Positions 1 to 64,000 of a stretch of 64,000 nucleotides of DNA are shown piece after piece; positions within the stretch are counted from its first letter, which is position 1, and every line of letters starts with the position of its first letter. The translations under genes and the position numbers were made by a program. This DNA comes from Hespellia sp. (lineage in GTDB: Bacteria; Bacillota; Clostridia; Lachnospirales; Lachnospiraceae). The stretch is taken from the NCBI GenBank assembly GCA_028689735.1, contig JAQVCP010000003.1, positions 37,561 through 101,560 on the forward strand, given 5' to 3'. The notes under the pieces are model-generated. The model worked only from the letters and a program-made list of their open reading frames with translations, had not been told where the DNA came from and made no database searches.

Positions 1-776
1 CCCTTTCCAAAGTTCCCCACCGGATCATTCTCTCCCGAGAGAAAGAACACCGGAAGATTCTTGGGAATCATGGCATAACCTTCTTTTTTCTTCGTCTTCA
101 GCATACCTGTGAACATCTGATAATAAGCATTGACCGTAAAGGTAAAGCCACAGAGCGGATCTCGTAAGTATTGTTCCAGCCGCTCTTCATCGCTTGTCAC
201 CCATTCATACTCCGAAGAACCCTGTCTGAACTTCTTGTTATATCCGCCTAGCGCCATCTCCGTCACCAGATTACTGCGATGATGCCATCCCCGGAAAATA
301 GATAAAATTCTGCAGATATGTCTGCCCATACGAAGCGTAGCCTTGTGATGTTCCACGGGACTCCCCATAATGATGACTCCCGACAGACCTTTCCCATACA
401 TCTCGATATACTGTCTCACGAGAGCAGATCCCATGCTGTGCCCGAGAATAAAGTATGGGACATTCGGATATTTCTTCATTGTCCGCTGTCTCAGGGTATG
501 GATGTCACCAATGATACAGGTATTACCGTATTTTTCATTAAAAAATCCTAACTCTGACTTACTCTGAATGGATTTGCCATGGCCCAGATGGTCATTTCCT
601 ACCACATAATATCCTCTGTCGCATAAGAAATTGGCAAACTCGTCGTAACGCTCAATGTATTCAACCATACCGTGGCTGATCTGAAGGACAGCACGCACCT
701 CTCCTTCCGGCTTCCACTCCATCGTATGCACTTCTGTATTGCCGTCCTTCGACGGGTAATAGAATTCATCTCTCAT
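1..776 (-). CDS. Alpha/beta hydrolase (serine aminopeptidase S33 / monoacylglycerol lipase-like), partial
   Basis: This gene is missing from the ORF track because its 3' end lies beyond base 1. I translated it by hand from ATG at 776 and got 258 codons with no stop. The nucleophile elbow GHSMGS lies at about residues 113-118, preceded by the oxyanion-hole type segment ISHGMVEY, and SGENDPVG near the cut end should carry the acid residue of the triad. The pattern is that of cytoplasmic S33 hydrolases acting on small esters, lipids or peptides; the substrate cannot be told. AGAAGGA lies about 12 nt before the start. It begins 16 nt after the citrate synthase stop, so the two genes are probably co-transcribed. 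The catalytic His is outside the window. Confidence 0.85.
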   Translation of the reverse strand, partial: MRDEFYYPSKDGNTEVHTMEWKPEGEVRAVLQISHGMVEYIERYDEFANFLCDRGYYVVGNDHLGHGKSIQSKSELGFFNEKYGNTCIIGDIHTLRQRTMKKYPNVPYFILGHSMGSALVRQYIEMYGKGLSGVIIMGSPVEHHKATLRMGRHICRILSIFRGWHHRSNLVTEMALGGYNKKFRQGSSEYEWVTSDEERLEQYLRDPLCGFTFTVNAYYQMFTGMLKTKKKEGYAMIPKNLPVFFLSGENDPVGNFGK

Positions 777-792
777 ATGTCATCATGTCCTT

Positions 793-2166
793 CTATCTGT
801 CATCCAATTTGATATACTCTCTGTGCTCTGCCAGCGGTTTATACGCCGGTCTGATAATCTTATCTACGTTCTTAAGTTCTTCCAGTCTGTGTGCACTCCA
901 GCCCACGATTCTTGCCGTCGCGAAAATCGGAGTATATAATTCCGGCGGCAAATCCAGCATACCATATACCAGTCCGCTGTAGAAATCCACATTGGCATTG
1001 ACTCCCTTATACATCTTGCGCTTCGCCGTAATCACTTCCGGTGCCATATGTTCTACCTTCTCATAAAGAGCATATTCCTTCATACAGCCCTTTTCTCTTG
1101 CCAGCTGCTTCACAAACTTTTTGAAAATCTCTGCTCTCGGGTCTGAAACAGAATAAATCGCATGACCCATTCCATAAATCAGCCCCTTCTTGTCAAATGC
1201 TTTCTTATCCAGAAGGTCTTCCAGATACTGTCTCACCTCGTCATCATCTGTCCAGTCACTGAGGTTCTCCTTCATGTCCTTGAACATCTGAGTCACCTTG
1301 ACATTGGCTCCGCCATGCTTCGGTCCCTTGAGAGATGCCATCGCCGCAGTCATCGTCGAATATGTGTCTGTTCCGGAGGATGTCACAACGTGAGTGGTAA
1401 ATGTAGAGTTGTTACCACCGCCATGGTCCATATGAAGCACCAGAGCCATATCCAGAATCGTAGCCTCCAACTTCGTGTAATTCCGGTTCTCCCTGAGCAT
1501 CACCAGAATATTCTCTGCGGTAGAGAGCTCCGGAGAAGGTGCATAGATGAATAAATCTTCACCCATGCGATAGTTATAAGCATGATACCCATATACCATC
1601 AGCATCGGAAACTGGGAAATCAGATTCAGACACTGCCTTAATACATTGGGGATACTTGTATCATCTGCTTTGCTGTCATAAGTATACAGACTCAAAAGTG
1701 AACGTGATAAACTGTTCATCATGTCCTTGCTCGGAGCCTTCATAATTACATCTCTTACAAACGTTGGCGGAAGTGTCCTGCGCTCCGTTAATGTCTTATA
1801 AAAATCATGCAGCTGCTGGTCAGTTGGCAGTTCTCCAAACAACAGCAGGTAAGCTGTCTCCTCGAAGCCAAAATGCTTTGCCTCAAGAAATCCATTCACA
1901 ATATCCTTGATGTTGTAGCCACGGTAATAAAGATTACCAGCACATGGAACCCTTTCTCCATCTACTATCTTTGTTGCGCTGACATCCGAGATATTCGTCA
2001 GGCCGGCGAGTACGCCCTGTCCATTCAAGTCTCGCAGGCCGCGCTTTACTTCGTACTTTGTGTATAATTCTTTCTCGATTGTATTGCTTTCTTCGCACAG
2101 TTTTGCCAAGGCTTCAATCTGAGGTGTGTTTTCAAATAATATCTTTCCATCTGTTGCACTCGTCAT
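793..2166 (-). CDS. gltA: Citrate synthase (citrate/2-methylcitrate synthase family)
   Basis: A 457-aa citrate synthase that condenses oxaloacetate with acetyl-CoA in the cytoplasm. In an anaerobe this mainly feeds 2-oxoglutarate and glutamate synthesis through a partial TCA cycle. Active-site elements are present: GPKHGGAN (His), GMGHAIY followed by DPRA (second His) and NVDFYSG (Asp). The ORF track starts 14 codons earlier, but GAAAGGAAG sits at the right distance before the ATG at 2166 (MTSATDG), so I use that start. A good promoter and a leader of about 180 nt precede it, and a hydrolase follows 16 nt downstream. A 2-methylcitrate synthase role cannot be excluded from sequence, but no propionate-pathway genes are nearby. 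Confidence 0.95.
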   Translation of the reverse strand: MTSATDGKILFENTPQIEALAKLCEESNTIEKELYTKYEVKRGLRDLNGQGVLAGLTNISDVSATKIVDGERVPCAGNLYYRGYNIKDIVNGFLEAKHFGFEETAYLLLFGELPTDQQLHDFYKTLTERRTLPPTFVRDVIMKAPSKDMMNSLSRSLLSLYTYDSKADDTSIPNVLRQCLNLISQFPMLMVYGYHAYNYRMGEDLFIYAPSPELSTAENILVMLRENRNYTKLEATILDMALVLHMDHGGGNNSTFTTHVVTSSGTDTYSTMTAAMASLKGPKHGGANVKVTQMFKDMKENLSDWTDDDEVRQYLEDLLDKKAFDKKGLIYGMGHAIYSVSDPRAEIFKKFVKQLAREKGCMKEYALYEKVEHMAPEVITAKRKMYKGVNANVDFYSGLVYGMLDLPPELYTPIFATARIVGWSAHRLEELKNVDKIIRPAYKPLAEHREYIKLDDR

Positions 2167-2237
2167 AGCACACTTCCTTTCTTGTTTCTGGTAGGCTTCT
2201 GTTGTCATAAAATGCCTGCCGCAATTCTTATCATCAC

Positions 2238-2285
2238 CACCTACTGGAGGTGGAATCTTATCTTCACAAAAGATAGATTCAGTTC
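2238..2285 (-). promoter_or_regulatory. Two consecutive stem-loops in the citrate synthase leader
   Basis: Read on the minus strand, AATCTATCTT pairs with AAGATAAGATT around TTGTG, and just downstream CCACCT pairs with AGGTGG around a 5-nt loop. They lie between the promoter and the start codon. I do not recognise a known riboswitch class, and the hairpins have no U-tract, so a terminator is unlikely. Confidence 0.4.
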
Positions 2286-2354
2286 CATATATATTCTGTC
2301 ATTCTGTGTTATGAGACATCTGAGGTCTTTGTTCCACATTTGTCCGACTATTTA

Positions 2355-2383
2355 ATTATACTAAATTCGGTATCTTTATACAA
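2355..2383 (-). promoter_or_regulatory. Citrate synthase promoter
   Basis: On the minus strand TTGTAT (2383-2378) and TATAAT (2360-2355) are separated by exactly 17 bp, which fits a sigma-A promoter. Transcription should start near 2348, leaving about 180 nt of leader before the ATG at 2166. Confidence 0.75.
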
Positions 2384-2472
2384 CGAATGAAGTATTAAAA
2401 ATTTATGAACACTTTATAACCTTGAACTCGTTTTCTTCGTAAAGCGCACCTCCTGCTTCATCGCGCAGTGCT

Positions 2473-3372
2473 CTACACACTTGAAATGGGAGTTTGCTTA
2501 CGTGCGAGCGAAGAAAATGAATTGGAAAGTTTTGCGAATTCCCCAAGCGTGAGGGCCTCCCCACGGATGCTCGCCCCTCTTCCAAGCTCCTCGATTGCCG
2601 CAGTAATCTGCTCTTTTGTAAAATCCACCTCCGGCGAATTGTTCAGTCCATTAGAAAGGGTCTTTCGTCTCTGGTTAAAGGAAGCACGAATCAGACGGAA
2701 CAGCAACCGCTCATCCTCTACCTGGACCGGAGGATTCTCATAACGATCCAGGCGGATGACTGCCGAACCAACCTTGGGTCTCGGCATAAAGCAGTTTGGC
2801 GGTACATTTGCCACAATATAAGGTCTGGAGTAATATTGAACCGCCAGCGACAATGCGCCGTAGTCCTTGGTTCCCGGTCCCACCTGCATACGGTCTGCGA
2901 CTTCCTTCTGTACCATCACTGTGATGCTTTTGATGGGCACATGGCTCTCGAAAAGTCCCATGATGATTGGCGTGGTGATGTAATAAGGCAGATTTGCAAC
3001 CACCTTGATTGGCTGGTTGTTGTTCTCCTCCCGTGCCAGCTTCCCGATATCCACCTTCAAAACATCATCATTCAGGACTGATACATTGTCGTAGGCGGAC
3101 AAGGTATCTTCCAGAATCGGAATCAAAGCCTTATCAATCTCCACCGCAACCACCTTGCCGGCTGCCTGCGCCAGATACTGGGTCATAGTCCCGATTCCCG
3201 GTCCAATCTCCAGAACAAAATCATCCTTGGTAATCTCTGCCGAATCGATGATCTTATCCAGTACGTGGGCATCAATCAAAAAATTCTGACCGTATTTCTT
3301 CTGGAAGGAAAAATTGTATTTCTGCAGAATCTCTATGGTATTCTGCGGGTTTCCTAATGTTGGTTGTGTCAT
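2473..3372 (-). CDS. ksgA: 16S rRNA dimethyladenosine transferase KsgA
   Basis: KsgA/RsmA dimethylates two adjacent adenosines in helix 45 of 16S rRNA using S-adenosylmethionine, a late step of 30S maturation. The SAM motif EIGPGIGT lies at about residues 60-67, and the family's catalytic signature NLPYYITTP at about 130-138. With the ATG at 3372, which has AAAGGAG 4 nt upstream, the protein is 299 aa, close to family size; the track start adds 33 codons without support. It is the last gene of a run methyltransferase, membrane protein, tatD, ksgA; the tatD-ksgA neighbourhood is common in Firmicutes. The C-terminal tail past LGEFAKL is a little long. No clear terminator follows. Confidence 0.95.
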   Translation of the reverse strand: MTQPTLGNPQNTIEILQKYNFSFQKKYGQNFLIDAHVLDKIIDSAEITKDDFVLEIGPGIGTMTQYLAQAAGKVVAVEIDKALIPILEDTLSAYDNVSVLNDDVLKVDIGKLAREENNNQPIKVVANLPYYITTPIIMGLFESHVPIKSITVMVQKEVADRMQVGPGTKDYGALSLAVQYYSRPYIVANVPPNCFMPRPKVGSAVIRLDRYENPPVQVEDERLLFRLIRASFNQRRKTLSNGLNNSPEVDFTKEQITAAIEELGRGASIRGEALTLGEFAKLSNSFSSLARKQTPISSV

Positions 3373-3412
3373 GTTCTCTCCTTTTGGTTCTATGGTTTCC
3401 TGTGCTGCTCTT

Positions 3413-4174
3413 CTAAAATCGATAAAACTCCCGTGCATTTTTTTCTGTCTGCTCCAAAACCTCATCTTCACTTACGCCTTTCAGCTGTGCGATTTCCGCA
3501 ACTACGTAAGGCAGATTCCGGGAAGAGTTGCGCTTTCCTCTATTGGGTGCAGGTGCCAGATAGGGACTGTCCGTCTCCAGCAAAATGGATGTCAGCGGAA
3601 CCGCCTTTACCACCTTCTTCAGCTTCTTTGCATTTCCAAAGGTCACCACTCCGCCGATTCCAAGATAATATCCCATTCCTGTATATTCCAGCGCCTGATC
3701 CACAGAATAAGAATAGCAGTGAATATCGCATACCAGGTCCTTCCCCTGTTCCTTTAGAATTTCCATGGTGTCCGCCGCTGCGTCTCTGCTGTGGATGACC
3801 ACCGGAAGTCCCAGCTCGCGCGCCAGCTGCAGCTGCCGGATGAACCACGTTTTCTGGACGTCGTGGTGCTCCTTATCCCAGTAATAATCCAATCCGATCT
3901 CGCCCACCGCCAGAACCTTCTCCTGCCGGCACATTTCCCTCAGCTGCGCAAATGTCTCCTCATTCAGCTTGCCCACCTCATCGGGATGGATGCCGATGGT
4001 TCCATAGACATCCGGGTACTGCTTTGTAAGCTCCAGCGTTCTTTGACATCCCGCCAGAGATGCCCCGCTGTTCACAACTGCCGCAATCCCATGCTCCTTC
4101 AGCGAAGACAGCAGTTCGGCTCTGTCCTCGCCGAAGGATTCGTCATCATAATGTGCATGTGTATCAATAATCAT
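3413..4174 (-). CDS. tatD: TatD family metal-dependent hydrolase / deoxyribonuclease
   Basis: A 253-aa amidohydrolase-fold DNase of the TatD family (3'-5' exonuclease activity in characterised members, linked to DNA repair). All metal ligands are visible: DTHAH at the N-terminus, GEIGLDYYWD (Glu), VVIHSRDA (His), CDIHCYS (His) and LLETDSPYLAP (Asp). I start at ATG 4174, with GGAGAAAGAC directly upstream; the track start is 8 codons earlier. It lies 40 nt upstream of ksgA and 38 nt downstream of the large membrane protein, in one probable operon. Cytoplasmic; no signal peptide. Confidence 0.95.
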   Translation of the reverse strand: MIIDTHAHYDDESFGEDRAELLSSLKEHGIAAVVNSGASLAGCQRTLELTKQYPDVYGTIGIHPDEVGKLNEETFAQLREMCRQEKVLAVGEIGLDYYWDKEHHDVQKTWFIRQLQLARELGLPVVIHSRDAAADTMEILKEQGKDLVCDIHCYSYSVDQALEYTGMGYYLGIGGVVTFGNAKKLKKVVKAVPLTSILLETDSPYLAPAPNRGKRNSSRNLPYVVAEIAQLKGVSEDEVLEQTEKNAREFYRF

Positions 4175-4212
4175 GTCTTTCTCCTTGCTTCTTCTCAATC
4201 AATTTCTGAATA

Positions 4213-6648
4213 CTATTTCCCATTGGAAATGTATCCGATGAATGTATTTCCTCCAGTCGCTGCCATCTGAGTGACCGCATCCATGGCTCCCTGATTCTCC
4301 AGTCCGGTGGCGGGGTCGATATACGTTACCGTGGAAGTGGTATATCCTGTCAGAAGTATCGCCTGATCCACCCCGGTCAGTGCAATTACCGGAAGTCCCT
4401 TGTTAATTATATAGAGCACCTGGTCCAGTGTGCATCCGGTCAAATCCACTTTGGTCGCATCATAACTGCTCATCACACGCTCGCAGGCTGCCTTTGTGGT
4501 CTCGCCTTCCTCCGTGCCAAATATGCCGACGCCGGTTTCAAAGGACAGATCACGATTTCCTTTTTCCCATAGATACGCCTGCTCCGAAGAAATCACAACA
4601 CCAGAGACTGCCTCGGCCTTTGCGACCGCGTAGCCTGCCTTGTCATACACACCTTCCAACCGTCCCATGCCGTAGACGTAGAACTTATTTTCCTCCGCCG
4701 CACCGTCCAGTGCAATGGTTGCCGCCTGCTCATAAAGCACCTGCCGCGGTCTGAGCACCTTTGGTGACGGGTCGGAGATTCCTTCTGCATACAAAAGACG
4801 CATCTGCCGTTCCATTTTCTCAGAGGTGTAGGATTCCAGCGAAATATTGCTCTCCGCCTTTTCCTCATTATTCGTCACGTAATCCTGAGCGATTCCGGTG
4901 TAGATTCCCTCATTCTTCTGCAGTCGGTTCACGGTAAGCATGCCGTTCTCCACCAGGACATCTTCAATATAGATGCTATCCTGCTGGTAAGTCTTGACCA
5001 CTTCACCCTTGCTGTCCTGAATTTCCATGACATACATCGGAAGGATTCCTTCCCCGCCCACAGTTGCTCCTGCATCCTCTGGCTTTGCAAATCCATAGGC
5101 AAAGTCGCTGAATACGAACCCAAGAGGGGTGATGGATTCTCCCTGTGGTGCACTGACTGTCCGCTTTTGGGCTGTATTCAGATTGAGTACCGTCACCTCG
5201 GTAAACTTTCCTTCAGAAGATGCACTCACAAATGCCAGCAGATGCCCGTCCTCCGACACAACATATTGTCCGTCCTTCAGATTCTCTGCAATCACATTCT
5301 GCTTCTGGTCTTCCACATTGATCTCGTAGAGCGATCCGCCCGTCAAAACATAGAGCAGATGGCTTTCATTGTGGTAATACACCAGTCTGCCAAGCTCTTC
5401 CTCGGCGATGGCAAATGATTTGTCACTTGGAATGAATGCTTTTTCTTCCACCGAGTTCTTCTCAATATCGAAGTAGAAAATATCCACACCGACCATTCCT
5501 TCATGAGCACCCCGGTTCATATATCCATAGACTGCAAATGTAGTGCTGCCATTTGCATCCACACTGATGATCCGCACGGCATGCTGACTGTTGCGATTTC
5601 TCGGGTCCGTACTTCCGGTCCCTGAGAAGCTATATAGCAGAGACAGCTGATCCGCCTCCTGATTGTAATTCCAAAGCTCCCGCTCCTGTACAAAAGACAC
5701 AATCGTACCGTCATCATTTGTCACATATGGGATATCCGATGGGACGATTCCAAGCAAGATTCCCGATTCACTCATCACCTTTCCACTACCATTGAATTCC
5801 TGGTTCATGGTCCGGTTATAGTCCAGAAGGAAAATCTGCTCGCGGGCATAACGAACCCGGAAAAACTCTTCTATGTTGTAGGTCTCGGTTTGTGTATCCC
5901 CCTCACAGGTTACCTGATAGGATGCCTGTACCGAAGTGTACATGCTGTTGCTCTCCTTGATGCTCCACTGCACCTCACTTGCAAGCTGCGGAGCCAGACT
6001 CCCCCACATCACCTGGTCTGCCGAAGAATTGATGGTCACCCTCTGGTACGTGCTGTTGTCTCCGTCACTGTTCGGCTCCAGATACGTTGTGAGCTCGCTC
6101 TGTGCCGATTTTTCAAAGGTCTTGTTGTGAAAATCCTGTACGAAATCCAGACACTGCTTCAATGACAGGTCATCCGGTTTCTCCACCCGTGTATAGTACG
6201 AAACTGTTTTTTTCCCAATCTGCAGTTTCAGCTCCAGGACGCCTTCTTTGGCTTCTCCCAGTGCGTTTCCGACACGAATTGCCACCTGGTTGTTCTCGAT
6301 TGCCGCTTCATCCTCCAGATATTTTGTTTCTCCGTCCAGAGAATATACGGTGTAGCCCACCTCGGTAAGCTCATTTCCATAGTCTTGAAATGTTGTCTCC
6401 AGAGTTCCGTCAGCGTTAAGCGGTGTAATTGTATCCCGCATGGCAGTAATGTCCATCTCGCTCACATAGCCGACTAAGGTATTAACTGTTGTTCCTTCCT
6501 CTGTAAAGGATACCGTAGGCAGAGAAGCCTCCGCCATGTCGGAGGTCACATCCTCTACATTTCTATTTGTAATCACACTGATGACAACCAGCGACAGCAG
6601 AAAAATAACGCTGAGCACGCTGATTTTTATGATTCTCCTTCTTCTCAT
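4213..6648 (-). CDS. Membrane-anchored extracytoplasmic protein with C-terminal C39-like fold (probably inactive)
   Basis: An 811-aa protein with an N-terminal MRRRR stretch and one transmembrane helix at about residues 6-28, so nearly all of it should lie outside the membrane. The C-terminal ~120 residues have the layout of a C39-like papain-fold domain: a Cys in KAACERV, then GLPVIALT, then ILLTGY and YIDPATG. The position that is usually His in GHAVVLTGY-type motifs is Gln here (VDQAILLTGY), so activity is doubtful. The middle looks like a beta-rich, propeller-like region by its spacing, which is only a guess. The start is ATG 6648 behind AAAGGGAG. It sits between a methyltransferase and tatD. 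I cannot assign a function. Confidence 0.8.
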   Translation of the reverse strand: MRRRRIIKISVLSVIFLLSLVVISVITNRNVEDVTSDMAEASLPTVSFTEEGTTVNTLVGYVSEMDITAMRDTITPLNADGTLETTFQDYGNELTEVGYTVYSLDGETKYLEDEAAIENNQVAIRVGNALGEAKEGVLELKLQIGKKTVSYYTRVEKPDDLSLKQCLDFVQDFHNKTFEKSAQSELTTYLEPNSDGDNSTYQRVTINSSADQVMWGSLAPQLASEVQWSIKESNSMYTSVQASYQVTCEGDTQTETYNIEEFFRVRYAREQIFLLDYNRTMNQEFNGSGKVMSESGILLGIVPSDIPYVTNDDGTIVSFVQERELWNYNQEADQLSLLYSFSGTGSTDPRNRNSQHAVRIISVDANGSTTFAVYGYMNRGAHEGMVGVDIFYFDIEKNSVEEKAFIPSDKSFAIAEEELGRLVYYHNESHLLYVLTGGSLYEINVEDQKQNVIAENLKDGQYVVSEDGHLLAFVSASSEGKFTEVTVLNLNTAQKRTVSAPQGESITPLGFVFSDFAYGFAKPEDAGATVGGEGILPMYVMEIQDSKGEVVKTYQQDSIYIEDVLVENGMLTVNRLQKNEGIYTGIAQDYVTNNEEKAESNISLESYTSEKMERQMRLLYAEGISDPSPKVLRPRQVLYEQAATIALDGAAEENKFYVYGMGRLEGVYDKAGYAVAKAEAVSGVVISSEQAYLWEKGNRDLSFETGVGIFGTEEGETTKAACERVMSSYDATKVDLTGCTLDQVLYIINKGLPVIALTGVDQAILLTGYTTSTVTYIDPATGLENQGAMDAVTQMAATGGNTFIGYISNGK

Positions 6649-6718
6649 TTTTACTCCCTTTCTTTCAAACACCAGCCTGTCTCAAATTTGTCTTCGCCTG
6701 ACAGACTAATGCTGCATG

Positions 6719-7969
6719 TCAGATTTTTGTAGAAACCTTGTGGGTATTCAATAACTTCCCAAGTGTCGGTTCCACATGCAGATAAGTCTCACATGCGTCA
6801 ATTTCCTTCTGGCTCGTTTTGCATTTGCCACTCATCTTATCCTGCTTCACTCCCCGAATCAGGATGTTCTTCGGTGTGTGCTCCATGTCGATAAATTCCA
6901 GAACCTGAGTCTCATAGCCCTGACTCTCCAGATATTCCGCACGCAAGCCATCCGTCACCAGTGCCGCCATACGCTCCTTCAAAAGACCATACTTGAGCAC
7001 TGGGCGCAGCTCCTCGCTCTGAATCTGCCGATTCACTTCATGCTGACAGCACGGCACCGACAGAATGACTCTGGCATTCCAGCCGATGGCCTTGGCGAGG
7101 GCAAAATCCGTTGCCGTATCACAGGCATGCAGCGTCACTACCATATCTACCTCATCTACGCCTGTGTAATCTGCAATATCCCCCTCCAGGAACTTCAGCT
7201 TTTCATACCCATATTTCTCGCTCAATTCATTGCAGTGACGAATCACATCTCTCTTCAAGTCCAGCCCGATAATACGAATGTCATATTTCTTCAATTCGTG
7301 CAGATAATAGTACATGGCAAATGTAAGATAGGACTTGCCGCATCCGAAATCCAGAATCGTCACTTCACGATCCTTCGGAAGCTGTGGCAGAATATCCTCA
7401 ATGAATTCCAAAAAACGATTGATCTGACGAAACTTATCAAACCGGGAGCGAACGACTTTTCCATCCGGAGTCATCACGCCAAGATCCTTAAGAAACGGAA
7501 CTGGTCTCCCTTCCTGCAAAATATATTCCTTCTTGCGGTTGTGAGAAAGACTCACTTCGCGAGCCGTCCCCGACTGCATCTTTTTCTTGATTGTAACCTT
7601 GCCCTTTTTACTGACCAGCACATTTGCCTGAAGATTCTTCGTCTCCAGCTGCATCTGCTTGAATTCCTGCATCAGCTCTGTAAGCCGCTCTGCAGCCTCC
7701 CCGGCTTTTAAGTTCTCGTGAAATGCCTGCGTCTTTGTAAAGGATTCCAGCTGAAAAAACAGCTCCTGCCCTTTCAGAATCGGACGAACCTTGATACGCA
7801 GCACGTCTGCCGCACCTTCCGGCCCGTTTTGTGTAGTTTGTCCGGTCTGTTCATTCTGCTCAGTTGGGGCAGTCTGTCCGGTCTGTTTTCTGCTTCTCGG
7901 GCTGCTGAGCGTGGCGGTGAGGAAAGCCGCATCCAGCGTCTGTTGTAATAATTTTTTTAATTCCTGCAT
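6719..7969 (-). CDS. Class I SAM-dependent methyltransferase (Methyltransf_32-like)
   Basis: A 416-aa protein with SAM motif I TILDFGCGKSYLTF at about residues 200-214 and a later LSVPCCQHEVN motif, resembling the Methyltransf_32 group whose better-known members methylate RNA. The N-terminal third is polar, with a Gln/Thr-rich stretch at about residues 28-50, and may be an RNA-binding or linker part. GGAGA lies 7 nt before the ATG at 7969. The next gene begins 70 nt downstream, so it probably leads the operon that ends with ksgA. That would fit a ribosome or RNA modification role, but the substrate is inferred, not seen. Confidence 0.8.
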   Translation of the reverse strand: MQELKKLLQQTLDAAFLTATLSSPRSRKQTGQTAPTEQNEQTGQTTQNGPEGAADVLRIKVRPILKGQELFFQLESFTKTQAFHENLKAGEAAERLTELMQEFKQMQLETKNLQANVLVSKKGKVTIKKKMQSGTAREVSLSHNRKKEYILQEGRPVPFLKDLGVMTPDGKVVRSRFDKFRQINRFLEFIEDILPQLPKDREVTILDFGCGKSYLTFAMYYYLHELKKYDIRIIGLDLKRDVIRHCNELSEKYGYEKLKFLEGDIADYTGVDEVDMVVTLHACDTATDFALAKAIGWNARVILSVPCCQHEVNRQIQSEELRPVLKYGLLKERMAALVTDGLRAEYLESQGYETQVLEFIDMEHTPKNILIRGVKQDKMSGKCKTSQKEIDACETYLHVEPTLGKLLNTHKVSTKI

Positions 7970-8062
7970 TTATATTCTCCAATTGATTTTTATGATTCAT
8001 TTGTAGGTAAGTAGCTTCGCTTGTAAGTAAATGGCTCTTTTCTCAGCTAATTTAGTTCCTTT

Positions 8063-8104
8063 GACAGGTGCACAAAAAAACGTACACCTATCAATATTAT
8101 AACA
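8063..8104 (-). promoter_or_regulatory. Extended -10 promoter and palindromic start region of the methyltransferase operon
   Basis: Minus-strand TGTTATAAT (8104-8096) is a perfect extended -10 element. Just downstream, over the expected start of transcription, lies an 11-bp inverted repeat, GATAGGTGTAC / GTGCACCTGTC, around an oligo-T loop (8092-8063). Both mismatches become G-U pairs in the minus-strand RNA. It could be an operator or a 5'-end hairpin. Confidence 0.5.
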
Positions 8105-8244
8105 AATGTACACAATTTATGATATACTATTTGAAAAGTTCGTATTAGAAGCCCATCTGTGTGTTACTGTTTGCGCCTATGCAAGGGGTGCCACGAGCAG
8201 CGCGGACAATATCTGATTTGTAAGTTATAACACGGAGGTACCAC

Positions 8245-8496
8245 ATGAATTATACCTATATGATCAAATGCAGTGACGGAAGTCTCTACACCGGCTGGAC
8301 CAACAATCTAGAAAAAAGAATCGATGCACATAACAGTGGTAATGGCGCCAAGTATACGAAAGCCCGACTCCCGGTAACGCTCGTCTATTATGAAAAATTT
8401 GCAACAAAAGAAGAGGCGATGAAGCGCGAATACGCCATCAAACACCTCTCCCGTGCGCAAAAATTAAAACTGATAAAAGCCGACACTGCTCAATAA
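8245..8496 (+). CDS. GIY-YIG nuclease superfamily protein (UPF0213/YhbQ-like)
   Basis: An 83-aa single-domain GIY-YIG protein: YTYMIKCSDGSLYTGWT is the signature (Y..... LYTGW), followed by LEKRIDAHN with the conserved Arg and KREYAIKHLSR with the catalytic Glu region. Stand-alone members of this size are common in Firmicutes and are thought to act on DNA in repair; the true role is not established. GGAGG sits 8 nt upstream of the ATG. The gene ends directly against the convergent spoIIQ-like gene with no spacer (stops at 8494-8496 and 8497-8499). A possible -10 TATACT lies at 8123-8128 without a good -35. Confidence 0.9.
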   Translation: MNYTYMIKCSDGSLYTGWTNNLEKRIDAHNSGNGAKYTKARLPVTLVYYEKFATKEEAMKREYAIKHLSRAQKLKLIKADTAQ

Positions 8497-9330
8497 TTAT
8501 CCTTCTACATACTCGATTGGATTCACTGGTTCGCCATCTTTCAGCATCTGAAAGTACAGGCTGACTCCTTCTACACTATAGTATTTTGTCGGTGTTGTCA
8601 GGTAGCCAAGCAACTCTCCTGTTGCAAGATAATCTCCCGCTTCCACCTGGACATCCTTCAGTTGTCCATAGACCGCTTCGTAACCATTCCCCATATCCAG
8701 TTTCACTGTCATCCCAGTCTGTGCAGAATCTTCCACGCTCTCCACGATTCCCGATGCTGCTGCCAGAATCTCCTCATCTTCTTTTCCGCCGATAATCACT
8801 GCCGGATTGTAACGGTACTGCTGCAATGTAGAGTAGTAAACCATCTTGTCCATACTGTAGTTCAGCAAAATTGCACCACTTGCAGGCCACACTAATGTAC
8901 TGTCCTCGTCAAAATAAACTTCTGCCGCTGTACCTTCTGTGGCAACACTGTCTTGTGCTGCACTGCCATTTTCAATGGTAGTTCCTGTGTCTGATGTACC
9001 ATCCTGACTCCCCGATACATCGCCATCCTCTGCCTTTGTTCCGTCTGTTGAATCGCTTTCATTTGCTGTATCTGTTGAACTGGTCCCGTTTGGATCCTCA
9101 GCACCATTTCCCTCTGTGGTGTCGGATGTATCCGTCTCCGGCAGAAGGATATCATTGGTCGTCGCCTCTTTGCTCTGTTCCTCGGCTTTCGCCAGTTCAT
9201 TTTCCATCTTCTGTTGATAATTGTGGAATGTATAGGCACCTACCATAGTGACCACTGCCACAAAACAGACAACGATTCCAATCGCTGCGCCCTTCCCCTT
9301 TAGGGAAAATTTCTTTTCTTCCTTTTTCAT
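8497..9330 (-). CDS. SpoIIQ-like protein with degenerate LytM/M23 domain
   Basis: A 277-aa bitopic protein: short cytoplasmic N-terminus, transmembrane helix at about residues 15-35, a coiled and then Ser/Thr/Asp/Gly-rich linker, and a C-terminal LytM/M23 domain (about 140-277). The fold markers remain (AAASGIVESV, GNGYEAVYGQL, GDYLATGELLGYL), but the zinc-site residues do not: the His-x-Gly-x-x-Asp region reads NPAVIIGG and the final HxH reads SLY; YGHL is YGQL. It should be non-catalytic, as SpoIIQ is thought to be when acting as the forespore half of the engulfment zipper. Position directly after spoIID supports a SpoIIQ role. Start at 9330 is chosen because AGAGG lies 8 nt upstream. Confidence 0.75.
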   Translation of the reverse strand: MKKEEKKFSLKGKGAAIGIVVCFVAVVTMVGAYTFHNYQQKMENELAKAEEQSKEATTNDILLPETDTSDTTEGNGAEDPNGTSSTDTANESDSTDGTKAEDGDVSGSQDGTSDTGTTIENGSAAQDSVATEGTAAEVYFDEDSTLVWPASGAILLNYSMDKMVYYSTLQQYRYNPAVIIGGKEDEEILAAASGIVESVEDSAQTGMTVKLDMGNGYEAVYGQLKDVQVEAGDYLATGELLGYLTTPTKYYSVEGVSLYFQMLKDGEPVNPIEYVEG

Positions 9331-9382
9331 GTTCATCACCTCTGACTGTATTTTTGCCAGAAATATAACTGGTTATACATGA

Positions 9383-9412
9383 ATTATATTTTTCAAAAAA
9401 TTATTTTACCAA
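9383..9412 (-). promoter_or_regulatory. Candidate promoter of the spoIIQ-like gene
   Basis: Minus-strand TTGGTA (9412-9407) and TATAAT (9388-9383) with an 18-bp spacer lie 50-80 nt before the start codon. The gene may therefore be transcribed apart from spoIID. A forespore sigma factor would be expected for a true spoIIQ; this box looks more like sigma-A. Confidence 0.5.
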
Positions 9413-9442
9413 CTTCTCTCTTGTACAACTTCTCTCTTGTAC
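9411..9442. repeat. Tandem 16-bp direct repeat upstream of the spoIIQ-like promoter
   Basis: AACTTCTCTCTTGTAC occurs twice in a row (9411-9426 and 9427-9442), ending at the -35 box of the candidate promoter. It may be a regulator site or simply a local duplication. Confidence 0.7.
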
Positions 9443-9468
9443 TATATTGTAAACCATTCCTTGTAAGG

Positions 9469-10518
9469 TTATATTTCGTCCACCTCCACCCCCTCAAAGA
9501 AATAACCCAGAATCTCCTGCATACTTTTTCCCTCTTTTGCCATCTCGTTTGCTGTCCACTGGCTCATCCCAAGTCCATGCCCGTTCCCTACCGTTGTAAT
9601 CTGCAGCTCCTCCCCCCTTTCCTGAAAAGAGATATTACAGGAAGCAAGACCCAGCGCCTGGCGGAATTCTTCGCCGCTGCAGGTGGTCCTTCCGACCCTG
9701 ATCTGCAGGGCATATCCTGCAGAATCGGTCTGCACGACCTCCAGATCTGAAAACTCCAATTCTTTCTGCTGTGTCTCCTGTGCCTTTTGATTCTCCAGTT
9801 CTGCCTCCGCTGCCTCCGCTGCTTTCGCCTCCTTTTCTTCCTCCCTTTTCTGCATCTCAGTTTCCCCAGCTTTCTCCTCCTGAGCTTCCTTCTCTGGTGC
9901 TTCCGCCCCTGACACTTCCACAGCCACCAGGTACGGATGACACGCGTGCTGCACCTCCTGATAAGAATATGTACCGATATGAATCGCCGCATCTGCCTCT
10001 TTGTCCGTCTCACATGCCACCGCTTTCAGATAAGGGTAGGCTTCACTTTTCAGGACTTCCTGCCCGCTGCGGGTGCTGCCGTTGTTGGACTGGTGAAATG
10101 GTGTCAGTGCGTATGTTCCGTTGTATTTCAAGACCGTTTTTCCAGTTTCCTCCACAGCCGACTTGATCTTTTGATAGTTTTTCTCATAATTGTCCGCTCC
10201 CCATTTATCCGCCATCTGCTCCGGTGTCAGCGCTTCACCGCTCTCTTTTTTTCCTTCCCGGAAATATTCTGTCCGCAGAAGTATCGCCTGACATTTTAAT
10301 GCTTCCGCCTCATAGTCCGCAGGCATAGAAGCTGCCAGCAGACCAATCAGGTACTGGTTCTGGTGCTCTGCATCGCTTGGTCGCTCTGTCCCGTGTAAGA
10401 AAACAGTAATGACATAAGGCAGGAGAATCAGAATCAGGAAAAAAGATCCGATAGACTGCAGACGCAGCTTTAGTTTTATTAGGAATATTGGGAAACGATC
10501 CGGCATTATTTGCAGCAT
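9469..10518 (-). CDS. spoIID: SpoIID/LytB-domain stage II sporulation protein with Ser in place of the catalytic Glu
   Basis: A 349-aa bitopic protein with a transmembrane helix at about residues 24-44 and a SpoIID/LytB domain. Both family landmarks are clear: YLIGLLAASMPADYEAEALK near residue 75 and NGHGLGMSQWTANEMAKEG near the end. SpoIID proteins are lytic transglycosylases that strip glycan during engulfment, with the catalytic Glu in the motif E-M-P. Here that position is Ser (codon TCT), so the usual activity should be missing. A Glu/Ala/Lys/Gln-rich insert at about residues 200-255 splits the domain. I start at ATG 10518, 8 nt after GGAGGG; that site lies inside a strong hairpin. The spoIIQ-like gene follows 138 nt later. 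Confidence 0.85.
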   Translation of the reverse strand: MLQIMPDRFPIFLIKLKLRLQSIGSFFLILILLPYVITVFLHGTERPSDAEHQNQYLIGLLAASMPADYEAEALKCQAILLRTEYFREGKKESGEALTPEQMADKWGADNYEKNYQKIKSAVEETGKTVLKYNGTYALTPFHQSNNGSTRSGQEVLKSEAYPYLKAVACETDKEADAAIHIGTYSYQEVQHACHPYLVAVEVSGAEAPEKEAQEEKAGETEMQKREEEKEAKAAEAAEAELENQKAQETQQKELEFSDLEVVQTDSAGYALQIRVGRTTCSGEEFRQALGLASCNISFQERGEELQITTVGNGHGLGMSQWTANEMAKEGKSMQEILGYFFEGVEVDEI

Positions 10519-10521
10519 AAA

Positions 10522-10556
10522 AGAGCCCTCCATATATTATCTATATGGAAGACTCT
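10522..10556 (-). promoter_or_regulatory. Hairpin overlapping the spoIID ribosome-binding site
   Basis: Minus-strand AGAGTCTTCCATATA and TATATGGAGGGCTCT form a 15-bp stem (two G-U pairs) with a 5-nt loop, followed by TTTT and then the ATG. The 3' arm contains GGAGGG, the only good ribosome-binding site for spoIID. It could occlude translation on read-through RNA, or end transcription from upstream. Confidence 0.6.
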
Positions 10557-10669
10557 TCTATGTTATTAATGTAAAATATTGTTTTCTTAAGTAAGATGAT
10601 TCCATCAGCTCTGACTGCTGTCAAATGTCGTCCTTAACCCATATCAGTCCACGCCGACATCCCCATAAA

Positions 10670-11608
10670 CTACTCAGACTTCTGATCCTCATGGAATTCA
10701 TAGGACTCTGTGGGTTCGGCTTCAACTACTGCCTGGGAAGGCTCCTGCACTGCCTCATCTGTTCCACTCTGCTCTGTTGTCTGTATCGGCACATCACTGC
10801 TTACCGATATCACTTCCGGCTCCTGCACTGGCACCTCGCCTCCCGGTACTACTGGCTCCTGCACCGGCATCTCTTCACCTTGTTCTTCCGGCTGCTGCGG
10901 ACTTGCCGTCATCGGAGGTATCTCCTGAAAGTCCTGGTATCCCTGCGCCGGGTCATACTTCGGAACCGGACGGTTAAAATATTCTTCAAATTCCGGATGG
11001 AACGGCTTCCTGCTCATCACAAAGAGACAGATGGCCTCATAACACGGAATAAAGATTCCCAATATTGCATGGACGAGTGCCATATTATTGGTAGTGATTC
11101 TGCCGTAAATCTGATAATCTACCAGCAATTTAAGTCCTTTATAAACCGCCTGGTACAATATGCTGATCAGCACAAAGAGAATGATCCAGATAACCATTGC
11201 GCCCAGCGCTCCGCCGGAAATGTTCATATGAGGACCTGAAAGTCCCATAGTCAGACCAAACATCGCCCCGAAGATCATCACATACGAAATCCCAAAAAGT
11301 ATATTCCAGGCAATCGGAAGTACAATCAGCCAGATTCCCGGATTTTTGATACTTTTATTCTTCAGGCGGATATCGTCTGAGACTTCACCCTGCAGGTAGT
11401 ATCTGGCGAACGGAATAAATGCCAGCCATGGATATTCTACCTTCTGGCGCTTCGCCAATTTGTACATTCCCACACCCTTCAAAATATAAAGGACAAGCTT
11501 TGCCACCAGAACCACCAGCAAAAAAATCATATAAACGGCAACAAATGTCAATATGCCGGATCCAATAGAATCCTCCAGCATCGCACTATCATAACTATAT
11601 GTATTCAA
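10670..11608 (-). CDS. Multi-pass membrane protein with proline/glutamate-rich cytoplasmic tail
   Basis: I do not recognise a characterised family. The 312-aa protein has about four to five transmembrane helices: one near the N-terminus (TFVAVYMIFLLVVLVAKLVL), then hydrophobic segments at about residues 95-115, 120-140, 145-165 and 190-210. The motif EYPWLAFIPFARYYLQG between the first two resembles small multi-TM proteins often seen in Firmicutes. The last ~100 residues are soluble, rich in Pro, Glu and Gln with PVQEP repeats. The track start (11659) has no ribosome-binding site; AAAGGAG lies 10 nt before TTG at 11608, so I use that. It sits between glgP and spoIID. Confidence 0.7.
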   Translation of the reverse strand: MNTYSYDSAMLEDSIGSGILTFVAVYMIFLLVVLVAKLVLYILKGVGMYKLAKRQKVEYPWLAFIPFARYYLQGEVSDDIRLKNKSIKNPGIWLIVLPIAWNILFGISYVMIFGAMFGLTMGLSGPHMNISGGALGAMVIWIILFVLISILYQAVYKGLKLLVDYQIYGRITTNNMALVHAILGIFIPCYEAICLFVMSRKPFHPEFEEYFNRPVPKYDPAQGYQDFQEIPPMTASPQQPEEQGEEMPVQEPVVPGGEVPVQEPEVISVSSDVPIQTTEQSGTDEAVQEPSQAVVEAEPTESYEFHEDQKSE

Positions 11609-11656
11609 GATATCCAATCTCCTTTCAAACTCCTGTATCCAATTACAGCAAACGTC

Positions 11657-11687
11657 CACAAACAGCCGGCACTGCCGGTTGTCTGTG
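11657..11687 (-). terminator. Strong hairpin after glgP (no U-tract)
   Basis: Minus-strand CACAGACAACCGGC and GCCGGCTGTTTGTG pair over 14 positions with one mismatch and a 3-nt loop, 28 nt past the glgP stop. The sequence after it is not T-rich, so it may be an mRNA 3'-end stabiliser or pause rather than a classic terminator. Confidence 0.45.
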
Positions 11688-11714
11688 AACGCCCCCTGTT
11701 CCTAAAAACACCTC

Positions 11715-14183
11715 TTACTGCTCTGGTGTCACTGTTACTTTCTTTAGTTTCCAGATATCAGAAACATATTCTTCAATGGTTCTGTCCGATGTAAACTTAC
11801 CACAGCAGGCGGTATTCATCATCGCGATCTTAGACCACTTGTTCTCATCACGGTACGCTGCTTCAACGCGTCTCTGTGCGTCTGCATAAGAACGGAAGTC
11901 CTTCAGGATGAAGTAGGTATCCGGTCTGTCTGAACAGTTTATATTCAGAAGAGCATCGTAAAGATTCTTGTACATGCTGTGATCGCCGTTGGAGTAGGTT
12001 CCATCCATCAGCTGATCCACAATGCGTTTGATATCCCAGTCATTGAAGTAGATATCTGTCGGGTTGTAGCCACCATTCTGCTCGTAATTGATAACCTCGT
12101 CAGAACTCAGTCCGAAGATAAATGCATTCTCAGAACCAACCTCTTCCACGATCTCTACATTTGCCCCGTCCATAGTTCCGAGAGTCGGTGCACCATTCAG
12201 CATGAACTTCATGTTACCTGTACCGGAAGCTTCCTTAGATGCTGTAGAAATCTGCTCGCTGACATCTGCTGCCGCAAAGATCAACTCAGCATTCGATACA
12301 CGGTAATCCTCGATGAAGACTACTTTGATCTTGCCGTTGATGCTTCTGTCATTGTTCACGACATCTGCAACCGAGTTGATGAGCTTGATCGTCTCTTTCG
12401 CTCTCTGGTATCCGGCTGCGGCCTTCGCTCCGAAGATAAATGTTCTTGGATAGAAGGACATCTCCGGGTGCTCTTTAATCTGGTTGTACAGATACATTAC
12501 ATGTAAAATGTTAAGCAGCTGACGTTTGTACTCATGCAGACGCTTTACCTGTACGTCGAAGATAGAACGTGGATCTACTTCGATACCATTGTGTTTTAAA
12601 ATGTATGCTGCAAGACGCTCTTTGTTCTTATACTTGATCTGCATGAACTCACGGCGCGCGTTCTCATCATTTACCAGTGGCTTTAAGTTCGCCATCTTAG
12701 AAAGATCTGTAATCCAGCCGTCACCGATTCTGTCTGTGATCCAGTCAGCAAGCAGTGGATTGGCATGCATAAGGAAACGTCTCTGTGTGATACCGTTTGT
12801 CTTATTGTTGAACTTCTCAGGCATCATCTCATAGAAATCTTTTAATTCCTGGTTCTTTAAAATCTCTGTGTGAAGTCTTGCAACTCCATTGACAGAGTAT
12901 CCTGCTGCGATCGCAAGATGAGCCATCTTCACCTGTCCGTCACGTAAAATTGCCATCTTTGCAACCTTCTGTTCGTTGCCCGGATACATTTCTCTGATCT
13001 TGTTCACAAAGCGACGGTCGATTTCCTGCACGATCTGGTAGATACGTGGAAGCAGTTTGGAGAAGAGGTCGATTGGCCATTTCTCAAGTGCTTCTGCCAT
13101 GATGGTATGGTTTGTGTATGCAACCGTTTTTGTTGTGACATCCCATGCTTCTTCCCATGTCAGACCTTCCTGATCGATAAGAAGTCTCATCAGCTCTGCA
13201 ACGGATACGGTTGGGTGTGTATCGTTCATCTGGATGGTAACTTTTTCGTATAACTTTTTCACATCAACGTGTTTCTTTTTATATTTTACAAGCATTGCCT
13301 GTAAGCTGGCAGAAATGAAGAAATACTGCTGTTTGAGACGAAGCTCTTTTCCTGCGTAATGATTGTCGTTCGGGTAAAGTACCTCAACGATATTCTTTGC
13401 AAGGTTCTCCTGCTCTACTGCTTTGTGGTAATCTCCACGGTCAAATGAATCCAGCTGGAAGTCAGTGATTGCCTTTGCGTCCCAGATACGGAGTGTGTTG
13501 ACTACATGGTTGCCGTAACCAACAATTGGCATATCATATGGGATTGCAAGTACGGACTCGTAGTTCTCCTGGATGAACTTATCCTTGCCAGTTACCGGGT
13601 CCTTCTCGAAACGGATGTCTCCGCCGAAACGTACTTCCTTCGCATATTCTTCTCTGCGCAGTTCAAATGGATTTCCCTCTTTTAACCAGTTATCCGGTGT
13701 CTCGATCTGATAACCGTTCTCGATCTTCTGTTTGAACATACCGTAACGATAACGGATACCACAACCATATGCAGGGTAGTTCAATGTTGCAAGAGAATCT
13801 AAGAAGCAGGCAGCAAGACGGCCGAGACCTCCGTTACCAAGTGCTGCATCCGGCTCTTCATCCTCGATGACATTGAGGTCGATTCCCATCTCATCCAGTG
13901 CTTCCTGAACCTCTTTGTAAGCTGTCATATTGATCAGGTTGTTGCCAAGTGCTCTACCCATAAGGAATTCCATTGACATGTAGTAAACAGTCTTCGGATC
14001 CTCTTTGTCATATGTCTCCTGTGTAGCAAGCCAGTCATCAATGATGGCCTCCTTTATCGCATAAGACACTGCCTGGAATAACTGCTGAGGTGTTGCCTCA
14101 TCCACATTCTTTCGGTACAGTCTTCTTACGTTCTTCTTCACATCACTCTTAAATGCTTCCTTCTCAAATCTTTCGTTATACAT
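11715..14183 (-). CDS. glgP: Glycogen/starch/alpha-glucan phosphorylase
   Basis: An 822-aa GT35 phosphorylase, typical full length, that releases glucose-1-phosphate from alpha-1,4-glucan using phosphate and pyridoxal phosphate. Conserved segments are easy to read: LGNGGLGRLAACFLDSLATL near the N-terminus, NDTHPTVSVAELMRLL, QVKRLHEYKRQLLN and the PLP site EASGTGNMKFMLNGAP with its Lys. It is cytoplasmic. The ATG lies 3 nt after the ileS stop and its ribosome-binding site (GGAAAGGGTG) is inside the ileS end, so it is translationally coupled to ileS and should fall under the same T-box unless it has its own promoter. No other glycogen genes are next to it. Confidence 0.97.
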   Translation of the reverse strand: MYNERFEKEAFKSDVKKNVRRLYRKNVDEATPQQLFQAVSYAIKEAIIDDWLATQETYDKEDPKTVYYMSMEFLMGRALGNNLINMTAYKEVQEALDEMGIDLNVIEDEEPDAALGNGGLGRLAACFLDSLATLNYPAYGCGIRYRYGMFKQKIENGYQIETPDNWLKEGNPFELRREEYAKEVRFGGDIRFEKDPVTGKDKFIQENYESVLAIPYDMPIVGYGNHVVNTLRIWDAKAITDFQLDSFDRGDYHKAVEQENLAKNIVEVLYPNDNHYAGKELRLKQQYFFISASLQAMLVKYKKKHVDVKKLYEKVTIQMNDTHPTVSVAELMRLLIDQEGLTWEEAWDVTTKTVAYTNHTIMAEALEKWPIDLFSKLLPRIYQIVQEIDRRFVNKIREMYPGNEQKVAKMAILRDGQVKMAHLAIAAGYSVNGVARLHTEILKNQELKDFYEMMPEKFNNKTNGITQRRFLMHANPLLADWITDRIGDGWITDLSKMANLKPLVNDENARREFMQIKYKNKERLAAYILKHNGIEVDPRSIFDVQVKRLHEYKRQLLNILHVMYLYNQIKEHPEMSFYPRTFIFGAKAAAGYQRAKETIKLINSVADVVNNDRSINGKIKVVFIEDYRVSNAELIFAAADVSEQISTASKEASGTGNMKFMLNGAPTLGTMDGANVEIVEEVGSENAFIFGLSSDEVINYEQNGGYNPTDIYFNDWDIKRIVDQLMDGTYSNGDHSMYKNLYDALLNINCSDRPDTYFILKDFRSYADAQRRVEAAYRDENKWSKIAMMNTACCGKFTSDRTIEEYVSDIWKLKKVTVTPEQ

Positions 14184-14186
14184 AAA

Positions 14187-17100
14187 TTACACCCTTTCCA
14201 CACCAATCATTACATGCTCGCCATTGATGTTCCACTCTTTTGTAAATCCAGTTGGATTTCCTTTCGTTACTGCTTCTGCCAATACTTCACTGCCGATGTC
14301 ATCTCCATGTGCTGCAAAGACTGCTTCCACCTTGTCGCTGCCCTCATGGGTAATTCTGATCTTGTCCATTACCTCAAATCCGGCCTCTTTTCTCATTGTC
14401 TGAACCTTGCTGATAATTTCTCTTACGAAGCCCTCTTCCAGAAGCTCTGGTGTCAGGTTTGTATCAAGCACAACGGTAATTCCGTTGTCGTTCTCTGAAA
14501 CGTAGCCCGGCATCTGTGCGGTGTCAATCAGAAGGTCTTCCTTGAGAAGTACTACTTCCTCACCATTCACCGACAACTTAAGCTCTCCGGTCTCATTGAC
14601 CTCATCCATGGCGGTATTTCCGTCGAGAGAATCCAGCGCCTGCTTGATGCCTCCTAACAGTTTACCATATTTTGGTCCAACTGTCTTCAATTGTGGTTTA
14701 AAACTATATGAAGTAAATGTACGGACATCATCCGTAAAGTTAACTTTCTTTACATTCAGCTCTTCTGTCACAATTGCCTGATAGAACTCAGAGAGTTCAA
14801 ATTCAGCCTTCACGAACATCTGGCCAATGGGCTGGCGGTTCTTGATATTCGCTGTGTTACGGCAGGCACGTCCCATAACAACAAGCTTCAATACATTTTC
14901 CATGTTCTCTTCCAGCTCTTTGTCGATGTGTGATTCATCAGCAACAGGGAAGTCACAAAGGTGGATACTTTCCGGAGCTTCCTTGTCAATGGAGCATACC
15001 AGATTCCGGTAAATCTCCTCTGTCATAAACGGAATCATCGGTGCTGCCACCTTGGAAACGGTTACCAGCGCAGTGTAAAGTGTCATGTAAGCATTGATCT
15101 TATCCTGCTCCATTCCCTTCGCCCAGAAACGCTCTCTGCTTCGGCGTACATACCAGTTACTCATATCATCCACAAATTCCTGGAGTGCTCTTGCCGACTC
15201 CGGAATCCGGTAGTTCTCCAGATTATTGTCCACCGTCTTGATCAGCGTGTTCATCTTGGACAGTAACCATTTATCCATAATTGGAAGCTTGTCATAATCT
15301 AATGTATATTTTGTTGCATCGAATTCATCGATATTTGCATACAGTACGAAGAATGCGTAGGTGTTCCAAAGGGTACCCATGAACTTACGCTGCCCTTCCA
15401 TCACGGCTTTTCCGTGGAAACGGTTCGGCAGCCATGGAGCGGAATTCACATAGAAATACCAGCGGATTGCGTCTGCACCATATTCGTTCAATGCTGCAAA
15501 TGGATCGACTGCATTTCCCTTGGACTTACTCATCTTCTGTCCATTTTCATCCTGCACATGTCCGAGAACGATAACGTTCTTATAAGGTGCTTCGTTGAAA
15601 ATGAGTGTCGAGATCGCAAGCAGTGAGTAGAACCATCCGCGCGTCTGGTCCACCGCCTCAGAAATAAAGTTGGCCGGGAACTGCTGCTCGAATAACTCTT
15701 TATTTTCAAATGGATAGTGATGCTGTGCAAATGGCATGGATCCCGAATCGAACCAGCAGTCGATTACTTCCGGTACCCTGTGCATCTGCCCGCCACATTC
15801 CGGACAAGTGATGGTCACGTCATCGATGTATGGGCGGTGAAGCTCAATCTCGTCCGGACAATTATCCGACATAGACTTCAGCTCTTCAATGCTTCCGATG
15901 GAGTGCTGGTGTCCGCATTCACATTCCCACACATTCAGAGGAGTTCCCCAGTAACGGTTCCGACTGATTCCCCAGTCCTGAACGTTCTCGATCCAGTCAC
16001 CGAAACGTCCTTTTCCGATGCTCTCCGGAATCCAGTTGATGGTGTTGTTATTGGCAATGAGGTCATCCTTTACTTCTGTCATCTTGATGAACCAGGATTC
16101 TCTTGCATAATAAATCAGTGGTGTATCACAACGCCAGCAGTGTGGATACTCATGCTCGAATTTCGGAGCGTCAAATAACTGGTTGTTCTTCTCCAGATCA
16201 GCCAGAATCAGCTTGTCTGCATCTTTTACGAACACACCTTCATATGGAGTCTCTGCTGTCATATCACCCTTACCGTCTACGAACTGTACAAACGGAAGGT
16301 CATAGCTGCGTCCGATTCGTCCATCATCCTCACCAAATGCTGGTGCGATATGAACGATACCGGTACCGTCTGACATAGTAACGTAGTTGTCACATGTTAC
16401 GAAATGAGCTTTCTTGCGCTGTTTCTCAGCGACTTCTCCGGCACATGCAAAGAGTGGTTCGTATTCCTTGTACTCTAAATCCTTGCCACTGTAAGTCTCT
16501 AATACTTCATAAGCTGCGGTTCCATTCTCCTTATCTGCAAGTTTTCCAAGTACAGTATCAAGCAGTGCCTGTGCCATATAATAGGTAAATCCGTCTGCTG
16601 CCTTTACCTTGCAGTAAGTCTCGTCCGGGTTCACACAAAGTGCGGTATTGGATGGCAAGGTCCAAGGTGTGGTTGTCCATGCAAGAAAATATGCATCCTC
16701 TCCAATCACCTTAAAACGGACGATCGCGGAACGTTCTTTGACAGTCTTGTAACCTTGGGCAACTTCCTGTGCAGAAAGCGGTGTCCCACAACGAGGACAA
16801 TAAGGAACCACCTTGAAGCCTTTGTAAAGAAGTCCCCTGTCCCAGATCTTCTTCAGTGCCCACCATTCAGACTCGATAAAATTGTTGTCATAGGTTACAT
16901 ATGGCTCGTCCATATCTGCCCAGAAACCAACGGTACCGGAAAAATCTTCCCACATCCCCTTGTATTTCCAGACACTCTCCTTACACTGATCGATGAATGG
17001 CTCCAGACCGTATTCCTCAATCTGATCCTTTCCATCTAAGCCAAGAGCCTTCTCAACCTCCAGCTCTACCGGAAGTCCGTGGGTATCCCATCCGGCCTTT

Positions 17101-17342
17101 CTCGGAACCATGTACCCCTTCATGGTACGGTATCTCGGAATCATATCCTTGATAACACGGGTCAGAACGTGACCGATATGCGGCTTACCATTTGCTGTCG
17201 GAGGACCATCGTAAAAGGTGTAAGTCTCTCCCTCTTTGCGGTTATCCATGCTTTTCTTGAAAATGTCATTGTCTTCCCAGAACTTTTCTACTTCTTTTTC
17301 TCTGTCTACGAATTTTAAATCTGTAGATACTTTGTTATACAT
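14187..17342 (-). CDS. ileS: Isoleucyl-tRNA synthetase (type 2)
   Basis: A 1051-aa class Ia synthetase that charges tRNA-Ile. HIGH is present as PHIGH (about residue 55), GWDTHGLPVE follows, and KMSKS occurs in GQKMSKSKGN near residue 600. A zinc-type CxxC pair sits in CPECGGQ, and the editing domain lies between. Length and the GWDTHGLPVE form suggest the eukaryote-like type 2 group, members of which tend to be mupirocin-tolerant; that last point is family knowledge, not shown here. The start at 17342 has AAAGGGAG upstream; the track start adds 24 unsupported codons. A T-box leader with an ATC specifier confirms the amino acid. Confidence 0.97.
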   Translation of the reverse strand: MYNKVSTDLKFVDREKEVEKFWEDNDIFKKSMDNRKEGETYTFYDGPPTANGKPHIGHVLTRVIKDMIPRYRTMKGYMVPRKAGWDTHGLPVELEVEKALGLDGKDQIEEYGLEPFIDQCKESVWKYKGMWEDFSGTVGFWADMDEPYVTYDNNFIESEWWALKKIWDRGLLYKGFKVVPYCPRCGTPLSAQEVAQGYKTVKERSAIVRFKVIGEDAYFLAWTTTPWTLPSNTALCVNPDETYCKVKAADGFTYYMAQALLDTVLGKLADKENGTAAYEVLETYSGKDLEYKEYEPLFACAGEVAEKQRKKAHFVTCDNYVTMSDGTGIVHIAPAFGEDDGRIGRSYDLPFVQFVDGKGDMTAETPYEGVFVKDADKLILADLEKNNQLFDAPKFEHEYPHCWRCDTPLIYYARESWFIKMTEVKDDLIANNNTINWIPESIGKGRFGDWIENVQDWGISRNRYWGTPLNVWECECGHQHSIGSIEELKSMSDNCPDEIELHRPYIDDVTITCPECGGQMHRVPEVIDCWFDSGSMPFAQHHYPFENKELFEQQFPANFISEAVDQTRGWFYSLLAISTLIFNEAPYKNVIVLGHVQDENGQKMSKSKGNAVDPFAALNEYGADAIRWYFYVNSAPWLPNRFHGKAVMEGQRKFMGTLWNTYAFFVLYANIDEFDATKYTLDYDKLPIMDKWLLSKMNTLIKTVDNNLENYRIPESARALQEFVDDMSNWYVRRSRERFWAKGMEQDKINAYMTLYTALVTVSKVAAPMIPFMTEEIYRNLVCSIDKEAPESIHLCDFPVADESHIDKELEENMENVLKLVVMGRACRNTANIKNRQPIGQMFVKAEFELSEFYQAIVTEELNVKKVNFTDDVRTFTSYSFKPQLKTVGPKYGKLLGGIKQALDSLDGNTAMDEVNETGELKLSVNGEEVVLLKEDLLIDTAQMPGYVSENDNGITVVLDTNLTPELLEEGFVREIISKVQTMRKEAGFEVMDKIRITHEGSDKVEAVFAAHGDDIGSEVLAEAVTKGNPTGFTKEWNINGEHVMIGVERV

Positions 17343-17420
17343 AGCAATTCTCCCTTTCTTTTTCGATATCTGTAACGGGGTGTTGTTTGTGCTTCGTTTC
17401 CATATCCCCCACACCTATAA

Positions 17421-17453
17421 AAAGAGCTCCCGTCCTGTAAAAGGACGAGAGCT
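17421..17453 (-). terminator. T-box terminator hairpin
   Basis: Minus-strand AGCTCTCGTCC pairs with GGACGGGAGCT (11 bp, one G-U) around a 7-nt loop and is followed by CTTTTTA. The alternative antiterminator would use the T-box sequence just upstream. Confidence 0.9.
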
Positions 17454-17793
17454 GAAAAGTCTTCGTTATACCACCAATTACAACATACCATCATATGTGT
17501 TCCCTGTAACGGTGGAATCCCGGCTAACGCTTACACATTGAAATTGACACCAAACTGCTTTCAACTTTCAGCATTGCAACTCGGAAGTGATTTTTGAACG
17601 GAACTTACTCGTATCAGGCTCCCACCATCCCTGACTCGCTTAAACTTTCTGAAAGGCTCTACTGTCTTCGTCATCGTTTTTATCATATGCATGAGTCCCA
17701 ACGAAATAAATCAGGACACATCTTGTGTATCTGCTGTCTGGAAAACCGGAAAAAAAGAATCATTCCCATGTCCCTGATCGGCATACTACATGC
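17421..17793 (-). ncRNA. T-box leader RNA of ileS (specifier ATC, isoleucine)
   Basis: The leader between the promoter and ileS has the T-box plan. Stem I carries AGCGAGTCAGGGATGGTGGG, and the specifier loop reads AAAATCACTTCCGAG, giving codon ATC (17591-17589) for isoleucine in the usual context before the GAG of the next stem. Further down, AATTGGTGGTATAACG is the T-box/antiterminator sequence, followed by an intrinsic terminator. Uncharged tRNA-Ile should bind codon and T-box and allow read-through into ileS, and probably glgP. The assignment is from motif order and the matching downstream gene; a covariance-model search would settle the exact ends. Confidence 0.92.
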
Positions 17794-17799
17794 TCTGAT

Positions 17800-17828
17800 A
17801 TTATAGATAAAAACTGTCTGAAAGTCAA
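17800..17828 (-). promoter_or_regulatory. ileS promoter
   Basis: Minus-strand TTGACT (17828-17823), a 17-bp spacer and a perfect TATAAT (17805-17800). The start of transcription would be near 17793, just before the T-box stem I. Confidence 0.88.
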
Positions 17829-17867
17829 GGATAAAGCTTATTTATACACTAAATAGACCAAAACCGG

Positions 17868-17917
17868 TCAAACGGATATCTGCAATCCGCTTCGTTGCTT
17901 ATTGGATAAGATTAAAC
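17868..17917. repeat. Dispersed intergenic repeat, copy 1
   Basis: GTCAAACGGATATCTGCAAT followed by CCGCTT matches the copy at 54123 over about 50 bp, ending in TTAAAC, and shares its AnCGGAyAT...AATCCGCTT core with three more copies. CGGAT/ATCCG arms can form a hairpin. It sits at the 3' end of putP and overlaps its stop codon. Confidence 0.65.
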
Positions 17918-19459
17918 CCTTCCAGATGCCACATCATCGAATTCCTGCAGCATCTCCTCAGAAGGCGCCTCTGTACAAAGACTCACCACCACAATCAGAA
18001 TAAGGCTCAGGAAAAATCCAATCAGCAGCGAATAAATTCCAGTCACTGTCCCCAGTGTCTGACCGCCAACAATCGGCAGATAATCCCAAATCAGCACCGT
18101 TACCCCACCGGACACGATACCAGTAACCGCGCCCTTTAGATTCGTCCGTTTCCAGAATAGAGACATCAGAACAATCGGTCCAAACGCTGAGCCAAGGCCT
18201 GCCCACGCGTCCGATACCAGCGTCATGATGGAACTGTTCGGATCCCATGCAATCAGATAAGCCAGAACTGCAACGACCGCAACCGTAATACGGCTGACTA
18301 CCAGAACCGTCTCCTCCTTCGCATCCTTCTTTACTACACCCTTGTAAATATCCTGGGACACCGCCGATGCAGTCACCAAAAGCTGCGAATCTGCAGTAGA
18401 CATAATCGCCGCAAGGATTCCGCAGAGGAAAATTCCACCGATAAACGCAAGCTGATAATGCTCTGTAAATACCTTCGTAATCATCGCCATAAAGACACTC
18501 TCTGTAGAAGCCGCACCCTCTGTTCCAAGTACAATCGGATACATAAACGCACGTCCGATGACACCGATAAAGATTGCCATTCCAAGGGAAACCGCAACCC
18601 AGATAATTGCAATTACCTTGGACTTCTTCAATTCCTTCTCATCACGGACTGCCATAAAACGAACCAGAATATGTGGCATACCACAGTAGCCAAGTCCCCA
18701 TGCAAGCTGTGACAGAATACTGATAAATGACAGTGGCTCCCCGTTGCTCTCCATAAGGTTCAGGAAGGATGCACTGCCGCCAGTCACGCCACTCTGATCC
18801 AGAATAGAGACCAAATTGCCGGAACCAACAATGCCAAATGCAAGGATCGGCACGATCATCAGTCCTACCAGCATCAGAAGTCCCTGGATAAAGTCTGTCA
18901 CGCACACTGCCATGAATCCCCCCATAAATGTGTAAGCCAGAATTACAAACGCACCGATTGTCAGCGCGATATGATAATCAAGACCGAATACTGTGTTAAA
19001 CAGTTTCCCGCCGGATGCCAGTGCTGATGCAGTATATACCAGGAAGAAAATGGCAATTACAATAGAAGAAACCAAAAGCAGAATATTCTTCTTATCATGA
19101 TATCTGTTACCAAAGAATTCCGGCAGCGTCAGTGAATTGTTGGCACGTATCGTATATTTTCTAAGTCTTCCTGAAATCACCACCCAGTTAAATACCGTTC
19201 CAAGGAACAATCCAATGGCGATCCATGCCTGTCCTGTTCCCATCGCGTACACTGCTCCGGGCAGTCCCATCAGCAGCCAGCCGCTCATGTCAGAAGCCTG
19301 CGCCGACATCGCAGCCACCCATCCACTCAGTCCACGTCCTCCAAGGAAATAATCCTCTGTGTTACTAGTCTTCTTCATATAGATGCCACCAATCACAATC
19401 ATCAGCATAAGATAGCAGACAAATGCAATCAAGATAGCAATAATATCCGAGTTACTCAT
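17912..19459 (-). CDS. putP: Sodium/proline symporter
   Basis: A 515-aa solute:sodium symporter (SSS family, 13 predicted helices) of full length. The N-terminal segments TEDYFLGGRGLSGWVAAMSAQASDMSGW and the later GILAAIMSTADSQLL are the sodium- and substrate-site signatures of PutP, which imports proline with sodium. AAAGGAGG lies 8 nt upstream of the ATG. The gene has its own promoter and is flanked by the carboxypeptidase terminator upstream and the ileS promoter downstream, so it is probably monocistronic. The annotation as proline rather than pantothenate or another solute rests on overall similarity to PutP. Confidence 0.93.
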   Translation of the reverse strand: MSNSDIIAILIAFVCYLMLMIVIGGIYMKKTSNTEDYFLGGRGLSGWVAAMSAQASDMSGWLLMGLPGAVYAMGTGQAWIAIGLFLGTVFNWVVISGRLRKYTIRANNSLTLPEFFGNRYHDKKNILLLVSSIVIAIFFLVYTASALASGGKLFNTVFGLDYHIALTIGAFVILAYTFMGGFMAVCVTDFIQGLLMLVGLMIVPILAFGIVGSGNLVSILDQSGVTGGSASFLNLMESNGEPLSFISILSQLAWGLGYCGMPHILVRFMAVRDEKELKKSKVIAIIWVAVSLGMAIFIGVIGRAFMYPIVLGTEGAASTESVFMAMITKVFTEHYQLAFIGGIFLCGILAAIMSTADSQLLVTASAVSQDIYKGVVKKDAKEETVLVVSRITVAVVAVLAYLIAWDPNSSIMTLVSDAWAGLGSAFGPIVLMSLFWKRTNLKGAVTGIVSGGVTVLIWDYLPIVGGQTLGTVTGIYSLLIGFFLSLILIVVVSLCTEAPSEEMLQEFDDVASGRV

Positions 19460-19607
19460 TTCTCATCCTCCTTTTTTCTCTGGCATCATCCCTCCTCAAA
19501 TTTGCTTTAGCAAATGGTCTGACGCCGCATGTCAAGTTTTCATTGAGAACCTGACACAACCTTTCTCTCACTTTACTTCTCTAAATCATTAAAATATTAA
19601 CCCTTAC

Positions 19608-19636
19608 ATTATCTAGGAAAACGTCCATTTTGTCAA
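19608..19636 (-). promoter_or_regulatory. putP promoter
   Basis: Minus-strand TTGACA (19636-19631), 17-bp spacer, GATAAT (19613-19608). The leader of about 140 nt contains a short hairpin, ATTTGCTAAAGCAAAT (about 19498-19515). Confidence 0.8.
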
Positions 19637-19640
19637 CCTT

Positions 19641-19700
19641 GAAAGTAAAAGGCCAGCCCCTGCCAGTCAGCTTTTCCATACCAACTCACAGGGGCCAGCC
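19641..19700 (-). terminator. Probable terminator of the D,D-carboxypeptidase gene
   Basis: Minus-strand GGCTGGCCCCTG and CAGGGGCTGGCC pair at 10 of 12 positions around a 26-nt loop and are followed by TTTTACTTTC. It lies 21 nt past the stop codon and just before the putP promoter. Confidence 0.55.
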
Positions 19701-19720
19701 CCCATTCATATTTTCCTTAT

Positions 19721-21325
19721 TCACTTCCGTGTCGTTCTCTCTGGGTGGTCCCGACGCTCTGCTTCTCTTCTCTTACGCATCTGTGCTCTTCTTCTCTGCC
19801 TCATTTTTCGTTTTCTGTAACTCACATACCGAATCCAGATGAACAACAGTACTGCCAACACAACCACCGCTGCCAGAATCACCTTGACAAAAAGCGGCAG
19901 CTCGAATCCACTGCTTTTTGTATCGGAATCCGCACTTTTTCCTTCGGTAGGGGTAAAGTTCGCACTGGTCAGCTTTTCATAATAAGAATCACTCAGCACG
20001 ATATCTGCTGTCCCGACATTCTGTCCCTCATACGTATAAGAAATCGTTCCCTGCTTATCCTTGCTGTTCTTGTTGTACTCGATTTCTGAATCCAGACTTG
20101 AAAAATCTACACCATTTGGCACGACAACATAGGCATCCTGATTCACGAATTCTTTGATCTTATCTGACTTCTCCTGATCTTTTAGAGTTATCTTGCTAAA
20201 ATTATTAAAAGCATAATCCATCATCGCCGCCGTATCTGTGTAGGTAACCCCGCCATAAGACCTCAGGTTCACCGCAACCAACTGAAGTTCATTGTTGTCG
20301 GCCATGGTCACCAGCGTCGTATGCGCCTGATCTGTATAACCGGTCTTTCCACCGGTACAGTTCGCATAATAGTACTGATTTTCAGGCCAGAGCATCTTGT
20401 GGTTCTGTTGTACCCACCGCGTCTCAGCCGTCAGATTCGTTGCCGGAATCTCATAGCTCAAAGTCTGGGTGATTTTCCGAAACTCATCAAACTTATATAC
20501 TGCTGCCCCGATTCGTGCCATATCATGTGCAGTTGTATAATGGTCCTTGTCATGAAGTCCGTTCGCATTCATCCAGTGTGAATTTTCACATCCGATTTCT
20601 TCTGCCGTAGTATTCATTGCATCGATAAATGTCTGATATCCCCCGTTTAACCGGGTCGTTCCGACACTCTCAGCCACCGCATAAGAGACCTCATTTGCAG
20701 AAGCAAGAAGCACACCGTAAAAAGCATTTTCCAGAGTAAGCTCTTCTCCCGCTTTCATACCGATGCTGGCGTCTCCAGACTCCAGAAAGGAGATGCAGTC
20801 ATCTGTAAAGGTAACCTTATCCGTAACCTCTGCATTTTTCAATGCAACCAACACTGTCAGAAGCTTGGTAATACTTGCCGGATAGTGCTTCTCATCGATA
20901 TTTTTTCCAAACAGTACCGCCCCACTATTCATATCCATCACAATCGCTGATTGTGCATAAACCGATGGTCCCTGCGGCCAGTTCTCAATTGAATTTGTAT
21001 TAATTGGCTCAGCGTAGACATAATCCTCTTCCGCCTGCCGCTGCTCCGGCGTCTGCGTCAACACAGTGTCATCCAGCTGCGAGGGATCCAGGGTCACAGT
21101 GCTTCCATCTTCAATTGTGCCCGTCACGCCAGCTGATGATGATGTTCCGCCTGCCGCGGCTTCTGTCCCCGCCGCTCCCGTATCTGTTGCAGTTGTAGAG
21201 TCTGGAGTGCTTCCGTCCGTTGCAAATGCTGTCGTCCCCGACCCCATACTTACTATAGATGTCACTAACAATCCAAGGAGTGCATGCTTCAGATGCCCCC
21301 GATATCTTCTCGAAAAATGATTCAT
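19721..21325 (-). CDS. D-alanyl-D-alanine carboxypeptidase (PBP5/DacF family, peptidase S11)
   Basis: A 534-aa exported penicillin-binding protein that trims the terminal D-Ala from peptidoglycan stem peptides. The three active-site motifs are present: SITK (about residue 152), SAN in LLASANEVSYAV, and KTG in GGKTGYTDQAH. A signal peptide ends near TTAFA, and an acidic, Ser/Thr-rich linker separates it from the catalytic domain. The C-terminus has a real transmembrane helix (about 475-497) followed by an unusually long Arg/Lys-rich tail, unlike the amphipathic anchor of classic PBP5. It follows the 631-aa NlpC gene by 41 nt, so both wall enzymes are probably co-expressed. Confidence 0.93.
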   Translation of the reverse strand: MNHFSRRYRGHLKHALLGLLVTSIVSMGSGTTAFATDGSTPDSTTATDTGAAGTEAAAGGTSSSAGVTGTIEDGSTVTLDPSQLDDTVLTQTPEQRQAEEDYVYAEPINTNSIENWPQGPSVYAQSAIVMDMNSGAVLFGKNIDEKHYPASITKLLTVLVALKNAEVTDKVTFTDDCISFLESGDASIGMKAGEELTLENAFYGVLLASANEVSYAVAESVGTTRLNGGYQTFIDAMNTTAEEIGCENSHWMNANGLHDKDHYTTAHDMARIGAAVYKFDEFRKITQTLSYEIPATNLTAETRWVQQNHKMLWPENQYYYANCTGGKTGYTDQAHTTLVTMADNNELQLVAVNLRSYGGVTYTDTAAMMDYAFNNFSKITLKDQEKSDKIKEFVNQDAYVVVPNGVDFSSLDSEIEYNKNSKDKQGTISYTYEGQNVGTADIVLSDSYYEKLTSANFTPTEGKSADSDTKSSGFELPLFVKVILAAVVVLAVLLFIWIRYVSYRKRKMRQRRRAQMRKRREAERRDHPERTTRK

Positions 21326-21366
21326 AGTCCTATTCTTCTCCTCAATTATGATATACTCCGCATCTT

Positions 21367-23262
21367 TTATCTAATCCTTGAAATCAACTTCACACTTTTC
21401 TTTTCTGGTATCGCATCTTCAATTTCAGACAGTGGAGACTGTACAAGCTCTATTACTGATGATTTTTTCTCCTTGCGGACAGTCAGCTTCTTGTCATAAC
21501 TGATATTTGGCTTCACGACTGTCACCGTCTTCTTATTCGTCGGCTGAGGAATCTCCTCGGCAGTCTCTTCCACGACCGGGACCTCGTTTTCCGACTCTCC
21601 GTAACAATAAGGCCGTCTTACATACCGAAATCCTGCACCATATGCAGACTCTACGACAACACCATCATCATAATCATTACAGTGGGCAACAACCAGATCT
21701 CCCTCGCTGCCTCTTCCCACCACAACACCTACATGGTTAATACCAGAACCCGGAACCATCAGGAACACAAGATCTCCCGGCTGTGCATCTTCTTCAGCTA
21801 TATTTTCTGAGAGTCCCCACTGCGAAGTCGTTCCCTGACCTATACTTCCTCCAAATGACGTATCCTGAAATCCATTGATAAATGCCCAAGTTACAAATCC
21901 ACTGCAGTCCAGTCCGTATAATTTTAACTGTCCACTATCATCACTTCCCTCAGCCGTAATAATCTGCTGAGAGCCCCATCGATTGTCCCAACCGATTACA
22001 TTGGACTTGCCGCCCCAGAAATAGGCAATCTTACCAACCAGGCTATACGCTGCGCGCACCACTGCTGCTCTGCTCGCTGAGACCTCATCTCCCAGACTTT
22101 CTGTGATAAATCCATCTGCATCCGTCGCAGCGGCACACAAAATCGTGCAATCCACACCTGCGTATTTCTTAATCAGATTCTTCTCTTCTTCTGTCAGAGC
22201 CTCCTGCTTCTCCTGAAGATAAGTGTCCGCTTTCGTATTCCTATAAGTAATCACCTTTTCTGTCTCGATCGGTGCATTCATTTCTGCAAAGGCTGCTGCA
22301 AGATCAGCCTTTGCATTCCGATCCAGAGTATACTCTGTGACACCTTTTCTGCTCTGCTCCAATATGTAAACTGCAAGTACATCCTGCCAGTTCTTCACAA
22401 CAAGATTCTCATCAACCTTCGCTGCCTCAATCTCGACTTCCACATTCCCAGAATCTGTCGGCTGTGCTGCCTGCTCTTCCTGCATTTTAGCCTCTGCCTC
22501 GGCTTTGGCCTCTTCCTCTGCCTGCGCCGCAACCTGTTTCTGGGCCTTTGCAATTGCAGCTGCCTCCGCTTCCGCATTCATACGGTCTTTATATTCTGAT
22601 TCAATCTCCTGCATCACCGTTGCAAAATCCTCTGAAAATGTAATCTTATAATCAGAAGAGAGCTGGTCACTATATAATGATTTTCCCGCAATAATATTCT
22701 TTCCCGGATCAAATACCGGTATAGCCTTTGCTGCCTCTTCCGCCGCTTTGGCTTCCTCTTCCGCCTTCGCCGCATCCTCCGCCGCTTTGGCTTCCTCTTC
22801 TGCCTTTGCCGCATCCTCCGCCGCTTTGGCTTCCTCTTCCGCCTTTGCCGCATCCTCCGCTGCCTGTGCATCTGCTGCCGCCTGTGCATCCGCTGCTGCC
22901 TGCGCATCTGCTGCCGCCTGTGCATCTGCTGCTGCCTGTGCATCTGCCGCCGCCTGTTCTTTCGCTGCCAGGAATGCAGCCTCCTCTTGTGCATTGACAA
23001 ATGTGCCGGAAAACTCATAAATACCAACGGTAGACTGGTCTGGTAAAGTAACTACATCCCCCTCCACAATAACAGTCACAACTTCGTCCCCGTAAATTGC
23101 ACGCTTCTCTACAGGTCCCTCCGCAGCTTCCTCAAGAACTGCTTCAATCTTACTTTCTCTTGACTGTGCCATGTCGGTTGCAAATGTTGTGCTGGTATTC
23201 GTTGCAAGCATCGCTGATACAATTGTAATACATAATATTCTTTTTACTGTCTGTCGCTTCAT
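21367..23262 (-). CDS. Secreted NlpC/P60 peptidoglycan hydrolase with Ala/Lys/Glu repeats
   Basis: A 631-aa secreted protein. The signal peptide is MKRQTVKRILCITIVSAMLA.. and the C-terminal NlpC/P60 domain (about 395-560) has catalytic Cys in GLDCSGFVTWAFI and His in NHVGVVVGR, with a further His in VVAHCN. Such domains cut between D-gamma-Glu and the diamino acid in wall peptides. The N-terminal half carries two low-complexity blocks: AADAQ repeats, then AAKAEEEAKAAED repeats, likely a long charged helix acting as a spacer. Its domain order and the FWGGKS motif match the 785-aa gene upstream, so the two are paralogues with different spacers. The D,D-carboxypeptidase follows 41 nt downstream. 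Confidence 0.92.
   Translation of the reverse strand: MKRQTVKRILCITIVSAMLATNTSTTFATDMAQSRESKIEAVLEEAAEGPVEKRAIYGDEVVTVIVEGDVVTLPDQSTVGIYEFSGTFVNAQEEAAFLAAKEQAAADAQAAADAQAAADAQAAADAQAAADAQAAEDAAKAEEEAKAAEDAAKAEEEAKAAEDAAKAEEEAKAAEEAAKAIPVFDPGKNIIAGKSLYSDQLSSDYKITFSEDFATVMQEIESEYKDRMNAEAEAAAIAKAQKQVAAQAEEEAKAEAEAKMQEEQAAQPTDSGNVEVEIEAAKVDENLVVKNWQDVLAVYILEQSRKGVTEYTLDRNAKADLAAAFAEMNAPIETEKVITYRNTKADTYLQEKQEALTEEEKNLIKKYAGVDCTILCAAATDADGFITESLGDEVSASRAAVVRAAYSLVGKIAYFWGGKSNVIGWDNRWGSQQIITAEGSDDSGQLKLYGLDCSGFVTWAFINGFQDTSFGGSIGQGTTSQWGLSENIAEEDAQPGDLVFLMVPGSGINHVGVVVGRGSEGDLVVAHCNDYDDGVVVESAYGAGFRYVRRPYCYGESENEVPVVEETAEEIPQPTNKKTVTVVKPNISYDKKLTVRKEKKSSVIELVQSPLSEIEDAIPEKKSVKLISRIR
22730..22965. 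repeat. Coding repeats (AADAQ and AAKAEEEAKAAED units) in the NlpC/P60 gene
   Basis: Two adjoining in-frame arrays: 15-nt units for AADAQ (about 22860-22965) and 39-nt units for AAKAEEEAKAAED (about 22730-22860). Copies are nearly identical, so copy number may vary between strains. Confidence 0.8.
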
Positions 23263-23413
23263 TCTGTATATCTCCCTAATCTAAAAACGCTCCCCCTGTG
23301 TAAACGTACCTATTAATGTTTTACTACTTTCCATCGAATTTGTCTAGCTTTTCCAACCAAAGACGCTAAATTGCACAAAAATCTATTACTTATCCTCTCA
23401 TTCTTTTCCCACA

Positions 23414-23453
23414 CAAAAATAAGACATCCCCCATTTCCAAACGGAAACAGAGG
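23414..23453 (-). terminator. Probable terminator of the 785-aa NlpC/P60 gene
   Basis: Minus-strand CCTCTGTTTCC and GGAAATGGGGG form an 11-bp stem (several G-U pairs) with a GTTT loop; TTATTTTTG follows after a short gap. It separates this gene from the paralogue downstream. Confidence 0.5.
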
Positions 23454-23479
23454 ACATCCCTTCTATCATTATCGTTTAT

Positions 23480-25837
23480 TTAATTTGCGGATGATTTCTG
23501 TGAAAGCTTCCACGCCAGCGGATCATCATTGTCAGATTGCGAAATAGCCGCATCACTGGACTTGTCCGATGTGCCAGCAGGATTCACTGTATTTACAGTG
23601 GTATCTGTGGTAGTAGTCGTTGTTATACTATATGTGACCATCTTCGCTGCGGTTGTTCCCGCCACACTCTTATTTGACTCCGCAATCTCGTCCTTGATTG
23701 CCTGAAGCTGTGCTCTGGTATCCGCAAAGTTCTGTTCTTCCCCGGCGCCGTCATCATATGCCAGTGGCCTTCTCACATACCTAAAGCCCGCCTGATAAGC
23801 AGATTGTACAACTACGCCGTTGTCGCTGGCATTACAGTGAACCGCGATCAATGATCCATCTTCATTACGTCCAACTACAATTCCCACATGATTGATTCCA
23901 GAAGACCCCGGTTCCTTCAAGAACAACAAATCTCCAGGCATTGCCTCTTCTTCCGTAATCTCTTCGGACATTCCCCACTGTAAAGAAGTTCCATGTCCAA
24001 TCAATGCCGATGCTGCTGAATTCTCATATCCATTGATAAATGCCCACGTAACAAAACCGCTGCAGTCCAATCCATAGCTGCTGATACTTCCACTATCATT
24101 CGAACCAGCCGCTGTAACCTGCAGTGGAGTTCCCCAGCGGGAGTCCCATCCAACCGTTGAGGACTTGCCGCCCCAGAAATAAGAAATCTTTCCGACCAGA
24201 CTATATGCCGCCGCAACAACCTGTGCCCGCTCCAGTGATACATTCTCGCCAAGGCTTTCAACAATAAAGCCTTTCACTCCGGTAGATGCCGCACACAAAA
24301 CCATAAAATCCGGGGAAGTATATTCTTCCAAAAATGCCTTGTCGGACTCTGTCAGAGTTGACTGATTCTTTTCTACATAGTCCGCGATATACTGCGGCTG
24401 GCAGACCAGATTTGCATCCTCTGTCTTTGCTGTATTCATGCTGGCAAATATCTTCGCCAGTCCGTCCTTTGCAGAAGCGTCCAATGTAAATGTTCCGACT
24501 CCGGCCTTTTGCTGACTCAGCAGATAAACTGCAAGCACGTCCTGCCAGTTGCTTGTCTTAATTACATAATTTTCCGGATTCAGAGTCTCAACTGTAACCG
24601 TTGCCGCAGTCTCCTGACTGTTCTGATTCTCCTGAGTTTTCTGAGGATCCTCTGCGTCCCGGGCCGCCTGCTCTTCCTGTTTCTTACGTTGTTCCTCTTC
24701 CGCTTTTTTTACATTATCTGCATTAATTTTGTCGATAGCACTCTTCACGTACTCTTTCTCTATCTCACTAATCACATTTGCAAAATCATCTGAAAATGTT
24801 ACGTTGTATTTTTCTTGCAACTCATCGACATAAAAACCAATACCGGCCGAAACTGACGGCGTAATGATATTCATTTGCGGATTATTCTGATCTGAGCTTA
24901 CGATCTCGCTGATGTCATCGGAAAGTGTTGGCTCTTCCTCCACAATTTCCTCAGTTACAAGACTTGGCTCCTCTGTCACATCTGTCGACTCGTCAATTAT
25001 CTCATCATCCTTCTTATCCGTGGACTCATCACCCTTCTCATCCGTGGATGTATCGTCCTTCTTGTCTGTTGACTCATCTTCCTTCTTATCCGTTGATGTA
25101 TCATCCTTCTTGTCTGTGGACCCATCTTCCTTCTTGTCCGTGGATGTATCGTCCTTCTTATCTGTTGATCCATCGTCTTTCTTGTCCGTGGATGTATCGT
25201 CCTTCTTATCTGTGGACCCATCGTCCTTCTTGTCTGTGGATGTATCGTCCTTCTTGTCTGTGGACCCATCTTCCTTCTTGTCTGTGGATGTATCGTCCTT
25301 CTTATCTGTTGACCCATCTTCCTTCTTGTCTGTGGATGTATCGTCCTTCTTGTCTGTTGACCCATCTTCCTTCTTGTCCGTGGATGTATCGTCCTTCTTG
25401 TCTGTTGACCCATCTTCCTTCTTGTCCGTGGATGTATCGTCCTTCTTGTCTGTTGACGTCTCTTCTTTCTTGTCCGTGGACGTCTCATCCTTCTTGTCTG
25501 CAACGTCTCCAGTCGTATCTTTATCCCCTTCTGGAGTCTCTGCAGGTACTTCCGGAACAGGCGCCATCACTACAGGTTCTGCCACAGGCTCCGGTTCCGC
25601 TGCTACAGGTTCCGGTTCCGGCTGAGTATTCTCAATCACCTGGCAGTCATTGACTGAAATTTCCTGACCATCTTCCAGGATCACGGTATCTCCCCATACC
25701 TGACCAGTCATATACTGACCATCATAAATTACTGTATGTTGTCCATCCTCTTGTGCAAACAATACTGGCGCATTCGTAACAAGCATCGCCGACACAATTG
25801 TTATACACAGCAGCCTCATTACCAGTTTTCTCTTCAT
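23480..25837 (-). CDS. Secreted NlpC/P60 hydrolase with STDKKDD repeats
   Basis: A 785-aa secreted protein with signal peptide MKRKLVMRLLCITIVSAMLVTN, close to that of the downstream paralogue. After an acidic region comes a long array of 16-residue DTSTDKKEDGSTDKKD units (about residues 112-280), a linker with a coiled segment (KAEEEQRKKQEEQAARD), and a C-terminal NlpC/P60 domain with Cys in GLDCSGFVTWAFINGY and His in NHVGIVVGR. The repeat is very hydrophilic and alternating in charge, suited to spanning the wall. The C-terminal tail is Thr-rich. The catalytic domain should act on stem peptides. A terminator follows, so it is likely its own transcript. Confidence 0.92.
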   Translation of the reverse strand: MKRKLVMRLLCITIVSAMLVTNAPVLFAQEDGQHTVIYDGQYMTGQVWGDTVILEDGQEISVNDCQVIENTQPEPEPVAAEPEPVAEPVVMAPVPEVPAETPEGDKDTTGDVADKKDETSTDKKEETSTDKKDDTSTDKKEDGSTDKKDDTSTDKKEDGSTDKKDDTSTDKKEDGSTDKKDDTSTDKKEDGSTDKKDDTSTDKKDDGSTDKKDDTSTDKKDDGSTDKKDDTSTDKKEDGSTDKKDDTSTDKKEDESTDKKDDTSTDEKGDESTDKKDDEIIDESTDVTEEPSLVTEEIVEEEPTLSDDISEIVSSDQNNPQMNIITPSVSAGIGFYVDELQEKYNVTFSDDFANVISEIEKEYVKSAIDKINADNVKKAEEEQRKKQEEQAARDAEDPQKTQENQNSQETAATVTVETLNPENYVIKTSNWQDVLAVYLLSQQKAGVGTFTLDASAKDGLAKIFASMNTAKTEDANLVCQPQYIADYVEKNQSTLTESDKAFLEEYTSPDFMVLCAASTGVKGFIVESLGENVSLERAQVVAAAYSLVGKISYFWGGKSSTVGWDSRWGTPLQVTAAGSNDSGSISSYGLDCSGFVTWAFINGYENSAASALIGHGTSLQWGMSEEITEEEAMPGDLLFLKEPGSSGINHVGIVVGRNEDGSLIAVHCNASDNGVVVQSAYQAGFRYVRRPLAYDDGAGEEQNFADTRAQLQAIKDEIAESNKSVAGTTAAKMVTYSITTTTTTDTTVNTVNPAGTSDKSSDAAISQSDNDDPLAWKLSQKSSAN
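25000..25500. repeat. 48-bp in-frame tandem repeats (TSTDKKDD/GSTDKKED)
   Basis: About ten 48-bp units coding for the DTSTDKKEDGSTDKKD pattern with small D/E and S/T changes. Phase is kept throughout. The mirror-image plus-strand ORFs at 24912 and 24925 are by-products of this array. Confidence 0.88.
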
Positions 25838-25955
25838 AAACTCAACCTCCGTATTGAACCCTATGTCTTACTCTAAACCCATAGCTTCTTTTCTCATTAT
25901 GATTACTTACATCTTATACTAAAAAGGTCATATCCCGGTCGCACGCTGAATCCTC

Positions 25956-26540
25956 CTACCGCACAACTCCGGCACTAAACAGCACCTTCCCTGTAATCCG
26001 CTCCTCGATAATTGTCCCAAAGGCACGGGAGTCATTGGAATTCTCCCGGTTATCGCCGAGAATAAAATACTTTCCATCCTCCACCGTAAGTGGATACTCG
26101 ATATTCCCTTCTTCTTCCTTCGTTACACCAAATGCATAATTCTCATCTGCTTCATTCCCATTGACCGTCAGCCTGCCATTCTTAATGTCTACCTCATCTC
26201 CAGCTGCTGCGACAATACGCTTGACATAGAACTTTCCCGAGGGCATCCTGACCGAAATCACATCTCCAGCCTCATAAGTATGATTCATCCGGGTATAAAA
26301 TACAACCTGACCATTTCTCAATGTAGGATACATGGAGTTGCCATCTACCAATGCAATTCCTACCACAAAATGAAATAGCAGATAAACAATCAGAATCACT
26401 GCCGCCATAACCACCAGATCATAGGCAATCCGCTCCTGGGTTGTCCAAAACAATCGGCGGCGATACCACGGAATCCGAGGCTCACTTATCGATAAATCAC
26501 TCTTGTGAGCTTGTCTTTTTTTCTTTCCTTCGTGCTTCAT
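25956..26540 (-). CDS. lepB: Signal peptidase I (S26A type)
   Basis: A 194-aa membrane serine protease that removes signal peptides from Sec substrates. The single N-terminal transmembrane helix is at about residues 39-62. The catalytic Ser is in GNSMYPTL (about residue 68), Lys in VKRIVAAAGD (about 105), and GDNRENSNDSR is the conserved box E. Three exported or anchored wall enzymes lie downstream, but it has its own promoter. AAGGAAAA precedes the ATG. This is the Ser-Lys type, unlike the Ser-His SipW type encoded at 28465. Confidence 0.95.
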   Translation of the reverse strand: MKHEGKKKRQAHKSDLSISEPRIPWYRRRLFWTTQERIAYDLVVMAAVILIVYLLFHFVVGIALVDGNSMYPTLRNGQVVFYTRMNHTYEAGDVISVRMPSGKFYVKRIVAAAGDEVDIKNGRLTVNGNEADENYAFGVTKEEEGNIEYPLTVEDGKYFILGDNRENSNDSRAFGTIIEERITGKVLFSAGVVR

Positions 26541-26587
26541 CTTTTTTCCTTAATAATCATTCATTTTTTACAATTTACAATATCAAT

Positions 26588-26622
26588 AGTATATCACAAA
26601 ATGCTTTTATTTGTGCTATACT
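26588..26622. promoter_or_regulatory. Divergent extended -10 promoters between lepB and the GGDEF/sigma unit
   Basis: Plus strand: TGCTATACT with TATACT at 26617-26622, towards the GGDEF gene. Minus strand: TGATATACT with TATACT at 26593-26588, towards lepB. Both have the TGn extension and lack a good -35. The two boxes are only 23 bp apart, so the promoters may interfere. Confidence 0.55.
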
Positions 26623-26728
26623 GTTCTTATTATTAAGGAAAAAATAATAAAAAAACATGCTGCTTTTTCAAAACGGTTTCATTGATAGTCAATCCGGTCA
26701 CTTCGCAGCCCATGGAGGAATCACACAC

Positions 26729-27433
26729 ATGAAAAAAATGAATTTTTATAAAACGATACAACTCATTCTATTTATCATAATTACGCTGCTTTCTCTGTTC
26801 CTGATTCTTCTGGATCCCGACACCCGCAGCTTTGTGGCCAAGAACAGCCATATCCTTGTCATCTGCGTGATGCTGTGGATTACCCTGGTGCTTGCCTTTG
26901 TTTTTCTGTTTCTGGATTTCTACCTGTTTTCACATTTCCGACGCAATGTCAAGCAGCTGAATCAGATTGCACACGCCGACTCCATTGCGGGTATTCCCAA
27001 CCGGTTCAGCTGTGATTCACTGATTGAAAAATATATTGGCTCACCACTGCCCCCGAATATGGGATGTATTATGATTGATTTGACCAACATCATCGAGATC
27101 AACAAAATCGCCGGCCGGAAAGAAGGCGACCGTGCCATCCGTCTTTTCTCTGACACCCTCCATCTGGCAGCTGCCGGACAATGCTTCATTGGAAGAAACG
27201 GCGGCAACAAGTTCATCGCCCTGTTTGAGAACTGCAGAGAAGACCAGCTGAGAACCTTCATGGAACGATTCAACGATCAGATCAACCAGGTCAATGCCAA
27301 AGAAGTCATCACTCCCATTGAGTACAAATACGGTGCTGCATTCCATAGCTCCGACCCAGCCGAAGCACTGGTTGGAATCACCGATTTGATTGCACACGCC
27401 AATAACCGCATCTATAAAAAACCACACAGGTAA
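26729..27433 (+). CDS. Membrane protein with degenerate GGDEF domain
   Basis: A 234-aa protein with two transmembrane helices (about residues 8-28 and 40-65) and a C-terminal GGDEF-like domain. HADSIAGIPNR matches the D-x-L-T-G-L-P-N-R entry to the domain, but the active-site loop reads GGNKF instead of GG(D/E)EF, so diguanylate cyclase activity is unlikely; it may bind a nucleotide or act as a partner. GGAGGA lies 9 nt before ATG 26729; the track start 24 codons earlier has no site. The sigma factor gene follows after 17 nt, so both act in one unit, perhaps with the membrane protein as a sensor. Confidence 0.8.
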   Translation: MKKMNFYKTIQLILFIIITLLSLFLILLDPDTRSFVAKNSHILVICVMLWITLVLAFVFLFLDFYLFSHFRRNVKQLNQIAHADSIAGIPNRFSCDSLIEKYIGSPLPPNMGCIMIDLTNIIEINKIAGRKEGDRAIRLFSDTLHLAAAGQCFIGRNGGNKFIALFENCREDQLRTFMERFNDQINQVNAKEVITPIEYKYGAAFHSSDPAEALVGITDLIAHANNRIYKKPHR

Positions 27434-27450
27434 AGAAAGGAGCTACCTCC

Positions 27451-28392
27451 ATGATAGAACTCAACTATCAATATCTGGATGTACTGATCAAGCGTACCGT
27501 CGATGGTGATAGTGATTCCTTCGCAGAACTCTACGCCGCAACCTACGAACGCCAGTATCAGTTTGCTTACTATTTTTTAAAAGATATCTACCTCGCACAG
27601 GATGCCATCCAGCAGGTATATTCCTACACGCTGGAGCATCTCGGAACAGTTCGGGACACGCCCCGGATCATCCAGTGGATTGATCAGATTAATTACCGGA
27701 TCTGTTATAAAATATTATATCAGGAACCATCCTCTCAGACAGCGAAGCTCATCTGGAATCTTCCATGCCACGAATCCGCCGTGTTCATCATGTACACCTA
27801 TCAAAGCATGTCCGTTCGCGATATTTCACTGGCACTTGGAGAGTCAAAACAAGTGGTGACCCATCTGTTCCGCCAGGCGCAGAAGAAACTGCAAAAGCAC
27901 AATATTCCAACGGAAGCGCTTCAAAAGACGGTCCGCCTAAAGCCTTCCCGGATGGACACCAAAAGTGCCGATATCCTTTTGGATAATGTTCTGGAACAGT
28001 GCGGATATGCTCCCCACGGCCTCTCTGTCTCAGCCATCGTGACCAGCCACCTTTTCAGACGGGAGAACTACGCACTTCAGAAGGTACTGGCAGGCCTGAC
28101 ACTCTGTGTCCTGCTCCTGCTTCCGCTCCTGTTTGTAATTCCATCTGCAAAAGTCAGCTCTGCGCTGGATACGAACAATGGTCGTCTTATATATAACGTA
28201 AAAGTCAGTTCACTGCTGCGAGTCAAGAGCGTATCGGCAGAGATCAATGGTCAGCCAGTTCCAGTCTATGAAACAGCGAAAAAAGTCTACACCATCGAAC
28301 CGGATACACCTGGCAGTGCCTCTGTAACCATCACACTGGAGAACGGTCAATACAACACCGAGAGCTTCAAAGTCGATACAAACAGAAGCTGA
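27451..28392 (+). CDS. ECF-like sigma factor fused to a membrane anchor and extracytoplasmic domain
   Basis: A 313-aa protein with three parts. Residues about 15-90 resemble sigma region 2 (SFAELYAATYERQYQFAYYFL..AQDAIQQVY). Residues about 100-150 resemble region 4: NLPCHESAVFIMYTYQSMSVRDISLALGESKQVVTHLFRQAQKKLQ. A transmembrane helix (about 213-235, LCVLLLLPLLFVIPSA) and about 75 external residues follow, where an anti-sigma factor usually supplies these parts as a separate protein. A sigma factor tethered to the membrane by its own chain could be released by proteolysis or sense the envelope directly. AAAGGAG precedes the ATG by 8 nt. No separate anti-sigma gene is next to it. Region 2 is divergent, so DNA binding is not assured. 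Confidence 0.75.
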   Translation: MIELNYQYLDVLIKRTVDGDSDSFAELYAATYERQYQFAYYFLKDIYLAQDAIQQVYSYTLEHLGTVRDTPRIIQWIDQINYRICYKILYQEPSSQTAKLIWNLPCHESAVFIMYTYQSMSVRDISLALGESKQVVTHLFRQAQKKLQKHNIPTEALQKTVRLKPSRMDTKSADILLDNVLEQCGYAPHGLSVSAIVTSHLFRRENYALQKVLAGLTLCVLLLLPLLFVIPSAKVSSALDTNNGRLIYNVKVSSLLRVKSVSAEINGQPVPVYETAKKVYTIEPDTPGSASVTITLENGQYNTESFKVDTNRS

Positions 28393-28424
28393 TTATCCTC
28401 TGCTTCTCACATCCGCCTCAGCAT

Positions 28425-28463
28425 CTGCCAGCCACGCTGCTTCCCACAGTCAACTGGCAGTTT
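28425..28463. terminator. Weak hairpin between convergent sigma and SipW genes
   Basis: CTGCCAG and CTGGCAG (7 bp) flank a 22-nt loop, followed on the plus strand by TTTCTC. It is the only candidate terminator in the 72-nt convergent gap and is weak in both directions. Confidence 0.3.
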
Positions 28464-28464
28464 C

Positions 28465-28989
28465 TCAGTCTTCCTCTCTCTCACGCCCCAGCACTGCCGC
28501 AACAATCTCCAACAACACTGCGATCCCGATACAACAAACTGCAAGCAGTCTGCCCCATCCCTCCGTAAACGTCTGGGCAATCCCCCCGACCACTGGCACG
28601 GACAACACTACCTTGCCGATATAATTATCATATTTGACTGGATTCATATCCTTCTCTTTATTCGCATCACCCTTTGTGATAAACTGCCCCATGTTCTTAC
28701 TGTTTGAGACCACACGATGTGTGATGATTGAAGTTGTATCCATCTCCCCATAAAATGCAATGACATCCTCCTTCTGAATGTCATCTGCCGGCAGATTCTT
28801 GATATATACAAGACTCCCTGTGGGGATTGCCGGCGCCATACTTCCACTGATTACCGTGTAAATGTGATAGCCAAATACCTTTGGAACTGTCAGTGGAATA
28901 CATGCCAAAACAAGTATTACTAGTAAAACAGTGCCCAGTACACTGCAAATCGCAGCAACTGGGCTCTTTCTATTTTTTCTTCTGCTCAA
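28465..28989 (-). CDS. sipW: SipW-type signal peptidase I (S26B)
   Basis: A 174-aa endoplasmic-reticulum/SipW-type signal peptidase. Ser is in ISGSMAP, the catalytic base is His in IITHRVV rather than Lys, and the Asp box is ITKGDAN. Two transmembrane helices flank the external core (about 12-32 and 140-162). SipW enzymes in Bacillus process TasA and TapA, which form matrix fibres. Here the gene ends a run that includes two proteins with SipW-type leaders (at 30766 and 31546), so they are its likely substrates. The start is TTG at 28989, 9 nt after AAGGGA; no ATG fits. It lies 20 nt after the MucBP-like gene. Confidence 0.92.
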   Translation of the reverse strand: MSRRKNRKSPVAAICSVLGTVLLVILVLACIPLTVPKVFGYHIYTVISGSMAPAIPTGSLVYIKNLPADDIQKEDVIAFYGEMDTTSIITHRVVSNSKNMGQFITKGDANKEKDMNPVKYDNYIGKVVLSVPVVGGIAQTFTEGWGRLLAVCCIGIAVLLEIVAAVLGREREED

Positions 28990-29009
28990 AATCAGGTTTC
29001 CCTTCCGTG

Positions 29010-29999
29010 TCAGATATCGTCACCGTTTTTCATTTTTTTCATGCCAACCAATAATGCTGCCAGAGCGATCAATGCTGCCACTCCGATAATAATACCAATT
29101 ACCAGTGGGGAAGTCCCCTGACCCTCATCCGCATCTATATTAGATGTCGGTGTATCTTCATCCAAATCCTGCAGTGCCTGAGGTGTCTGCTCGTCCGGAT
29201 TCGCTACCGTTGTGTCTCCACCTGCAATGGCATCGGCTGCAGCTGCATTTGCATCGGCTGCTGCGGCCGCCTCTGCTGGTGTCGCTGGTGTTTCCGGTGT
29301 CGCTGTAGTTCCAGCTGCAGCTCCCCCAGTCGTCCCTGCCGTTGTTCCCGCTGTAGTTCCAGCTGTAGTTTCAGCTGCTGCAGTTGTTCCTGCTGCCGGA
29401 GTCCCTACGGTAGTGACATTGGTAGTCGTTGTTGTGATTACAGTACCAGCCTCACCCGGTGTATATACAAATGTAAATACATTCTCTGCTTCATTCGAGC
29501 TGAGTGTTCCGGTCATCGCCGTTGCCTGTGGTACATATCCATCAATATATCGATATGCCACCACCGGTCTGTCTCCGATATCTCCGTAATAAGTGTTGCT
29601 CGCCTGCAAAGCATTGCCGTTTGCATCCTGATAATTTACAGTATATGCAACTCTGTTCGCTGCAATACCATAAGCAACTACATAATCTGCATCGCCTGTC
29701 ACTGGAAAGGATGAAACTGAATACACTGCATCATTGTCACGTCCGCTGAGACGTACACCCTTCACATAGTATCTGTCATCTGTCACTCTAACATCGCTTG
29801 CATCAACTGTGATCACCGCACCTGCCGAAAGACCTGACTGTACAGTTTCCGTACTTCCATCACTGAATGTACCCTTATTCCCTGTGTACAGCTTTATTGT
29901 ATACGTATAAGGCGCTGCTGCCATCACATTACCAGCCATAAGACCAAGAAGCATGCAGATTGTAAGAAATGATACGAACATCTTTTTCCATTTATTCAT
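29010..29999 (-). CDS. Surface protein with MucBP-like domain and Thr/Ala linker
   Basis: A 329-aa exported protein: signal peptide ending near NVMAAA, an N-terminal beta-rich domain (about 30-110), a MucBP-like domain (about 112-180; YTVNYQDANGNAL ... GYVPQATAMTGTL), a Thr/Ala-rich stalk with TTAGTTAGTT units, and a C-terminal transmembrane helix with a short charged tail. There is no LPXTG or TGD box before the helix, so it should stay membrane-anchored. MucBP domains bind mucin or mediate self-contact in lactobacilli and listeriae; binding here is inferred. It lies between the TGD-box protein (5 nt) and sipW (20 nt), and could tether the fibre to the cell or to mucus. Confidence 0.82.
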   Translation of the reverse strand: MNKWKKMFVSFLTICMLLGLMAGNVMAAAPYTYTIKLYTGNKGTFSDGSTETVQSGLSAGAVITVDASDVRVTDDRYYVKGVRLSGRDNDAVYSVSSFPVTGDADYVVAYGIAANRVAYTVNYQDANGNALQASNTYYGDIGDRPVVAYRYIDGYVPQATAMTGTLSSNEAENVFTFVYTPGEAGTVITTTTTNVTTVGTPAAGTTAAAETTAGTTAGTTAGTTGGAAAGTTATPETPATPAEAAAAADANAAAADAIAGGDTTVANPDEQTPQALQDLDEDTPTSNIDADEGQGTSPLVIGIIIGVAALIALAALLVGMKKMKNGDDI

Positions 30000-30004
30000 C
30001 TCGC

Positions 30005-30751
30005 CTACTCCCCTTCCTCATAACTATTTTTTCGTTTTTTCAAAGAATAGAATCCTAATACCAGAAGCACCACTCCACTTACAAGTGCGATTGCACTCAG
30101 CAGGAGGATTCTTGTGTTATCTCCGGTCTTGACTGTCTGTACCACATTTTTGACTACATTCTGTGTTGTGGCTGCCGCAACCTTCTCCACTGCGAAATTG
30201 ATCTGCAGCTTTGCAAGTGTCTGCTGGTAATTGTTTCCCTGAGTCTCACCGTCTACGGTAATCTTCAGATGAACCGAACCACTCTGGTCCTTGTTCAGTC
30301 TGTCCAGATAAAAATAATTCTCCAGAGAGCCTGTTGCCTGATGGAGTCCGGTACCATTCTCACTGGTTCCATCTCCGCCGACTGTGGTGCTGTCATACAA
30401 TACAGTCTCTGTATTAGAGCTGTTATAATATGTCAGTCTGTACTCATATCCACCGCCCGAAGCAGATGTCTTTGCATCCTCCAGTGACTGGATAACCTCA
30501 TTGGTCATATACCAGTCTGTCTGGTCCGAAGATGAGTTCTTAATCTGTACCTTCAATTCAATACTGTCACCAGGCTGGATATTCGATGCCTCATCCATCA
30601 AATCTGAAGAAGCAAAGTTCGTGTCGATCTCGCTTCCTTTAAATTCGGCAAGCCATCCGTCTTTTCCCTGGTAATCCTCTGCAAATGTTGTCATTGACAT
30701 GCCTACAACCATGATCGCTGTCATGGCAAGGCACAAAATCTTCTTTTTCAT
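30005..30751 (-). CDS. Exported surface protein with C-terminal anchor (VKTGD box)
   Basis: A 248-aa protein with a signal peptide cut near MTTFA-E that is nearly the same as the leader of the major pilin (VVGMSMTTFA against VLGMSMTTFA). The external part (about 24-205) has the look of a beta-sandwich: PGDSIELKVQIKNSS and SVHLKITVDGE. VKTGDNTR precedes a transmembrane helix and the tail LKKRKNSYEEGE. TGD-type boxes are found in front of such helices in many clostridial wall proteins and may be a sortase signal, though not a classic LPXTG. GGGAGG precedes the ATG at 30751 by 9 nt. It may anchor the SipW-processed subunits, as TapA does for TasA; that is inference from position. Confidence 0.78.
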   Translation of the reverse strand: MKKKILCLAMTAIMVVGMSMTTFAEDYQGKDGWLAEFKGSEIDTNFASSDLMDEASNIQPGDSIELKVQIKNSSSDQTDWYMTNEVIQSLEDAKTSASGGGYEYRLTYYNSSNTETVLYDSTTVGGDGTSENGTGLHQATGSLENYFYLDRLNKDQSGSVHLKITVDGETQGNNYQQTLAKLQINFAVEKVAAATTQNVVKNVVQTVKTGDNTRILLLSAIALVSGVVLLVLGFYSLKKRKNSYEEGE

Positions 30752-30765
30752 ACTTTTGTACCTCC

Positions 30766-31524
30766 CTATTGTAAGCTCAGAGTAGAGCCGTCCGATGTCA
30801 CTGTAACGCCCCATGCGCTCTTGATTGCATCCACTGCGTTATGTGTCTGAACTGCATCCACCTCTGCGTCCATTGTAAATGTGTATCCATCATAATCATA
30901 TACATATTTGATTGTATTGCCGTCCACTATCTTAGATACCTTCTCAGCAATCGAATTGTCAATTCGGATGCTGTCTGTAAGATCATTTGTTGTCTGTCCC
31001 GCTGTCAGTGCATTGGTATAGTAGAATACCTGGCGCTCATCGGTAGAAGCTGATGAATCTTCCACCCATCCACTGTTACCTGCCAGCTTCAACTCGATCA
31101 ACTCCGGCGAAAGGTCTGTATTCTTTGCGTTATCCTTCTGCCAGCTCTTTGTAATCACGACTCTTACAAATGTATCGATATTGCCACTGTTTAAGACACT
31201 CAGTTTCTCTGTGTAAGTCTTCCCCGGTACAATCTTCTCGCCATCTGCTAACATTCCGCTGAGAAGCTCGCCGTCCTGCGTCTCATCCCATGCACCATCA
31301 TCCTGATAATTCCGGTGGCTGACTGCCTTTGCCTCGCTGTCCTGCGCACCTTGTTCCATCAGTGTAACACCGATGCTGGACATATTCATCTGCGCCGTAT
31401 AATTTTCACTGTAATATGTAAGCGCCGCCCGCGCGCTTCCGACAGTACTTCCAATCAGCAGCATTGCTGATGCTGCAAGAAGCAGGGTCGGTTTTACAGG
31501 AAATGATAATTTTTTCTTCTTCAT
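30766..31524 (-). CDS. SipW-dependent TasA/camelysin-like exported protein
   Basis: A 252-aa exported protein. The leader MKKKKLSFPVKPTLLLAAS..GSTVGSARAALTYYS has the SipW-type plan, with the hydrophobic core followed by A-x-x-x-T/F-Y. After it comes a beta-sandwich-type region with NSGNIDTFVRVVI, a segment shared in kind with TasA/CalY-type proteins, and the tail NAVDAIKSAWGV. There is no C-terminal anchor, as expected for a fibre subunit that is secreted and polymerised. It lies 21 nt after the 169-aa relative, in one operon with sipW. AGGAGG is upstream of the ATG. Whether it forms a fibre is inferred from its family and neighbours. Confidence 0.85.
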   Translation of the reverse strand: MKKKKLSFPVKPTLLLAASAMLLIGSTVGSARAALTYYSENYTAQMNMSSIGVTLMEQGAQDSEAKAVSHRNYQDDGAWDETQDGELLSGMLADGEKIVPGKTYTEKLSVLNSGNIDTFVRVVITKSWQKDNAKNTDLSPELIELKLAGNSGWVEDSSASTDERQVFYYTNALTAGQTTNDLTDSIRIDNSIAEKVSKIVDGNTIKYVYDYDGYTFTMDAEVDAVQTHNAVDAIKSAWGVTVTSDGSTLSLQ

Positions 31525-31545
31525 CTTCTCTCTGCCTCCTACCTG

Positions 31546-32055
31546 TTACTCTGTACCGTCTGTTCTAATTACATGTTCCCAGTCTGGCATCGCATTGCCT
31601 TCATCATCATAGACAACCGGTGTGCATTCTTGTACGACCATAATTTCAAATGACTCTGTTGTCTGATTCTCATCATTGACCGGATATTCAAATCCTACCT
31701 GAAGCTCGGAAGGAGTTGTTGCTCCTGCTGCAAGCACCGGTCTGTAATACCAGTATCCGTCTCCGCCATCTTCCCAACCCTCTCCGGCTGTGTATGTCAC
31801 ATCAATAACCGAGAAGACCCTGACTCTGACGAAGCAGTCATAATCGCCTGTATTCTCGATCGTGATATGCTTTCCGCCTGTGTCCACATCCTCATGTGGA
31901 ACCGTCTCCGTAAATCCCATTTCCAGTGGTTTTCTTCCGCTTGCCGTAGAATACGTGGTAAAGTAAGCCATCGCACTTCCTACCGAAAGGGATGCAGTGA
32001 GCGCAAGCGCTGCGGCTGCCAGAAAAATCGGTTTTTTATTCAACTGTTTTCTCAT
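31546..32055 (-). CDS. SipW-dependent TasA-like small exported protein
   Basis: A 169-aa exported protein with leader MRKQLNKKPIFLAAAALALT and SVGSAMAYFTTYSTASG after it, a close fit to the SipW-type signal peptide with A-Y-F-T-T at the start of the mature part. ITIENTGDYDCFVRVRVFS is the beta-strand pair typical of TasA/CalY-like proteins. No anchor follows. I start at ATG 32055 rather than the GTG one codon earlier. It lies 13-16 nt after the pilin-like gene and 21 nt before the larger relative, so both probable subunits and their peptidase are in one transcript. Confidence 0.85.
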   Translation of the reverse strand: MRKQLNKKPIFLAAAALALTASLSVGSAMAYFTTYSTASGRKPLEMGFTETVPHEDVDTGGKHITIENTGDYDCFVRVRVFSVIDVTYTAGEGWEDGGDGYWYYRPVLAAGATTPSELQVGFEYPVNDENQTTESFEIMVVQECTPVVYDDEGNAMPDWEHVIRTDGTE

Positions 32056-32071
32056 CACTCATTCCCCCTTT

Positions 32072-33073
32072 TTATTGTGCTGCTCCATCTTGGTACCACT
32101 GATATTGATTGTTCTCATCCAGTCTGAAACTGTTCTCAACTCCGTGTCCGCCATTTGGTCTGCCATCGTGTGTATTGGTAAATGCAACCGATGCACTGCC
32201 ATTCGCCGGAATCAGGACTGTCTGACCGTCCACTTCACTGACTTCATAACTTGCACCACTATAAATCTCAGTTACGGTTACCGTTGCTCCTGCAGGAATT
32301 TTTTCTATGGTAACTGAATCGTTTCCTGCGCTGTTCATAGTAATCATTGCCTGTTTCTTATAAGTCTCACCTACCAGCGGAGTAATGACTGCCTCAAATA
32401 CGAAAGAAGCACTCTCACCCATTGTGATGTTCTGGTTCACCAATGTCTTATTGATTACAAGGGATCCAAACCGTGCTGTCTGCTCCGGCTTCAGGCTCAG
32501 TGCGTTCTCACCGGTAAGATGGTAGATCCACTCATCACTGCTGCTCCCAGAAGCCACATTATAATAATTGTTCGGCAGTGATACAAGATATGGTGTGAAG
32601 CTGTACTCAAAGCTTGGTGACATTGCATTCTCTGCATCCACCAGATACAGTCCCGGCTTCAAGTCTTGGATCGACGCCATTCCATTCTTGATTGTCGCTG
32701 TAATGTCTGTTGTCATCCCGTTGTCCGCCACGATCTTTGCTGCTGTCTCTGCTTTTTCACTCCAGTCTGCTGCACTCGTTTCGCTGTTTACTGATTCGAC
32801 ACCCAATTTAGAGAATTCACTCTCTGCCATATAGTTGCCAGAAGCATCAATCGATGCAACTTTGTACATCTTCACCGGTACGCTGACCGTTCCGTCATAC
32901 AATTCTTTCAAAGCCCCCGCCGTCTGGCTGCCGGCTATTGTGAAATCGATAGAACAATCCGCATCGACATCTACCGCATTCGCCGCCTGCACCTTCGGCA
33001 CTCCAACCACCGAAGCCACCAACACAAGTGCCAGTAACAATGCACTTCCTATTCTTCCTCTCTTCTTCATCAT
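32072..33073 (-). CDS. Pilin-like isopeptide-domain protein without wall anchor
   Basis: A 333-aa exported protein (signal peptide ends near KVQAAN). The N-terminal domain (about 35-190) resembles the N-terminal domain of the major pilin at 35061: VPVKMYKVASID and IQDLKPGLYLVDAEN. A second domain (about 207-310; FGSLVINKTLVNQN .. SFVFEAVIT .. FTNTHDG) is of the Cna-B/streptococcal pilin isopeptide-linkage kind. The protein ends in GGHGVENSFRLDENNQYQWYQDG without an LPXTG motif or transmembrane helix, so it cannot be a standard sortase substrate. It is encoded between the second sortase and the TasA-like genes, so it may link the two fibre types. AAGGAGG precedes the double ATG. Confidence 0.82.
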   Translation of the reverse strand: MMKKRGRIGSALLLALVLVASVVGVPKVQAANAVDVDADCSIDFTIAGSQTAGALKELYDGTVSVPVKMYKVASIDASGNYMAESEFSKLGVESVNSETSAADWSEKAETAAKIVADNGMTTDITATIKNGMASIQDLKPGLYLVDAENAMSPSFEYSFTPYLVSLPNNYYNVASGSSSDEWIYHLTGENALSLKPEQTARFGSLVINKTLVNQNITMGESASFVFEAVITPLVGETYKKQAMITMNSAGNDSVTIEKIPAGATVTVTEIYSGASYEVSEVDGQTVLIPANGSASVAFTNTHDGRPNGGHGVENSFRLDENNQYQWYQDGAAQ

Positions 33074-33131
33074 CGCATCGTATCCTCCTTCAGAATCTTA
33101 TTCGCTGGCTTTCCCATTCTTTGCTTCCCTT

Positions 33132-34037
33132 TTAATTCCTGTCATCCGTCTTTGCCTTATCCACTTCATCCAGCTTCTTATTCTTTCTGTTAAACAGGAA
33201 CCTCATTAATAGTATCACTAAAAGTGTAATTGCTAATCCAAGTATCAGATATAACATGTAATAATTCTGGACTGCTTTCAACATAGAATTCGTAACGGAA
33301 GCAGATTCTTCCTCCTCGCCATTATACGGAACCCTGATCCCCCGGACCAGAAGTCTGTGTGAGTTCACACCATAAGGAGTGCAAGTGAACAACGTCACAT
33401 AATCCTTTCCTTCTTCTATCTTAAGTGCATTTTCCAAAGTCGCGTGATCATCCTTCTCCACCATCGGGAGAATCTCATCGATCTGATAGGCAAGCACCTG
33501 ATCCAGCACATGAATATAAAACTTATCACCCTTCTCCATCTGATCAATATCAGTGAAAAGTCTCGCACTCGGGAGTCCTCTGTGTGCTGCTACCACACTG
33601 TGGGTACTCTCTCCTCCAATCGGTAAGCTGGTTCCATTGAGGTGACCAATCCCGGTCTGGAGAACCGTATCTCCTGTCCCATGATAGATGGCAAGCTTGA
33701 TGTTGATCTTCGGGATGGACAGATATCCCATGACTCCGTCCCCTGCTACATTGAGGACTTTCCAATATTCTGTTCCGGTGAGTTTATCCTCCTCGGAAGC
33801 TCCAAACACATCCGCGTAAACATCATTCTGCGTAATTGTGCTGTTAAATGCATTTGCCAGATTCCACTGCTCGGTAAAATCCTCCGGCTTCATATCGCTC
33901 ACGACTTTCTCATAGTTGCTGATCAGTTTACTCTGGCGATAGGTGTTCCATTGATTGGAAACAGTCGGATAAATAAGAATTCCAAAGCCTATCAGAAAAA
34001 CCAGACCAAACAGGATCGATGGTAGCTTTTTCTTCAT
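33132..34037 (-). CDS. srtC: Class C sortase (second of pair)
   Basis: A 301-aa pilin-polymerising sortase. It has an N-terminal transmembrane helix, the catalytic His in VVAAHRGLP, Cys in VTLFTCTPYGVN and Arg in SHRLLVRG, and a C-terminal transmembrane helix (about 262-285) typical of class C. Class C sortases join pilin Lys residues to the sorting motif of the next subunit. The lid region (YADVFGASE) lacks the exact D-P-F/W/Y form. It starts 2 nt after the stop of the first sortase, with AAGGAG in front. It shares about the same layout as its neighbour but differs in the region before the core, so a different substrate is likely. Confidence 0.93.
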   Translation of the reverse strand: MKKKLPSILFGLVFLIGFGILIYPTVSNQWNTYRQSKLISNYEKVVSDMKPEDFTEQWNLANAFNSTITQNDVYADVFGASEEDKLTGTEYWKVLNVAGDGVMGYLSIPKINIKLAIYHGTGDTVLQTGIGHLNGTSLPIGGESTHSVVAAHRGLPSARLFTDIDQMEKGDKFYIHVLDQVLAYQIDEILPMVEKDDHATLENALKIEEGKDYVTLFTCTPYGVNSHRLLVRGIRVPYNGEEEESASVTNSMLKAVQNYYMLYLILGLAITLLVILLMRFLFNRKNKKLDEVDKAKTDDRN

Positions 34038-34039
34038 AA

Positions 34040-34942
34040 TTACTCCTTCTTTGGTTCTTCTAATTCTTCCGTAACCGACTGCGCTGCTGCAGCGATACGT
34101 CTCTTCTTATCATGCAGATATAAAACGAAGATAAATCCTCCGGTAATGATAAGTCCTACAATCACCCATAACAGATAACTCGTATGAAGACTCACGCCTC
34201 CAAGTGGTGACTTCTCATCCTCCAGTGCGGTCTCTTCATATGGTACTCTGTGACCTCGCACCAAAAGTCTCTGTGAATTGACTCCGTAAGGAGTACAGGT
34301 AAGTAATGTAACCAGGTCCTGCCCTTCCTCAACTGCAAGAGCATCCGTCTCGTCTGGCTCTACTACGGAAATCTTATCGACCTGGTAGCATAACGTCTCA
34401 TCGAGAATGTGCAGCAGGAAGTGATCTCCCTTTTTCAGTTTATCCAAATCTGTAAACAGAGCTGCACTTGGCAGTCCTCTATGTGCAGAGATAACCGCAT
34501 GTGTGTTCTCGCCGCCAACCGGAAGCGAACTTCCTTCCAGATGGCCTGCTGCCTGCTGCAGTACCTTGGTGTCTGTCGTATGGTAAATCGGAAGCTTGAT
34601 GTTGATCTTCGGAATCTCCACGATTCCCATGGTTCCATCATCCGTGATATTCAGACATGACATATATGTCTGATCCTCTTCCTCACTCGCCTCTGCTATA
34701 GCAAATGAATCAGGAAGAATACTCGGTAAAAGTGCTGCGTTGTAAGCCTGCGCTTTCTTCATCTCGGCCTCGTAATCAATCTCACCGGCTGCTTCCTTAT
34801 CTGCTACTACCTGCTCGTAATTGCTAATCAGCTGCTTCTGTCTGTAATTATTCCACTGATTCGCTACGAATGGATACAGCAGTAAGGACAAACCGGCTAA
34901 AAACACTATGCAAATGATTAATGTATTTGTCTTCTTTTTCAT
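34040..34942 (-). CDS. srtC: Class C sortase (first of pair)
   Basis: A 300-aa class C sortase with N-terminal helix, catalytic His in VISAHRGLP, Cys in VTLLTCTPYGVN, Arg in SQRLLVRGHRVP and a C-terminal helix (about 252-275). The segment LLPSILPDSFAIAE before the core is the likely lid. AAGGAG lies 8 nt before the ATG. It follows the major pilin by 118 nt, a gap that holds a GC-rich hairpin, and should be expressed below the pilin level. With the pilin (LPSTG) and adhesin (LPNSG) next to it, its most likely job is polymerising the shaft. Confidence 0.93.
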   Translation of the reverse strand: MKKKTNTLIICIVFLAGLSLLLYPFVANQWNNYRQKQLISNYEQVVADKEAAGEIDYEAEMKKAQAYNAALLPSILPDSFAIAEASEEEDQTYMSCLNITDDGTMGIVEIPKINIKLPIYHTTDTKVLQQAAGHLEGSSLPVGGENTHAVISAHRGLPSAALFTDLDKLKKGDHFLLHILDETLCYQVDKISVVEPDETDALAVEEGQDLVTLLTCTPYGVNSQRLLVRGHRVPYEETALEDEKSPLGGVSLHTSYLLWVIVGLIITGGFIFVLYLHDKKRRIAAAAQSVTEELEEPKKE

Positions 34943-34995
34943 CCGGACTCTCCTTGTTGTTGTATCTTGAAATCAATTTCTAGTTTTTATATGAA

Positions 34996-35018
34996 TCCGG
35001 GGTGTTACCCACCCCGGA
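34996..35018 (-). terminator. GC-rich hairpin between major pilin and sortase genes
   Basis: Minus-strand TCCGGGGTG and CACCCCGGA make a perfect 9-bp stem with a 5-nt loop, followed by TTCATATAAAAA rather than a T-run. It could be a partial terminator or a 3' stabiliser that raises pilin mRNA over sortase mRNA. Confidence 0.5.
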
Positions 35019-35060
35019 CCAATATGTATTACTTTGAGTCAAAGACTCATACTCAACTAA

Positions 35061-36620
35061 TTACTGAGTTTTTTTGCGGCTTCTGAAGTAAAGGAATGCT
35101 GCAATGATCATGATCGCACAACCACCGATTGTGAAGATTGTTGTACCGATACCACCTGTTGATGGAAGGGAAGAAAGCTTGGTATTCTTGATTTCTGTCT
35201 CTGCATTATCCTTACCTGGTACAATGTTAGTAATCGTCTTATTCGTTGTTGGGCCATCATAGGTTGCTTCATAGGTTGATGTTGCCTTACCATCTACTTC
35301 GATTTTATAACTCTTTAATGTTCCGTCTGTGTTATACTCTGCTGAAATAACAACCGGAATCTCTTTTGGATTAACAGAATATCCTTCTGGAGCTTTTGTC
35401 TCGACGAGTGTATACTCACCTGCATCCAGTCCTGTGAATGCTAACGCACCATTCTCATCTGATACTGCGGTGTAAACTTTCTTCGTTGTTTTATTTGTCA
35501 GTGTAAATGTTGCGCCTGGAAGTGAAGTTGTTTTAACAGTTTCGCCTGCTTCGTTCTCGATTTCTCTCTCTTCACCAGTCTTTAACAATTCTTTTGTAAT
35601 TTCATTCCATGTTTCTGATGAACTACCAAACAGTTTACTGTCAATACCGAATGTGTAGGTATAAGTTTTGTCATCTGTTTTCTTCGTTTCATCTGCTTTT
35701 GACGGATTGTTTGAATACTCTAATGTTGCTGTATTTGTGTTAGGATCGAAGTTGATACCTGCCTGATCATTCAGTACTGCTGAATAAGTTACATATACAG
35801 TATCGTTTCCATGAGCAAGTGCATAGTCAGAGTTAATTGTGATTTCAAAACCTGATGCTGATTTTGTAATTGTATAGCTGTCCTCCGGAAGATTTGTTGC
35901 AATACTATCCTGAGTTAATGTTAAGCCAGTGCTTAAAGCATCAGAAATTTTAACGACTACTGTTGTATATTCTTTGCTGTATGAAGGGATTGCTGTATCG
36001 ATGCGGAATTTGACTGTATCGCCGATTGCCACATCATCACCCTTATCGCCATTGCCGCCATCAACAATGGTCTTCTCGATAGAAGGAGTTGTTGATTTTG
36101 CATATGCATCATTTGTTACAAGTGTCCAGTTAGAATTAGCATCTACCGGATCTGCGCTCATTTCGCTGTCACTACCGCTTACTGTATAAGCAACACCGAG
36201 TAACATCGGATTATAAACTTCGTTAACTGTACCATTTACTAATACCATCCAATAGCCTGGGTTTAAGTTAGCTGTGAAGCTTGCAAGCCCTTCTGTGGCA
36301 GTAGTTGTCATTGACACTGTTTTTAATCCATCTTTATTTCCTTTTGCAATTGCTGTAATCTCATCTGATGTCGGTGCGAGCGGATCTGCAATTGTAACTC
36401 CGTCTACAGTAGTATATCCTGTAAAACCTGCATCATTATAGTTCGCCTTTACTACCTGATATGCCGTTACTGTTGCTGTCGCCTCTACATTGTTTACCGT
36501 TGCTTCTTTTACGTCATTTTCTGTAGGTTTTACACCTGTTGCTGCGAATGTAGTCATGCTCATTCCCAGAACCATTGCCATAGATAAAACTAAGGCTAAA
36601 ATTTTCTTTACTTTACTCAT
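35061..36620 (-). CDS. Major pilin (SpaA-like backbone, LPSTG)
   Basis: A 519-aa sortase-dependent pilin. After the signal peptide (MSKVKKILALVLSMAMVLGM.. cut near TFA-A) come an N-terminal domain (about 27-190), an isopeptide-forming D2 domain (about 195-330; TPSIEKTIVDGGN with the likely linkage Lys), and a C-terminal SpaA/Cna-B domain (about 365-450) holding the E-box-like YTLVETKAPEGYS. LPSTGG, a transmembrane helix and RSRKKTQ follow. In Gram-positive pili such proteins form the shaft with Lys-Thr and internal Lys-Asn bonds. It lies between the adhesin and the two class C sortases, which supports the backbone role. Confidence 0.93.
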   Translation of the reverse strand: MSKVKKILALVLSMAMVLGMSMTTFAATGVKPTENDVKEATVNNVEATATVTAYQVVKANYNDAGFTGYTTVDGVTIADPLAPTSDEITAIAKGNKDGLKTVSMTTTATEGLASFTANLNPGYWMVLVNGTVNEVYNPMLLGVAYTVSGSDSEMSADPVDANSNWTLVTNDAYAKSTTPSIEKTIVDGGNGDKGDDVAIGDTVKFRIDTAIPSYSKEYTTVVVKISDALSTGLTLTQDSIATNLPEDSYTITKSASGFEITINSDYALAHGNDTVYVTYSAVLNDQAGINFDPNTNTATLEYSNNPSKADETKKTDDKTYTYTFGIDSKLFGSSSETWNEITKELLKTGEEREIENEAGETVKTTSLPGATFTLTNKTTKKVYTAVSDENGALAFTGLDAGEYTLVETKAPEGYSVNPKEIPVVISAEYNTDGTLKSYKIEVDGKATSTYEATYDGPTTNKTITNIVPGKDNAETEIKNTKLSSLPSTGGIGTTIFTIGGCAIMIIAAFLYFRSRKKTQ

Positions 36621-36743
36621 TCTTAATCTCCTTTTCTTTTTTGCGTTTTTGGTTGTAAAGTTTTTTGCTTGTTTATAATTTCTTTTTGCTACTTGTTACC
36701 TCTTTTGCGGTGCTTAAGGCCGCTGAAATGTCTTTTCATATTC

Positions 36744-39700
36744 TTATTTTTTCAGCACCCCCTCGTGTTTCTTGTTTCTATATAGAATTAGTGCTGCTGC
36801 CATCATAAGCAGTATGCCGCTAATCATATACCAGTAAATGCCAATACCGCCGGAATTTGGCAAATCATACAACGGAGTATTTTCAAATACATAGGTATAA
36901 ATTCCGTTTGCATCTCCTGAAGTGCCTTCAATTGTTTTGTCTCCACTTGTAATCGTTGGCTTCGCACCTTTGTAGGAAATTACAATATTCCATTCCTCTG
37001 TGCTCAAAGCATATCCTCCAGGTGCTTTTATTTCTTTTAGTGTATAAGTGTCAGCTTCAATTTCTGACGAAGAAACAGCCTTGTCTTTCAAGCTCCAGCT
37101 AATTACACCATTTTGATCAGACTTGCCGGTATAAACAAGTGTTTTACCATCTGTTCCTTTTTTAGTCTGTGCAGTCAATGTAAATTCGGCATTTTCAAGA
37201 TAAATAGGTGTCTGGCTAGATGTTGAACTCTCTTTTAATATCTGCCAATTGTCCACTTTTCCATTTGTAAACTTCGCAACGCCTAATGTTCCGCCATCCT
37301 TTGCGCCATATGCGTAGCTATCGGAAATAACATCTACACCTTCTTGATTCATCTTATTGCCAAGTTTAAATGTTGCAACTAAGTGGTCTGATGATAAACT
37401 GTTTTCTGTATTTGTCTCATTCTCACCAGCTCCAATAGATGCACTCAACAGTGTATATCCATCACTCTTGCTCTCTGAAACCCGATACTCACCACGCTCC
37501 AAGCCAATTAACTCAGCTAATCCTTCTTCTGATAATCCAACTTCCGTTCCTGCGTCTGTATTTGCCGGGACAACAATTGATACCGTCTTTAACAGTGAAT
37601 AAGTCCCATCGCCATTCTTCTTATCTACATCAAAGTTAAATTTCTGTTCTGTTTTGGATGTTTGCTGTAACTTCTTTGTAATCTGAATAGCACCAGAAAT
37701 TACTTTTACAGTGTAAGTGCCTGTTGCCTCAGCTAAGTTGTTCGACACATTTTTATCATCTTCACCCGCGTGATGTATCTTCCCATCAGAAGTTGTTGTG
37801 TTGTGGTTACTATCAGCTGTTGGCTCACCTGCGTTGTAAGTTACTTTCAGATAATACTTTGTATTAACATCTGTTGTAACGCCTGCCATGTCAACTGCAT
37901 TGGTACAAGCTTCGTCAGAATACCATTTGAAGATAAACTTGTCTAAAGTCACTCCTTCATACTTATCTAACCATATTCGAACATCTGCCATCTGACTCTG
38001 AATCGTTGTCGTTCCAGTCTTTGTTGTATTGGTCGGTACACTGTCGCCTTTATAGATTGTAACCTCGTAAGGTTTTACCTCTAATGTGGCTTTTACGTTA
38101 ACCGTCGGCTTCTCGAATGGAATGGATACACCATCCACCGAAACTCCCGAACCATCTCCATTGGTTGTAACCGCGTTCCCACCAATGTAATCCGCCTTGG
38201 CCTTAACCTGGAAAGTCTTGCTCCATCCTGGTGAATCATCTGTCTTTGTATATAATGTCTGATTTGTCCAAATTACATATTGACGATCATCTGAGTCGGT
38301 ATGCAGTGTACCGCCTGCTGCTGCAACGCTTACTTCATCTGCTACAAATCTCGGATCAATATAATCCTTAACAATAGCATTCTTAACGGGCACGCCATTG
38401 ATGGACTGGATGATACTCTTAAAAATACCAGTCAATGAATCAGCATCATCTGCAGTGTATGCATATTTGCTTCCGTTTTCTGCCTCTGATGCAGCCTTCT
38501 TTAATGTATTCTTTGCATTTTCCAGATTCACGTCTTGACTTACACCTAATCCCACAGAAACAGTCATTACTGTACGATTGCCCTTCTCACTAGAAGAATC
38601 TTTAATAGCAGATGCTGCATTTTCTATATCGCTAAGATCACATTTATTCGGACAACCATCTGTCAGCAGAATTACAAACTGCCTTCTCGACTGATCACTT
38701 TGATTTTTCAGCATCGTCTGTGCCGCATCCAAACCTGCTTTTTGGTTTGTTCCACTGGTTGTCTCAATGTTTGTAATTTTGCTATTGAAATCAGCTAAAT
38801 TGTTTCCCTTACCAATTTCCTGCAAATCAAAATCCTGTGAAGCTGCTTCCGAGAAAGTCACCAGTCCAACTCTGCTCTCCGGTGATGTTTCTGCCAAATC
38901 AGCGGCAAATTGCTTCGCTGCTTTGTCAAGATAGTAAAGTCTGTCATGATCATCCTTAGCTGTGTAGAAAGTGTAATCTGTATATGAATTTAAAGTACCC
39001 TTCGCACCATCTTTATATATAGCTTTAGCTACATAATCCCAACAGGAATCATCAACGTATTTCCACTGACTGTCTTCATAATAAACCCGCATAACCGTAG
39101 CCGATGCACCAGGTGCCACATAATAGTACACCTTGTTCTTATCAAGCTTTTCGATTGTACCTGTGTCATAATAGGTCAATCCGCTCCGAAAATTCATGGA
39201 ACAGGACTTATCGAAAACTAATACCACATCTACCGGTTCTACTATCGTGCTTGTCGCATTGGAGCTTGCATTCAGTGTGATATTGTATGTTCTTTCATTC
39301 CAATCGACCACCTGTGCTGTCTTGCCGGTTTCAACTGTTGAAGCCAGATTCGTATAATAATTGGAAAAAGCAAACGTCGCTGAATCTTTTTCCTTTACAC
39401 TCGTTGACACCTTATCATCCTGAACCGTTCCACCGATTACCTTCAAATCATTTTGCAGATGGTAACCTTTCACCTCTGTACCCGATTCTTCTACTTTATA
39501 TATATAGGAATCTCCATCATTCTTTATCTTCTGATTACCATATATATAAGATCCGTTTGCCGATATCGTACCATTCGCATTTGTTGTAATCGTCCAGTTC
39601 ATGTCAGATGCTTTCAGTACTGTGCCATTTTGCGGTGCATCGCTGGTTGTCGACGTAATCTTAAACTTTAAATTTGCTTTAAGTGATTCAAATTGTGCCT

Positions 39701-42700
39701 GTGTCAAGCCCTCGACACGTTTAGTAACCTGTAATGTAAACTCTCCTTTATTTGCCGGTGGAAGTTTCTGTCCGAATCCTACGTTATCAAGGAAGTTACC
39801 ATATGTGTAGGCATTTGCAGTTGTATTATTATCGTGTGCTGTAGGTCCTGATACAAAGAAGAAACGTGACATATAGCCGGTAGGAATGTAGGCATTTGTC
39901 TCTGAATAGTTACCCCACTTCTGATCATCGTCTGTATATTCTTTTACATACACGCCATTTGCCGTCTTGAAAGCTTCGTCCTTTGCCATGAGTGCTTCTA
40001 CTTCTACCTGTGTATCAATCGGATCCCCATCGTTATTTAATCCGTTTTTTGCCAGACTTGTCGGGATGATAACAACATACATGGTATCATATTCCGGATT
40101 TTTGTCAGAAACATCTCCTCTGGCCCTATGAGACAGCCAATAGTTCAACGGTGTTCCTCTGATCGTAACAACATCCTGATATAGTGCTCCCTCTGCTTCG
40201 CAATTCAGCTCTGCAAATTGAGTTCCATCCGGTATTACCTGATCACCATACCATGCATATTGCCCAAGACTTTGACCATCATTTTTACTTACGATCTCGA
40301 TATCCCATCCATCTTCCGCATCAACATTAGTCTCATACCGTGGTTTCGAAGTAGTCTGCCATACACCGCCATTCTCTCTGTACCATTTGTTTGATGTATG
40401 GTTCCAGGAATTCTTGCGATGAAATTGCGGTGTCTCAAAACTTCCGTTCTGGAGCTGATTCCAATATGTAACATTATATTCATCTGATACTGCCGCTTCT
40501 GTCTCTGTACCCTTTGCAAATGCTTTCACTTTGTATTTCACACTGGTTTGATTTTCATCACTGTTCAGTGCTCCATCGTCAAGTGCAAGATTCAACCAGG
40601 TTCCTTTTTCATCAATATTGTAATCATCTCCGGAACGTGTTCTTGTCACTTCTTTGAAGTCACGGCCATTGACACTCTTATACCACTTGAAGTCATATGC
40701 GGCTGTGTCGGTTAAACCTGCAACCTGTAACTGACCGGAATTTATGATGTCATCCGTGATAGAGATGCTTGCGGCATTTTTATTGTAGACCATGTACAGG
40801 TCAACCGTTCTTTCCTTCTTATCTTTGCTGGTTGTAACCCATTCCGTCCATGAATCTCCGGAAGTATTTTCACTATATTGAATTTTTAGATTTTTAGTAC
40901 CATCGTTCTGATATTGCAATCTTTTGATTTGAGTTCCATCATGGGCATCCTTCTTTGCTCCAACAAAGGTATAACCCTTGATTTCTTTCTGATAAGTACT
41001 CAAATTAATCACATCATTGTTGTTTGTTGTGCCTGTTATATTCTCCTGTTCTACCAGTGACTCAGAAATTTCCTTATTCTTTGTGCCATCCCAGTAATGC
41101 ACTGTTGCAACAATCTTTCTGCTGCCTCGTGTCCAGGTGATTGTAAAAGTAGAAAAACTGTCTGTTACGAATTCTGCTTTTGTAACCTTCGTAGCATCCG
41201 TGGTTTCTACCGTAGCTTCCTGGGTATCATCGGCTACCATATCAACTACATCTTTGACCTCGCCCTTTTTGTTTTCCTCCAGGTGCATAACCGTTACATC
41301 CAGGCTTGCATCCTCGGATGAATCAACTTCCTCTGGAATCGCTTCTTGCTTGTAGTCGATGACTACTTTTACATTTCCGTTTGGTTCTACCTTGTTACCA
41401 TCTTTGTCGATAAAGCTGATATCATAAGCGAGGAAACCTGCGATGTCGTAATCTTCATTCTCTGCTTTTTCCTCCAGCTGAGTTTTTACTTTTTCATACT
41501 CATCCGCTGTACTTTCTGGTGTAATCACTTTCGCTTCTGAGGTAGCTTTGCCAGTTAATGAAATGTCTGTTGCTGCTTTCCGCTCCGGTACTGCAATTGT
41601 TGAAGCAGATGTAACATCTGACTGTGTGTCCGGTAAGATTGGAATAACCTGAAGTGTTGCTCCCTCTGGAATAATTCCTTTCTGATCTGCACTTACAGTT
41701 ACGGTTACATCATCATTTTCATATTTAAGTGAATCTGTTGCTTTTGCAGGCTCATCTGTTGCTGCATTCTTACCTGCTGTATTTGAACCACCCTCCGTAA
41801 CAGTTTCATCTGTTGCCGGCTCTTCCGATGGCTGCTCTGTCAAATAACATCCGTAGATTGTGGAATATCTTCCTTCCATCTGAATCTTCTGTGCTGTGCC
41901 ATCTTCATTCAATGTGATCTCGGATAAATCATAATCGTTATCGATTGTGTCGATGCTCTGACCTGCGTTCTGAAGTTCTTCCACCTTGTCAGATCTCTGA
42001 GTGATTCCAACAATCTGTGCTTCGGCGTTACCTGCCGATGAGTTCGCTTCATTATAATAGAAAACTGTTGATTTCTTTGTATCGCCAATCTGAAAATCTT
42101 TCTGTTCAAATGTAAGCTTGATTTCTTTTCCAGGTTCTACTTGCTTGCCATTCACCTTGAAGCTTACATTATATAAGAAATAGCTTCCAAGAACTTTACC
42201 TTCTTCTAAGGATTTTTCCATCAGTGTTTTGACTGTATCTTCTGTCTCTTTCTGAGCTGCTGTTACTTCCATCGTAACTTCGGAAGTCTTTGCTGTGAAT
42301 GTTCCTTCCGGAACGTTCGCTGTAACTGTACTGATCACATTTCCATCAGTATCTTTAACATCCGCCTTAAGCTCTACTGCTTCCTGCTGGGTTGTTGTTT
42401 TGTCTTTATCTTCCGTCGTGTAGATGGTTTCGTCTTTCTTGCCGCCATCTGTTACGGTCTCATTTTCCGCTGATTCATTTTCAGTCGGCTCACTTACTGC
42501 TGGCTCCTGTGGCTTATCTTCTGTAATGTAGCAGCCGTAGATCGTGCAGCGTCTTCCTTCCATCTGAATCTTCTGTGCTGTGCCATCCTCGTTCAATGTG
42601 ATTTCTGACAAATCGTAATCGTCAATATGCTCTGTGCTCTCTCCTGCATTTTGAAGCTGTTCCATCTTGTCGGACTTCTGTGTGATTCCAACGATCTCTG

Positions 42701-43406
42701 CTTCGGCATTGCCTGCCGGTGAGTTTGCCTCATTGTAATAGAAGGTTGTTGCTTTCTTTGTATCACCAATCTGGAAATTCTTCTGTTCAAATGTGATGCT
42801 GATTTCCCGGCCCGGCTCCACCTGCTCTCCGTTCACCTTGAAGCTTACATTATATAGGAAGTAACTTCCAAGGACTTTATCCTCTGCTAAGGATTTTTCC
42901 ATCAGTGCTTTGACTGCATCTGTTGTCTCTGTCTGAACCGCCGTAACCTCCATTGTCACTTCAGAAGTATTTGCTGCAAATGTCCCTTCCGGGATATTCG
43001 CTGTGACTGTGCAGATTGCATTTCCATCGGCATCAACGAGTACATTTCCATCAGCATCCTTGATGTCTTCCTTAAGCTCCATAGCTTCCTGATGCGGTGA
43101 CTCCTCTGTCACTGTCGGCTCGCTATGTACCTGAGCTTCTGCTGCCGTGTTATCTGTCGCTGCTTCATCTGTTGTTGCCGCTTCTGTCTCCGGTGTTGTC
43201 TCCGCTGTACCCGTACCTGTTGTTTCCGCTGTTCCAGCCTGTTCACCCGTAACGGTTGTCTCGTCCTGTGCTTCCTTGCCGGCTCCTTCACTGCTAATCT
43301 CATCTGCGTTAAAACTATCTATTAGAAGTGATGGGACGCTTCCGCCAAGCACGAGCACCATGCAAAGCACAAACGCTATGATTCTTCTCTTCCTACTACT
43401 TTTCAT
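36744..43406 (-). CDS. Giant VWA-domain pilus tip adhesin (2220 aa, LPNSG)
   Basis: A very large exported protein with signal peptide (MKSSRKRRIIAFVLCMVLVL..), a Thr/Glu-rich linker, and two near-identical domains at about residues 108-297 and 345-527 with a weaker third copy near 550-690. Then come a jelly-roll-type region (about 970-1200; NGSFETP .. FAELNCEAEGALYQDV) and a von Willebrand A domain (about 1390-1670) with a complete MIDAS start, DKSCSMN. C-terminal Cna-B/SpaA-type repeats end in LPNSGG, a helix and RNKKHEG. Such VWA proteins sit at pilus tips and bind host ligands. It starts inside the end of the small upstream gene (11-nt overlap) behind GAAGGAGG. The sorting motif differs from the pilin's LPSTG. 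Confidence 0.9.
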   Translation of the reverse strand: MKSSRKRRIIAFVLCMVLVLGGSVPSLLIDSFNADEISSEGAGKEAQDETTVTGEQAGTAETTGTGTAETTPETEAATTDEAATDNTAAEAQVHSEPTVTEESPHQEAMELKEDIKDADGNVLVDADGNAICTVTANIPEGTFAANTSEVTMEVTAVQTETTDAVKALMEKSLAEDKVLGSYFLYNVSFKVNGEQVEPGREISITFEQKNFQIGDTKKATTFYYNEANSPAGNAEAEIVGITQKSDKMEQLQNAGESTEHIDDYDLSEITLNEDGTAQKIQMEGRRCTIYGCYITEDKPQEPAVSEPTENESAENETVTDGGKKDETIYTTEDKDKTTTQQEAVELKADVKDTDGNVISTVTANVPEGTFTAKTSEVTMEVTAAQKETEDTVKTLMEKSLEEGKVLGSYFLYNVSFKVNGKQVEPGKEIKLTFEQKDFQIGDTKKSTVFYYNEANSSAGNAEAQIVGITQRSDKVEELQNAGQSIDTIDNDYDLSEITLNEDGTAQKIQMEGRYSTIYGCYLTEQPSEEPATDETVTEGGSNTAGKNAATDEPAKATDSLKYENDDVTVTVSADQKGIIPEGATLQVIPILPDTQSDVTSASTIAVPERKAATDISLTGKATSEAKVITPESTADEYEKVKTQLEEKAENEDYDIAGFLAYDISFIDKDGNKVEPNGNVKVVIDYKQEAIPEEVDSSEDASLDVTVMHLEENKKGEVKDVVDMVADDTQEATVETTDATKVTKAEFVTDSFSTFTITWTRGSRKIVATVHYWDGTKNKEISESLVEQENITGTTNNNDVINLSTYQKEIKGYTFVGAKKDAHDGTQIKRLQYQNDGTKNLKIQYSENTSGDSWTEWVTTSKDKKERTVDLYMVYNKNAASISITDDIINSGQLQVAGLTDTAAYDFKWYKSVNGRDFKEVTRTRSGDDYNIDEKGTWLNLALDDGALNSDENQTSVKYKVKAFAKGTETEAAVSDEYNVTYWNQLQNGSFETPQFHRKNSWNHTSNKWYRENGGVWQTTSKPRYETNVDAEDGWDIEIVSKNDGQSLGQYAWYGDQVIPDGTQFAELNCEAEGALYQDVVTIRGTPLNYWLSHRARGDVSDKNPEYDTMYVVIIPTSLAKNGLNNDGDPIDTQVEVEALMAKDEAFKTANGVYVKEYTDDDQKWGNYSETNAYIPTGYMSRFFFVSGPTAHDNNTTANAYTYGNFLDNVGFGQKLPPANKGEFTLQVTKRVEGLTQAQFESLKANLKFKITSTTSDAPQNGTVLKASDMNWTITTNANGTISANGSYIYGNQKIKNDGDSYIYKVEESGTEVKGYHLQNDLKVIGGTVQDDKVSTSVKEKDSATFAFSNYYTNLASTVETGKTAQVVDWNERTYNITLNASSNATSTIVEPVDVVLVFDKSCSMNFRSGLTYYDTGTIEKLDKNKVYYYVAPGASATVMRVYYEDSQWKYVDDSCWDYVAKAIYKDGAKGTLNSYTDYTFYTAKDDHDRLYYLDKAAKQFAADLAETSPESRVGLVTFSEAASQDFDLQEIGKGNNLADFNSKITNIETTSGTNQKAGLDAAQTMLKNQSDQSRRQFVILLTDGCPNKCDLSDIENAASAIKDSSSEKGNRTVMTVSVGLGVSQDVNLENAKNTLKKAASEAENGSKYAYTADDADSLTGIFKSIIQSINGVPVKNAIVKDYIDPRFVADEVSVAAAGGTLHTDSDDRQYVIWTNQTLYTKTDDSPGWSKTFQVKAKADYIGGNAVTTNGDGSGVSVDGVSIPFEKPTVNVKATLEVKPYEVTIYKGDSVPTNTTKTGTTTIQSQMADVRIWLDKYEGVTLDKFIFKWYSDEACTNAVDMAGVTTDVNTKYYLKVTYNAGEPTADSNHNTTTSDGKIHHAGEDDKNVSNNLAEATGTYTVKVISGAIQITKKLQQTSKTEQKFNFDVDKKNGDGTYSLLKTVSIVVPANTDAGTEVGLSEEGLAELIGLERGEYRVSESKSDGYTLLSASIGAGENETNTENSLSSDHLVATFKLGNKMNQEGVDVISDSYAYGAKDGGTLGVAKFTNGKVDNWQILKESSTSSQTPIYLENAEFTLTAQTKKGTDGKTLVYTGKSDQNGVISWSLKDKAVSSSEIEADTYTLKEIKAPGGYALSTEEWNIVISYKGAKPTITSGDKTIEGTSGDANGIYTYVFENTPLYDLPNSGGIGIYWYMISGILLMMAAALILYRNKKHEGVLKK

Positions 43407-43614
43407 GGCTTCCTCCTTCTTTCCCTTCTATTACTTGATCTTTGTCTAATGCGCCATCAATCATCTTCAGTAGCTCCAAGGCGCTTCGAAAATACTGTTC
43501 CTTATGTTCATCGACCCATGTCACACTCCCCTGCCAGGTTGCATTTTGTCGTTCTAGAACCTTTACTATAAAAGTACCTGTTCTTTTTTCACCTGCGCTC
43601 ATACAGTTTTCCAT
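43396..43614 (-). CDS. Small WQG-family protein upstream of the adhesin
   Basis: A 72-aa soluble protein that I do not recognise by name. Its core (FIVKVLERQNATWQGSVTW .. FRSALELLKMIDGAL) clearly matches the C-terminal half of the 151-aa protein at 46952 (RQNSCWQGEAEW .. FLSVLEWLKIVNNSL), so the two are one family. It overlaps the adhesin start by 11 nt, which suggests translational coupling and a function tied to the adhesin, for example as a regulator or folding helper. The start is uncertain: AGAAGG lies close to ATG 43614 and MSAGEK four codons later is an alternative. A weak -10 (TATAAT, 43648-43643) lies just upstream. Confidence 0.7.
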   Translation of the reverse strand: MENCMSAGEKRTGTFIVKVLERQNATWQGSVTWVDEHKEQYFRSALELLKMIDGALDKDQVIEGKEGGSHEK

Positions 43615-44250
43615 CGCCCCTTCTACTTCAATAATTTTACTGATTATAACTCTATCTTGAATTCATAATACAGCAGAGACAATTACACAAACCATTACAT
43701 TTCTTTCATCATATTACTTTTTTTTGATTTTTTTCTTATGTTGGTGTTTTTTGTAATGTTTTTGTTGAATTTAGTATTTTAAAGACGATTTTCTGATGGA
43801 TGTGGATTGGATCTGTATTGTATGCTGTTCTGTTCATTGTGCCAGTACGCTACGGCAGTATCCACAGCTTAACTTCAGCCATTTTATATAATGTCTCACC
43901 CAGCAGAATGATGTTAATTGACTGAGAATCTTCTTATTATAATATGGATTTTTTGCAAAAATTCTGTCCTTTTTGTATTTTGGTATTGAGTTTTTAATCT
44001 TGGAGTAGAGTCTGTAGTGTTATTTTTTGTGGAGTGTTTTATAAGATATGATTATAAATCTATAGAAATACCATATTTTCTAATCTCTGTATTTTGAAAT
44101 TATAAGCTTAATTAATTAAGTTTAGGATATCTTTTTTAGTAATTTGCTATTATCTAACAACTTTGCGTGGATTTACTACCAGGTGAGGACATCTGCTCTG
44201 GTATTTCTTGTGTAACCTTACTGGAGTGTTCAAAAATTCTCTGGACAACC
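43615..44250. other. AT-rich intergenic region, no gene seen
   Basis: About 640 bp with long T- and A-runs and no supportable ORF. It should hold the promoter of the fibre locus: TATAAT on the minus strand at 43648-43643 is the closest candidate but has no good -35. A 14-bp perfect palindrome, CTTAATTAATTAAG, lies at 44107-44120. Confidence 0.6.
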
Positions 44251-44311
44251 AAAAAGCTCCTCCGGATCAATGCCACATTTTTCATTAGCATCTGCTCCGG
44301 CGGAGCTTTTT
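44251..44311 (-). terminator. Terminator-like hairpin after the first Rpn-like gene
   Basis: AAAAAGCTCCTCCGGAT and CTCCGGCGGAGCTTTTT pair at 15 of 17 positions around a 27-nt loop. The A- and T-flanks let it work in both directions. Related copies follow each repeat unit (45577-45637 and, decayed, 46862-46919). Confidence 0.7.
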
Positions 44312-44327
44312 CTTTATCGATTTCGCT

Positions 44328-45347
44328 CTAATTCTTTTTATTCTTCTGGTCCTGAAGTAACCGCAGAATTTCTTCCTGTGCTAAGCCTGTCGCTTCTGCA
44401 ACATCCGAAACAGCCATGCCTTTTTCGTGAAGTCTTAATGCGATTTCAATTCTTTCCAACTCTGCCCCCTTCTCAAGCCCTTCTTCAAGTCCCTTCTCAA
44501 GTCCTTCTTCGAGCCCCTTCTCAAGTCCTTCTTCGAGCCCCTCTTCCCTCGCATTCTTCGCAACAATATCCATATGTTTCTTCTTATCATATTCCGTAAG
44601 AATCAACTGTCTCACCTCGTTTCTATTCTTCAGAAGGAATTCTTTCAGTACATTATGATCGATGCAGTAAGCACTTGCAGCGTCAATTGCATCTTCCAGA
44701 GCATAACCTTTGCGCTGAAATATCCGAATCTGCTCGATGAATGTTGCATATTCCTCCAATAATTTGCACTGGTTCATTAACACCTTGTTATGTCCAAGAT
44801 TGATATTCAGCATAACCGCTGTGAACTCCATACAGCCACCTGGATTTTCAAAAGCATCGGATAATTTAAGCTCCACGCTGTCCTTAACATCATCTCCACC
44901 ATTATAGAACACAATATATTTTGGGGTGGGAATCTTAATCAATTTCTTTCCATAAAGATCTGCCTGGCTGACTGCCAGAAATCCCTGCAGCACACTTGCA
45001 AAATAGATCAGACCACGCAGCGGCATGTTGGGGTTAAAGGTGGACTGATGTTCGTAGAGATTCAGGTAATTGTCAATTAGGAACGAACAGTCATTTTTCA
45101 TGCCCATGTAGACTGCATCTTCCATGGTCGTGATCATCAGTTCATCCGGATTTGTATAGTTCGAGTGATTGACTGCGTTATACAACTCCAGCAAAGCCTT
45201 CTTATCACTAAAAAGCTTGATAAACAACTGGTCTTTGTGCTTACGGTTAACACGAAATATCCTGCACATAAAATTTGTCAGCCACGTCCTCTTTACCTTA
45301 ACTACCTTGCCTTCATAAATCATCTCAAGTACTTGTTTCTGCTTCAT
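44328..45347 (-). CDS. Rpn family recombination-promoting nuclease / PD-(D/E)XK transposase-like protein, copy A
   Basis: A 339-aa protein of the Rpn/PD-(D/E)XK 'transposase' kind. Family features are KDQLFIKLFSDKKALLELYNAV near the N-terminus, YEHQSTFNPNMPLRGLIYFA and IVFYNGG in the nuclease part, and a C-terminal charged heptad-like array of EEGLEKG units before a helical end. Characterised Rpn proteins nick DNA and stimulate recombination. I start at ATG 45347, which has GGAGGA 8 nt upstream; the track start 14 codons earlier is unsupported. This copy has five EEGL(E)KG units, two more 24-nt pairs than copy B. No terminal repeats or target duplications are evident, so it is not a standard insertion sequence. 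Confidence 0.85.
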   Translation of the reverse strand: MKQKQVLEMIYEGKVVKVKRTWLTNFMCRIFRVNRKHKDQLFIKLFSDKKALLELYNAVNHSNYTNPDELMITTMEDAVYMGMKNDCSFLIDNYLNLYEHQSTFNPNMPLRGLIYFASVLQGFLAVSQADLYGKKLIKIPTPKYIVFYNGGDDVKDSVELKLSDAFENPGGCMEFTAVMLNINLGHNKVLMNQCKLLEEYATFIEQIRIFQRKGYALEDAIDAASAYCIDHNVLKEFLLKNRNEVRQLILTEYDKKKHMDIVAKNAREEGLEEGLEKGLEEGLEKGLEEGLEKGAELERIEIALRLHEKGMAVSDVAEATGLAQEEILRLLQDQKNKKN

Positions 45348-45473
45348 GCTTTCTTCCTCCATTATAATTGAACGGTGAAGTAAACACAACAGAAACCACG
45401 TAAGATTCCCACTGTATTTGCTTCAAAAATAAAAGGGTAACTTCGGCGATATGCCGGAAAAAACTTAGATCCT

Positions 45474-45533
45474 CCGAATAGAACTTCGGATGAATGTAAT
45501 TCAAACTATATCATATGTAGATATCTGTTGCAA
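45474..45533 (-). promoter_or_regulatory. Promoter and leader hairpin of Rpn copy A
   Basis: Minus-strand TTGCAA (45533-45528), 17-bp spacer, TATAGT (45510-45505). Shortly after the expected start the RNA has CCGAAGTTCTATTCGG (45489-45474), a 5-bp hairpin. The same arrangement occurs at copy B and at the truncated gene at 58361. Confidence 0.75.
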
Positions 45534-45576
45534 CGAAAGAATACTGCCATTTCAAAACTTTGCCCTTGCTTCAGCA

Positions 45577-45637
45577 AAAAAGCTCCACTGGAATGATGTC
45601 GCAACATTAACGGACATCCTCTCCGGCGGAGCTTTTT
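45577..45637 (-). terminator. Terminator-like hairpin between the two Rpn copies
   Basis: AAAAAGCTCCACTGGA and CTCCGGCGGAGCTTTTT form an imperfect stem. It ends copy B on the minus strand and lies just upstream of the copy A promoter. Confidence 0.65.
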
Positions 45638-45662
45638 CTCTTTTTTCTTTATCGATTTCGCT

Positions 45663-46634
45663 CTAATTCTTTTTATCCTTCTGGTCCTGAAGCAACCGCA
45701 GAATTTCTTCCTGTGCTAAGCCTGTCGCTTCTGCAATATCCGAAACAGCCATGCCTTTTTCGTGAAGTCTTAATGCGATTTCAATTCTTTCCAACTCTGC
45801 CCCCTTCTCAAGTCCTTCTTCGAGCCCCTCTTCCCTCGCATTCTTCGCAACAATATCCATATGTTTCTTCTTATCATATTCCGTAAGAATCAACTGCCTC
45901 ACCTCGTTTCTATTCTTCAGGAGAAATTCTTTCAGTACATTATGATCGATGCAGTAAGCACTCGCAGCGTCAATTGCTTCTTCCAGCGCATAGCCTTTGC
46001 GTTGAAAGATACGAATCTGTTCGATAAATGTTGCATATTCCTCCAATAATTTACACTGGTTCATTAACCTCTTATTATGCCCAAGATTGATATTCAGCAT
46101 AACCGCTGTGAATTCCATACAGCCATCTGGATTTTCAAAGGCATCGGATAATTTAAGCTCTACGCTGTCCTTAATATCATCTCCCCCATTATAGAACACA
46201 ATATATTTTGGGGTGGGAATCTTAATCAATTTCTTCCCATAAAGATCTGCCTGGCTGACTGCCAGAAATCCCTGCAGCACACTTGCAAAATAGATCAGAC
46301 CACGCAGCGGCATGTTCGGATTAAAGGTAGACTGATGTTCGTAGAGATTCAGGTAATTGCCAATCAGGAACGAACAATCATTTTTCATGCCCATGTAGAC
46401 TGCATCTTCCAGGGTCGTGATCATCAGTTCATCTGGATTTGTATAGCTCGAGTGATTGACTGCGTTATACAACTCTAGCAAAGCCTTCTTATCACTAAAA
46501 AGCTTGATAAACAACTGGTCTTTATGCTTATGGTTAACACGAAAAATCCTGCGCATAAAATTTGTCAGCCACGTCCTCTTTACCTTAATTACCTTGCCTT
46601 CATAAATCATCTCAAGTACTTGTTTCTGCTTCAT
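45663..46634 (-). CDS. Rpn family recombination-promoting nuclease / PD-(D/E)XK transposase-like protein, copy B
   Basis: A 323-aa near-duplicate of the protein at 44328. Differences are scattered single residues (for example FMRRIF for FMCRIF, GNYLNL for DNYLNL) and a shorter repeat: one EEGLEKG pair instead of three before GAELERIEIALRLHEKG. The 16-residue loss equals two 24-nt coding units, which suggests slippage or unequal exchange in the repeat. The start at 46634 again has GGAGGA 8 nt upstream. It carries its own promoter, leader hairpin and terminator, so it is a complete unit. It lies between copy A and the WQG-family gene. Confidence 0.85.
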   Translation of the reverse strand: MKQKQVLEMIYEGKVIKVKRTWLTNFMRRIFRVNHKHKDQLFIKLFSDKKALLELYNAVNHSSYTNPDELMITTLEDAVYMGMKNDCSFLIGNYLNLYEHQSTFNPNMPLRGLIYFASVLQGFLAVSQADLYGKKLIKIPTPKYIVFYNGGDDIKDSVELKLSDAFENPDGCMEFTAVMLNINLGHNKRLMNQCKLLEEYATFIEQIRIFQRKGYALEEAIDAASAYCIDHNVLKEFLLKNRNEVRQLILTEYDKKKHMDIVAKNAREEGLEEGLEKGAELERIEIALRLHEKGMAVSDIAEATGLAQEEILRLLQDQKDKKN

Positions 46635-46759
46635 GCTTTCTTCCTCCATTATAATTGAACGGTGAAGTAAACACAACAGAAACCACGTAAGATTCCCACT
46701 GTATTTGCTTCAAAAATAAAAGGGTAACTTCGGCGATATGCCGGAAAAATTTAGATCCT

Positions 46760-46819
46760 CCGAATAGAACTTCGGATGAATGTAATTCAAACTATATCAT
46801 ATGTAGATATCTGTTGCAA
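46760..46819 (-). promoter_or_regulatory. Promoter and leader hairpin of Rpn copy B
   Basis: Minus-strand TTGCAA (46819-46814), 17-bp spacer, TATAGT (46796-46791), then the hairpin CCGAAGTTCTATTCGG (46775-46760). Identical to copy A. Confidence 0.75.
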
Positions 46820-46861
46820 CGAAAGAATACTGCCATTTCAAAACTTTTCCCTTGCTTCAGC

Positions 46862-46919
46862 AAAAAAGCTCCACTGGAATGATGTCGCAGCATTAACGGA
46901 CATCTCCTCCAACGGAGCC
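46862..46919 (-). terminator. Decayed third copy of the GCTCC hairpin
   Basis: AAAAAAGCTCCACTGGA is intact, but the right arm reads TCCTCCAACGGAGCC and has lost pairing and its T-run. It marks the outer border of the duplicated unit, just past the stop of the WQG-family gene. Confidence 0.5.
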
Positions 46920-46951
46920 TCTGCAATTTCAACTTCTTATAACACTACATT

Positions 46952-47407
46952 TTATTTCTTTTCTGTATATATTTCCAGGCTGTTGTTCACAATCTTAAGC
47001 CATTCCAGCACGCTGAGAAACTCTTCGGTACTGCCGCCTTCGATCCATTCTGCTTCACCCTGCCAGCAGGAATTCTGACGAAACTTTACATACAAAAGAA
47101 ATGTGGCAATCTGTCCACGTTTTTTCGCAATTTCCTCAGTAGTTGTCACTTTTATCCAGTCAATCTTTCTCTTTGGCTCCTGCTGAATAAATGTACGGGT
47201 TTTCGTCGATGCCTGAGGGAAAGAGATTCCATCAAAAAAATCTTCAATTATTTCAATTAGCTGAATGACATTTGCAAATGTCTGCGGTTTTTCATTGTAA
47301 CAATGAAAAATTCGTCCCGAAGCTTCCCCTGCATCGTATGCATCAATACAGACACTCAGAATATTCGGTGCGTGCAAAGCAGTATGTCTATTATCGTTCT
47401 GCTCCAT
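46952..47407 (-). CDS. WQG-family protein beside the BTAD regulator
   Basis: A 151-aa soluble protein. The N-terminal half (about 14-60) has its own motif, VCIDAYDAGEASGRIFHCYN. The C-terminal half (about 98-148) matches the 72-aa protein before the adhesin: FLLYVKFRQNSCWQGEAEWIE with FLSVLEWLKIVNNSL. I know no assigned function for this family; the short version next to an adhesin and the long version next to a pilus regulator suggest an accessory or regulatory role in surface expression. GGAAGGAATTAT precedes the ATG. It lies 132 nt downstream of the BTAD gene and may be co-transcribed with it. Confidence 0.75.
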   Translation of the reverse strand: MEQNDNRHTALHAPNILSVCIDAYDAGEASGRIFHCYNEKPQTFANVIQLIEIIEDFFDGISFPQASTKTRTFIQQEPKRKIDWIKVTTTEEIAKKRGQIATFLLYVKFRQNSCWQGEAEWIEGGSTEEFLSVLEWLKIVNNSLEIYTEKK

Positions 47408-47539
47408 ATAATTCCTTCCTGTCTACTCGCCAAAAACTTCCATACAATATCTTTATTCTTGGACCTCTAACTACTATAATAGTATCTTTATTGTTCGGCC
47501 TTCCCCACCTGCGCGGTACCTTGTCTATCGTAGCTCAGG

Positions 47540-48784
47540 CTACCATATGGTATCTTTGTCATCAAACTGTATTTTGGAATCCTCACGCTCTACATCCGCA
47601 ATGGAAGATACGTAGAATTCAAGATACTGCGACCATGTTTTATGATCCCTGCAGAAATACTTGGTGATGCGATTATAAATAATCTGGCAGCTCTCTTTGT
47701 CTATTCCTGTAAGCAGCGCAAGAAATTGTGAAGCACTGTATTTTGTATAGGAATCACCTCTCCGAAGACAATTCTTAATTGTATTATTCAGTTCTCCAGA
47801 TAGCAGCTCCAACTTCTCGCCATTCTCTAAGGGCTGGCCTTTTCCGTTCGTCAGACTGCACATCATCAAAAATGCAGACTGACCATTCCGTTCCATCAGT
47901 CGTGCCATCAGACGATAGTTGTCCCGGAAACTGGGAAGATTACAGTAATATGCCCCCAGCCGGTCTTCTGTTTCCTTAAGATTACTCTTGATGTTCCGAA
48001 GTTCCTGCGGTTTAAAATTCATATGGCTACTCATGAGTTGAAACTGTTCCATCATCTTTTCTGACGGATTAATTCCAAGCTCCTCGAAAAACAGCTTCGC
48101 TGTGCATTCGTATTCCTTCATGGCTTCTTTGTATTTTTTCAGTGCAATAAAGCATTCTATGCGAACTGTCTGCCATTCATCGAAAGGATAAAGCTCACAG
48201 GCAGGCTTACAAACTTGCAGAGTTTCTTCATATTGTCCGTGTTCCATCTGCCACTTGCATACTTCCTTCAGTATCTGTGTATACTGATTCTTATAATGCA
48301 CAGCTTCCACTAATACCCAGTCTTCGCCTGATAGATCCGAGAGGAAGTCTCCACTGTATATACCACAGGCTTGCTTTAAAAGATTAATTTTCTTTTCTTC
48401 GTCTTTTTCTGTCTCGGACTCATTGACCAGCGTTTCAAATAGATTGGTATCCACCTCAGTCTCCATCGGTGCATTCCACTGATAGATTCCTTTTCTTATC
48501 GTAATGTAATCATTCTGAGGAAGTCCTGCGTCACTCAACATCTTTTTGAGTCTGTAAACCGTGACTCTCAGATTGTTCGCAACATCTGCCAATTCTTCCC
48601 TCCCATAAAGGGCTTCCAGAATACGCTCCCGTGCGATGCCATTGTTTCCAAAATAAAGTAAAAGTTGCAGAAGTTTCATTGCTTTCGTTGTATTATTCTT
48701 CCCAAAAGATATAGGTTTATCCCCATATGTAATCGTAAAGCGCCCAAAAAAATAAACCTTCAATACTTGTGATTTTTCGCCCAT
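47540..48784 (-). CDS. BTAD/SARP-like transcriptional regulator with degenerate GGDEF-like C-terminus
   Basis: A 414-aa regulator with three parts. Residues about 5-100 form an OmpR/SARP winged helix (LKVYFFGRFTI .. NLRVTVYRLKKMLSDAG). Residues about 105-250 are a bacterial transcriptional activator domain of TPR-like helices (FETLVNES .. YEETLQVCKPACELYPFDEW). The C-terminal ~140 residues have the order of a nucleotide-cyclase/GGDEF domain but with RRGDSYTKYSASQFLALLTG in place of the active site, so it is likely a sensing remnant. SARP-type activators bind tandem direct repeats at promoters; a 26-bp tandem repeat lies just across the divergent gap. GGAGAG precedes the ATG, and a TTGACA/TAAAAT promoter drives it. 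Confidence 0.87.
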   Translation of the reverse strand: MGEKSQVLKVYFFGRFTITYGDKPISFGKNNTTKAMKLLQLLLYFGNNGIARERILEALYGREELADVANNLRVTVYRLKKMLSDAGLPQNDYITIRKGIYQWNAPMETEVDTNLFETLVNESETEKDEEKKINLLKQACGIYSGDFLSDLSGEDWVLVEAVHYKNQYTQILKEVCKWQMEHGQYEETLQVCKPACELYPFDEWQTVRIECFIALKKYKEAMKEYECTAKLFFEELGINPSEKMMEQFQLMSSHMNFKPQELRNIKSNLKETEDRLGAYYCNLPSFRDNYRLMARLMERNGQSAFLMMCSLTNGKGQPLENGEKLELLSGELNNTIKNCLRRGDSYTKYSASQFLALLTGIDKESCQIIYNRITKYFCRDHKTWSQYLEFYVSSIADVEREDSKIQFDDKDTIW

Positions 48785-48856
48785 CGCACTCTCCTAAAAC
48801 TTTCCATATTTCTACTTTTTGCATTCCTGAGTTTCTTAATGTATTTGCTTATTCTT

Positions 48857-48885
48857 ATTTTACCTTTGTTAATTTCATTTGTCAA
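48857..48885 (-). promoter_or_regulatory. Promoter of the BTAD regulator
   Basis: Minus-strand TTGACA (48885-48880), 17-bp spacer, TAAAAT (48862-48857). The leader is about 65 nt. Confidence 0.82.
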
Positions 48886-48930
48886 ACATACCACGCTAAT
48901 ACTCACCTATTTATCACTATATTGCTGCTA

Positions 48931-48982
48931 AACCACTTGCTTCTGTGTTGATGCTTAACCACTTACTTCTGTGTTGATGCGC
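48931..48982. repeat. Tandem 26-bp direct repeat in the regulator/pilus intergenic region
   Basis: AACCACTTGCTTCTGTGTTG followed by ATGCTT (48931-48956) repeats at 48957-48982 with three base changes, and a weaker third match (AACTATTTTGGTT) runs into the plus-strand -35 box. The 26-bp spacing places the copies about 2.5 helical turns apart. A site for the divergent BTAD regulator is the natural guess. Confidence 0.75.
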
Positions 48983-48993
48983 AACTATTTTGG

Positions 48994-49022
48994 TTAACAA
49001 GAATCTAAGCATGTGATATACT
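48994..49022 (+). promoter_or_regulatory. Promoter of the transglutaminase / type IV pilus-like operon
   Basis: TTAACA (48994-48999), 17-bp spacer, TATACT (49017-49022) with a TGA extension before it. Tandem repeats end 11 bp upstream of the -35 box. Transcription should start near 49029, some 31 nt before the ATG. Confidence 0.78.
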
Positions 49023-49059
49023 TAATCATAGGATATTCTTATGAGAAAGGAGCACGCCA

Positions 49060-50019
49060 ATGATAAAACTCACACATCATTTTCACTATATTATTGTGCC
49101 CTTTTTTTTGGTCCTGTTCCTTTCTCTTATTATCTCCGGCTGTTCCTCCAGTTCCAATGCCGCAAAGGAGAACTCGGAGAAGAAGTCTGCACCGCCGCGT
49201 TCCAGCGCCGCTAAGGTACTCGTCCCTGAAGCTCCTGCCACAACAGTTTATGGGAATGATATTGTTTCTATAGATGTCTCTAACGTTTCCCAGGGATATA
49301 TCATGGTGAATTACAGTGGTTTCAATGACAAGGTCAAACTTCAGATTGAGACACCGGATGCGGTTGATTACACTTATCTGATCACGGATCTGAATCAGTA
49401 TGCCGTCTATCCGCTTAGCGGGGGCAATGGCAGTTATACACTTTCTATTCTGGAATCTGTTGATAGAGACAGTGATATGTACTCTATCGCATTTACACAG
49501 GCTTTTGATGTTACTCTTGCAGATGAGTTTCTACCTTATCTATATCCAAACCACTATGTCAATTTTACTGCTGATTCTGCTTTGGTCTCAAAAGGGGAAG
49601 AACTTGCTTCGGATTGTTATTCGGATCTGGATGTAGTAACCAACATCTATGACTTTGTTATCAAGAATATTACATATGACGAGGATAAGGCCAAAGATGT
49701 CCCCTATGGATACACCCCGGATCCCGATGAGACGTTGGGCAGCAAAACCGGCATCTGCTTTGATTATGCTTCCCTGATGTCGGGGATGCTCCGTTCCCAG
49801 AATGTCCCTACGAAACTGGAGGTCGGATATTCCGGAGATGTCTACCATGCCTGGATTAGTTGTTATGTGGATGAAGTCGGCTGGGTCGACAATATTATTG
49901 AATTCGATGGTAAGAACTGGTCACTTATGGATCCAACACTCGCTGCCGGTAATAAAAAATCAGCTGTTAAGAAATATATTGGAGATGGAAGCAAATATAC
50001 TGTAAAATATCATTATTGA
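49060..50019 (+). CDS. Transglutaminase-domain lipoprotein
   Basis: A 319-aa lipoprotein with hydrophobic leader and lipobox LIISGC (Cys28), so it should be fixed to the outer face of the membrane. After a beta-rich region comes a transglutaminase-like core with Cys in TGICFDYASL (about 232), His in VYHAWIS (about 263) and Asp in LMDPTL (about 290). The complete triad allows protease or cross-linking activity. It opens the pilus-like operon, overlapping the distance to the pilC-like gene by only 20 nt, so its substrate may be a pseudopilin or the wall around the machine. Animal-type transglutaminase folds in clostridia more often act as peptidases; activity is not shown. Confidence 0.88.
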   Translation: MIKLTHHFHYIIVPFFLVLFLSLIISGCSSSSNAAKENSEKKSAPPRSSAAKVLVPEAPATTVYGNDIVSIDVSNVSQGYIMVNYSGFNDKVKLQIETPDAVDYTYLITDLNQYAVYPLSGGNGSYTLSILESVDRDSDMYSIAFTQAFDVTLADEFLPYLYPNHYVNFTADSALVSKGEELASDCYSDLDVVTNIYDFVIKNITYDEDKAKDVPYGYTPDPDETLGSKTGICFDYASLMSGMLRSQNVPTKLEVGYSGDVYHAWISCYVDEVGWVDNIIEFDGKNWSLMDPTLAAGNKKSAVKKYIGDGSKYTVKYHY

Positions 50020-50039
50020 ACAAGAAAGGACAAAAGTCT

Positions 50040-51074
50040 ATGAAACCACTTAGTAATTTGGAGACGGCGGCCTTCTGCAACCAGATGGCCATGATTTTAA
50101 AGTCCGGAATTTCTGCGTTGGAAGGTATTTCGATTCTGCTCGAGGATGCGGAAAGTCCGGATGAAAACGAGCTTCTGACACAGATATATGACGAGATGCT
50201 TGAGACAGGTTTTCTTGCCCCTTCTCTTAAAAAGACCGGGGTATACCCTGCATATTTGGTGCAGATGACACAGATTGGAGAGGAGACCGGGACACTCGAT
50301 GAGGTGATGGACGCGCTGGACTCCTATTACTCCCGGGAAGAATCCATCAAAAAAAGCATCCACAGTGCGCTGACCTATCCCTCTATCATGATTGTCATGA
50401 TGCTATTGGTTATTCTGGTACTGATCACCAAGGTCATGCCGATTTTTAATCAGGTATTTTTACAGCTCGGCAGAGAGATGACCGGATTTTCCAAGGGCGT
50501 CCTGAATCTGGGAACACTATTTTCCCGGTACTCTCTTGTATTTATCTTTATTGCTATTATCATTGTTTTATCACTTGTCCTTTTATTTAAGACCAAAAAA
50601 GGACATGATATACTCATCAATTTTTTATATAAGATGAGATTTTCTCAAAATATTTACGATAAGATTTCCGCCAGCCGTTTTGCCAGTGTCATGAATCTGA
50701 CTCTGCGAAGCGGAATGAGTGTGGAACGTGGCCTGGAGTTCTCCCAGAGCTTGATCGATAACCGTTATTTTTTAGATAAGATCAAGTCCTGCCAGGATAT
50801 GATTGAGAATGGAGAAGATTTCTCCCAGGCATTGCAGAGCAGTAAGATCTTTACCGGTGTGTATGCACGGATGATTTCTATTTCCAGCAGAGCCGGTACT
50901 ATGGATGAGACTATGGGCAAGATTGCTGTCCGGTACGAAGCCGATGTTGACACGCTGACCACGCAACTCATCTCGTCTCTGGAGCCGACCATCGTTATTA
51001 TCTTATCGGTCGTTGTCGGAGTGATTCTGTTCTCTGTGATGCTGCCGCTTCTTGGAATCATGTCAGGTCTATAA
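50040..51074 (+). CDS. pilC: Type II secretion / type IV pilus inner-membrane platform protein (PilC/GspF-like)
   Basis: A 344-aa polytopic protein with two T2SSF domains: residues about 10-125, containing LETAAFCNQMAMILKSGISALEGI, and about 210-335, containing ASRFASVMNLTLRSGMSVERGLEFS. Transmembrane helices follow at about 115-140, 165-190 and near the C-terminus (TIVIILSVVVGVILFSVMLPLLGIMSGL). PilC/GspF is the membrane platform on which assembly and retraction ATPases act. AAAGGAC lies before ATG 50040; the track start is 8 codons upstream. It is slightly shorter than typical members. Only one such gene is present. Confidence 0.93.
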   Translation: MKPLSNLETAAFCNQMAMILKSGISALEGISILLEDAESPDENELLTQIYDEMLETGFLAPSLKKTGVYPAYLVQMTQIGEETGTLDEVMDALDSYYSREESIKKSIHSALTYPSIMIVMMLLVILVLITKVMPIFNQVFLQLGREMTGFSKGVLNLGTLFSRYSLVFIFIAIIIVLSLVLLFKTKKGHDILINFLYKMRFSQNIYDKISASRFASVMNLTLRSGMSVERGLEFSQSLIDNRYFLDKIKSCQDMIENGEDFSQALQSSKIFTGVYARMISISSRAGTMDETMGKIAVRYEADVDTLTTQLISSLEPTIVIILSVVVGVILFSVMLPLLGIMSGL

Positions 51075-51199
51075 GATTTCTGGACTATTTGCCGTTGAGT
51101 GTTCAATCGGATTACCCGGCATTTCCAGAAATCCTTCGGAAACTGACGGATAACTTGTTTGCAGGTAACATTTTATGGAATTGAAGAAAGGTGAGTTGG

Positions 51200-51523
51200 A
51201 TGAAACGTTTTTATAAAGGAAGAAAAGAACATAATCTTCGCAATGCCATCATTTCCGTCTTATTGTTCTGCGCCGTATTTAGCTTGTTCTTTTATGGTAC
51301 AAATACTGTATCAGCAAAGACAGATGCACAGCAGGCACAGAGCCTCAACGAGGCAATCCACAGGGGAATCACTCACTGTTATGCAGTGGAGGGGCGCTAC
51401 CCTGAGAGCCTGGATTATCTGAAGAAGGAATATGGTATTTCCTATGATGAGGACAAATATTTCGTGGACTATCAGGTCCTTGGCACCAATCTGATGCCCG
51501 ATGTAACGATTATCAATAAATAG
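51200..51523 (+). CDS. Small pseudopilin-like membrane protein
   Basis: A 107-aa protein with a basic N-terminus, one transmembrane helix (about 16-36) and a soluble part. LNEAIHRGITHCYAVEGRYPESLDYLKKEYG has the look of the C-terminal part of GspG/ComGC-like pseudopilins, but no type III prepilin site (G-F-T-x-x-E) is present before the helix. I start at ATG 51200, with AAAGGTGAG upstream, rather than GTG 51191. It lies 125 nt after pilC and 15 nt before the next gene. It could be a minor pilin or an assembly part that needs no prepilin peptidase. Confidence 0.75.
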   Translation: MKRFYKGRKEHNLRNAIISVLLFCAVFSLFFYGTNTVSAKTDAQQAQSLNEAIHRGITHCYAVEGRYPESLDYLKKEYGISYDEDKYFVDYQVLGTNLMPDVTIINK

Positions 51524-51538
51524 AGGAGGCATAGATTG

Positions 51539-52042
51539 ATGCAGAGCAAAAACGAGAAAAAACACGTGATAGATTTTCTGTTTCCAATTGCATTACTGTT
51601 TGTCTTTGCGGCATCTTCTTTTGTCGTCATTCTGCTTGCTGCTAATGTCTACAGCAAGACGACTGCCGCTTCCCAGGAGCATTATGAGACGCGTACACCA
51701 CTCTCTTATGTGGCTGAGAAGATTCGACAGGCAGATGAGGGCGGCGGCGTTGCCGTTGGAGATTTTAATGGATTGGATGCACTGATTCTTACCCAGAAAT
51801 ATGGAGGGCAGAAATTCATTACATATATCTACGCATACGAGGGAGAACTCATGGAACTTTTCATTCAGGATGGCGTGAAGGCAAGTCCCGCTTCCGGCAC
51901 CGGAATTATGGAAGTGGAGGCATTTCATGTTGGGGAGACAAGGCCTGGTATCTTCCAGTTTTCCTGCACATCTGCGGAGGGCAGTACCTTAACTTCTTAT
52001 GTGTCAGTTACCAGCCAAGGAGGTGCCGCCGATGAATTCTAA
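51539..52042 (+). CDS. DUF4860-like membrane protein of the pilus operon
   Basis: A 167-aa protein with one N-terminal transmembrane helix (about 13-35) and an external part rich in beta strands. GDFNGLDALILTQ and YIYAYEGELMELFI resemble DUF4860, a family I associate with clostridial pilus-like operons; I cannot confirm by search. The start may be ATG 51539 or TTG one codon earlier; GGAGG fits both. It overlaps the next gene by 11 nt, so translation is coupled. Role probably in pseudopilus assembly, unproven. Confidence 0.75.
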   Translation: MQSKNEKKHVIDFLFPIALLFVFAASSFVVILLAANVYSKTTAASQEHYETRTPLSYVAEKIRQADEGGGVAVGDFNGLDALILTQKYGGQKFITYIYAYEGELMELFIQDGVKASPASGTGIMEVEAFHVGETRPGIFQFSCTSAEGSTLTSYVSVTSQGGAADEF

Positions 52043-52484
52043 TCCTTCCAAACGTTCCAGTCTGTTTCTGCTGGAGCTTATGATCGCGATTTTATTTTTC
52101 TGTCTCTGCTCTGCAATCTGTGTCCGGCTGTTCGTCCAGTCCCACGTGATCAGCAGCGACACACAGAATCTGAATATGGCAATGAATCATACCACCAATC
52201 TAGCTGAGATTTTCCGTGGAGTGGATAATTACCGTGATGCATTAAAAGAACAGTTTCCAAACGGAATTCTTTCGGAAGACAGAAATACATTTACACTTTA
52301 TTATGATTCTGATTGGAAGGAATGTTCCATGGAAGATGTAGAATATGCAGTGAGTATTTCTGTAACCGAGCGGGGAGACGGCATAACCGATGCCGACTTT
52401 CATGCAATTTCGCTGGATAGCAAGGATTCTATTTACCAATTTGAGACATCGAAGTATGTGAAGGAGGGAACGGAACATGAATAA
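52032..52484 (+). CDS. Minor pseudopilin-like protein (GspI/PilV type)
   Basis: A 150-aa protein with the best prepilin-like N-terminus in the operon: KRSSLFLLELMIAILFFCLCSA, with Glu five residues into the hydrophobic segment as in type IV pilins. The residue before the presumed cut is Ser, not Gly, so processing is uncertain. The soluble part (about 45-150) has ITLYY-type strands. GGAGG lies 8 nt before ATG 52032. The gene overlaps the DUF4860-like gene (11 nt) and the next one (8 nt), a sign of tight co-translation. Confidence 0.8.
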   Translation: MNSNPSKRSSLFLLELMIAILFFCLCSAICVRLFVQSHVISSDTQNLNMAMNHTTNLAEIFRGVDNYRDALKEQFPNGILSEDRNTFTLYYDSDWKECSMEDVEYAVSISVTERGDGITDADFHAISLDSKDSIYQFETSKYVKEGTEHE

Positions 52485-52938
52485 AGAACGTGGTTCTTAT
52501 CCGGTCATACATATCGGAACATCTTTTCTTCTGGTCATCTTCATTATTCTCTGTCTGGTGACGTTTGCGGTTCTTTCGCTCTCCAGTGCACTGCGTGATC
52601 AGAATTATTCAGAAAAAGAGGCAGTGCGTACCACTGCCTACTACGCTGCCAGCGGCACGGCCCAGGAAAAGCTCGGTGAGATTGTAGAATCATTCCAAGA
52701 TAACAGTCTTGATAAAGTGGCGGATATTACTGTCACGGCCGACGACGATGATCAGAATATTACCGAGGTATTTTATACGGTTCCTGTTGATACGGATCAG
52801 ACTCTGGAGGTCACCGTGCAGCTAAGTGACCTTGGAAATCTTGACAGCGGTATCTATCAGATTTCCGGCTGGAAAAAGATCACATCCAGCGACTGGAATG
52901 CAAGTAGTACACTCCCGGTTCTTGACAGCAACAAGTAA
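52477..52938 (+). CDS. PilX-like/minor pilus assembly protein
   Basis: A 153-aa protein with an N-terminal transmembrane helix (about 12-37; TSFLLVIFIILCLVTFAVLSL) followed by YAASGTAQEKL, a segment like that of PilX/GspK-type minor pilins after the helix (A/S-rich helix with YY-A-A). The rest is beta-rich. No prepilin cleavage site is clear. It overlaps the gene before it by 8 nt and is followed after 109 nt by the PilT-like gene. Confidence 0.72.
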   Translation: MNKERGSYPVIHIGTSFLLVIFIILCLVTFAVLSLSSALRDQNYSEKEAVRTTAYYAASGTAQEKLGEIVESFQDNSLDKVADITVTADDDDQNITEVFYTVPVDTDQTLEVTVQLSDLGNLDSGIYQISGWKKITSSDWNASSTLPVLDSNK

Positions 52939-53047
52939 AAAAGGAAATGAACGCTTAGAAAGAAGACGCGAAACGGATTCCAAATATCCGCTTTACATAG
53001 GTTTGGTAACTACAGAGAAAGAACAGACACAAAAGAGAGGTTTTAAT

Positions 53048-54100
53048 ATGAATTTAACACAGTTATTGGAAAAAGCAGTGCGCGAGCATGCCTCAGACAT
53101 TTTCATCGTTGCCGGGCTGCCTGCGTCATACCGGAAGAATGGAGTACTGGTTCATGTTGATGAAAACAGACTTATGCCTGACGAGACTGAGGATTTTTTA
53201 AAGGAAATCTACCAGCTGGCCAAAGAGCGGAATATGGATCTGCTGTATCAGGAGGGAGACGACGATTTCTCTTTTGCAATCCCGGGTCTGTCACGTTTTC
53301 GTGTCAGTGCTTACAAGCAGCGTGGAACATTATCTGCGGTCGTCCGCGTCATTACATTTGAGCTGCCCAGCTACAGGGAGCTTGGAATCACTGAGCAGAT
53401 TATCCATCTTGGAAACCTCTCCAAAGGTCTTGTACTTGTGACCGGACCTGCTGGAAGCGGCAAGTCCACAACGCTGGCCTGCGTGGTCAACCATATCAAC
53501 CAGAATTTCGAAAAACACATCATCACGCTGGAAGATCCCATCGAATACCTTCACAGCCATAAAAAATCCATCGTCAGCCAGCGGGAGATCAACGTGGACA
53601 CGGACAGCTATGTCACCGCATTACGTGCTTCCCTGCGCCAAAGTCCGGACGTTATCCTTCTTGGGGAGATGCGTGATTATGAGACCATTGATGTGGCGAT
53701 GACTGCTGCTGAGACAGGGCATCTCATCATTTCTACCTTGCATACTCTGGGTGCCGCCAATACGATTGACCGTATCATCGATGTGTTTCCGGCAAATCAG
53801 CAGCAGATTGCAGTCCAGCTCTCGATGGTCCTGCAGGCTGTCGTCTCACAGCAACTGGTTCCTGCAATTGACGGAGGCGTGATCCCGGTCTTTGAGATCA
53901 TGACTATCACACCAGCCATCCGCAATATGATCCGTGAAAATAAAATACCCCAGATTGATGGAATCGTATATTCTTCCAACCGCGAGGATATGGTTTCTAT
54001 GGATTTCAACCTGTTAAAGCTAGTGAATGAAAACAAAATCACTCCGGAGACTGCCATCGCCTATGCGACCAACCCTGAGATGCTAAAGAAAAAACTGTAA
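53048..54100 (+). CDS. pilT: PilT-like type IV pilus ATPase
   Basis: A 350-aa hexameric secretion ATPase. The N-terminal domain (about 1-100; HASDIFIVAGLPAS) is PilT-type. Walker A is GPAGSGKST (about 136), the Asp box EDPIEYLHS, Walker B ILLGEMRDYET, and the His box AETGHLIISTLHT. PilT drives pilus retraction. Here it is the only ATPase seen; no PilB/GspE is in the window, so either PilB lies elsewhere or this protein drives both directions. GAGAGG precedes ATG 53048; the track start at 52826 overlaps the previous gene and is unsupported. It ends the operon; the first strong terminator is at 54369. Confidence 0.93.
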   Translation: MNLTQLLEKAVREHASDIFIVAGLPASYRKNGVLVHVDENRLMPDETEDFLKEIYQLAKERNMDLLYQEGDDDFSFAIPGLSRFRVSAYKQRGTLSAVVRVITFELPSYRELGITEQIIHLGNLSKGLVLVTGPAGSGKSTTLACVVNHINQNFEKHIITLEDPIEYLHSHKKSIVSQREINVDTDSYVTALRASLRQSPDVILLGEMRDYETIDVAMTAAETGHLIISTLHTLGAANTIDRIIDVFPANQQQIAVQLSMVLQAVVSQQLVPAIDGGVIPVFEIMTITPAIRNMIRENKIPQIDGIVYSSNREDMVSMDFNLLKLVNENKITPETAIAYATNPEMLKKKL

Positions 54101-54122
54101 ATGTCCCATTCCAAAAAAGAAA

Positions 54123-54174
54123 GTCAAAACGGATATTCGCAATCCGCTTTGCTGCTTCCTTGGTGAGGTTAAAC
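54123..54174. repeat. Dispersed intergenic repeat, copy 2
   Basis: GTCAAAACGGATATTCGCAA then TCCGCTTTGCTGCTTCCTTGG matches copy 1 over about 50 bp. It lies 22 nt after the pilT stop. Confidence 0.65.
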
Positions 54175-54275
54175 TTAGTTTCGTTACAGAACGTTCACAA
54201 TTACTTAATTTTTGAATCACATTATCAACATACTTTTTTTCTATACTGTATTTATCAACAGAGAACAAGTTGTTG

Positions 54276-54365
54276 ATGAGTAAAAAAATCTTTTTCATAA
54301 TCGTGTCTGGAATGGCGGTATTACTGCTAAGATACCTTCCACTCCGGGCACTCTCCCTCAAATAG
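54276..54365 (+). CDS. Small AzlD-like ORF (29 aa), possible gene remnant
   Basis: Too short for the ORF track. The frame from ATG 54276 reads MSKKIFFIIVSGMAVLLLRY and ends in PLRALSLK before TAG at 54363-54365. The Gly-Met-Ala ... Arg-Tyr-Leu-Pro pattern resembles the N-terminus of AzlD, the small permease partner of AzlC in branched-chain amino acid export (about 100 aa), so this may be a broken 5' end. Upstream is TATACT (54242-54247) without a good -35, and the ribosome-binding site is weak. A strong terminator starts 4 nt after the stop. It could also be a true small membrane peptide. Confidence 0.4.
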   Translation: MSKKIFFIIVSGMAVLLLRYLPLRALSLK

Positions 54366-54368
54366 TTT

Positions 54369-54400
54369 CAGCCAGGCAAAATGCCTGGCTGTTTTTGTTT
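54369..54400 (+). terminator. Strong intrinsic terminator
   Basis: CAGCCAGGCA AAA TGCCTGGCTG is a perfect 10-bp stem with a 3-nt loop followed by TTTTTGTTT on the plus strand. It ends the small ORF and any read-through from pilT. On the minus strand (hydrogenase side) the T-run is absent. Confidence 0.9.
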
Positions 54401-54483
54401 GGTAAATATTAACTGTCCTCGCTTCTATGTGAAACGAAAATGGTAAGTAACCGGTTTCTGCCGAAGTCTCATCCTCCGCACTC

Positions 54484-56226
54484 CTACGAATTCTCTGGCA
54501 TATCCCACGCATTATGATCTGTATGCAGAAGCCCATGCGCCGTGTGAGACAACGGTTTGTCAAAATAATCATTATAGAGTTTTAAAATGTCCGGATTCTC
54601 ATGTGAGAATCTAATATCCGCATTCTTGTCGAGGAAATAAAGGTTCTTTCCACGTTCAAATGCCAGTTCCTCGCCATCATGAATCGGCTGTCCGCCGCCG
54701 CCGACACATCCGCCCGGACATGCCATGACTTCCACGAAATCATACTGTGCTTCCCCGCGCTCAATGGCATCGATCAGCTTTCTCGCATTGCCAAGTCCGC
54801 TGACAACTGCAGCCCGCACCGTGGCATCCTTCATCGTAACCGTCGCCTCCACAAGCTCCTGTCCGAACTTCTGGCTCCGCACCACCGAAAATGCGTCCGG
54901 ATCCGGATTTACACCGGTCACAAGATAATATGCGGAGCGCAGTGCCGCCTCCATCACGCCGCCCGTCGCACCAAAGATTACACCTGCTCCGGAACCTTCC
55001 CGCATAAGCTCGTCACATTCGATGTCTTCCAGGGTCTTTGGATCGATATGTGCGCTGCGAATCATCCGGTTCAGTTCTCTCGTTGTCAGAACCGTATCCA
55101 CATCATGTCCCGCATATTCTTCATGGAAAAGTTCCATATTGCATTCCCCCTTCTTGGCCACGCAAGGCATGATTGAAACAGTGTAGATATCCTCTGGATT
55201 TGCTCCGATAGATTTTGCAAAATAGGTCTTCATCACCGCACCGAACATCTGCTGTGGTGATTTCGCTGTGGATAACTGCGGCACCAGATGCGGATACTGT
55301 GATTTGATGAAACGAATCCAACCGGGGCAACAAGAGGTGAACATCGGTCTGGTATTCAGTTGTCCGCTGCCAAGTCTCTGCAGGAATTCATTTCCCTCTT
55401 CCATAATCGTAAGGTCCGCTGAAAATGTGGTGTCAAATACATAGTCGACTCCCATGCGTTTGAGCGAGTCCATAATCTTGCCGATGGTCGCCTCTTCTCT
55501 GGAAAGTCCCAGTGCCTCGCCCCATGCGGCGCGGACTGCCGGTGCCACCTGAGCCACGGTAATCTTCTTCGGATTGTCAATTGCCGCCCATACTTTGTCT
55601 GTATCATCCCGCTCCCTGAGTGCTCCCACCGGGCAATGCGTGATACACTGTCCGCAGAGTGCACAGTCGCTCTCCTCGATGGTACGCTGCTTTGATACAT
55701 GGACGGTGGTTCTCGAACCGGTGCTCTCCACATCCCAGATATGTAATCCCTGTACCTTGTCACAGATCTGGATACAGCGCATACATTTGATACATTTTGC
55801 AGAATCACGAATCAGTGGAAACTTCTTGTTCCACGGTATTTTTTCAATTTTCTTCTCATAGGGAAGATCAATCATGTTCAGGTCATTGGCTACCGTCTGG
55901 AGTGTACAGTTCCGGCTTCTCGCACAGACTGCACATTCACAGTTGTGCTGAGAGAGAAGAAGCTGCACCGTTCTCTTGCGGCTCATGCGCACCTTGGGGC
56001 TGTTGGTCTTTATGACCATCCCTTCCTCTGCGCAGTTGTTGCAGGACGTCACAAGACGTTCCTTGCCCTCAATCTCTACAACACAGACGCGACAGGCGCC
56101 GATCTCATTGATTCCCTTCAGATAGCAGAGCTTTGGAATCGGAATTCCGGCCTGTCTGGCTGCTTCCATAATGGTCGTTCCTTCCGGAACAGAAAGTGCT
56201 TTATTATCAATTGTAAGATTTACCAT
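54484..56226 (-). CDS. hydA: [FeFe] hydrogenase, multi-cluster (group A)
   Basis: A 580-aa iron-only hydrogenase that makes or uses H2. From the N-terminus: a 2Fe-2S ferredoxin domain (CYLKGINEIGACRVCVVEIE), a His-ligated 4Fe-4S motif (HNCECAVCARSRNC), a 2x[4Fe-4S] domain (CIKCMRCIQICDK, CALCGQCITHCPVG), and the H-cluster with all three signatures: FTSCCPGW, MPCVAKKGECNM and EVMACPGGCVGGGGQP. Length and clusters fit NAD(P)H-linked or bifurcating group A3-type enzymes. Its ATG overlaps the stop of the upstream flavoprotein by 7 nt, so the two are made together. The H-cluster maturases are not in this window. Confidence 0.97.
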   Translation of the reverse strand: MVNLTIDNKALSVPEGTTIMEAARQAGIPIPKLCYLKGINEIGACRVCVVEIEGKERLVTSCNNCAEEGMVIKTNSPKVRMSRKRTVQLLLSQHNCECAVCARSRNCTLQTVANDLNMIDLPYEKKIEKIPWNKKFPLIRDSAKCIKCMRCIQICDKVQGLHIWDVESTGSRTTVHVSKQRTIEESDCALCGQCITHCPVGALRERDDTDKVWAAIDNPKKITVAQVAPAVRAAWGEALGLSREEATIGKIMDSLKRMGVDYVFDTTFSADLTIMEEGNEFLQRLGSGQLNTRPMFTSCCPGWIRFIKSQYPHLVPQLSTAKSPQQMFGAVMKTYFAKSIGANPEDIYTVSIMPCVAKKGECNMELFHEEYAGHDVDTVLTTRELNRMIRSAHIDPKTLEDIECDELMREGSGAGVIFGATGGVMEAALRSAYYLVTGVNPDPDAFSVVRSQKFGQELVEATVTMKDATVRAAVVSGLGNARKLIDAIERGEAQYDFVEVMACPGGCVGGGGQPIHDGEELAFERGKNLYFLDKNADIRFSHENPDILKLYNDYFDKPLSHTAHGLLHTDHNAWDMPENS

Positions 56227-58052
56227 AATTTTTCACGACCTCCTTTAAATATACCGAAGCCGAAATGGTCACAGCGCAGGCATCTTGCCGCCTCCTGCAT
56301 GGCCTCTTTTTCTGTCATTCCGATCTCCACGCCATCAAAATCTTTCACCCGTTCACACGCTTCTCTCTCTGTCATTTCTACCCTTCCGCATGGTACACGG
56401 TCATCCAGTCTTGGTTCCGGAATCTCCACATCACTGGAAATATTGTGGTGGAAGCCCAGATATTCATCGATATTTGCTGCTATGACTTTTGCCGCACCGA
56501 TTGCCCTGATAACCGAAGCCGGACCGGTAGCACAGTCTCCGCCTGCAAACACACCCGGAATATTATCAAATCCGCCGAATTTCTCTGTGATGATCTTACC
56601 GCGGGACACCGGGAGTCCAGCCTCCTCAAAATGATCCGACTCGATATTTTGTCCAATAGCGACAATCAACGTAGAACATGGCACAAAAATGTCCTTCTCG
56701 CCCGTCGGTTTCACGCTGGCTCTTCCGTCTTTGATCTTGCTGATCATCTGTGGCGTTACATAAATGCCTTTGATGCGTCCATTTTCATCTTTCTCAATGC
56801 TTGACGGAGCCTTGAGAGTGCGCACTTCGATTCCTTCTGCGATGGCACCTTCGATTTCTCCCGGAAGAGCCGTCATATCTGCGATTCTTCTCCGGTAAAG
56901 GATGCTGACTTTCTTTGCGCCCATGCGGATTGCGGTACGCACGGCATCCATCGATACATTTCCACCGCCGATGACTGCAACCTCCTGGCCGGACAAATCT
57001 TCAATAATGTTCTTTCCTACATTTCTGAGGAACTGTACTGCGGACAGTACGCCCTCTGCGTCCTCGCCTTCAATACCAAGCTTCTTATCCGTACTGGCAC
57101 CGATGGTAACCAGAACCGCGTCATACTCTGCCCGCAGGCTCTGAATCGTCATATCCTTGCCTACACGGAGCCCGTACTTCACTTCCACACCGGTGGACAA
57201 AATGGCATTGATATCATCATCTAGCCTATCCTTCGGCAGACGATAGTTGGGAATGCCATAGCGGAGCATCCCGCCAAGCTCTGGAAGCATCTCAAAGACA
57301 GTCACCTGATGCCCCATCAGCTGCAGGTAGTACGCAGTGCTAAGACCTCCCGGACCTCCGCCTACGATTGCCACTCTCTTTCCTGTGGATGGTGCACACG
57401 GCGGCTGGGATACATCTCCCGCAAAGTCTGCTGCCATACGCTTGAGTCCGCGGATATTGATTGCATCATCAATCATATTCCTGCGGCAGCGCGCCTCACA
57501 CGGATGCTCACATATGAAACCACAAGTCGTTGGAAATGGATTGTCCTTGCGGATCAGGCGGATTGCATCTGCATATCTTCCCTCACCCACAAGTGCCACA
57601 TATCCTGGAATGTCCACCTTTGCCGGACATTGCGCCACACACGGAACCGGATGCTTATACTTACAGGTACAGCGTCCCTCCCTGATATGCTCCTCATAAT
57701 CATCGCGGAAGCCAATCAGTCCTTTATATACCATATGTGCGGCTTCGTATCCAATGGCACAGTCTGCGGAATCCATAATAGAAATGGCAGTCTCCTCCAT
57801 CAGGTCCAATGTCTCCATAGTTGCTCTTCCATCCAATACATCTGTAATCAGATTGTTCAGTTGCCCCAGGCCAATGCGGCATGGGACACATTTCCCACAG
57901 GTCTGTGCATGACACAGCTCCAAAAATGCCCTTGACATATCCACCGGACATAACCCCGGAGGACTGGCCTCAATACGACGCTCTAAATCCTTATAGAGCC
58001 CTTCCACAACAAGCTGCGCTCTGTTGGGAGTAACAATTTCCAGTCTACTCAT
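56220..58052 (-). CDS. NuoF-4Fe4S / GltD-like NAD(P)H:FAD oxidoreductase, hydrogenase partner
   Basis: A 610-aa iron-sulfur flavoprotein with two modules. Residues about 40-110 carry a NuoF-type 4Fe-4S site (CHAQTCGKCVPCRIG with a later Cys) without the FMN/NAD part of NuoF. From about 130 it is GltD-like: Cys motifs CVAQCPAKVDIPG and CGFICEHPCEARC, FAD-binding VAIVGGGPGGLSTAYYL (about 220) and the NAD(P) site VAVIGGGNVSMDAVRTAIRMG (about 355). It should pass electrons between NAD(P)H and the hydrogenase, perhaps with ferredoxin. Start ATG 58052 follows AGAGGTGAAAGAG; the track uses a GTG three codons earlier. Confidence 0.9.
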   Translation of the reverse strand: MSRLEIVTPNRAQLVVEGLYKDLERRIEASPPGLCPVDMSRAFLELCHAQTCGKCVPCRIGLGQLNNLITDVLDGRATMETLDLMEETAISIMDSADCAIGYEAAHMVYKGLIGFRDDYEEHIREGRCTCKYKHPVPCVAQCPAKVDIPGYVALVGEGRYADAIRLIRKDNPFPTTCGFICEHPCEARCRRNMIDDAINIRGLKRMAADFAGDVSQPPCAPSTGKRVAIVGGGPGGLSTAYYLQLMGHQVTVFEMLPELGGMLRYGIPNYRLPKDRLDDDINAILSTGVEVKYGLRVGKDMTIQSLRAEYDAVLVTIGASTDKKLGIEGEDAEGVLSAVQFLRNVGKNIIEDLSGQEVAVIGGGNVSMDAVRTAIRMGAKKVSILYRRRIADMTALPGEIEGAIAEGIEVRTLKAPSSIEKDENGRIKGIYVTPQMISKIKDGRASVKPTGEKDIFVPCSTLIVAIGQNIESDHFEEAGLPVSRGKIITEKFGGFDNIPGVFAGGDCATGPASVIRAIGAAKVIAANIDEYLGFHHNISSDVEIPEPRLDDRVPCGRVEMTEREACERVKDFDGVEIGMTEKEAMQEAARCLRCDHFGFGIFKGGREKLW

Positions 58053-58076
58053 CTCTTTCACCTCTCGCGAAAATTT

Positions 58077-58113
58077 GTAAAGCGGACATAGGGAATCCGC
58101 TTCGTTCCTTCTT
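58077..58113. repeat. Dispersed intergenic repeat, copy 3
   Basis: GTAAAGCGGACATAGGGAAT then CCGCTTCGTTCCTTC. AAGCGGA and TCCGCTT pair. It lies 25 nt upstream of the flavoprotein start, inside the hydrogenase leader. Confidence 0.6.
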
Positions 58114-58167
58114 TATAATCGTTCGACAGCTTCGCTTACGGACGATTATGTTCAGTCACATGTGTTC

Positions 58168-58196
58168 ATTGTAATATATGACGAAAAAGGATGCAA
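58168..58196 (-). promoter_or_regulatory. Hydrogenase operon promoter
   Basis: Minus-strand TTGCAT (58196-58191), 17-bp spacer, TACAAT (58173-58168). The -35 box lies inside one arm of a long inverted repeat. The leader is about 110 nt. Confidence 0.68.
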
Positions 58197-58260
58197 TAAA
58201 TGATATTTTATTGTCAGGTTTGATTTATTTCTGACAATTTTTTACATGTATTGCATCCTT
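58187..58260. repeat. Long imperfect inverted repeat over the hydrogenase promoter
   Basis: Outer arms AAGGATGCAATA / TATTGCATCCTT (12 bp, perfect) enclose inner arms TTGTCAG / CTGACAA around a 13-nt loop, with a weakly paired stretch between. The 74-bp element covers the -35 box, so it could be an operator, a terminator of the Rpn-like gene, or a small mobile repeat. Confidence 0.7.
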
Positions 58261-58360
58261 ATGTTATATTGGAAAATGTTTCATTTTTTTACTCTGACTT
58301 GTCCCCGGATTTCCTCTTGCCTGCACATTCCTTGTGGCACCTCATACCTGTCCCCGGATC

Positions 58361-58819
58361 TTACAGCACTTCATATTCCTTATAAAGTTTCTCCCGATAT
58401 GCCTTATCCTTTGCCGCCTCCAGAAGCTGGTCATTCTTCCCTGCCTCAAGCAGTCTCTGCGTAAGAATTGCAAAGCGGGTTTCCGCCCTTGTAATCTCTT
58501 CCTCCGCTGCTTCTTCCGCTGCTTTTATTGCCTCTTGTTTTTCCTTTTCTACCGCCTCGAATTCCTCTGCAAATAGCTCTCGCAACGCATCACACATTTT
58601 TTTCTCCTCCTCCATCTTTTCCCAGTTTCCACGGGTAATTGCATCCATGACCGACTGATACCGCCTGGAATGTTTATTTTTCTCATATTCGTTAATAATG
58701 TGGTCAATCTCATCCAACCTCAACTCTGTCCGCAGACTTCTAAGCCATAGATTCTCATCCGGCGAGAGTTCTTTTGTAACCAGCAATTGAATGGGAATCG
58801 GATTTTTTTCTTCTGTCAT
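58361..58819 (-). CDS. Truncated Rpn / PD-(D/E)XK transposase-like protein (C-terminal part)
   Basis: A 152-aa protein that corresponds to the C-terminal part of a different Rpn-like subfamily: PIPIQLLVTKELSPDENLWLRSL is typical of the end of the nuclease domain, followed by EYEKNKHSRRYQSVMDAITR and a long charged helix. The nuclease core expected before it is missing. The region upstream (58820-59025) contains no coding sequence for it but keeps the same promoter and leader hairpin as the two Rpn genes at 44-47 kb, so an internal deletion is likely. AAAGGAAG precedes the ATG, so the piece may still be made. Confidence 0.7.
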   Translation of the reverse strand: MTEEKNPIPIQLLVTKELSPDENLWLRSLRTELRLDEIDHIINEYEKNKHSRRYQSVMDAITRGNWEKMEEEKKMCDALRELFAEEFEAVEKEKQEAIKAAEEAAEEEITRAETRFAILTQRLLEAGKNDQLLEAAKDKAYREKLYKEYEVL

Positions 58820-58964
58820 TCATTCTTCCTTTCATTATAAATACAGAACCATCTTATTGCAACAGTATTTGAAACTTCTGCATCATCTCCCCTTTATGAA
58901 TTTTTCTTGCATTGAATTCGCGGCGAATGGCCATGAATAAAATAAATAATAGATAATGAATTCT

Positions 58965-59023
58965 CCGAATAGAACTTCGGATGAACGTGCTGATACTATA
59001 ACATAAGCCTGCCCAAATAGCAA
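58965..59023 (-). promoter_or_regulatory. Rpn-type promoter and leader hairpin upstream of the truncated gene
   Basis: Minus-strand TTGCTA (59023-59018), 17-bp spacer, TATAGT (59000-58995), then CCGAAGTTCTATTCGG (58980-58965). A 21-base block, TTCATCCGAAGTTCTATTCG and one more G, is identical to both copies at 45-47 kb while the flanks differ. Confidence 0.7.
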
Positions 59024-59045
59024 ACAAAAGGCTGGAATATTTCTC

Positions 59046-61118
59046 CTACAAATATTCCAGCTCACTAAATGCTTTCACAAACTGTTTCTTCCCATAATTT
59101 TCAAATTCCGCTTCCACCATAGTCTCATCCTCGGAAGTAATGATGCCCACGCCATACTTGGAATGCCGCACCTTTCTCTCCTCCGGTTCTCCATTCCCCA
59201 TGCTGTTTCTCTCACTTAGACTGCTTTTCCCCTGTTCATCCGCAACACCAAACAGCATCGCAAGCGGCTGCACCATCGAAGACTTCTCCACCTCTTTGCG
59301 CATCTTCTGCAAATCCACCTTTTCATGCACTTTTTTCTCACTCTGTACCAGCTCCTCCGGAATCATTCGCAGATACCGGCTCTCTCCCGGCATCACACGG
59401 ACCTGCTCCGGGCTCGTATAATAAGAAAGCTCCAGGTAGTCCTTGGCCCTGGTCATTCCGACAAAGAACAGACGGCGCTCCTCGTCCTCCTCCTCAAAAT
59501 CCTTCGTCTGAAGCGGAATCAGACCGTAGTTGACCCCAATGATAAATACATGGGTAAACTCCAGCCCTTTCGATGCGTGCAGTGTCATCAGCTTTACTGA
59601 ATCCGCTTTCATATCCACTTCCTTTTTCAAAATCTGAATTCCATAAAGTGCGGAAGAATTAAGAAACTCTCGGAAGCCTTCTACCATTCCAAGCTTTTTC
59701 TCCAGCGCAAATGCAATCATCCGTTCAATCATATCAAGCACCAGCTGACGCTCCTGCTCATACTTTGCCGAGGTGGGGCGCAGATTGCGGTCCAGATCAA
59801 AATAATCATAGACAGCCTCCCCATCCACGATTTTATTTTCCAGATTTTCAGCAGAAAATTCTACAGAAAACCTCTTTATCTTTCCGGCAAGTCCTTCCTG
59901 CTTCTCTCCATATGTCTTATCCCCAAGTGCTTTACGCTCTGCCAGCACATCCTTCTCGTTACAGGCGGCGCGCATGACACAAAGAAACCAGCTCAGCACC
60001 GGAACATCCTGAACCGTCTTCTTCATTGACACCTCAAAGGCAATCCCCTCCTTGGCAAATGCTTTCTCCAGCTGCTCCGACTGACTCTGGAGACGGTAAA
60101 ATACAGCGATCTCCCGATAAGGAATTCCTTTCTTATGTATCTGTTTTATTTCTTCTGTCAGATACTGAGCCTCCACAAATGCGTTATAATGATTCTTAAT
60201 GACAATCCGTTCACCGCGTCCTCTGCTGCCGCTGAGCTCATCCGGATTCTGCAGAAAGCAACTTGCCGCCGCCAGAATCGCACCGCTGGATCGGTAGTTA
60301 ATCGGAAGTGTCATCTCCTTTGCTCCAAATTGTGCCTTCAGTTGGTAAAAAATACTACTGCTGCTGCCTCTCCAGCTGTAGATAACCTGATTGGGATCGC
60401 CCACTGCAAAAAACTTCACTCCACACCCTTTCAGGTTCTCCATAAATTCCATCTGAATACCATCACTATCTTGTACCTCATCCACAATAATCCACCTTGG
60501 GGAAAAATTTGCACATCCTTTTTTCAACAGATAATTCGTCACCCGCAGCAAATCCCGGAAGGTGAATTTGTTCTGCCTCAACTTTTCCTGCCCCAGCAGT
60601 CGCATCAATCGGAACAGGTCATCCTTATACCGCGGCTCCTTCTTTCCCTGCTCATAGGCAGGCCGCTCCTGTTCCAGCCTCTTTTTCAGGCGGTTCTTAT
60701 ACTTGATGCTCAGACTATTTTCATCCATCAGAAGAAGCCCAAGCTCCACTTCCTCCTCCGGTGTGATGACTGTGAACCCGGGTTCATACCCCAGCGTCTC
60801 AATCGGAAGCTTTTCCCTAAGAAGATACAGTGCCACACTGTGAAATGTTCCGAAGCCTTTCATCTGCTCTTCCCGTACACTCTCATCCTGCACAGCAAGC
60901 CGCTCCTTTATCTCATCCGCAGCTTTGTTGGTAAAGGTCAGCACAATCATATCCTCATAAGGGATCTGCTCGTGATAATGCAGATAAAGAATCTTTGAAA
61001 TCAGTACCGTCGTCTTCCCACTGCCAACCTTGGCGTTGAGAAGACACGCATCACTCTCATCCACAACCGCCGCCCTCTGATATTCATTTAACCGTATGAA
61101 TTCCTGTTCCAGATTCAT
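59046..61118 (-). CDS. UvrD/PcrA-like superfamily 1 DNA helicase
   Basis: A 690-aa SF1A helicase. Motif I is NAKVGSGKTTVL (about residue 29), II is IIVDEVQDSDG, III GDPNQVIYSWRGSS, V TLHASKGLEFTHVFI, and VI FVGMTRAKDYLELSY. The C-terminal stretch KYGVGIITSEDETMVEAEFENYGKKQF is the Tudor-like tail that PcrA uses to bind RNA polymerase. Such helicases unwind DNA in excision repair and clear replication or transcription blocks. The ATG overlaps the stop of the upstream helicase by 4 nt (ATGA), so the pair is co-translated. The length is a little shorter than classic PcrA (about 730-750 aa). Confidence 0.92.
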   Translation of the reverse strand: MNLEQEFIRLNEYQRAAVVDESDACLLNAKVGSGKTTVLISKILYLHYHEQIPYEDMIVLTFTNKAADEIKERLAVQDESVREEQMKGFGTFHSVALYLLREKLPIETLGYEPGFTVITPEEEVELGLLLMDENSLSIKYKNRLKKRLEQERPAYEQGKKEPRYKDDLFRLMRLLGQEKLRQNKFTFRDLLRVTNYLLKKGCANFSPRWIIVDEVQDSDGIQMEFMENLKGCGVKFFAVGDPNQVIYSWRGSSSSIFYQLKAQFGAKEMTLPINYRSSGAILAAASCFLQNPDELSGSRGRGERIVIKNHYNAFVEAQYLTEEIKQIHKKGIPYREIAVFYRLQSQSEQLEKAFAKEGIAFEVSMKKTVQDVPVLSWFLCVMRAACNEKDVLAERKALGDKTYGEKQEGLAGKIKRFSVEFSAENLENKIVDGEAVYDYFDLDRNLRPTSAKYEQERQLVLDMIERMIAFALEKKLGMVEGFREFLNSSALYGIQILKKEVDMKADSVKLMTLHASKGLEFTHVFIIGVNYGLIPLQTKDFEEEDEERRLFFVGMTRAKDYLELSYYTSPEQVRVMPGESRYLRMIPEELVQSEKKVHEKVDLQKMRKEVEKSSMVQPLAMLFGVADEQGKSSLSERNSMGNGEPEERKVRHSKYGVGIITSEDETMVEAEFENYGKKQFVKAFSELEYL

Positions 61119-63634
61119 TCTGCCAACTCATCACCTTTCTGTCCAGAAACTGGGTTATGCTCTGCCTCCGGCTTCCCTGGATGAATCTGCTCCAGCCTGC
61201 GCTGCAGCTTTCCTGCCTTGTCCTGTTTCTCCGCCCGGTTTTGTCTGACAGCCTCAAAATACGCCTCCCAGCTCTCCGGAAGATCCGCCTCCGGCCGTCC
61301 TGCCACCGGCATCTGCGTTTCCACATATTTCTTCACAGACGCAGGTGCCGGTGACTCCTTCAGCAGATTCTTCAGTCCCCAGAGTACCACCTGCTTATCC
61401 AGCGTATAATCGCCGACACAGGCAGGACAGCCATCTGTGCAGGCACACCCTTCCACCAGCTCGATGGCGTTGTGGATGATCGTCCCCACCACATCATAAA
61501 TCTTCTCCGAATACCCCAGTCCACCCACATATTTATCGTAGAAGAACAGACAGACATCCCCCTTCATCTCTCCCTGCGGAATCACAGCATCATTGGATAC
61601 CATCACATCCACATCCTCCGCAGATGCCATCGTACTCATCATCGCCGCACTCCGCAGCGCATGGCACAGCCCGTCAAAATGATTGTTCAAAACCCACTGC
61701 CCCGCGGAGTTGGCCTCCAGTAGATTCCGGTACACCCGGGTTACATTTTCCGGAATCGTAATCCACGTACTCTCCGTGTCGTAATCCTTCTGAAGCGGCT
61801 GTTCAAGCTGTACATATCCAAGATTCTGATGATTGTGGAACTGCAGCTTTTTAAACATGGTCACCCACTCATTGACATTGATATCGCCAAATGCGATCTC
61901 CGTCCGTCTGTAATCCTCTGACTTGAACTTCCGAAGAATCCGGCTCTCACCGTCTCCCCCCGGCACGGTATAGTAATTCCCGTCAAATGGCACCGCCTGC
62001 GCCGTATGACTCACAAGATTCAAACTCACCACCTCATAGGTTGTGCCATCATGCATGTAAATCGCACCCGGATGCAGTTCCTTGTACGCCTGGGACTCAT
62101 CCATTTCCGTAATCTCCCTGCCATCCTTCTGGTTCAGCAGTTTGTACCGTATCTTGTCAATATTTCTCAGACTATAATCTCCTGCCGGAAATTCACTTCC
62201 GGACCAGGCAAATCTGCCGCTCAAATTCTCCAACTCCTTTGCGGAGAGCAGCACCGGAATTACCTCCCCGAGATCCGGAAACCGCCTGGTATCCTCCAGT
62301 GACAGCGGAAGCTCCGCCGCAGCCGCACGGATATGGGATAGCTGAATCAGCAGATTATCCGGGTCCACAATGGCATGTTCACTCTCCGTCTCAAACAGCC
62401 AGTCCGGGTTCACCGCAATGTACTGGTCAAATGGCTGATTGTCCAGAATCAGGTAATTCCGGCACGCATCTCCACTTCGCCCGGCGCGCCCGCTCTGCTG
62501 CCAAAAAGAAGCCTTCGTCCCCGGGTATCCAGCCAGAACAGTGGTATCCAGCTTCCCGATATCAATCCCCAGCTCCAGCGCATTGGTAGAAACCAGTCCC
62601 GAAAGCTCGCCCGTCATCATCCGGTTTTCAATCTGCTTACGCTCCATGGGCGTGTAGCCGCCGCGATAACCGGCAATCTTCCCTGCATCTGCCTGACCCA
62701 GAAAGCCCGCCGACTCCATGCGGTCCCTGGCCTCCTTCAGGATAACTTCCACATTCCGCCTGGATTTGGCAAATGTAAGAAAGCTGTGATGTCCTTCCAC
62801 CAGCTGTGGAATCAAGCCCGCCGCCATCGTAGCCGGGGAAATGCGTCCGTACTCTTTCTCATCCTTACCCTTGACTGCTGGCGGCTGTGCCAGAATATAC
62901 TCCTTCCGGGGAGATGGCGCGCCATTACGGCTGACCAGGGAAAACGACTTTCCACAGATTTTCTCTGCCAGTTCCACCGGATTGGCTATAGTCGCCGAGC
63001 TGCATAAGAACTGAACCGAAGACTGATAGTAAGCACAGACACGGTCCAGCCTGCGCAGCACATTTGCCAGATGTGAACCAAATGCCCCGCGGTAAGAATG
63101 CAGCTCATCTATGACTACATATTTTAGATTTGAGAAAATGAAATCCATGCCATAGCTGCTGTGATTCGGAAGAAATGAGGTGTTGAGCATCTCCGGATTG
63201 GTCAGAATGATATTCGCACTCTTGCGGATTTCTCTCCGCTTATCAGGCGGAGTGTCCCCGTCATAGACCCCGGCGCAGATTCGTCTCTCCCCAAAGTAGT
63301 CAAGAAACGGCCGAAGTGCCCGGTACTGGTCGCTGGCCAGTGCCTTAGTCGGATAAATGAAAATGGACCTTGTTGCCGGGTTCTTCAAAATCTCCTGCAG
63401 CACCGGAAGCAGAAAGCTCAGAGTCTTCCCGCTGGCCGTTGCAGTAGTAATCACCACATTCTCCCCGTGCATTGCCCGGGAGAACATCTCCGCCTGATGA
63501 CAGTAAATCTCAGAGATTCCATCTGTCCGAAGGAACTCCCGGATCTCCGGATTCAGTTCCTGTGGGAACGGAGCGTACTCGGCCTCCCGCGTCTCTATTG
63601 TCTTTTTATATATCATCACATCTTTTAAATCCAT
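61115..63634 (-). CDS. MrfA/YprA-type DEAD/DEAH superfamily 2 helicase with C-terminal zinc-binding DUF1998-like region
   Basis: An 839-aa SF2 helicase. Motif I reads TTATASGKTLSF, the DEAD-type motif II is VIDELHSYRG, motif III SSATIANP, and motif VI QQSGRAGRSGD. The C-terminal part carries four Cys in CACTDGCPACVGDYTLD, matching the MZB/DUF1998 zinc site of Bacillus MrfA, which acts with the nuclease MrfB in repair of mitomycin damage; no mrfB is next to it here. I start at ATG 63634, where GAAGGAG lies 11 nt upstream; the track start at 63817 would pass through a copy of the dispersed repeat, which makes it unlikely. It overlaps the UvrD-like gene by 4 nt. Confidence 0.92.
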   Translation of the reverse strand: MDLKDVMIYKKTIETREAEYAPFPQELNPEIREFLRTDGISEIYCHQAEMFSRAMHGENVVITTATASGKTLSFLLPVLQEILKNPATRSIFIYPTKALASDQYRALRPFLDYFGERRICAGVYDGDTPPDKRREIRKSANIILTNPEMLNTSFLPNHSSYGMDFIFSNLKYVVIDELHSYRGAFGSHLANVLRRLDRVCAYYQSSVQFLCSSATIANPVELAEKICGKSFSLVSRNGAPSPRKEYILAQPPAVKGKDEKEYGRISPATMAAGLIPQLVEGHHSFLTFAKSRRNVEVILKEARDRMESAGFLGQADAGKIAGYRGGYTPMERKQIENRMMTGELSGLVSTNALELGIDIGKLDTTVLAGYPGTKASFWQQSGRAGRSGDACRNYLILDNQPFDQYIAVNPDWLFETESEHAIVDPDNLLIQLSHIRAAAAELPLSLEDTRRFPDLGEVIPVLLSAKELENLSGRFAWSGSEFPAGDYSLRNIDKIRYKLLNQKDGREITEMDESQAYKELHPGAIYMHDGTTYEVVSLNLVSHTAQAVPFDGNYYTVPGGDGESRILRKFKSEDYRRTEIAFGDINVNEWVTMFKKLQFHNHQNLGYVQLEQPLQKDYDTESTWITIPENVTRVYRNLLEANSAGQWVLNNHFDGLCHALRSAAMMSTMASAEDVDVMVSNDAVIPQGEMKGDVCLFFYDKYVGGLGYSEKIYDVVGTIIHNAIELVEGCACTDGCPACVGDYTLDKQVVLWGLKNLLKESPAPASVKKYVETQMPVAGRPEADLPESWEAYFEAVRQNRAEKQDKAGKLQRRLEQIHPGKPEAEHNPVSGQKGDELAE

Positions 63635-63686
63635 GAATTTTTCGTACTCCTTCAATAATGTATTATGCTCCCCATCCCCTGACAGT

Positions 63687-63727
63687 GTAAAGCGGACATT
63701 CGCAATCCCCTCTGCTACTTGCTCATG
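63687..63727. repeat. Dispersed intergenic repeat, copy 4
   Basis: GTAAAGCGGACATTCGCAAT then CCCCTCTGCTACTTGCTCATG; agrees with copy 5 over about 40 bp. It lies in the leader of the MrfA-type gene. Confidence 0.68.
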
Positions 63728-63749
63728 AACATCCTGATTGCATTTTTTT

Positions 63750-63755
63750 ATTATA
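63750..63755 (-). promoter_or_regulatory. Possible -10 box of the helicase operon
   Basis: Minus-strand TATAAT (63755-63750) after ACGCG, with no convincing -35 at 17 bp. It lies about 115 nt before ATG 63634, between repeat copies 4 and 5. Confidence 0.35.
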
Positions 63756-63803
63756 CGCGTTATTATCAAAGTAAGAAATATACGATATCTGCTGCGACAA
63801 CAC

Positions 63804-63847
63804 AGTAAAGCGGACATTCGGAATCCGCTTCACTACTTCCTCATGAG
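63804..63847. repeat. Dispersed intergenic repeat, copy 5
   Basis: AGTAAAGCGGACATTCGGAA then TCCGCTTCACTACTTCCTCATGA. AAAGCGGA and TCCGCTT form the hairpin, and a second hairpin, ACGGCTTCGCCGT, follows at about 63853-63865. Confidence 0.7.
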
Positions 63848-63920
63848 CGCAGACGGCTTCGCCGTTTGTCAGTGGGGGATTGCTTATCTGCGTTCACAGT
63901 ATTTAGGATAGGAGGCTGCC

Positions 63921-64000
63921 ATGTCTTTTCACAATTTTTTTGAAACCCTCAGTAAAAAATATCTCACCAATCCCACCAGTCAAATAGAGATTCCGGCTGA
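63921..64000 (+). CDS. Unidentified protein, 5' end only
   Basis: ATG at 63921 with AGGAGG 6 nt upstream opens a frame that reads to the window edge: MSFHNFFETLSKKYLTNPTS and then QIEIPA. It is too short to assign, contains no signal peptide, and is transcribed away from the helicase pair. Absent from the ORF track because it has no stop in the window. Confidence 0.6.
   Translation, partial: MSFHNFFETLSKKYLTNPTSQIEIPA

Follow-up and report, generated by a model that had tools for sequence, protein, structure and literature searches.

Introduction

Sortase-assembled pili and TasA-type fibres are usually treated as separate routes by which Gram-positive bacteria build surface structures. In sortase pili of the SpaA type, the lysine of a pilin motif receives the threonine of the neighbouring subunit; some known sortase pili have no base pilin. 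In TasA filaments, the N-terminal strand of one subunit inserts into the next, and TapA starts the filament (PMC9674648, PMC10151520), while the TasA/CalY/CapP system of B. cereus has been described as sortase-independent (PMC13082335). In C. perfringens, srtB flanks sipW-bsaABCRSD, and its deletion left the BsaA polymers unchanged (PMC7395162), a case that may be read both as a precedent for such a neighbourhood and as a warning against assuming that a sortase acts on the fibre. The open-access literature, which takes in few subscription papers and no preprints, yielded no earlier description of a joint SipW/TasA/camelysin and sortase-pilus locus.

The window, by which we mean the whole 64,000-nt stretch of DNA analysed here, contains a surface-fibre locus of ten genes, all on the minus strand, running from 43406 to 28465 in the order VWA adhesin, major pilin, two class C sortases (srtC), P333, tasA1, tasA2, P248, P329 and sipW. 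Like the class C pili of the SpaA/SpaD/SpaH and EbpC type, it encodes a VWA tip protein with an LPXTG signal, an LPXTG major pilin with isopeptide domains, and class C sortases; unlike them, it has at the place of the base subunit a protein, P333, with the lysine but no sorting signal, and the putative operon continues into a SipW/TasA set. With B. subtilis tapA-sipW-tasA and B. cereus TasA/CalY/CapP the locus shares a SipW-type peptidase, subunits with SipW leaders and a dedicated surface protein; however, no TapA or CapP was recognised in it, its subunits resemble BsaA (below the curated cut-off), and the base of its fibre carries a sorting-like signal. BsaA-like SipW-dependent proteins, extra secreted proteins and a nearby sortase gene (srtB) are likewise found at C. 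perfringens sipW-bsaABCRSD, whereas class C pilus genes have not been reported there and srtB is dispensable for the polymers (PMC7395162). Finally, the C. perfringens VR-10B pilus and the streptococcal FCT pili also combine a signal-peptidase homologue and a sortase in the pilus operon, together with a base pilin bearing the sortase-B-type signal TIGR03063 (PMC8088525), but TasA-like subunits have not been reported for them, and FCT SipA/LepA is catalytically inactive (PMC7900414).

Gene content and spacing of the locus

An earlier note on this DNA had named ten genes on one strand at this place, and Pfam, NCBIfam and the open reading frames account for all of them. The first encodes a giant VWA/SpaA adhesin of 2220 aa (36744..43406; Pfam VWA 7.9e-14, SpaA 3.8e-11), the predicted pilus tip, with an LPNSG sorting motif (36849..36863) and a TIGR01167 match over the NCBIfam cut-off at residues 2182-2214. 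The major pilin (519 aa; 35061..36620) matches TIGR04226, an RrgB-type isopeptide domain (6e-19), as well as SpaA and GramPos_pilinBB, and has an LPSTG sorting motif (35154..35168); LPXTG is present in 79 of its 80 homologues, and K175 and K183, the candidates for its junction lysine, are nearly invariant. The two class C sortases (34040..34942 and 33132..34037), out of seven sortases in the genome, score 289 and 270 bits against NF033745 (cut-off 160).

The gaps from the second sortase to sipW measure 58, 13, 21, 14, 5 and 20 nt, which bears out the earlier description of them as mostly under 25 nt (five of the six span 5-21 nt, with one of 58), and both gaps flanking the major pilin gene are about 120 nt. 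Within the locus region, neither terminator-like sites (8, against 10.0 in shuffles) nor promoter-like sites exceeded shuffled sequence, and an Rfam search of 22000-52000 found no riboswitch or other RNA.

TasA1 (31546..32058) and TasA2 (30766..31524) were read as fibre subunits with SipW-type leaders. Both match TIGR04090, the 'BsaA family SipW-dependent biofilm matrix protein' (TasA1 E=3e-4, 20.6 bits; TasA2 E=9e-10, 38.6 bits), but both fall below its curated cut-off of 60 bits. At E<=1e-3, the same family is matched by 20 of 31 TasA1 homologues and 32 of 35 TasA2 homologues. The predicted mature N-terminus of TasA1 is AYFTTY; TasA2 has disordered residues 26-46 after the leader, followed by a beta-rich domain, and its fold match to TasA 8aur (E=0.013, prob 0.91) is suggestive only. 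Sequence-profile searches of the PDB with TasA1, TasA2 and P248 found no relative, so that membership of the TasA family rests on the sub-threshold family matches, the leader, the presence of SipW and the weak fold match. One related locus (L094) has a natural tasA1-tasA2 read-through.

The SipW-type signal peptidase (28465..28989) scores 90 bits against TIGR02228 (cut-off 51.85), is the only gene of the genome above that cut-off, and lies below the cut-off of the Bacillus-specific NF046067. Its catalytic Ser and His motifs (SGSMxP and THR) are kept, which bears on a reading that we regard as highly improbable, namely that SipW and the TasA-like proteins have an accessory role in pilus assembly, in the manner of the inactive streptococcal SipA/LepA, and build no fibre of their own. 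Streptococcal pilus operons do encode a signal-peptidase homologue that is needed for assembly, but SipA/LepA lacks the catalytic residues (PMC7900414) that the SipW of the window retains, and sets of SipW, TasA-like proteins, P248 and P329 occur without any pilus.

Recurrence in other genomes

The gene order of the locus recurs in other Lachnospiraceae. With tasA2 as the seed, a scan that took one genome from each species found 80 related loci, mainly in this family, and annotation with profiles built here shows that most have the order VWA[LPXTG]-pilin[LPXTG]-srtC-(srtC)-P333-tasA1-tasA2-P248-P329-sipW. That 80 loci of other species are for the most part ordered in the same way argues that the ten-gene order is not due to chance; since they were gathered by tasA2 similarity, however, the sample is biased towards loci like that of the window, and the count overstates how general the pairing is among SipW loci. 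Carriers include Eubacterium ramulus ATCC 29099 (L037), Coprococcus comes (L045), Blautia parvula (L051) and Acetatifactor muris (L058), and, outside the main group, Faecalibacillus intestinalis (L039; class Erysipelotrichia) and Neglectibacter (L052, L093); L084 lies on an Eggerthellaceae contig of 60% GC, where an EF-G-like gene adjoins the locus. Median gaps from srtC to sipW across the related loci range from -4 to 20 nt. Among 60 relatives, a protein search detected P248 in 11, or in 12 of 61 genomes once the window's own is counted, and several of these have the entire ten-gene order.

Gene order and mostly small gaps together imply a single unit, and the view that the sortase-pilus and SipW/TasA genes form one conserved unit, which may be co-transcribed, is strongly supported by gene order. 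The earlier proposal that the two machineries are one unit thus agrees with a gene order kept in dozens of species, but the unit as drawn there appears incomplete, leaving out two minus-strand genes that recur beside related loci: a BTAD/SARP-type gene (47540..48784; BTAD 4.4e-16), the probable regulator of the locus, and the gene of a 151-aa protein (46952..47407; no Pfam match) that recurs with it. On the other side, an ordinary type I signal peptidase gene (25956..26540, minus strand; Peptidase_S26 1.9e-35) adjoins the locus, and a Lep-type gene is also found beside many related loci.

Several further features of the neighbourhood may be recorded. Adjoining the BTAD gene, at 49060-54100, we read from the sequence a type IV pilus-like cluster with transglutaminase-like lipoprotein, PilC-type, PilT-type and pseudopilin-like genes; a similar cluster (L021:2310-7215) stands beside the BTAD gene at a SipW locus that lacks sortases, in another genus, as if different fibre modules occupied the same slot. 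Downstream of sipW, on the opposite strand, lie GGDEF and sigma-like genes (26657-28392), a pair that also adjoins sipW in several relatives (e.g., L035, L038 and the copy of L047). Between the BTAD/151-aa pair and the adhesin are two nearly identical tandem genes (44328-46676; 353 and 337 aa), possibly an insertion; a Pfam search with one of them gave no confident match. Two tandem secreted NlpC/P60-like proteins are encoded at 21367-25837, the second with a long STDKKDD-type repeat.

A pilin with an acceptor-type lysine and no sorting signal

P333 (32072..33073; 333 aa; DUF5979/CnaB-like), the proposed adapter between pilus and TasA fibre, begins with a pilin domain, continues with a CnaB-like domain in which the triad K209/E269/N300 is invariant, and ends in a tail. 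Its AlphaFold model has a pLDDT of 86, and the top Foldseek matches are mostly proteins of sortase pili, led by streptococcal two-domain pilins. Pilins have an LPXTG motif and a C-terminal hydrophobic segment, whereas both are absent from P333, and 97% of its homologues lack such a segment; the homologues in L048, L050 and L061, of 481-503 aa, continue beyond the tail with an additional C-terminal membrane segment.

At the junction of the two domains, and separate from the triad, stands Lys195 (codon 32489..32491), the predicted acceptor lysine for sortase C, which is invariant in 72 of 72 sequences. The P333 profile pairs it with the pilin-motif lysine of Corynebacterium SpaD (4hss) and SpaA (3hr6, 7k7f), with the preceding tryptophan also in register, and comparison with the profile of the window's own pilin family pairs it with the conserved lysine of that family. 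Of the two features of a class C base subunit, a lysine and a sorting signal, P333 therefore has the lysine only; it could accept a pilus, but could not hand it to the wall by way of a sortase.

With P333 as query (E<=1e-30), 399 genomes of the phylum gave a match only in the genome of the window, which points to a system concentrated in one family. Among 397 genomes of the family, about 29 gave strong matches (E<1e-40); weaker matches mostly span no more than the first domain of the pilin type or individual CnaB domains.

The tail of P333 and its reuse in adhesins

The C-terminal hairpin tail of P333 (GGxGVxNxF...W; 32090..32152) is predicted to dock into the TasA fibre. Residues 308-318 (GGHGVENSFRL) are conserved more than the first pilin domain, G309 and N314 are invariant (35 of 35), and AlphaFold models the hairpin with moderate confidence (pLDDT about 65). 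Of 85 stand-alone P333 proteins, 82 carry a loose motif, [VILMAS]xNx[FYIL], in the last 60 residues, the exceptions being L048, L050 and L061; its frequency is 18% in shuffled tails and likewise in other ORFs. A stricter pattern, which matched 18 of the 85, was judged too strict.

In seven loci, an adhesin of 1072-3436 aa, encoded directly before tasA1, ends in the second domain and tail of P333. These loci (L024; L055, L059 and L063, of one lineage; L119 and L120, of one genome; and L121) represent about four lineages, and the last three (L119, L120 and L121) were retrieved to put the idea to the test and agreed with it. Pilin, sortase C and LPXTG are absent from all seven cassettes; L121 belongs to a tandem array, and pilus genes are present in the cassette next to it. 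In the set of P333 genes examined, a srtC lies within three ORFs upstream of 80 of 86 stand-alone copies but of none of the seven fused ones (Fisher p 2e-7, uncorrected for kinship). The stand-alone genes without a sortase just upstream are those of L047, L066, L078, L084 and L127 and one of the two in L124. Adhesins with a similar C-terminal pattern are also encoded at the distant pilus-free SipW loci L021, L025-L028 and L122, and, by visual reading and outside the 60-residue window, at the pilus-free L123. The tail is most simply read as a plug into the TasA-type fibre, carried directly by the adhesin or, where the adhesin sits on a pilus, by P333. In L127 (3824-10411), a VWA adhesin with LPHTG immediately precedes P333 and neither a pilin nor a sortase C gene adjoins it, an arrangement that would suit direct linkage of adhesin to adapter.

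These fusions weigh on two other accounts of the locus. One operon might specify two structures that are co-regulated and merely needed together, a sortase pilus of the classical kind and a TasA-type fibre independent of it. C. perfringens makes BsaA polymers even when the adjacent srtB is absent, and recombinant BsaA polymerises alone (PMC7395162), which would fit such an arrangement, as would the existence of SipW/TasA loci without any pilus; it leaves aside, however, that P333 keeps an acceptor-type lysine while having no sortase route to the wall, and that its tail domain is fused to adhesins in pilus-free TasA cassettes, and we consider it unlikely. Distinctly improbable, in our estimate, is that P333 acts as a terminator, which would cap the pilus through Lys195 and, having no signal, release it, with TasA forming a separate matrix fibre: a lysine without a sorting signal is what a terminator would need, but the invariant tail, its reuse in sortase-less adhesins and the constant place of P333 before tasA1 would go unexplained.

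Probable anchoring of the fibre

P248 (30005..30751; 248 aa, with a transmembrane segment), the candidate base protein of the fibre, most likely starts at 30751 rather than at the longer mechanical ORF start. It matches TIGR03063, a sortase-B-type sorting domain, at 20.2 bits (cut-off 18.15), as do 7 of 30 homologues, and has a sorting-like VKTGD motif (30119..30133) with a conserved KTGD core; the C-termini of the homologues mostly read x[VIP][KRQ]TGD followed by a membrane segment, with LPxTGD in some. The signal recognised by class B sortases is NPQTN, to which the NPNTGD, NPRTGD and NPQTGD motifs of P248 in one genome (L121, L124) are close.

That genome also has a SipW-SrtB fusion: in L124, as in L085, a single protein exceeds the cut-offs of both TIGR02228 (signal peptidase) and TIGR03064 (class B sortase), and L074 and L075 are built alike, but their sortase part falls just short of the cut-off. 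A class B sortase is also found near L026, L052 and L078; the genome of the window has four over the cut-off, all at other loci. The fusions, together with the class B-like signals of P248, tie export of the SipW fibre to the attachment of P248 to the wall, a step in which a class B sortase probably takes part. L124 and L121 share one contig (G179:C14), where three or more pilus/TasA cassettes stand in tandem together with the SipW-SrtB fusion gene.

P329 (29010..29999), a transmembrane protein containing MucBP (23.5 bits, cut-off 23), is a probable membrane base protein; a C-terminal transmembrane segment is present in 99% of its homologues.

A proposed composite fibre

From gene content, order, conservation, fusions and sorting signals we infer a physical composite, and we lean slightly towards the view that the locus builds one composite surface fibre. 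Indirect support comes from the signal-less pilin with its invariant acceptor-type lysine, the tail fusions in sortase-less loci and the SipW-SrtB fusions. The class C sortases, acting solely on the pilus and P333, would join the VWA adhesin at the tip to a shaft of LPSTG pilin, and the chain would end with transfer of the last pilin to Lys195 of P333. Since P333 has no sorting signal, a sortase could not fix it to the wall; its hairpin tail would instead dock into the fibre of TasA1 and TasA2 subunits released by the SipW of the locus, and the base of that fibre would be held by P248, with its class B-type sorting signal, and the membrane protein P329. More tentatively, and at somewhat less than even chances, we propose a fuller version, in which the pilus is covalently capped by the adapter pilin, whose tail would plug by strand complementation into a non-covalent SipW/TasA fibre anchored to the wall by a class B sortase.

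Such a composite, if true, would offer a concrete way for a TasA-type fibre to bear an adhesin and to be held at the wall. The joint locus, found in common gut commensals (Eubacterium ramulus, Coprococcus comes, Blautia), would represent a new kind of architecture for contact with the host and for biofilms, and gut bacteria may build a previously undescribed two-part hair.
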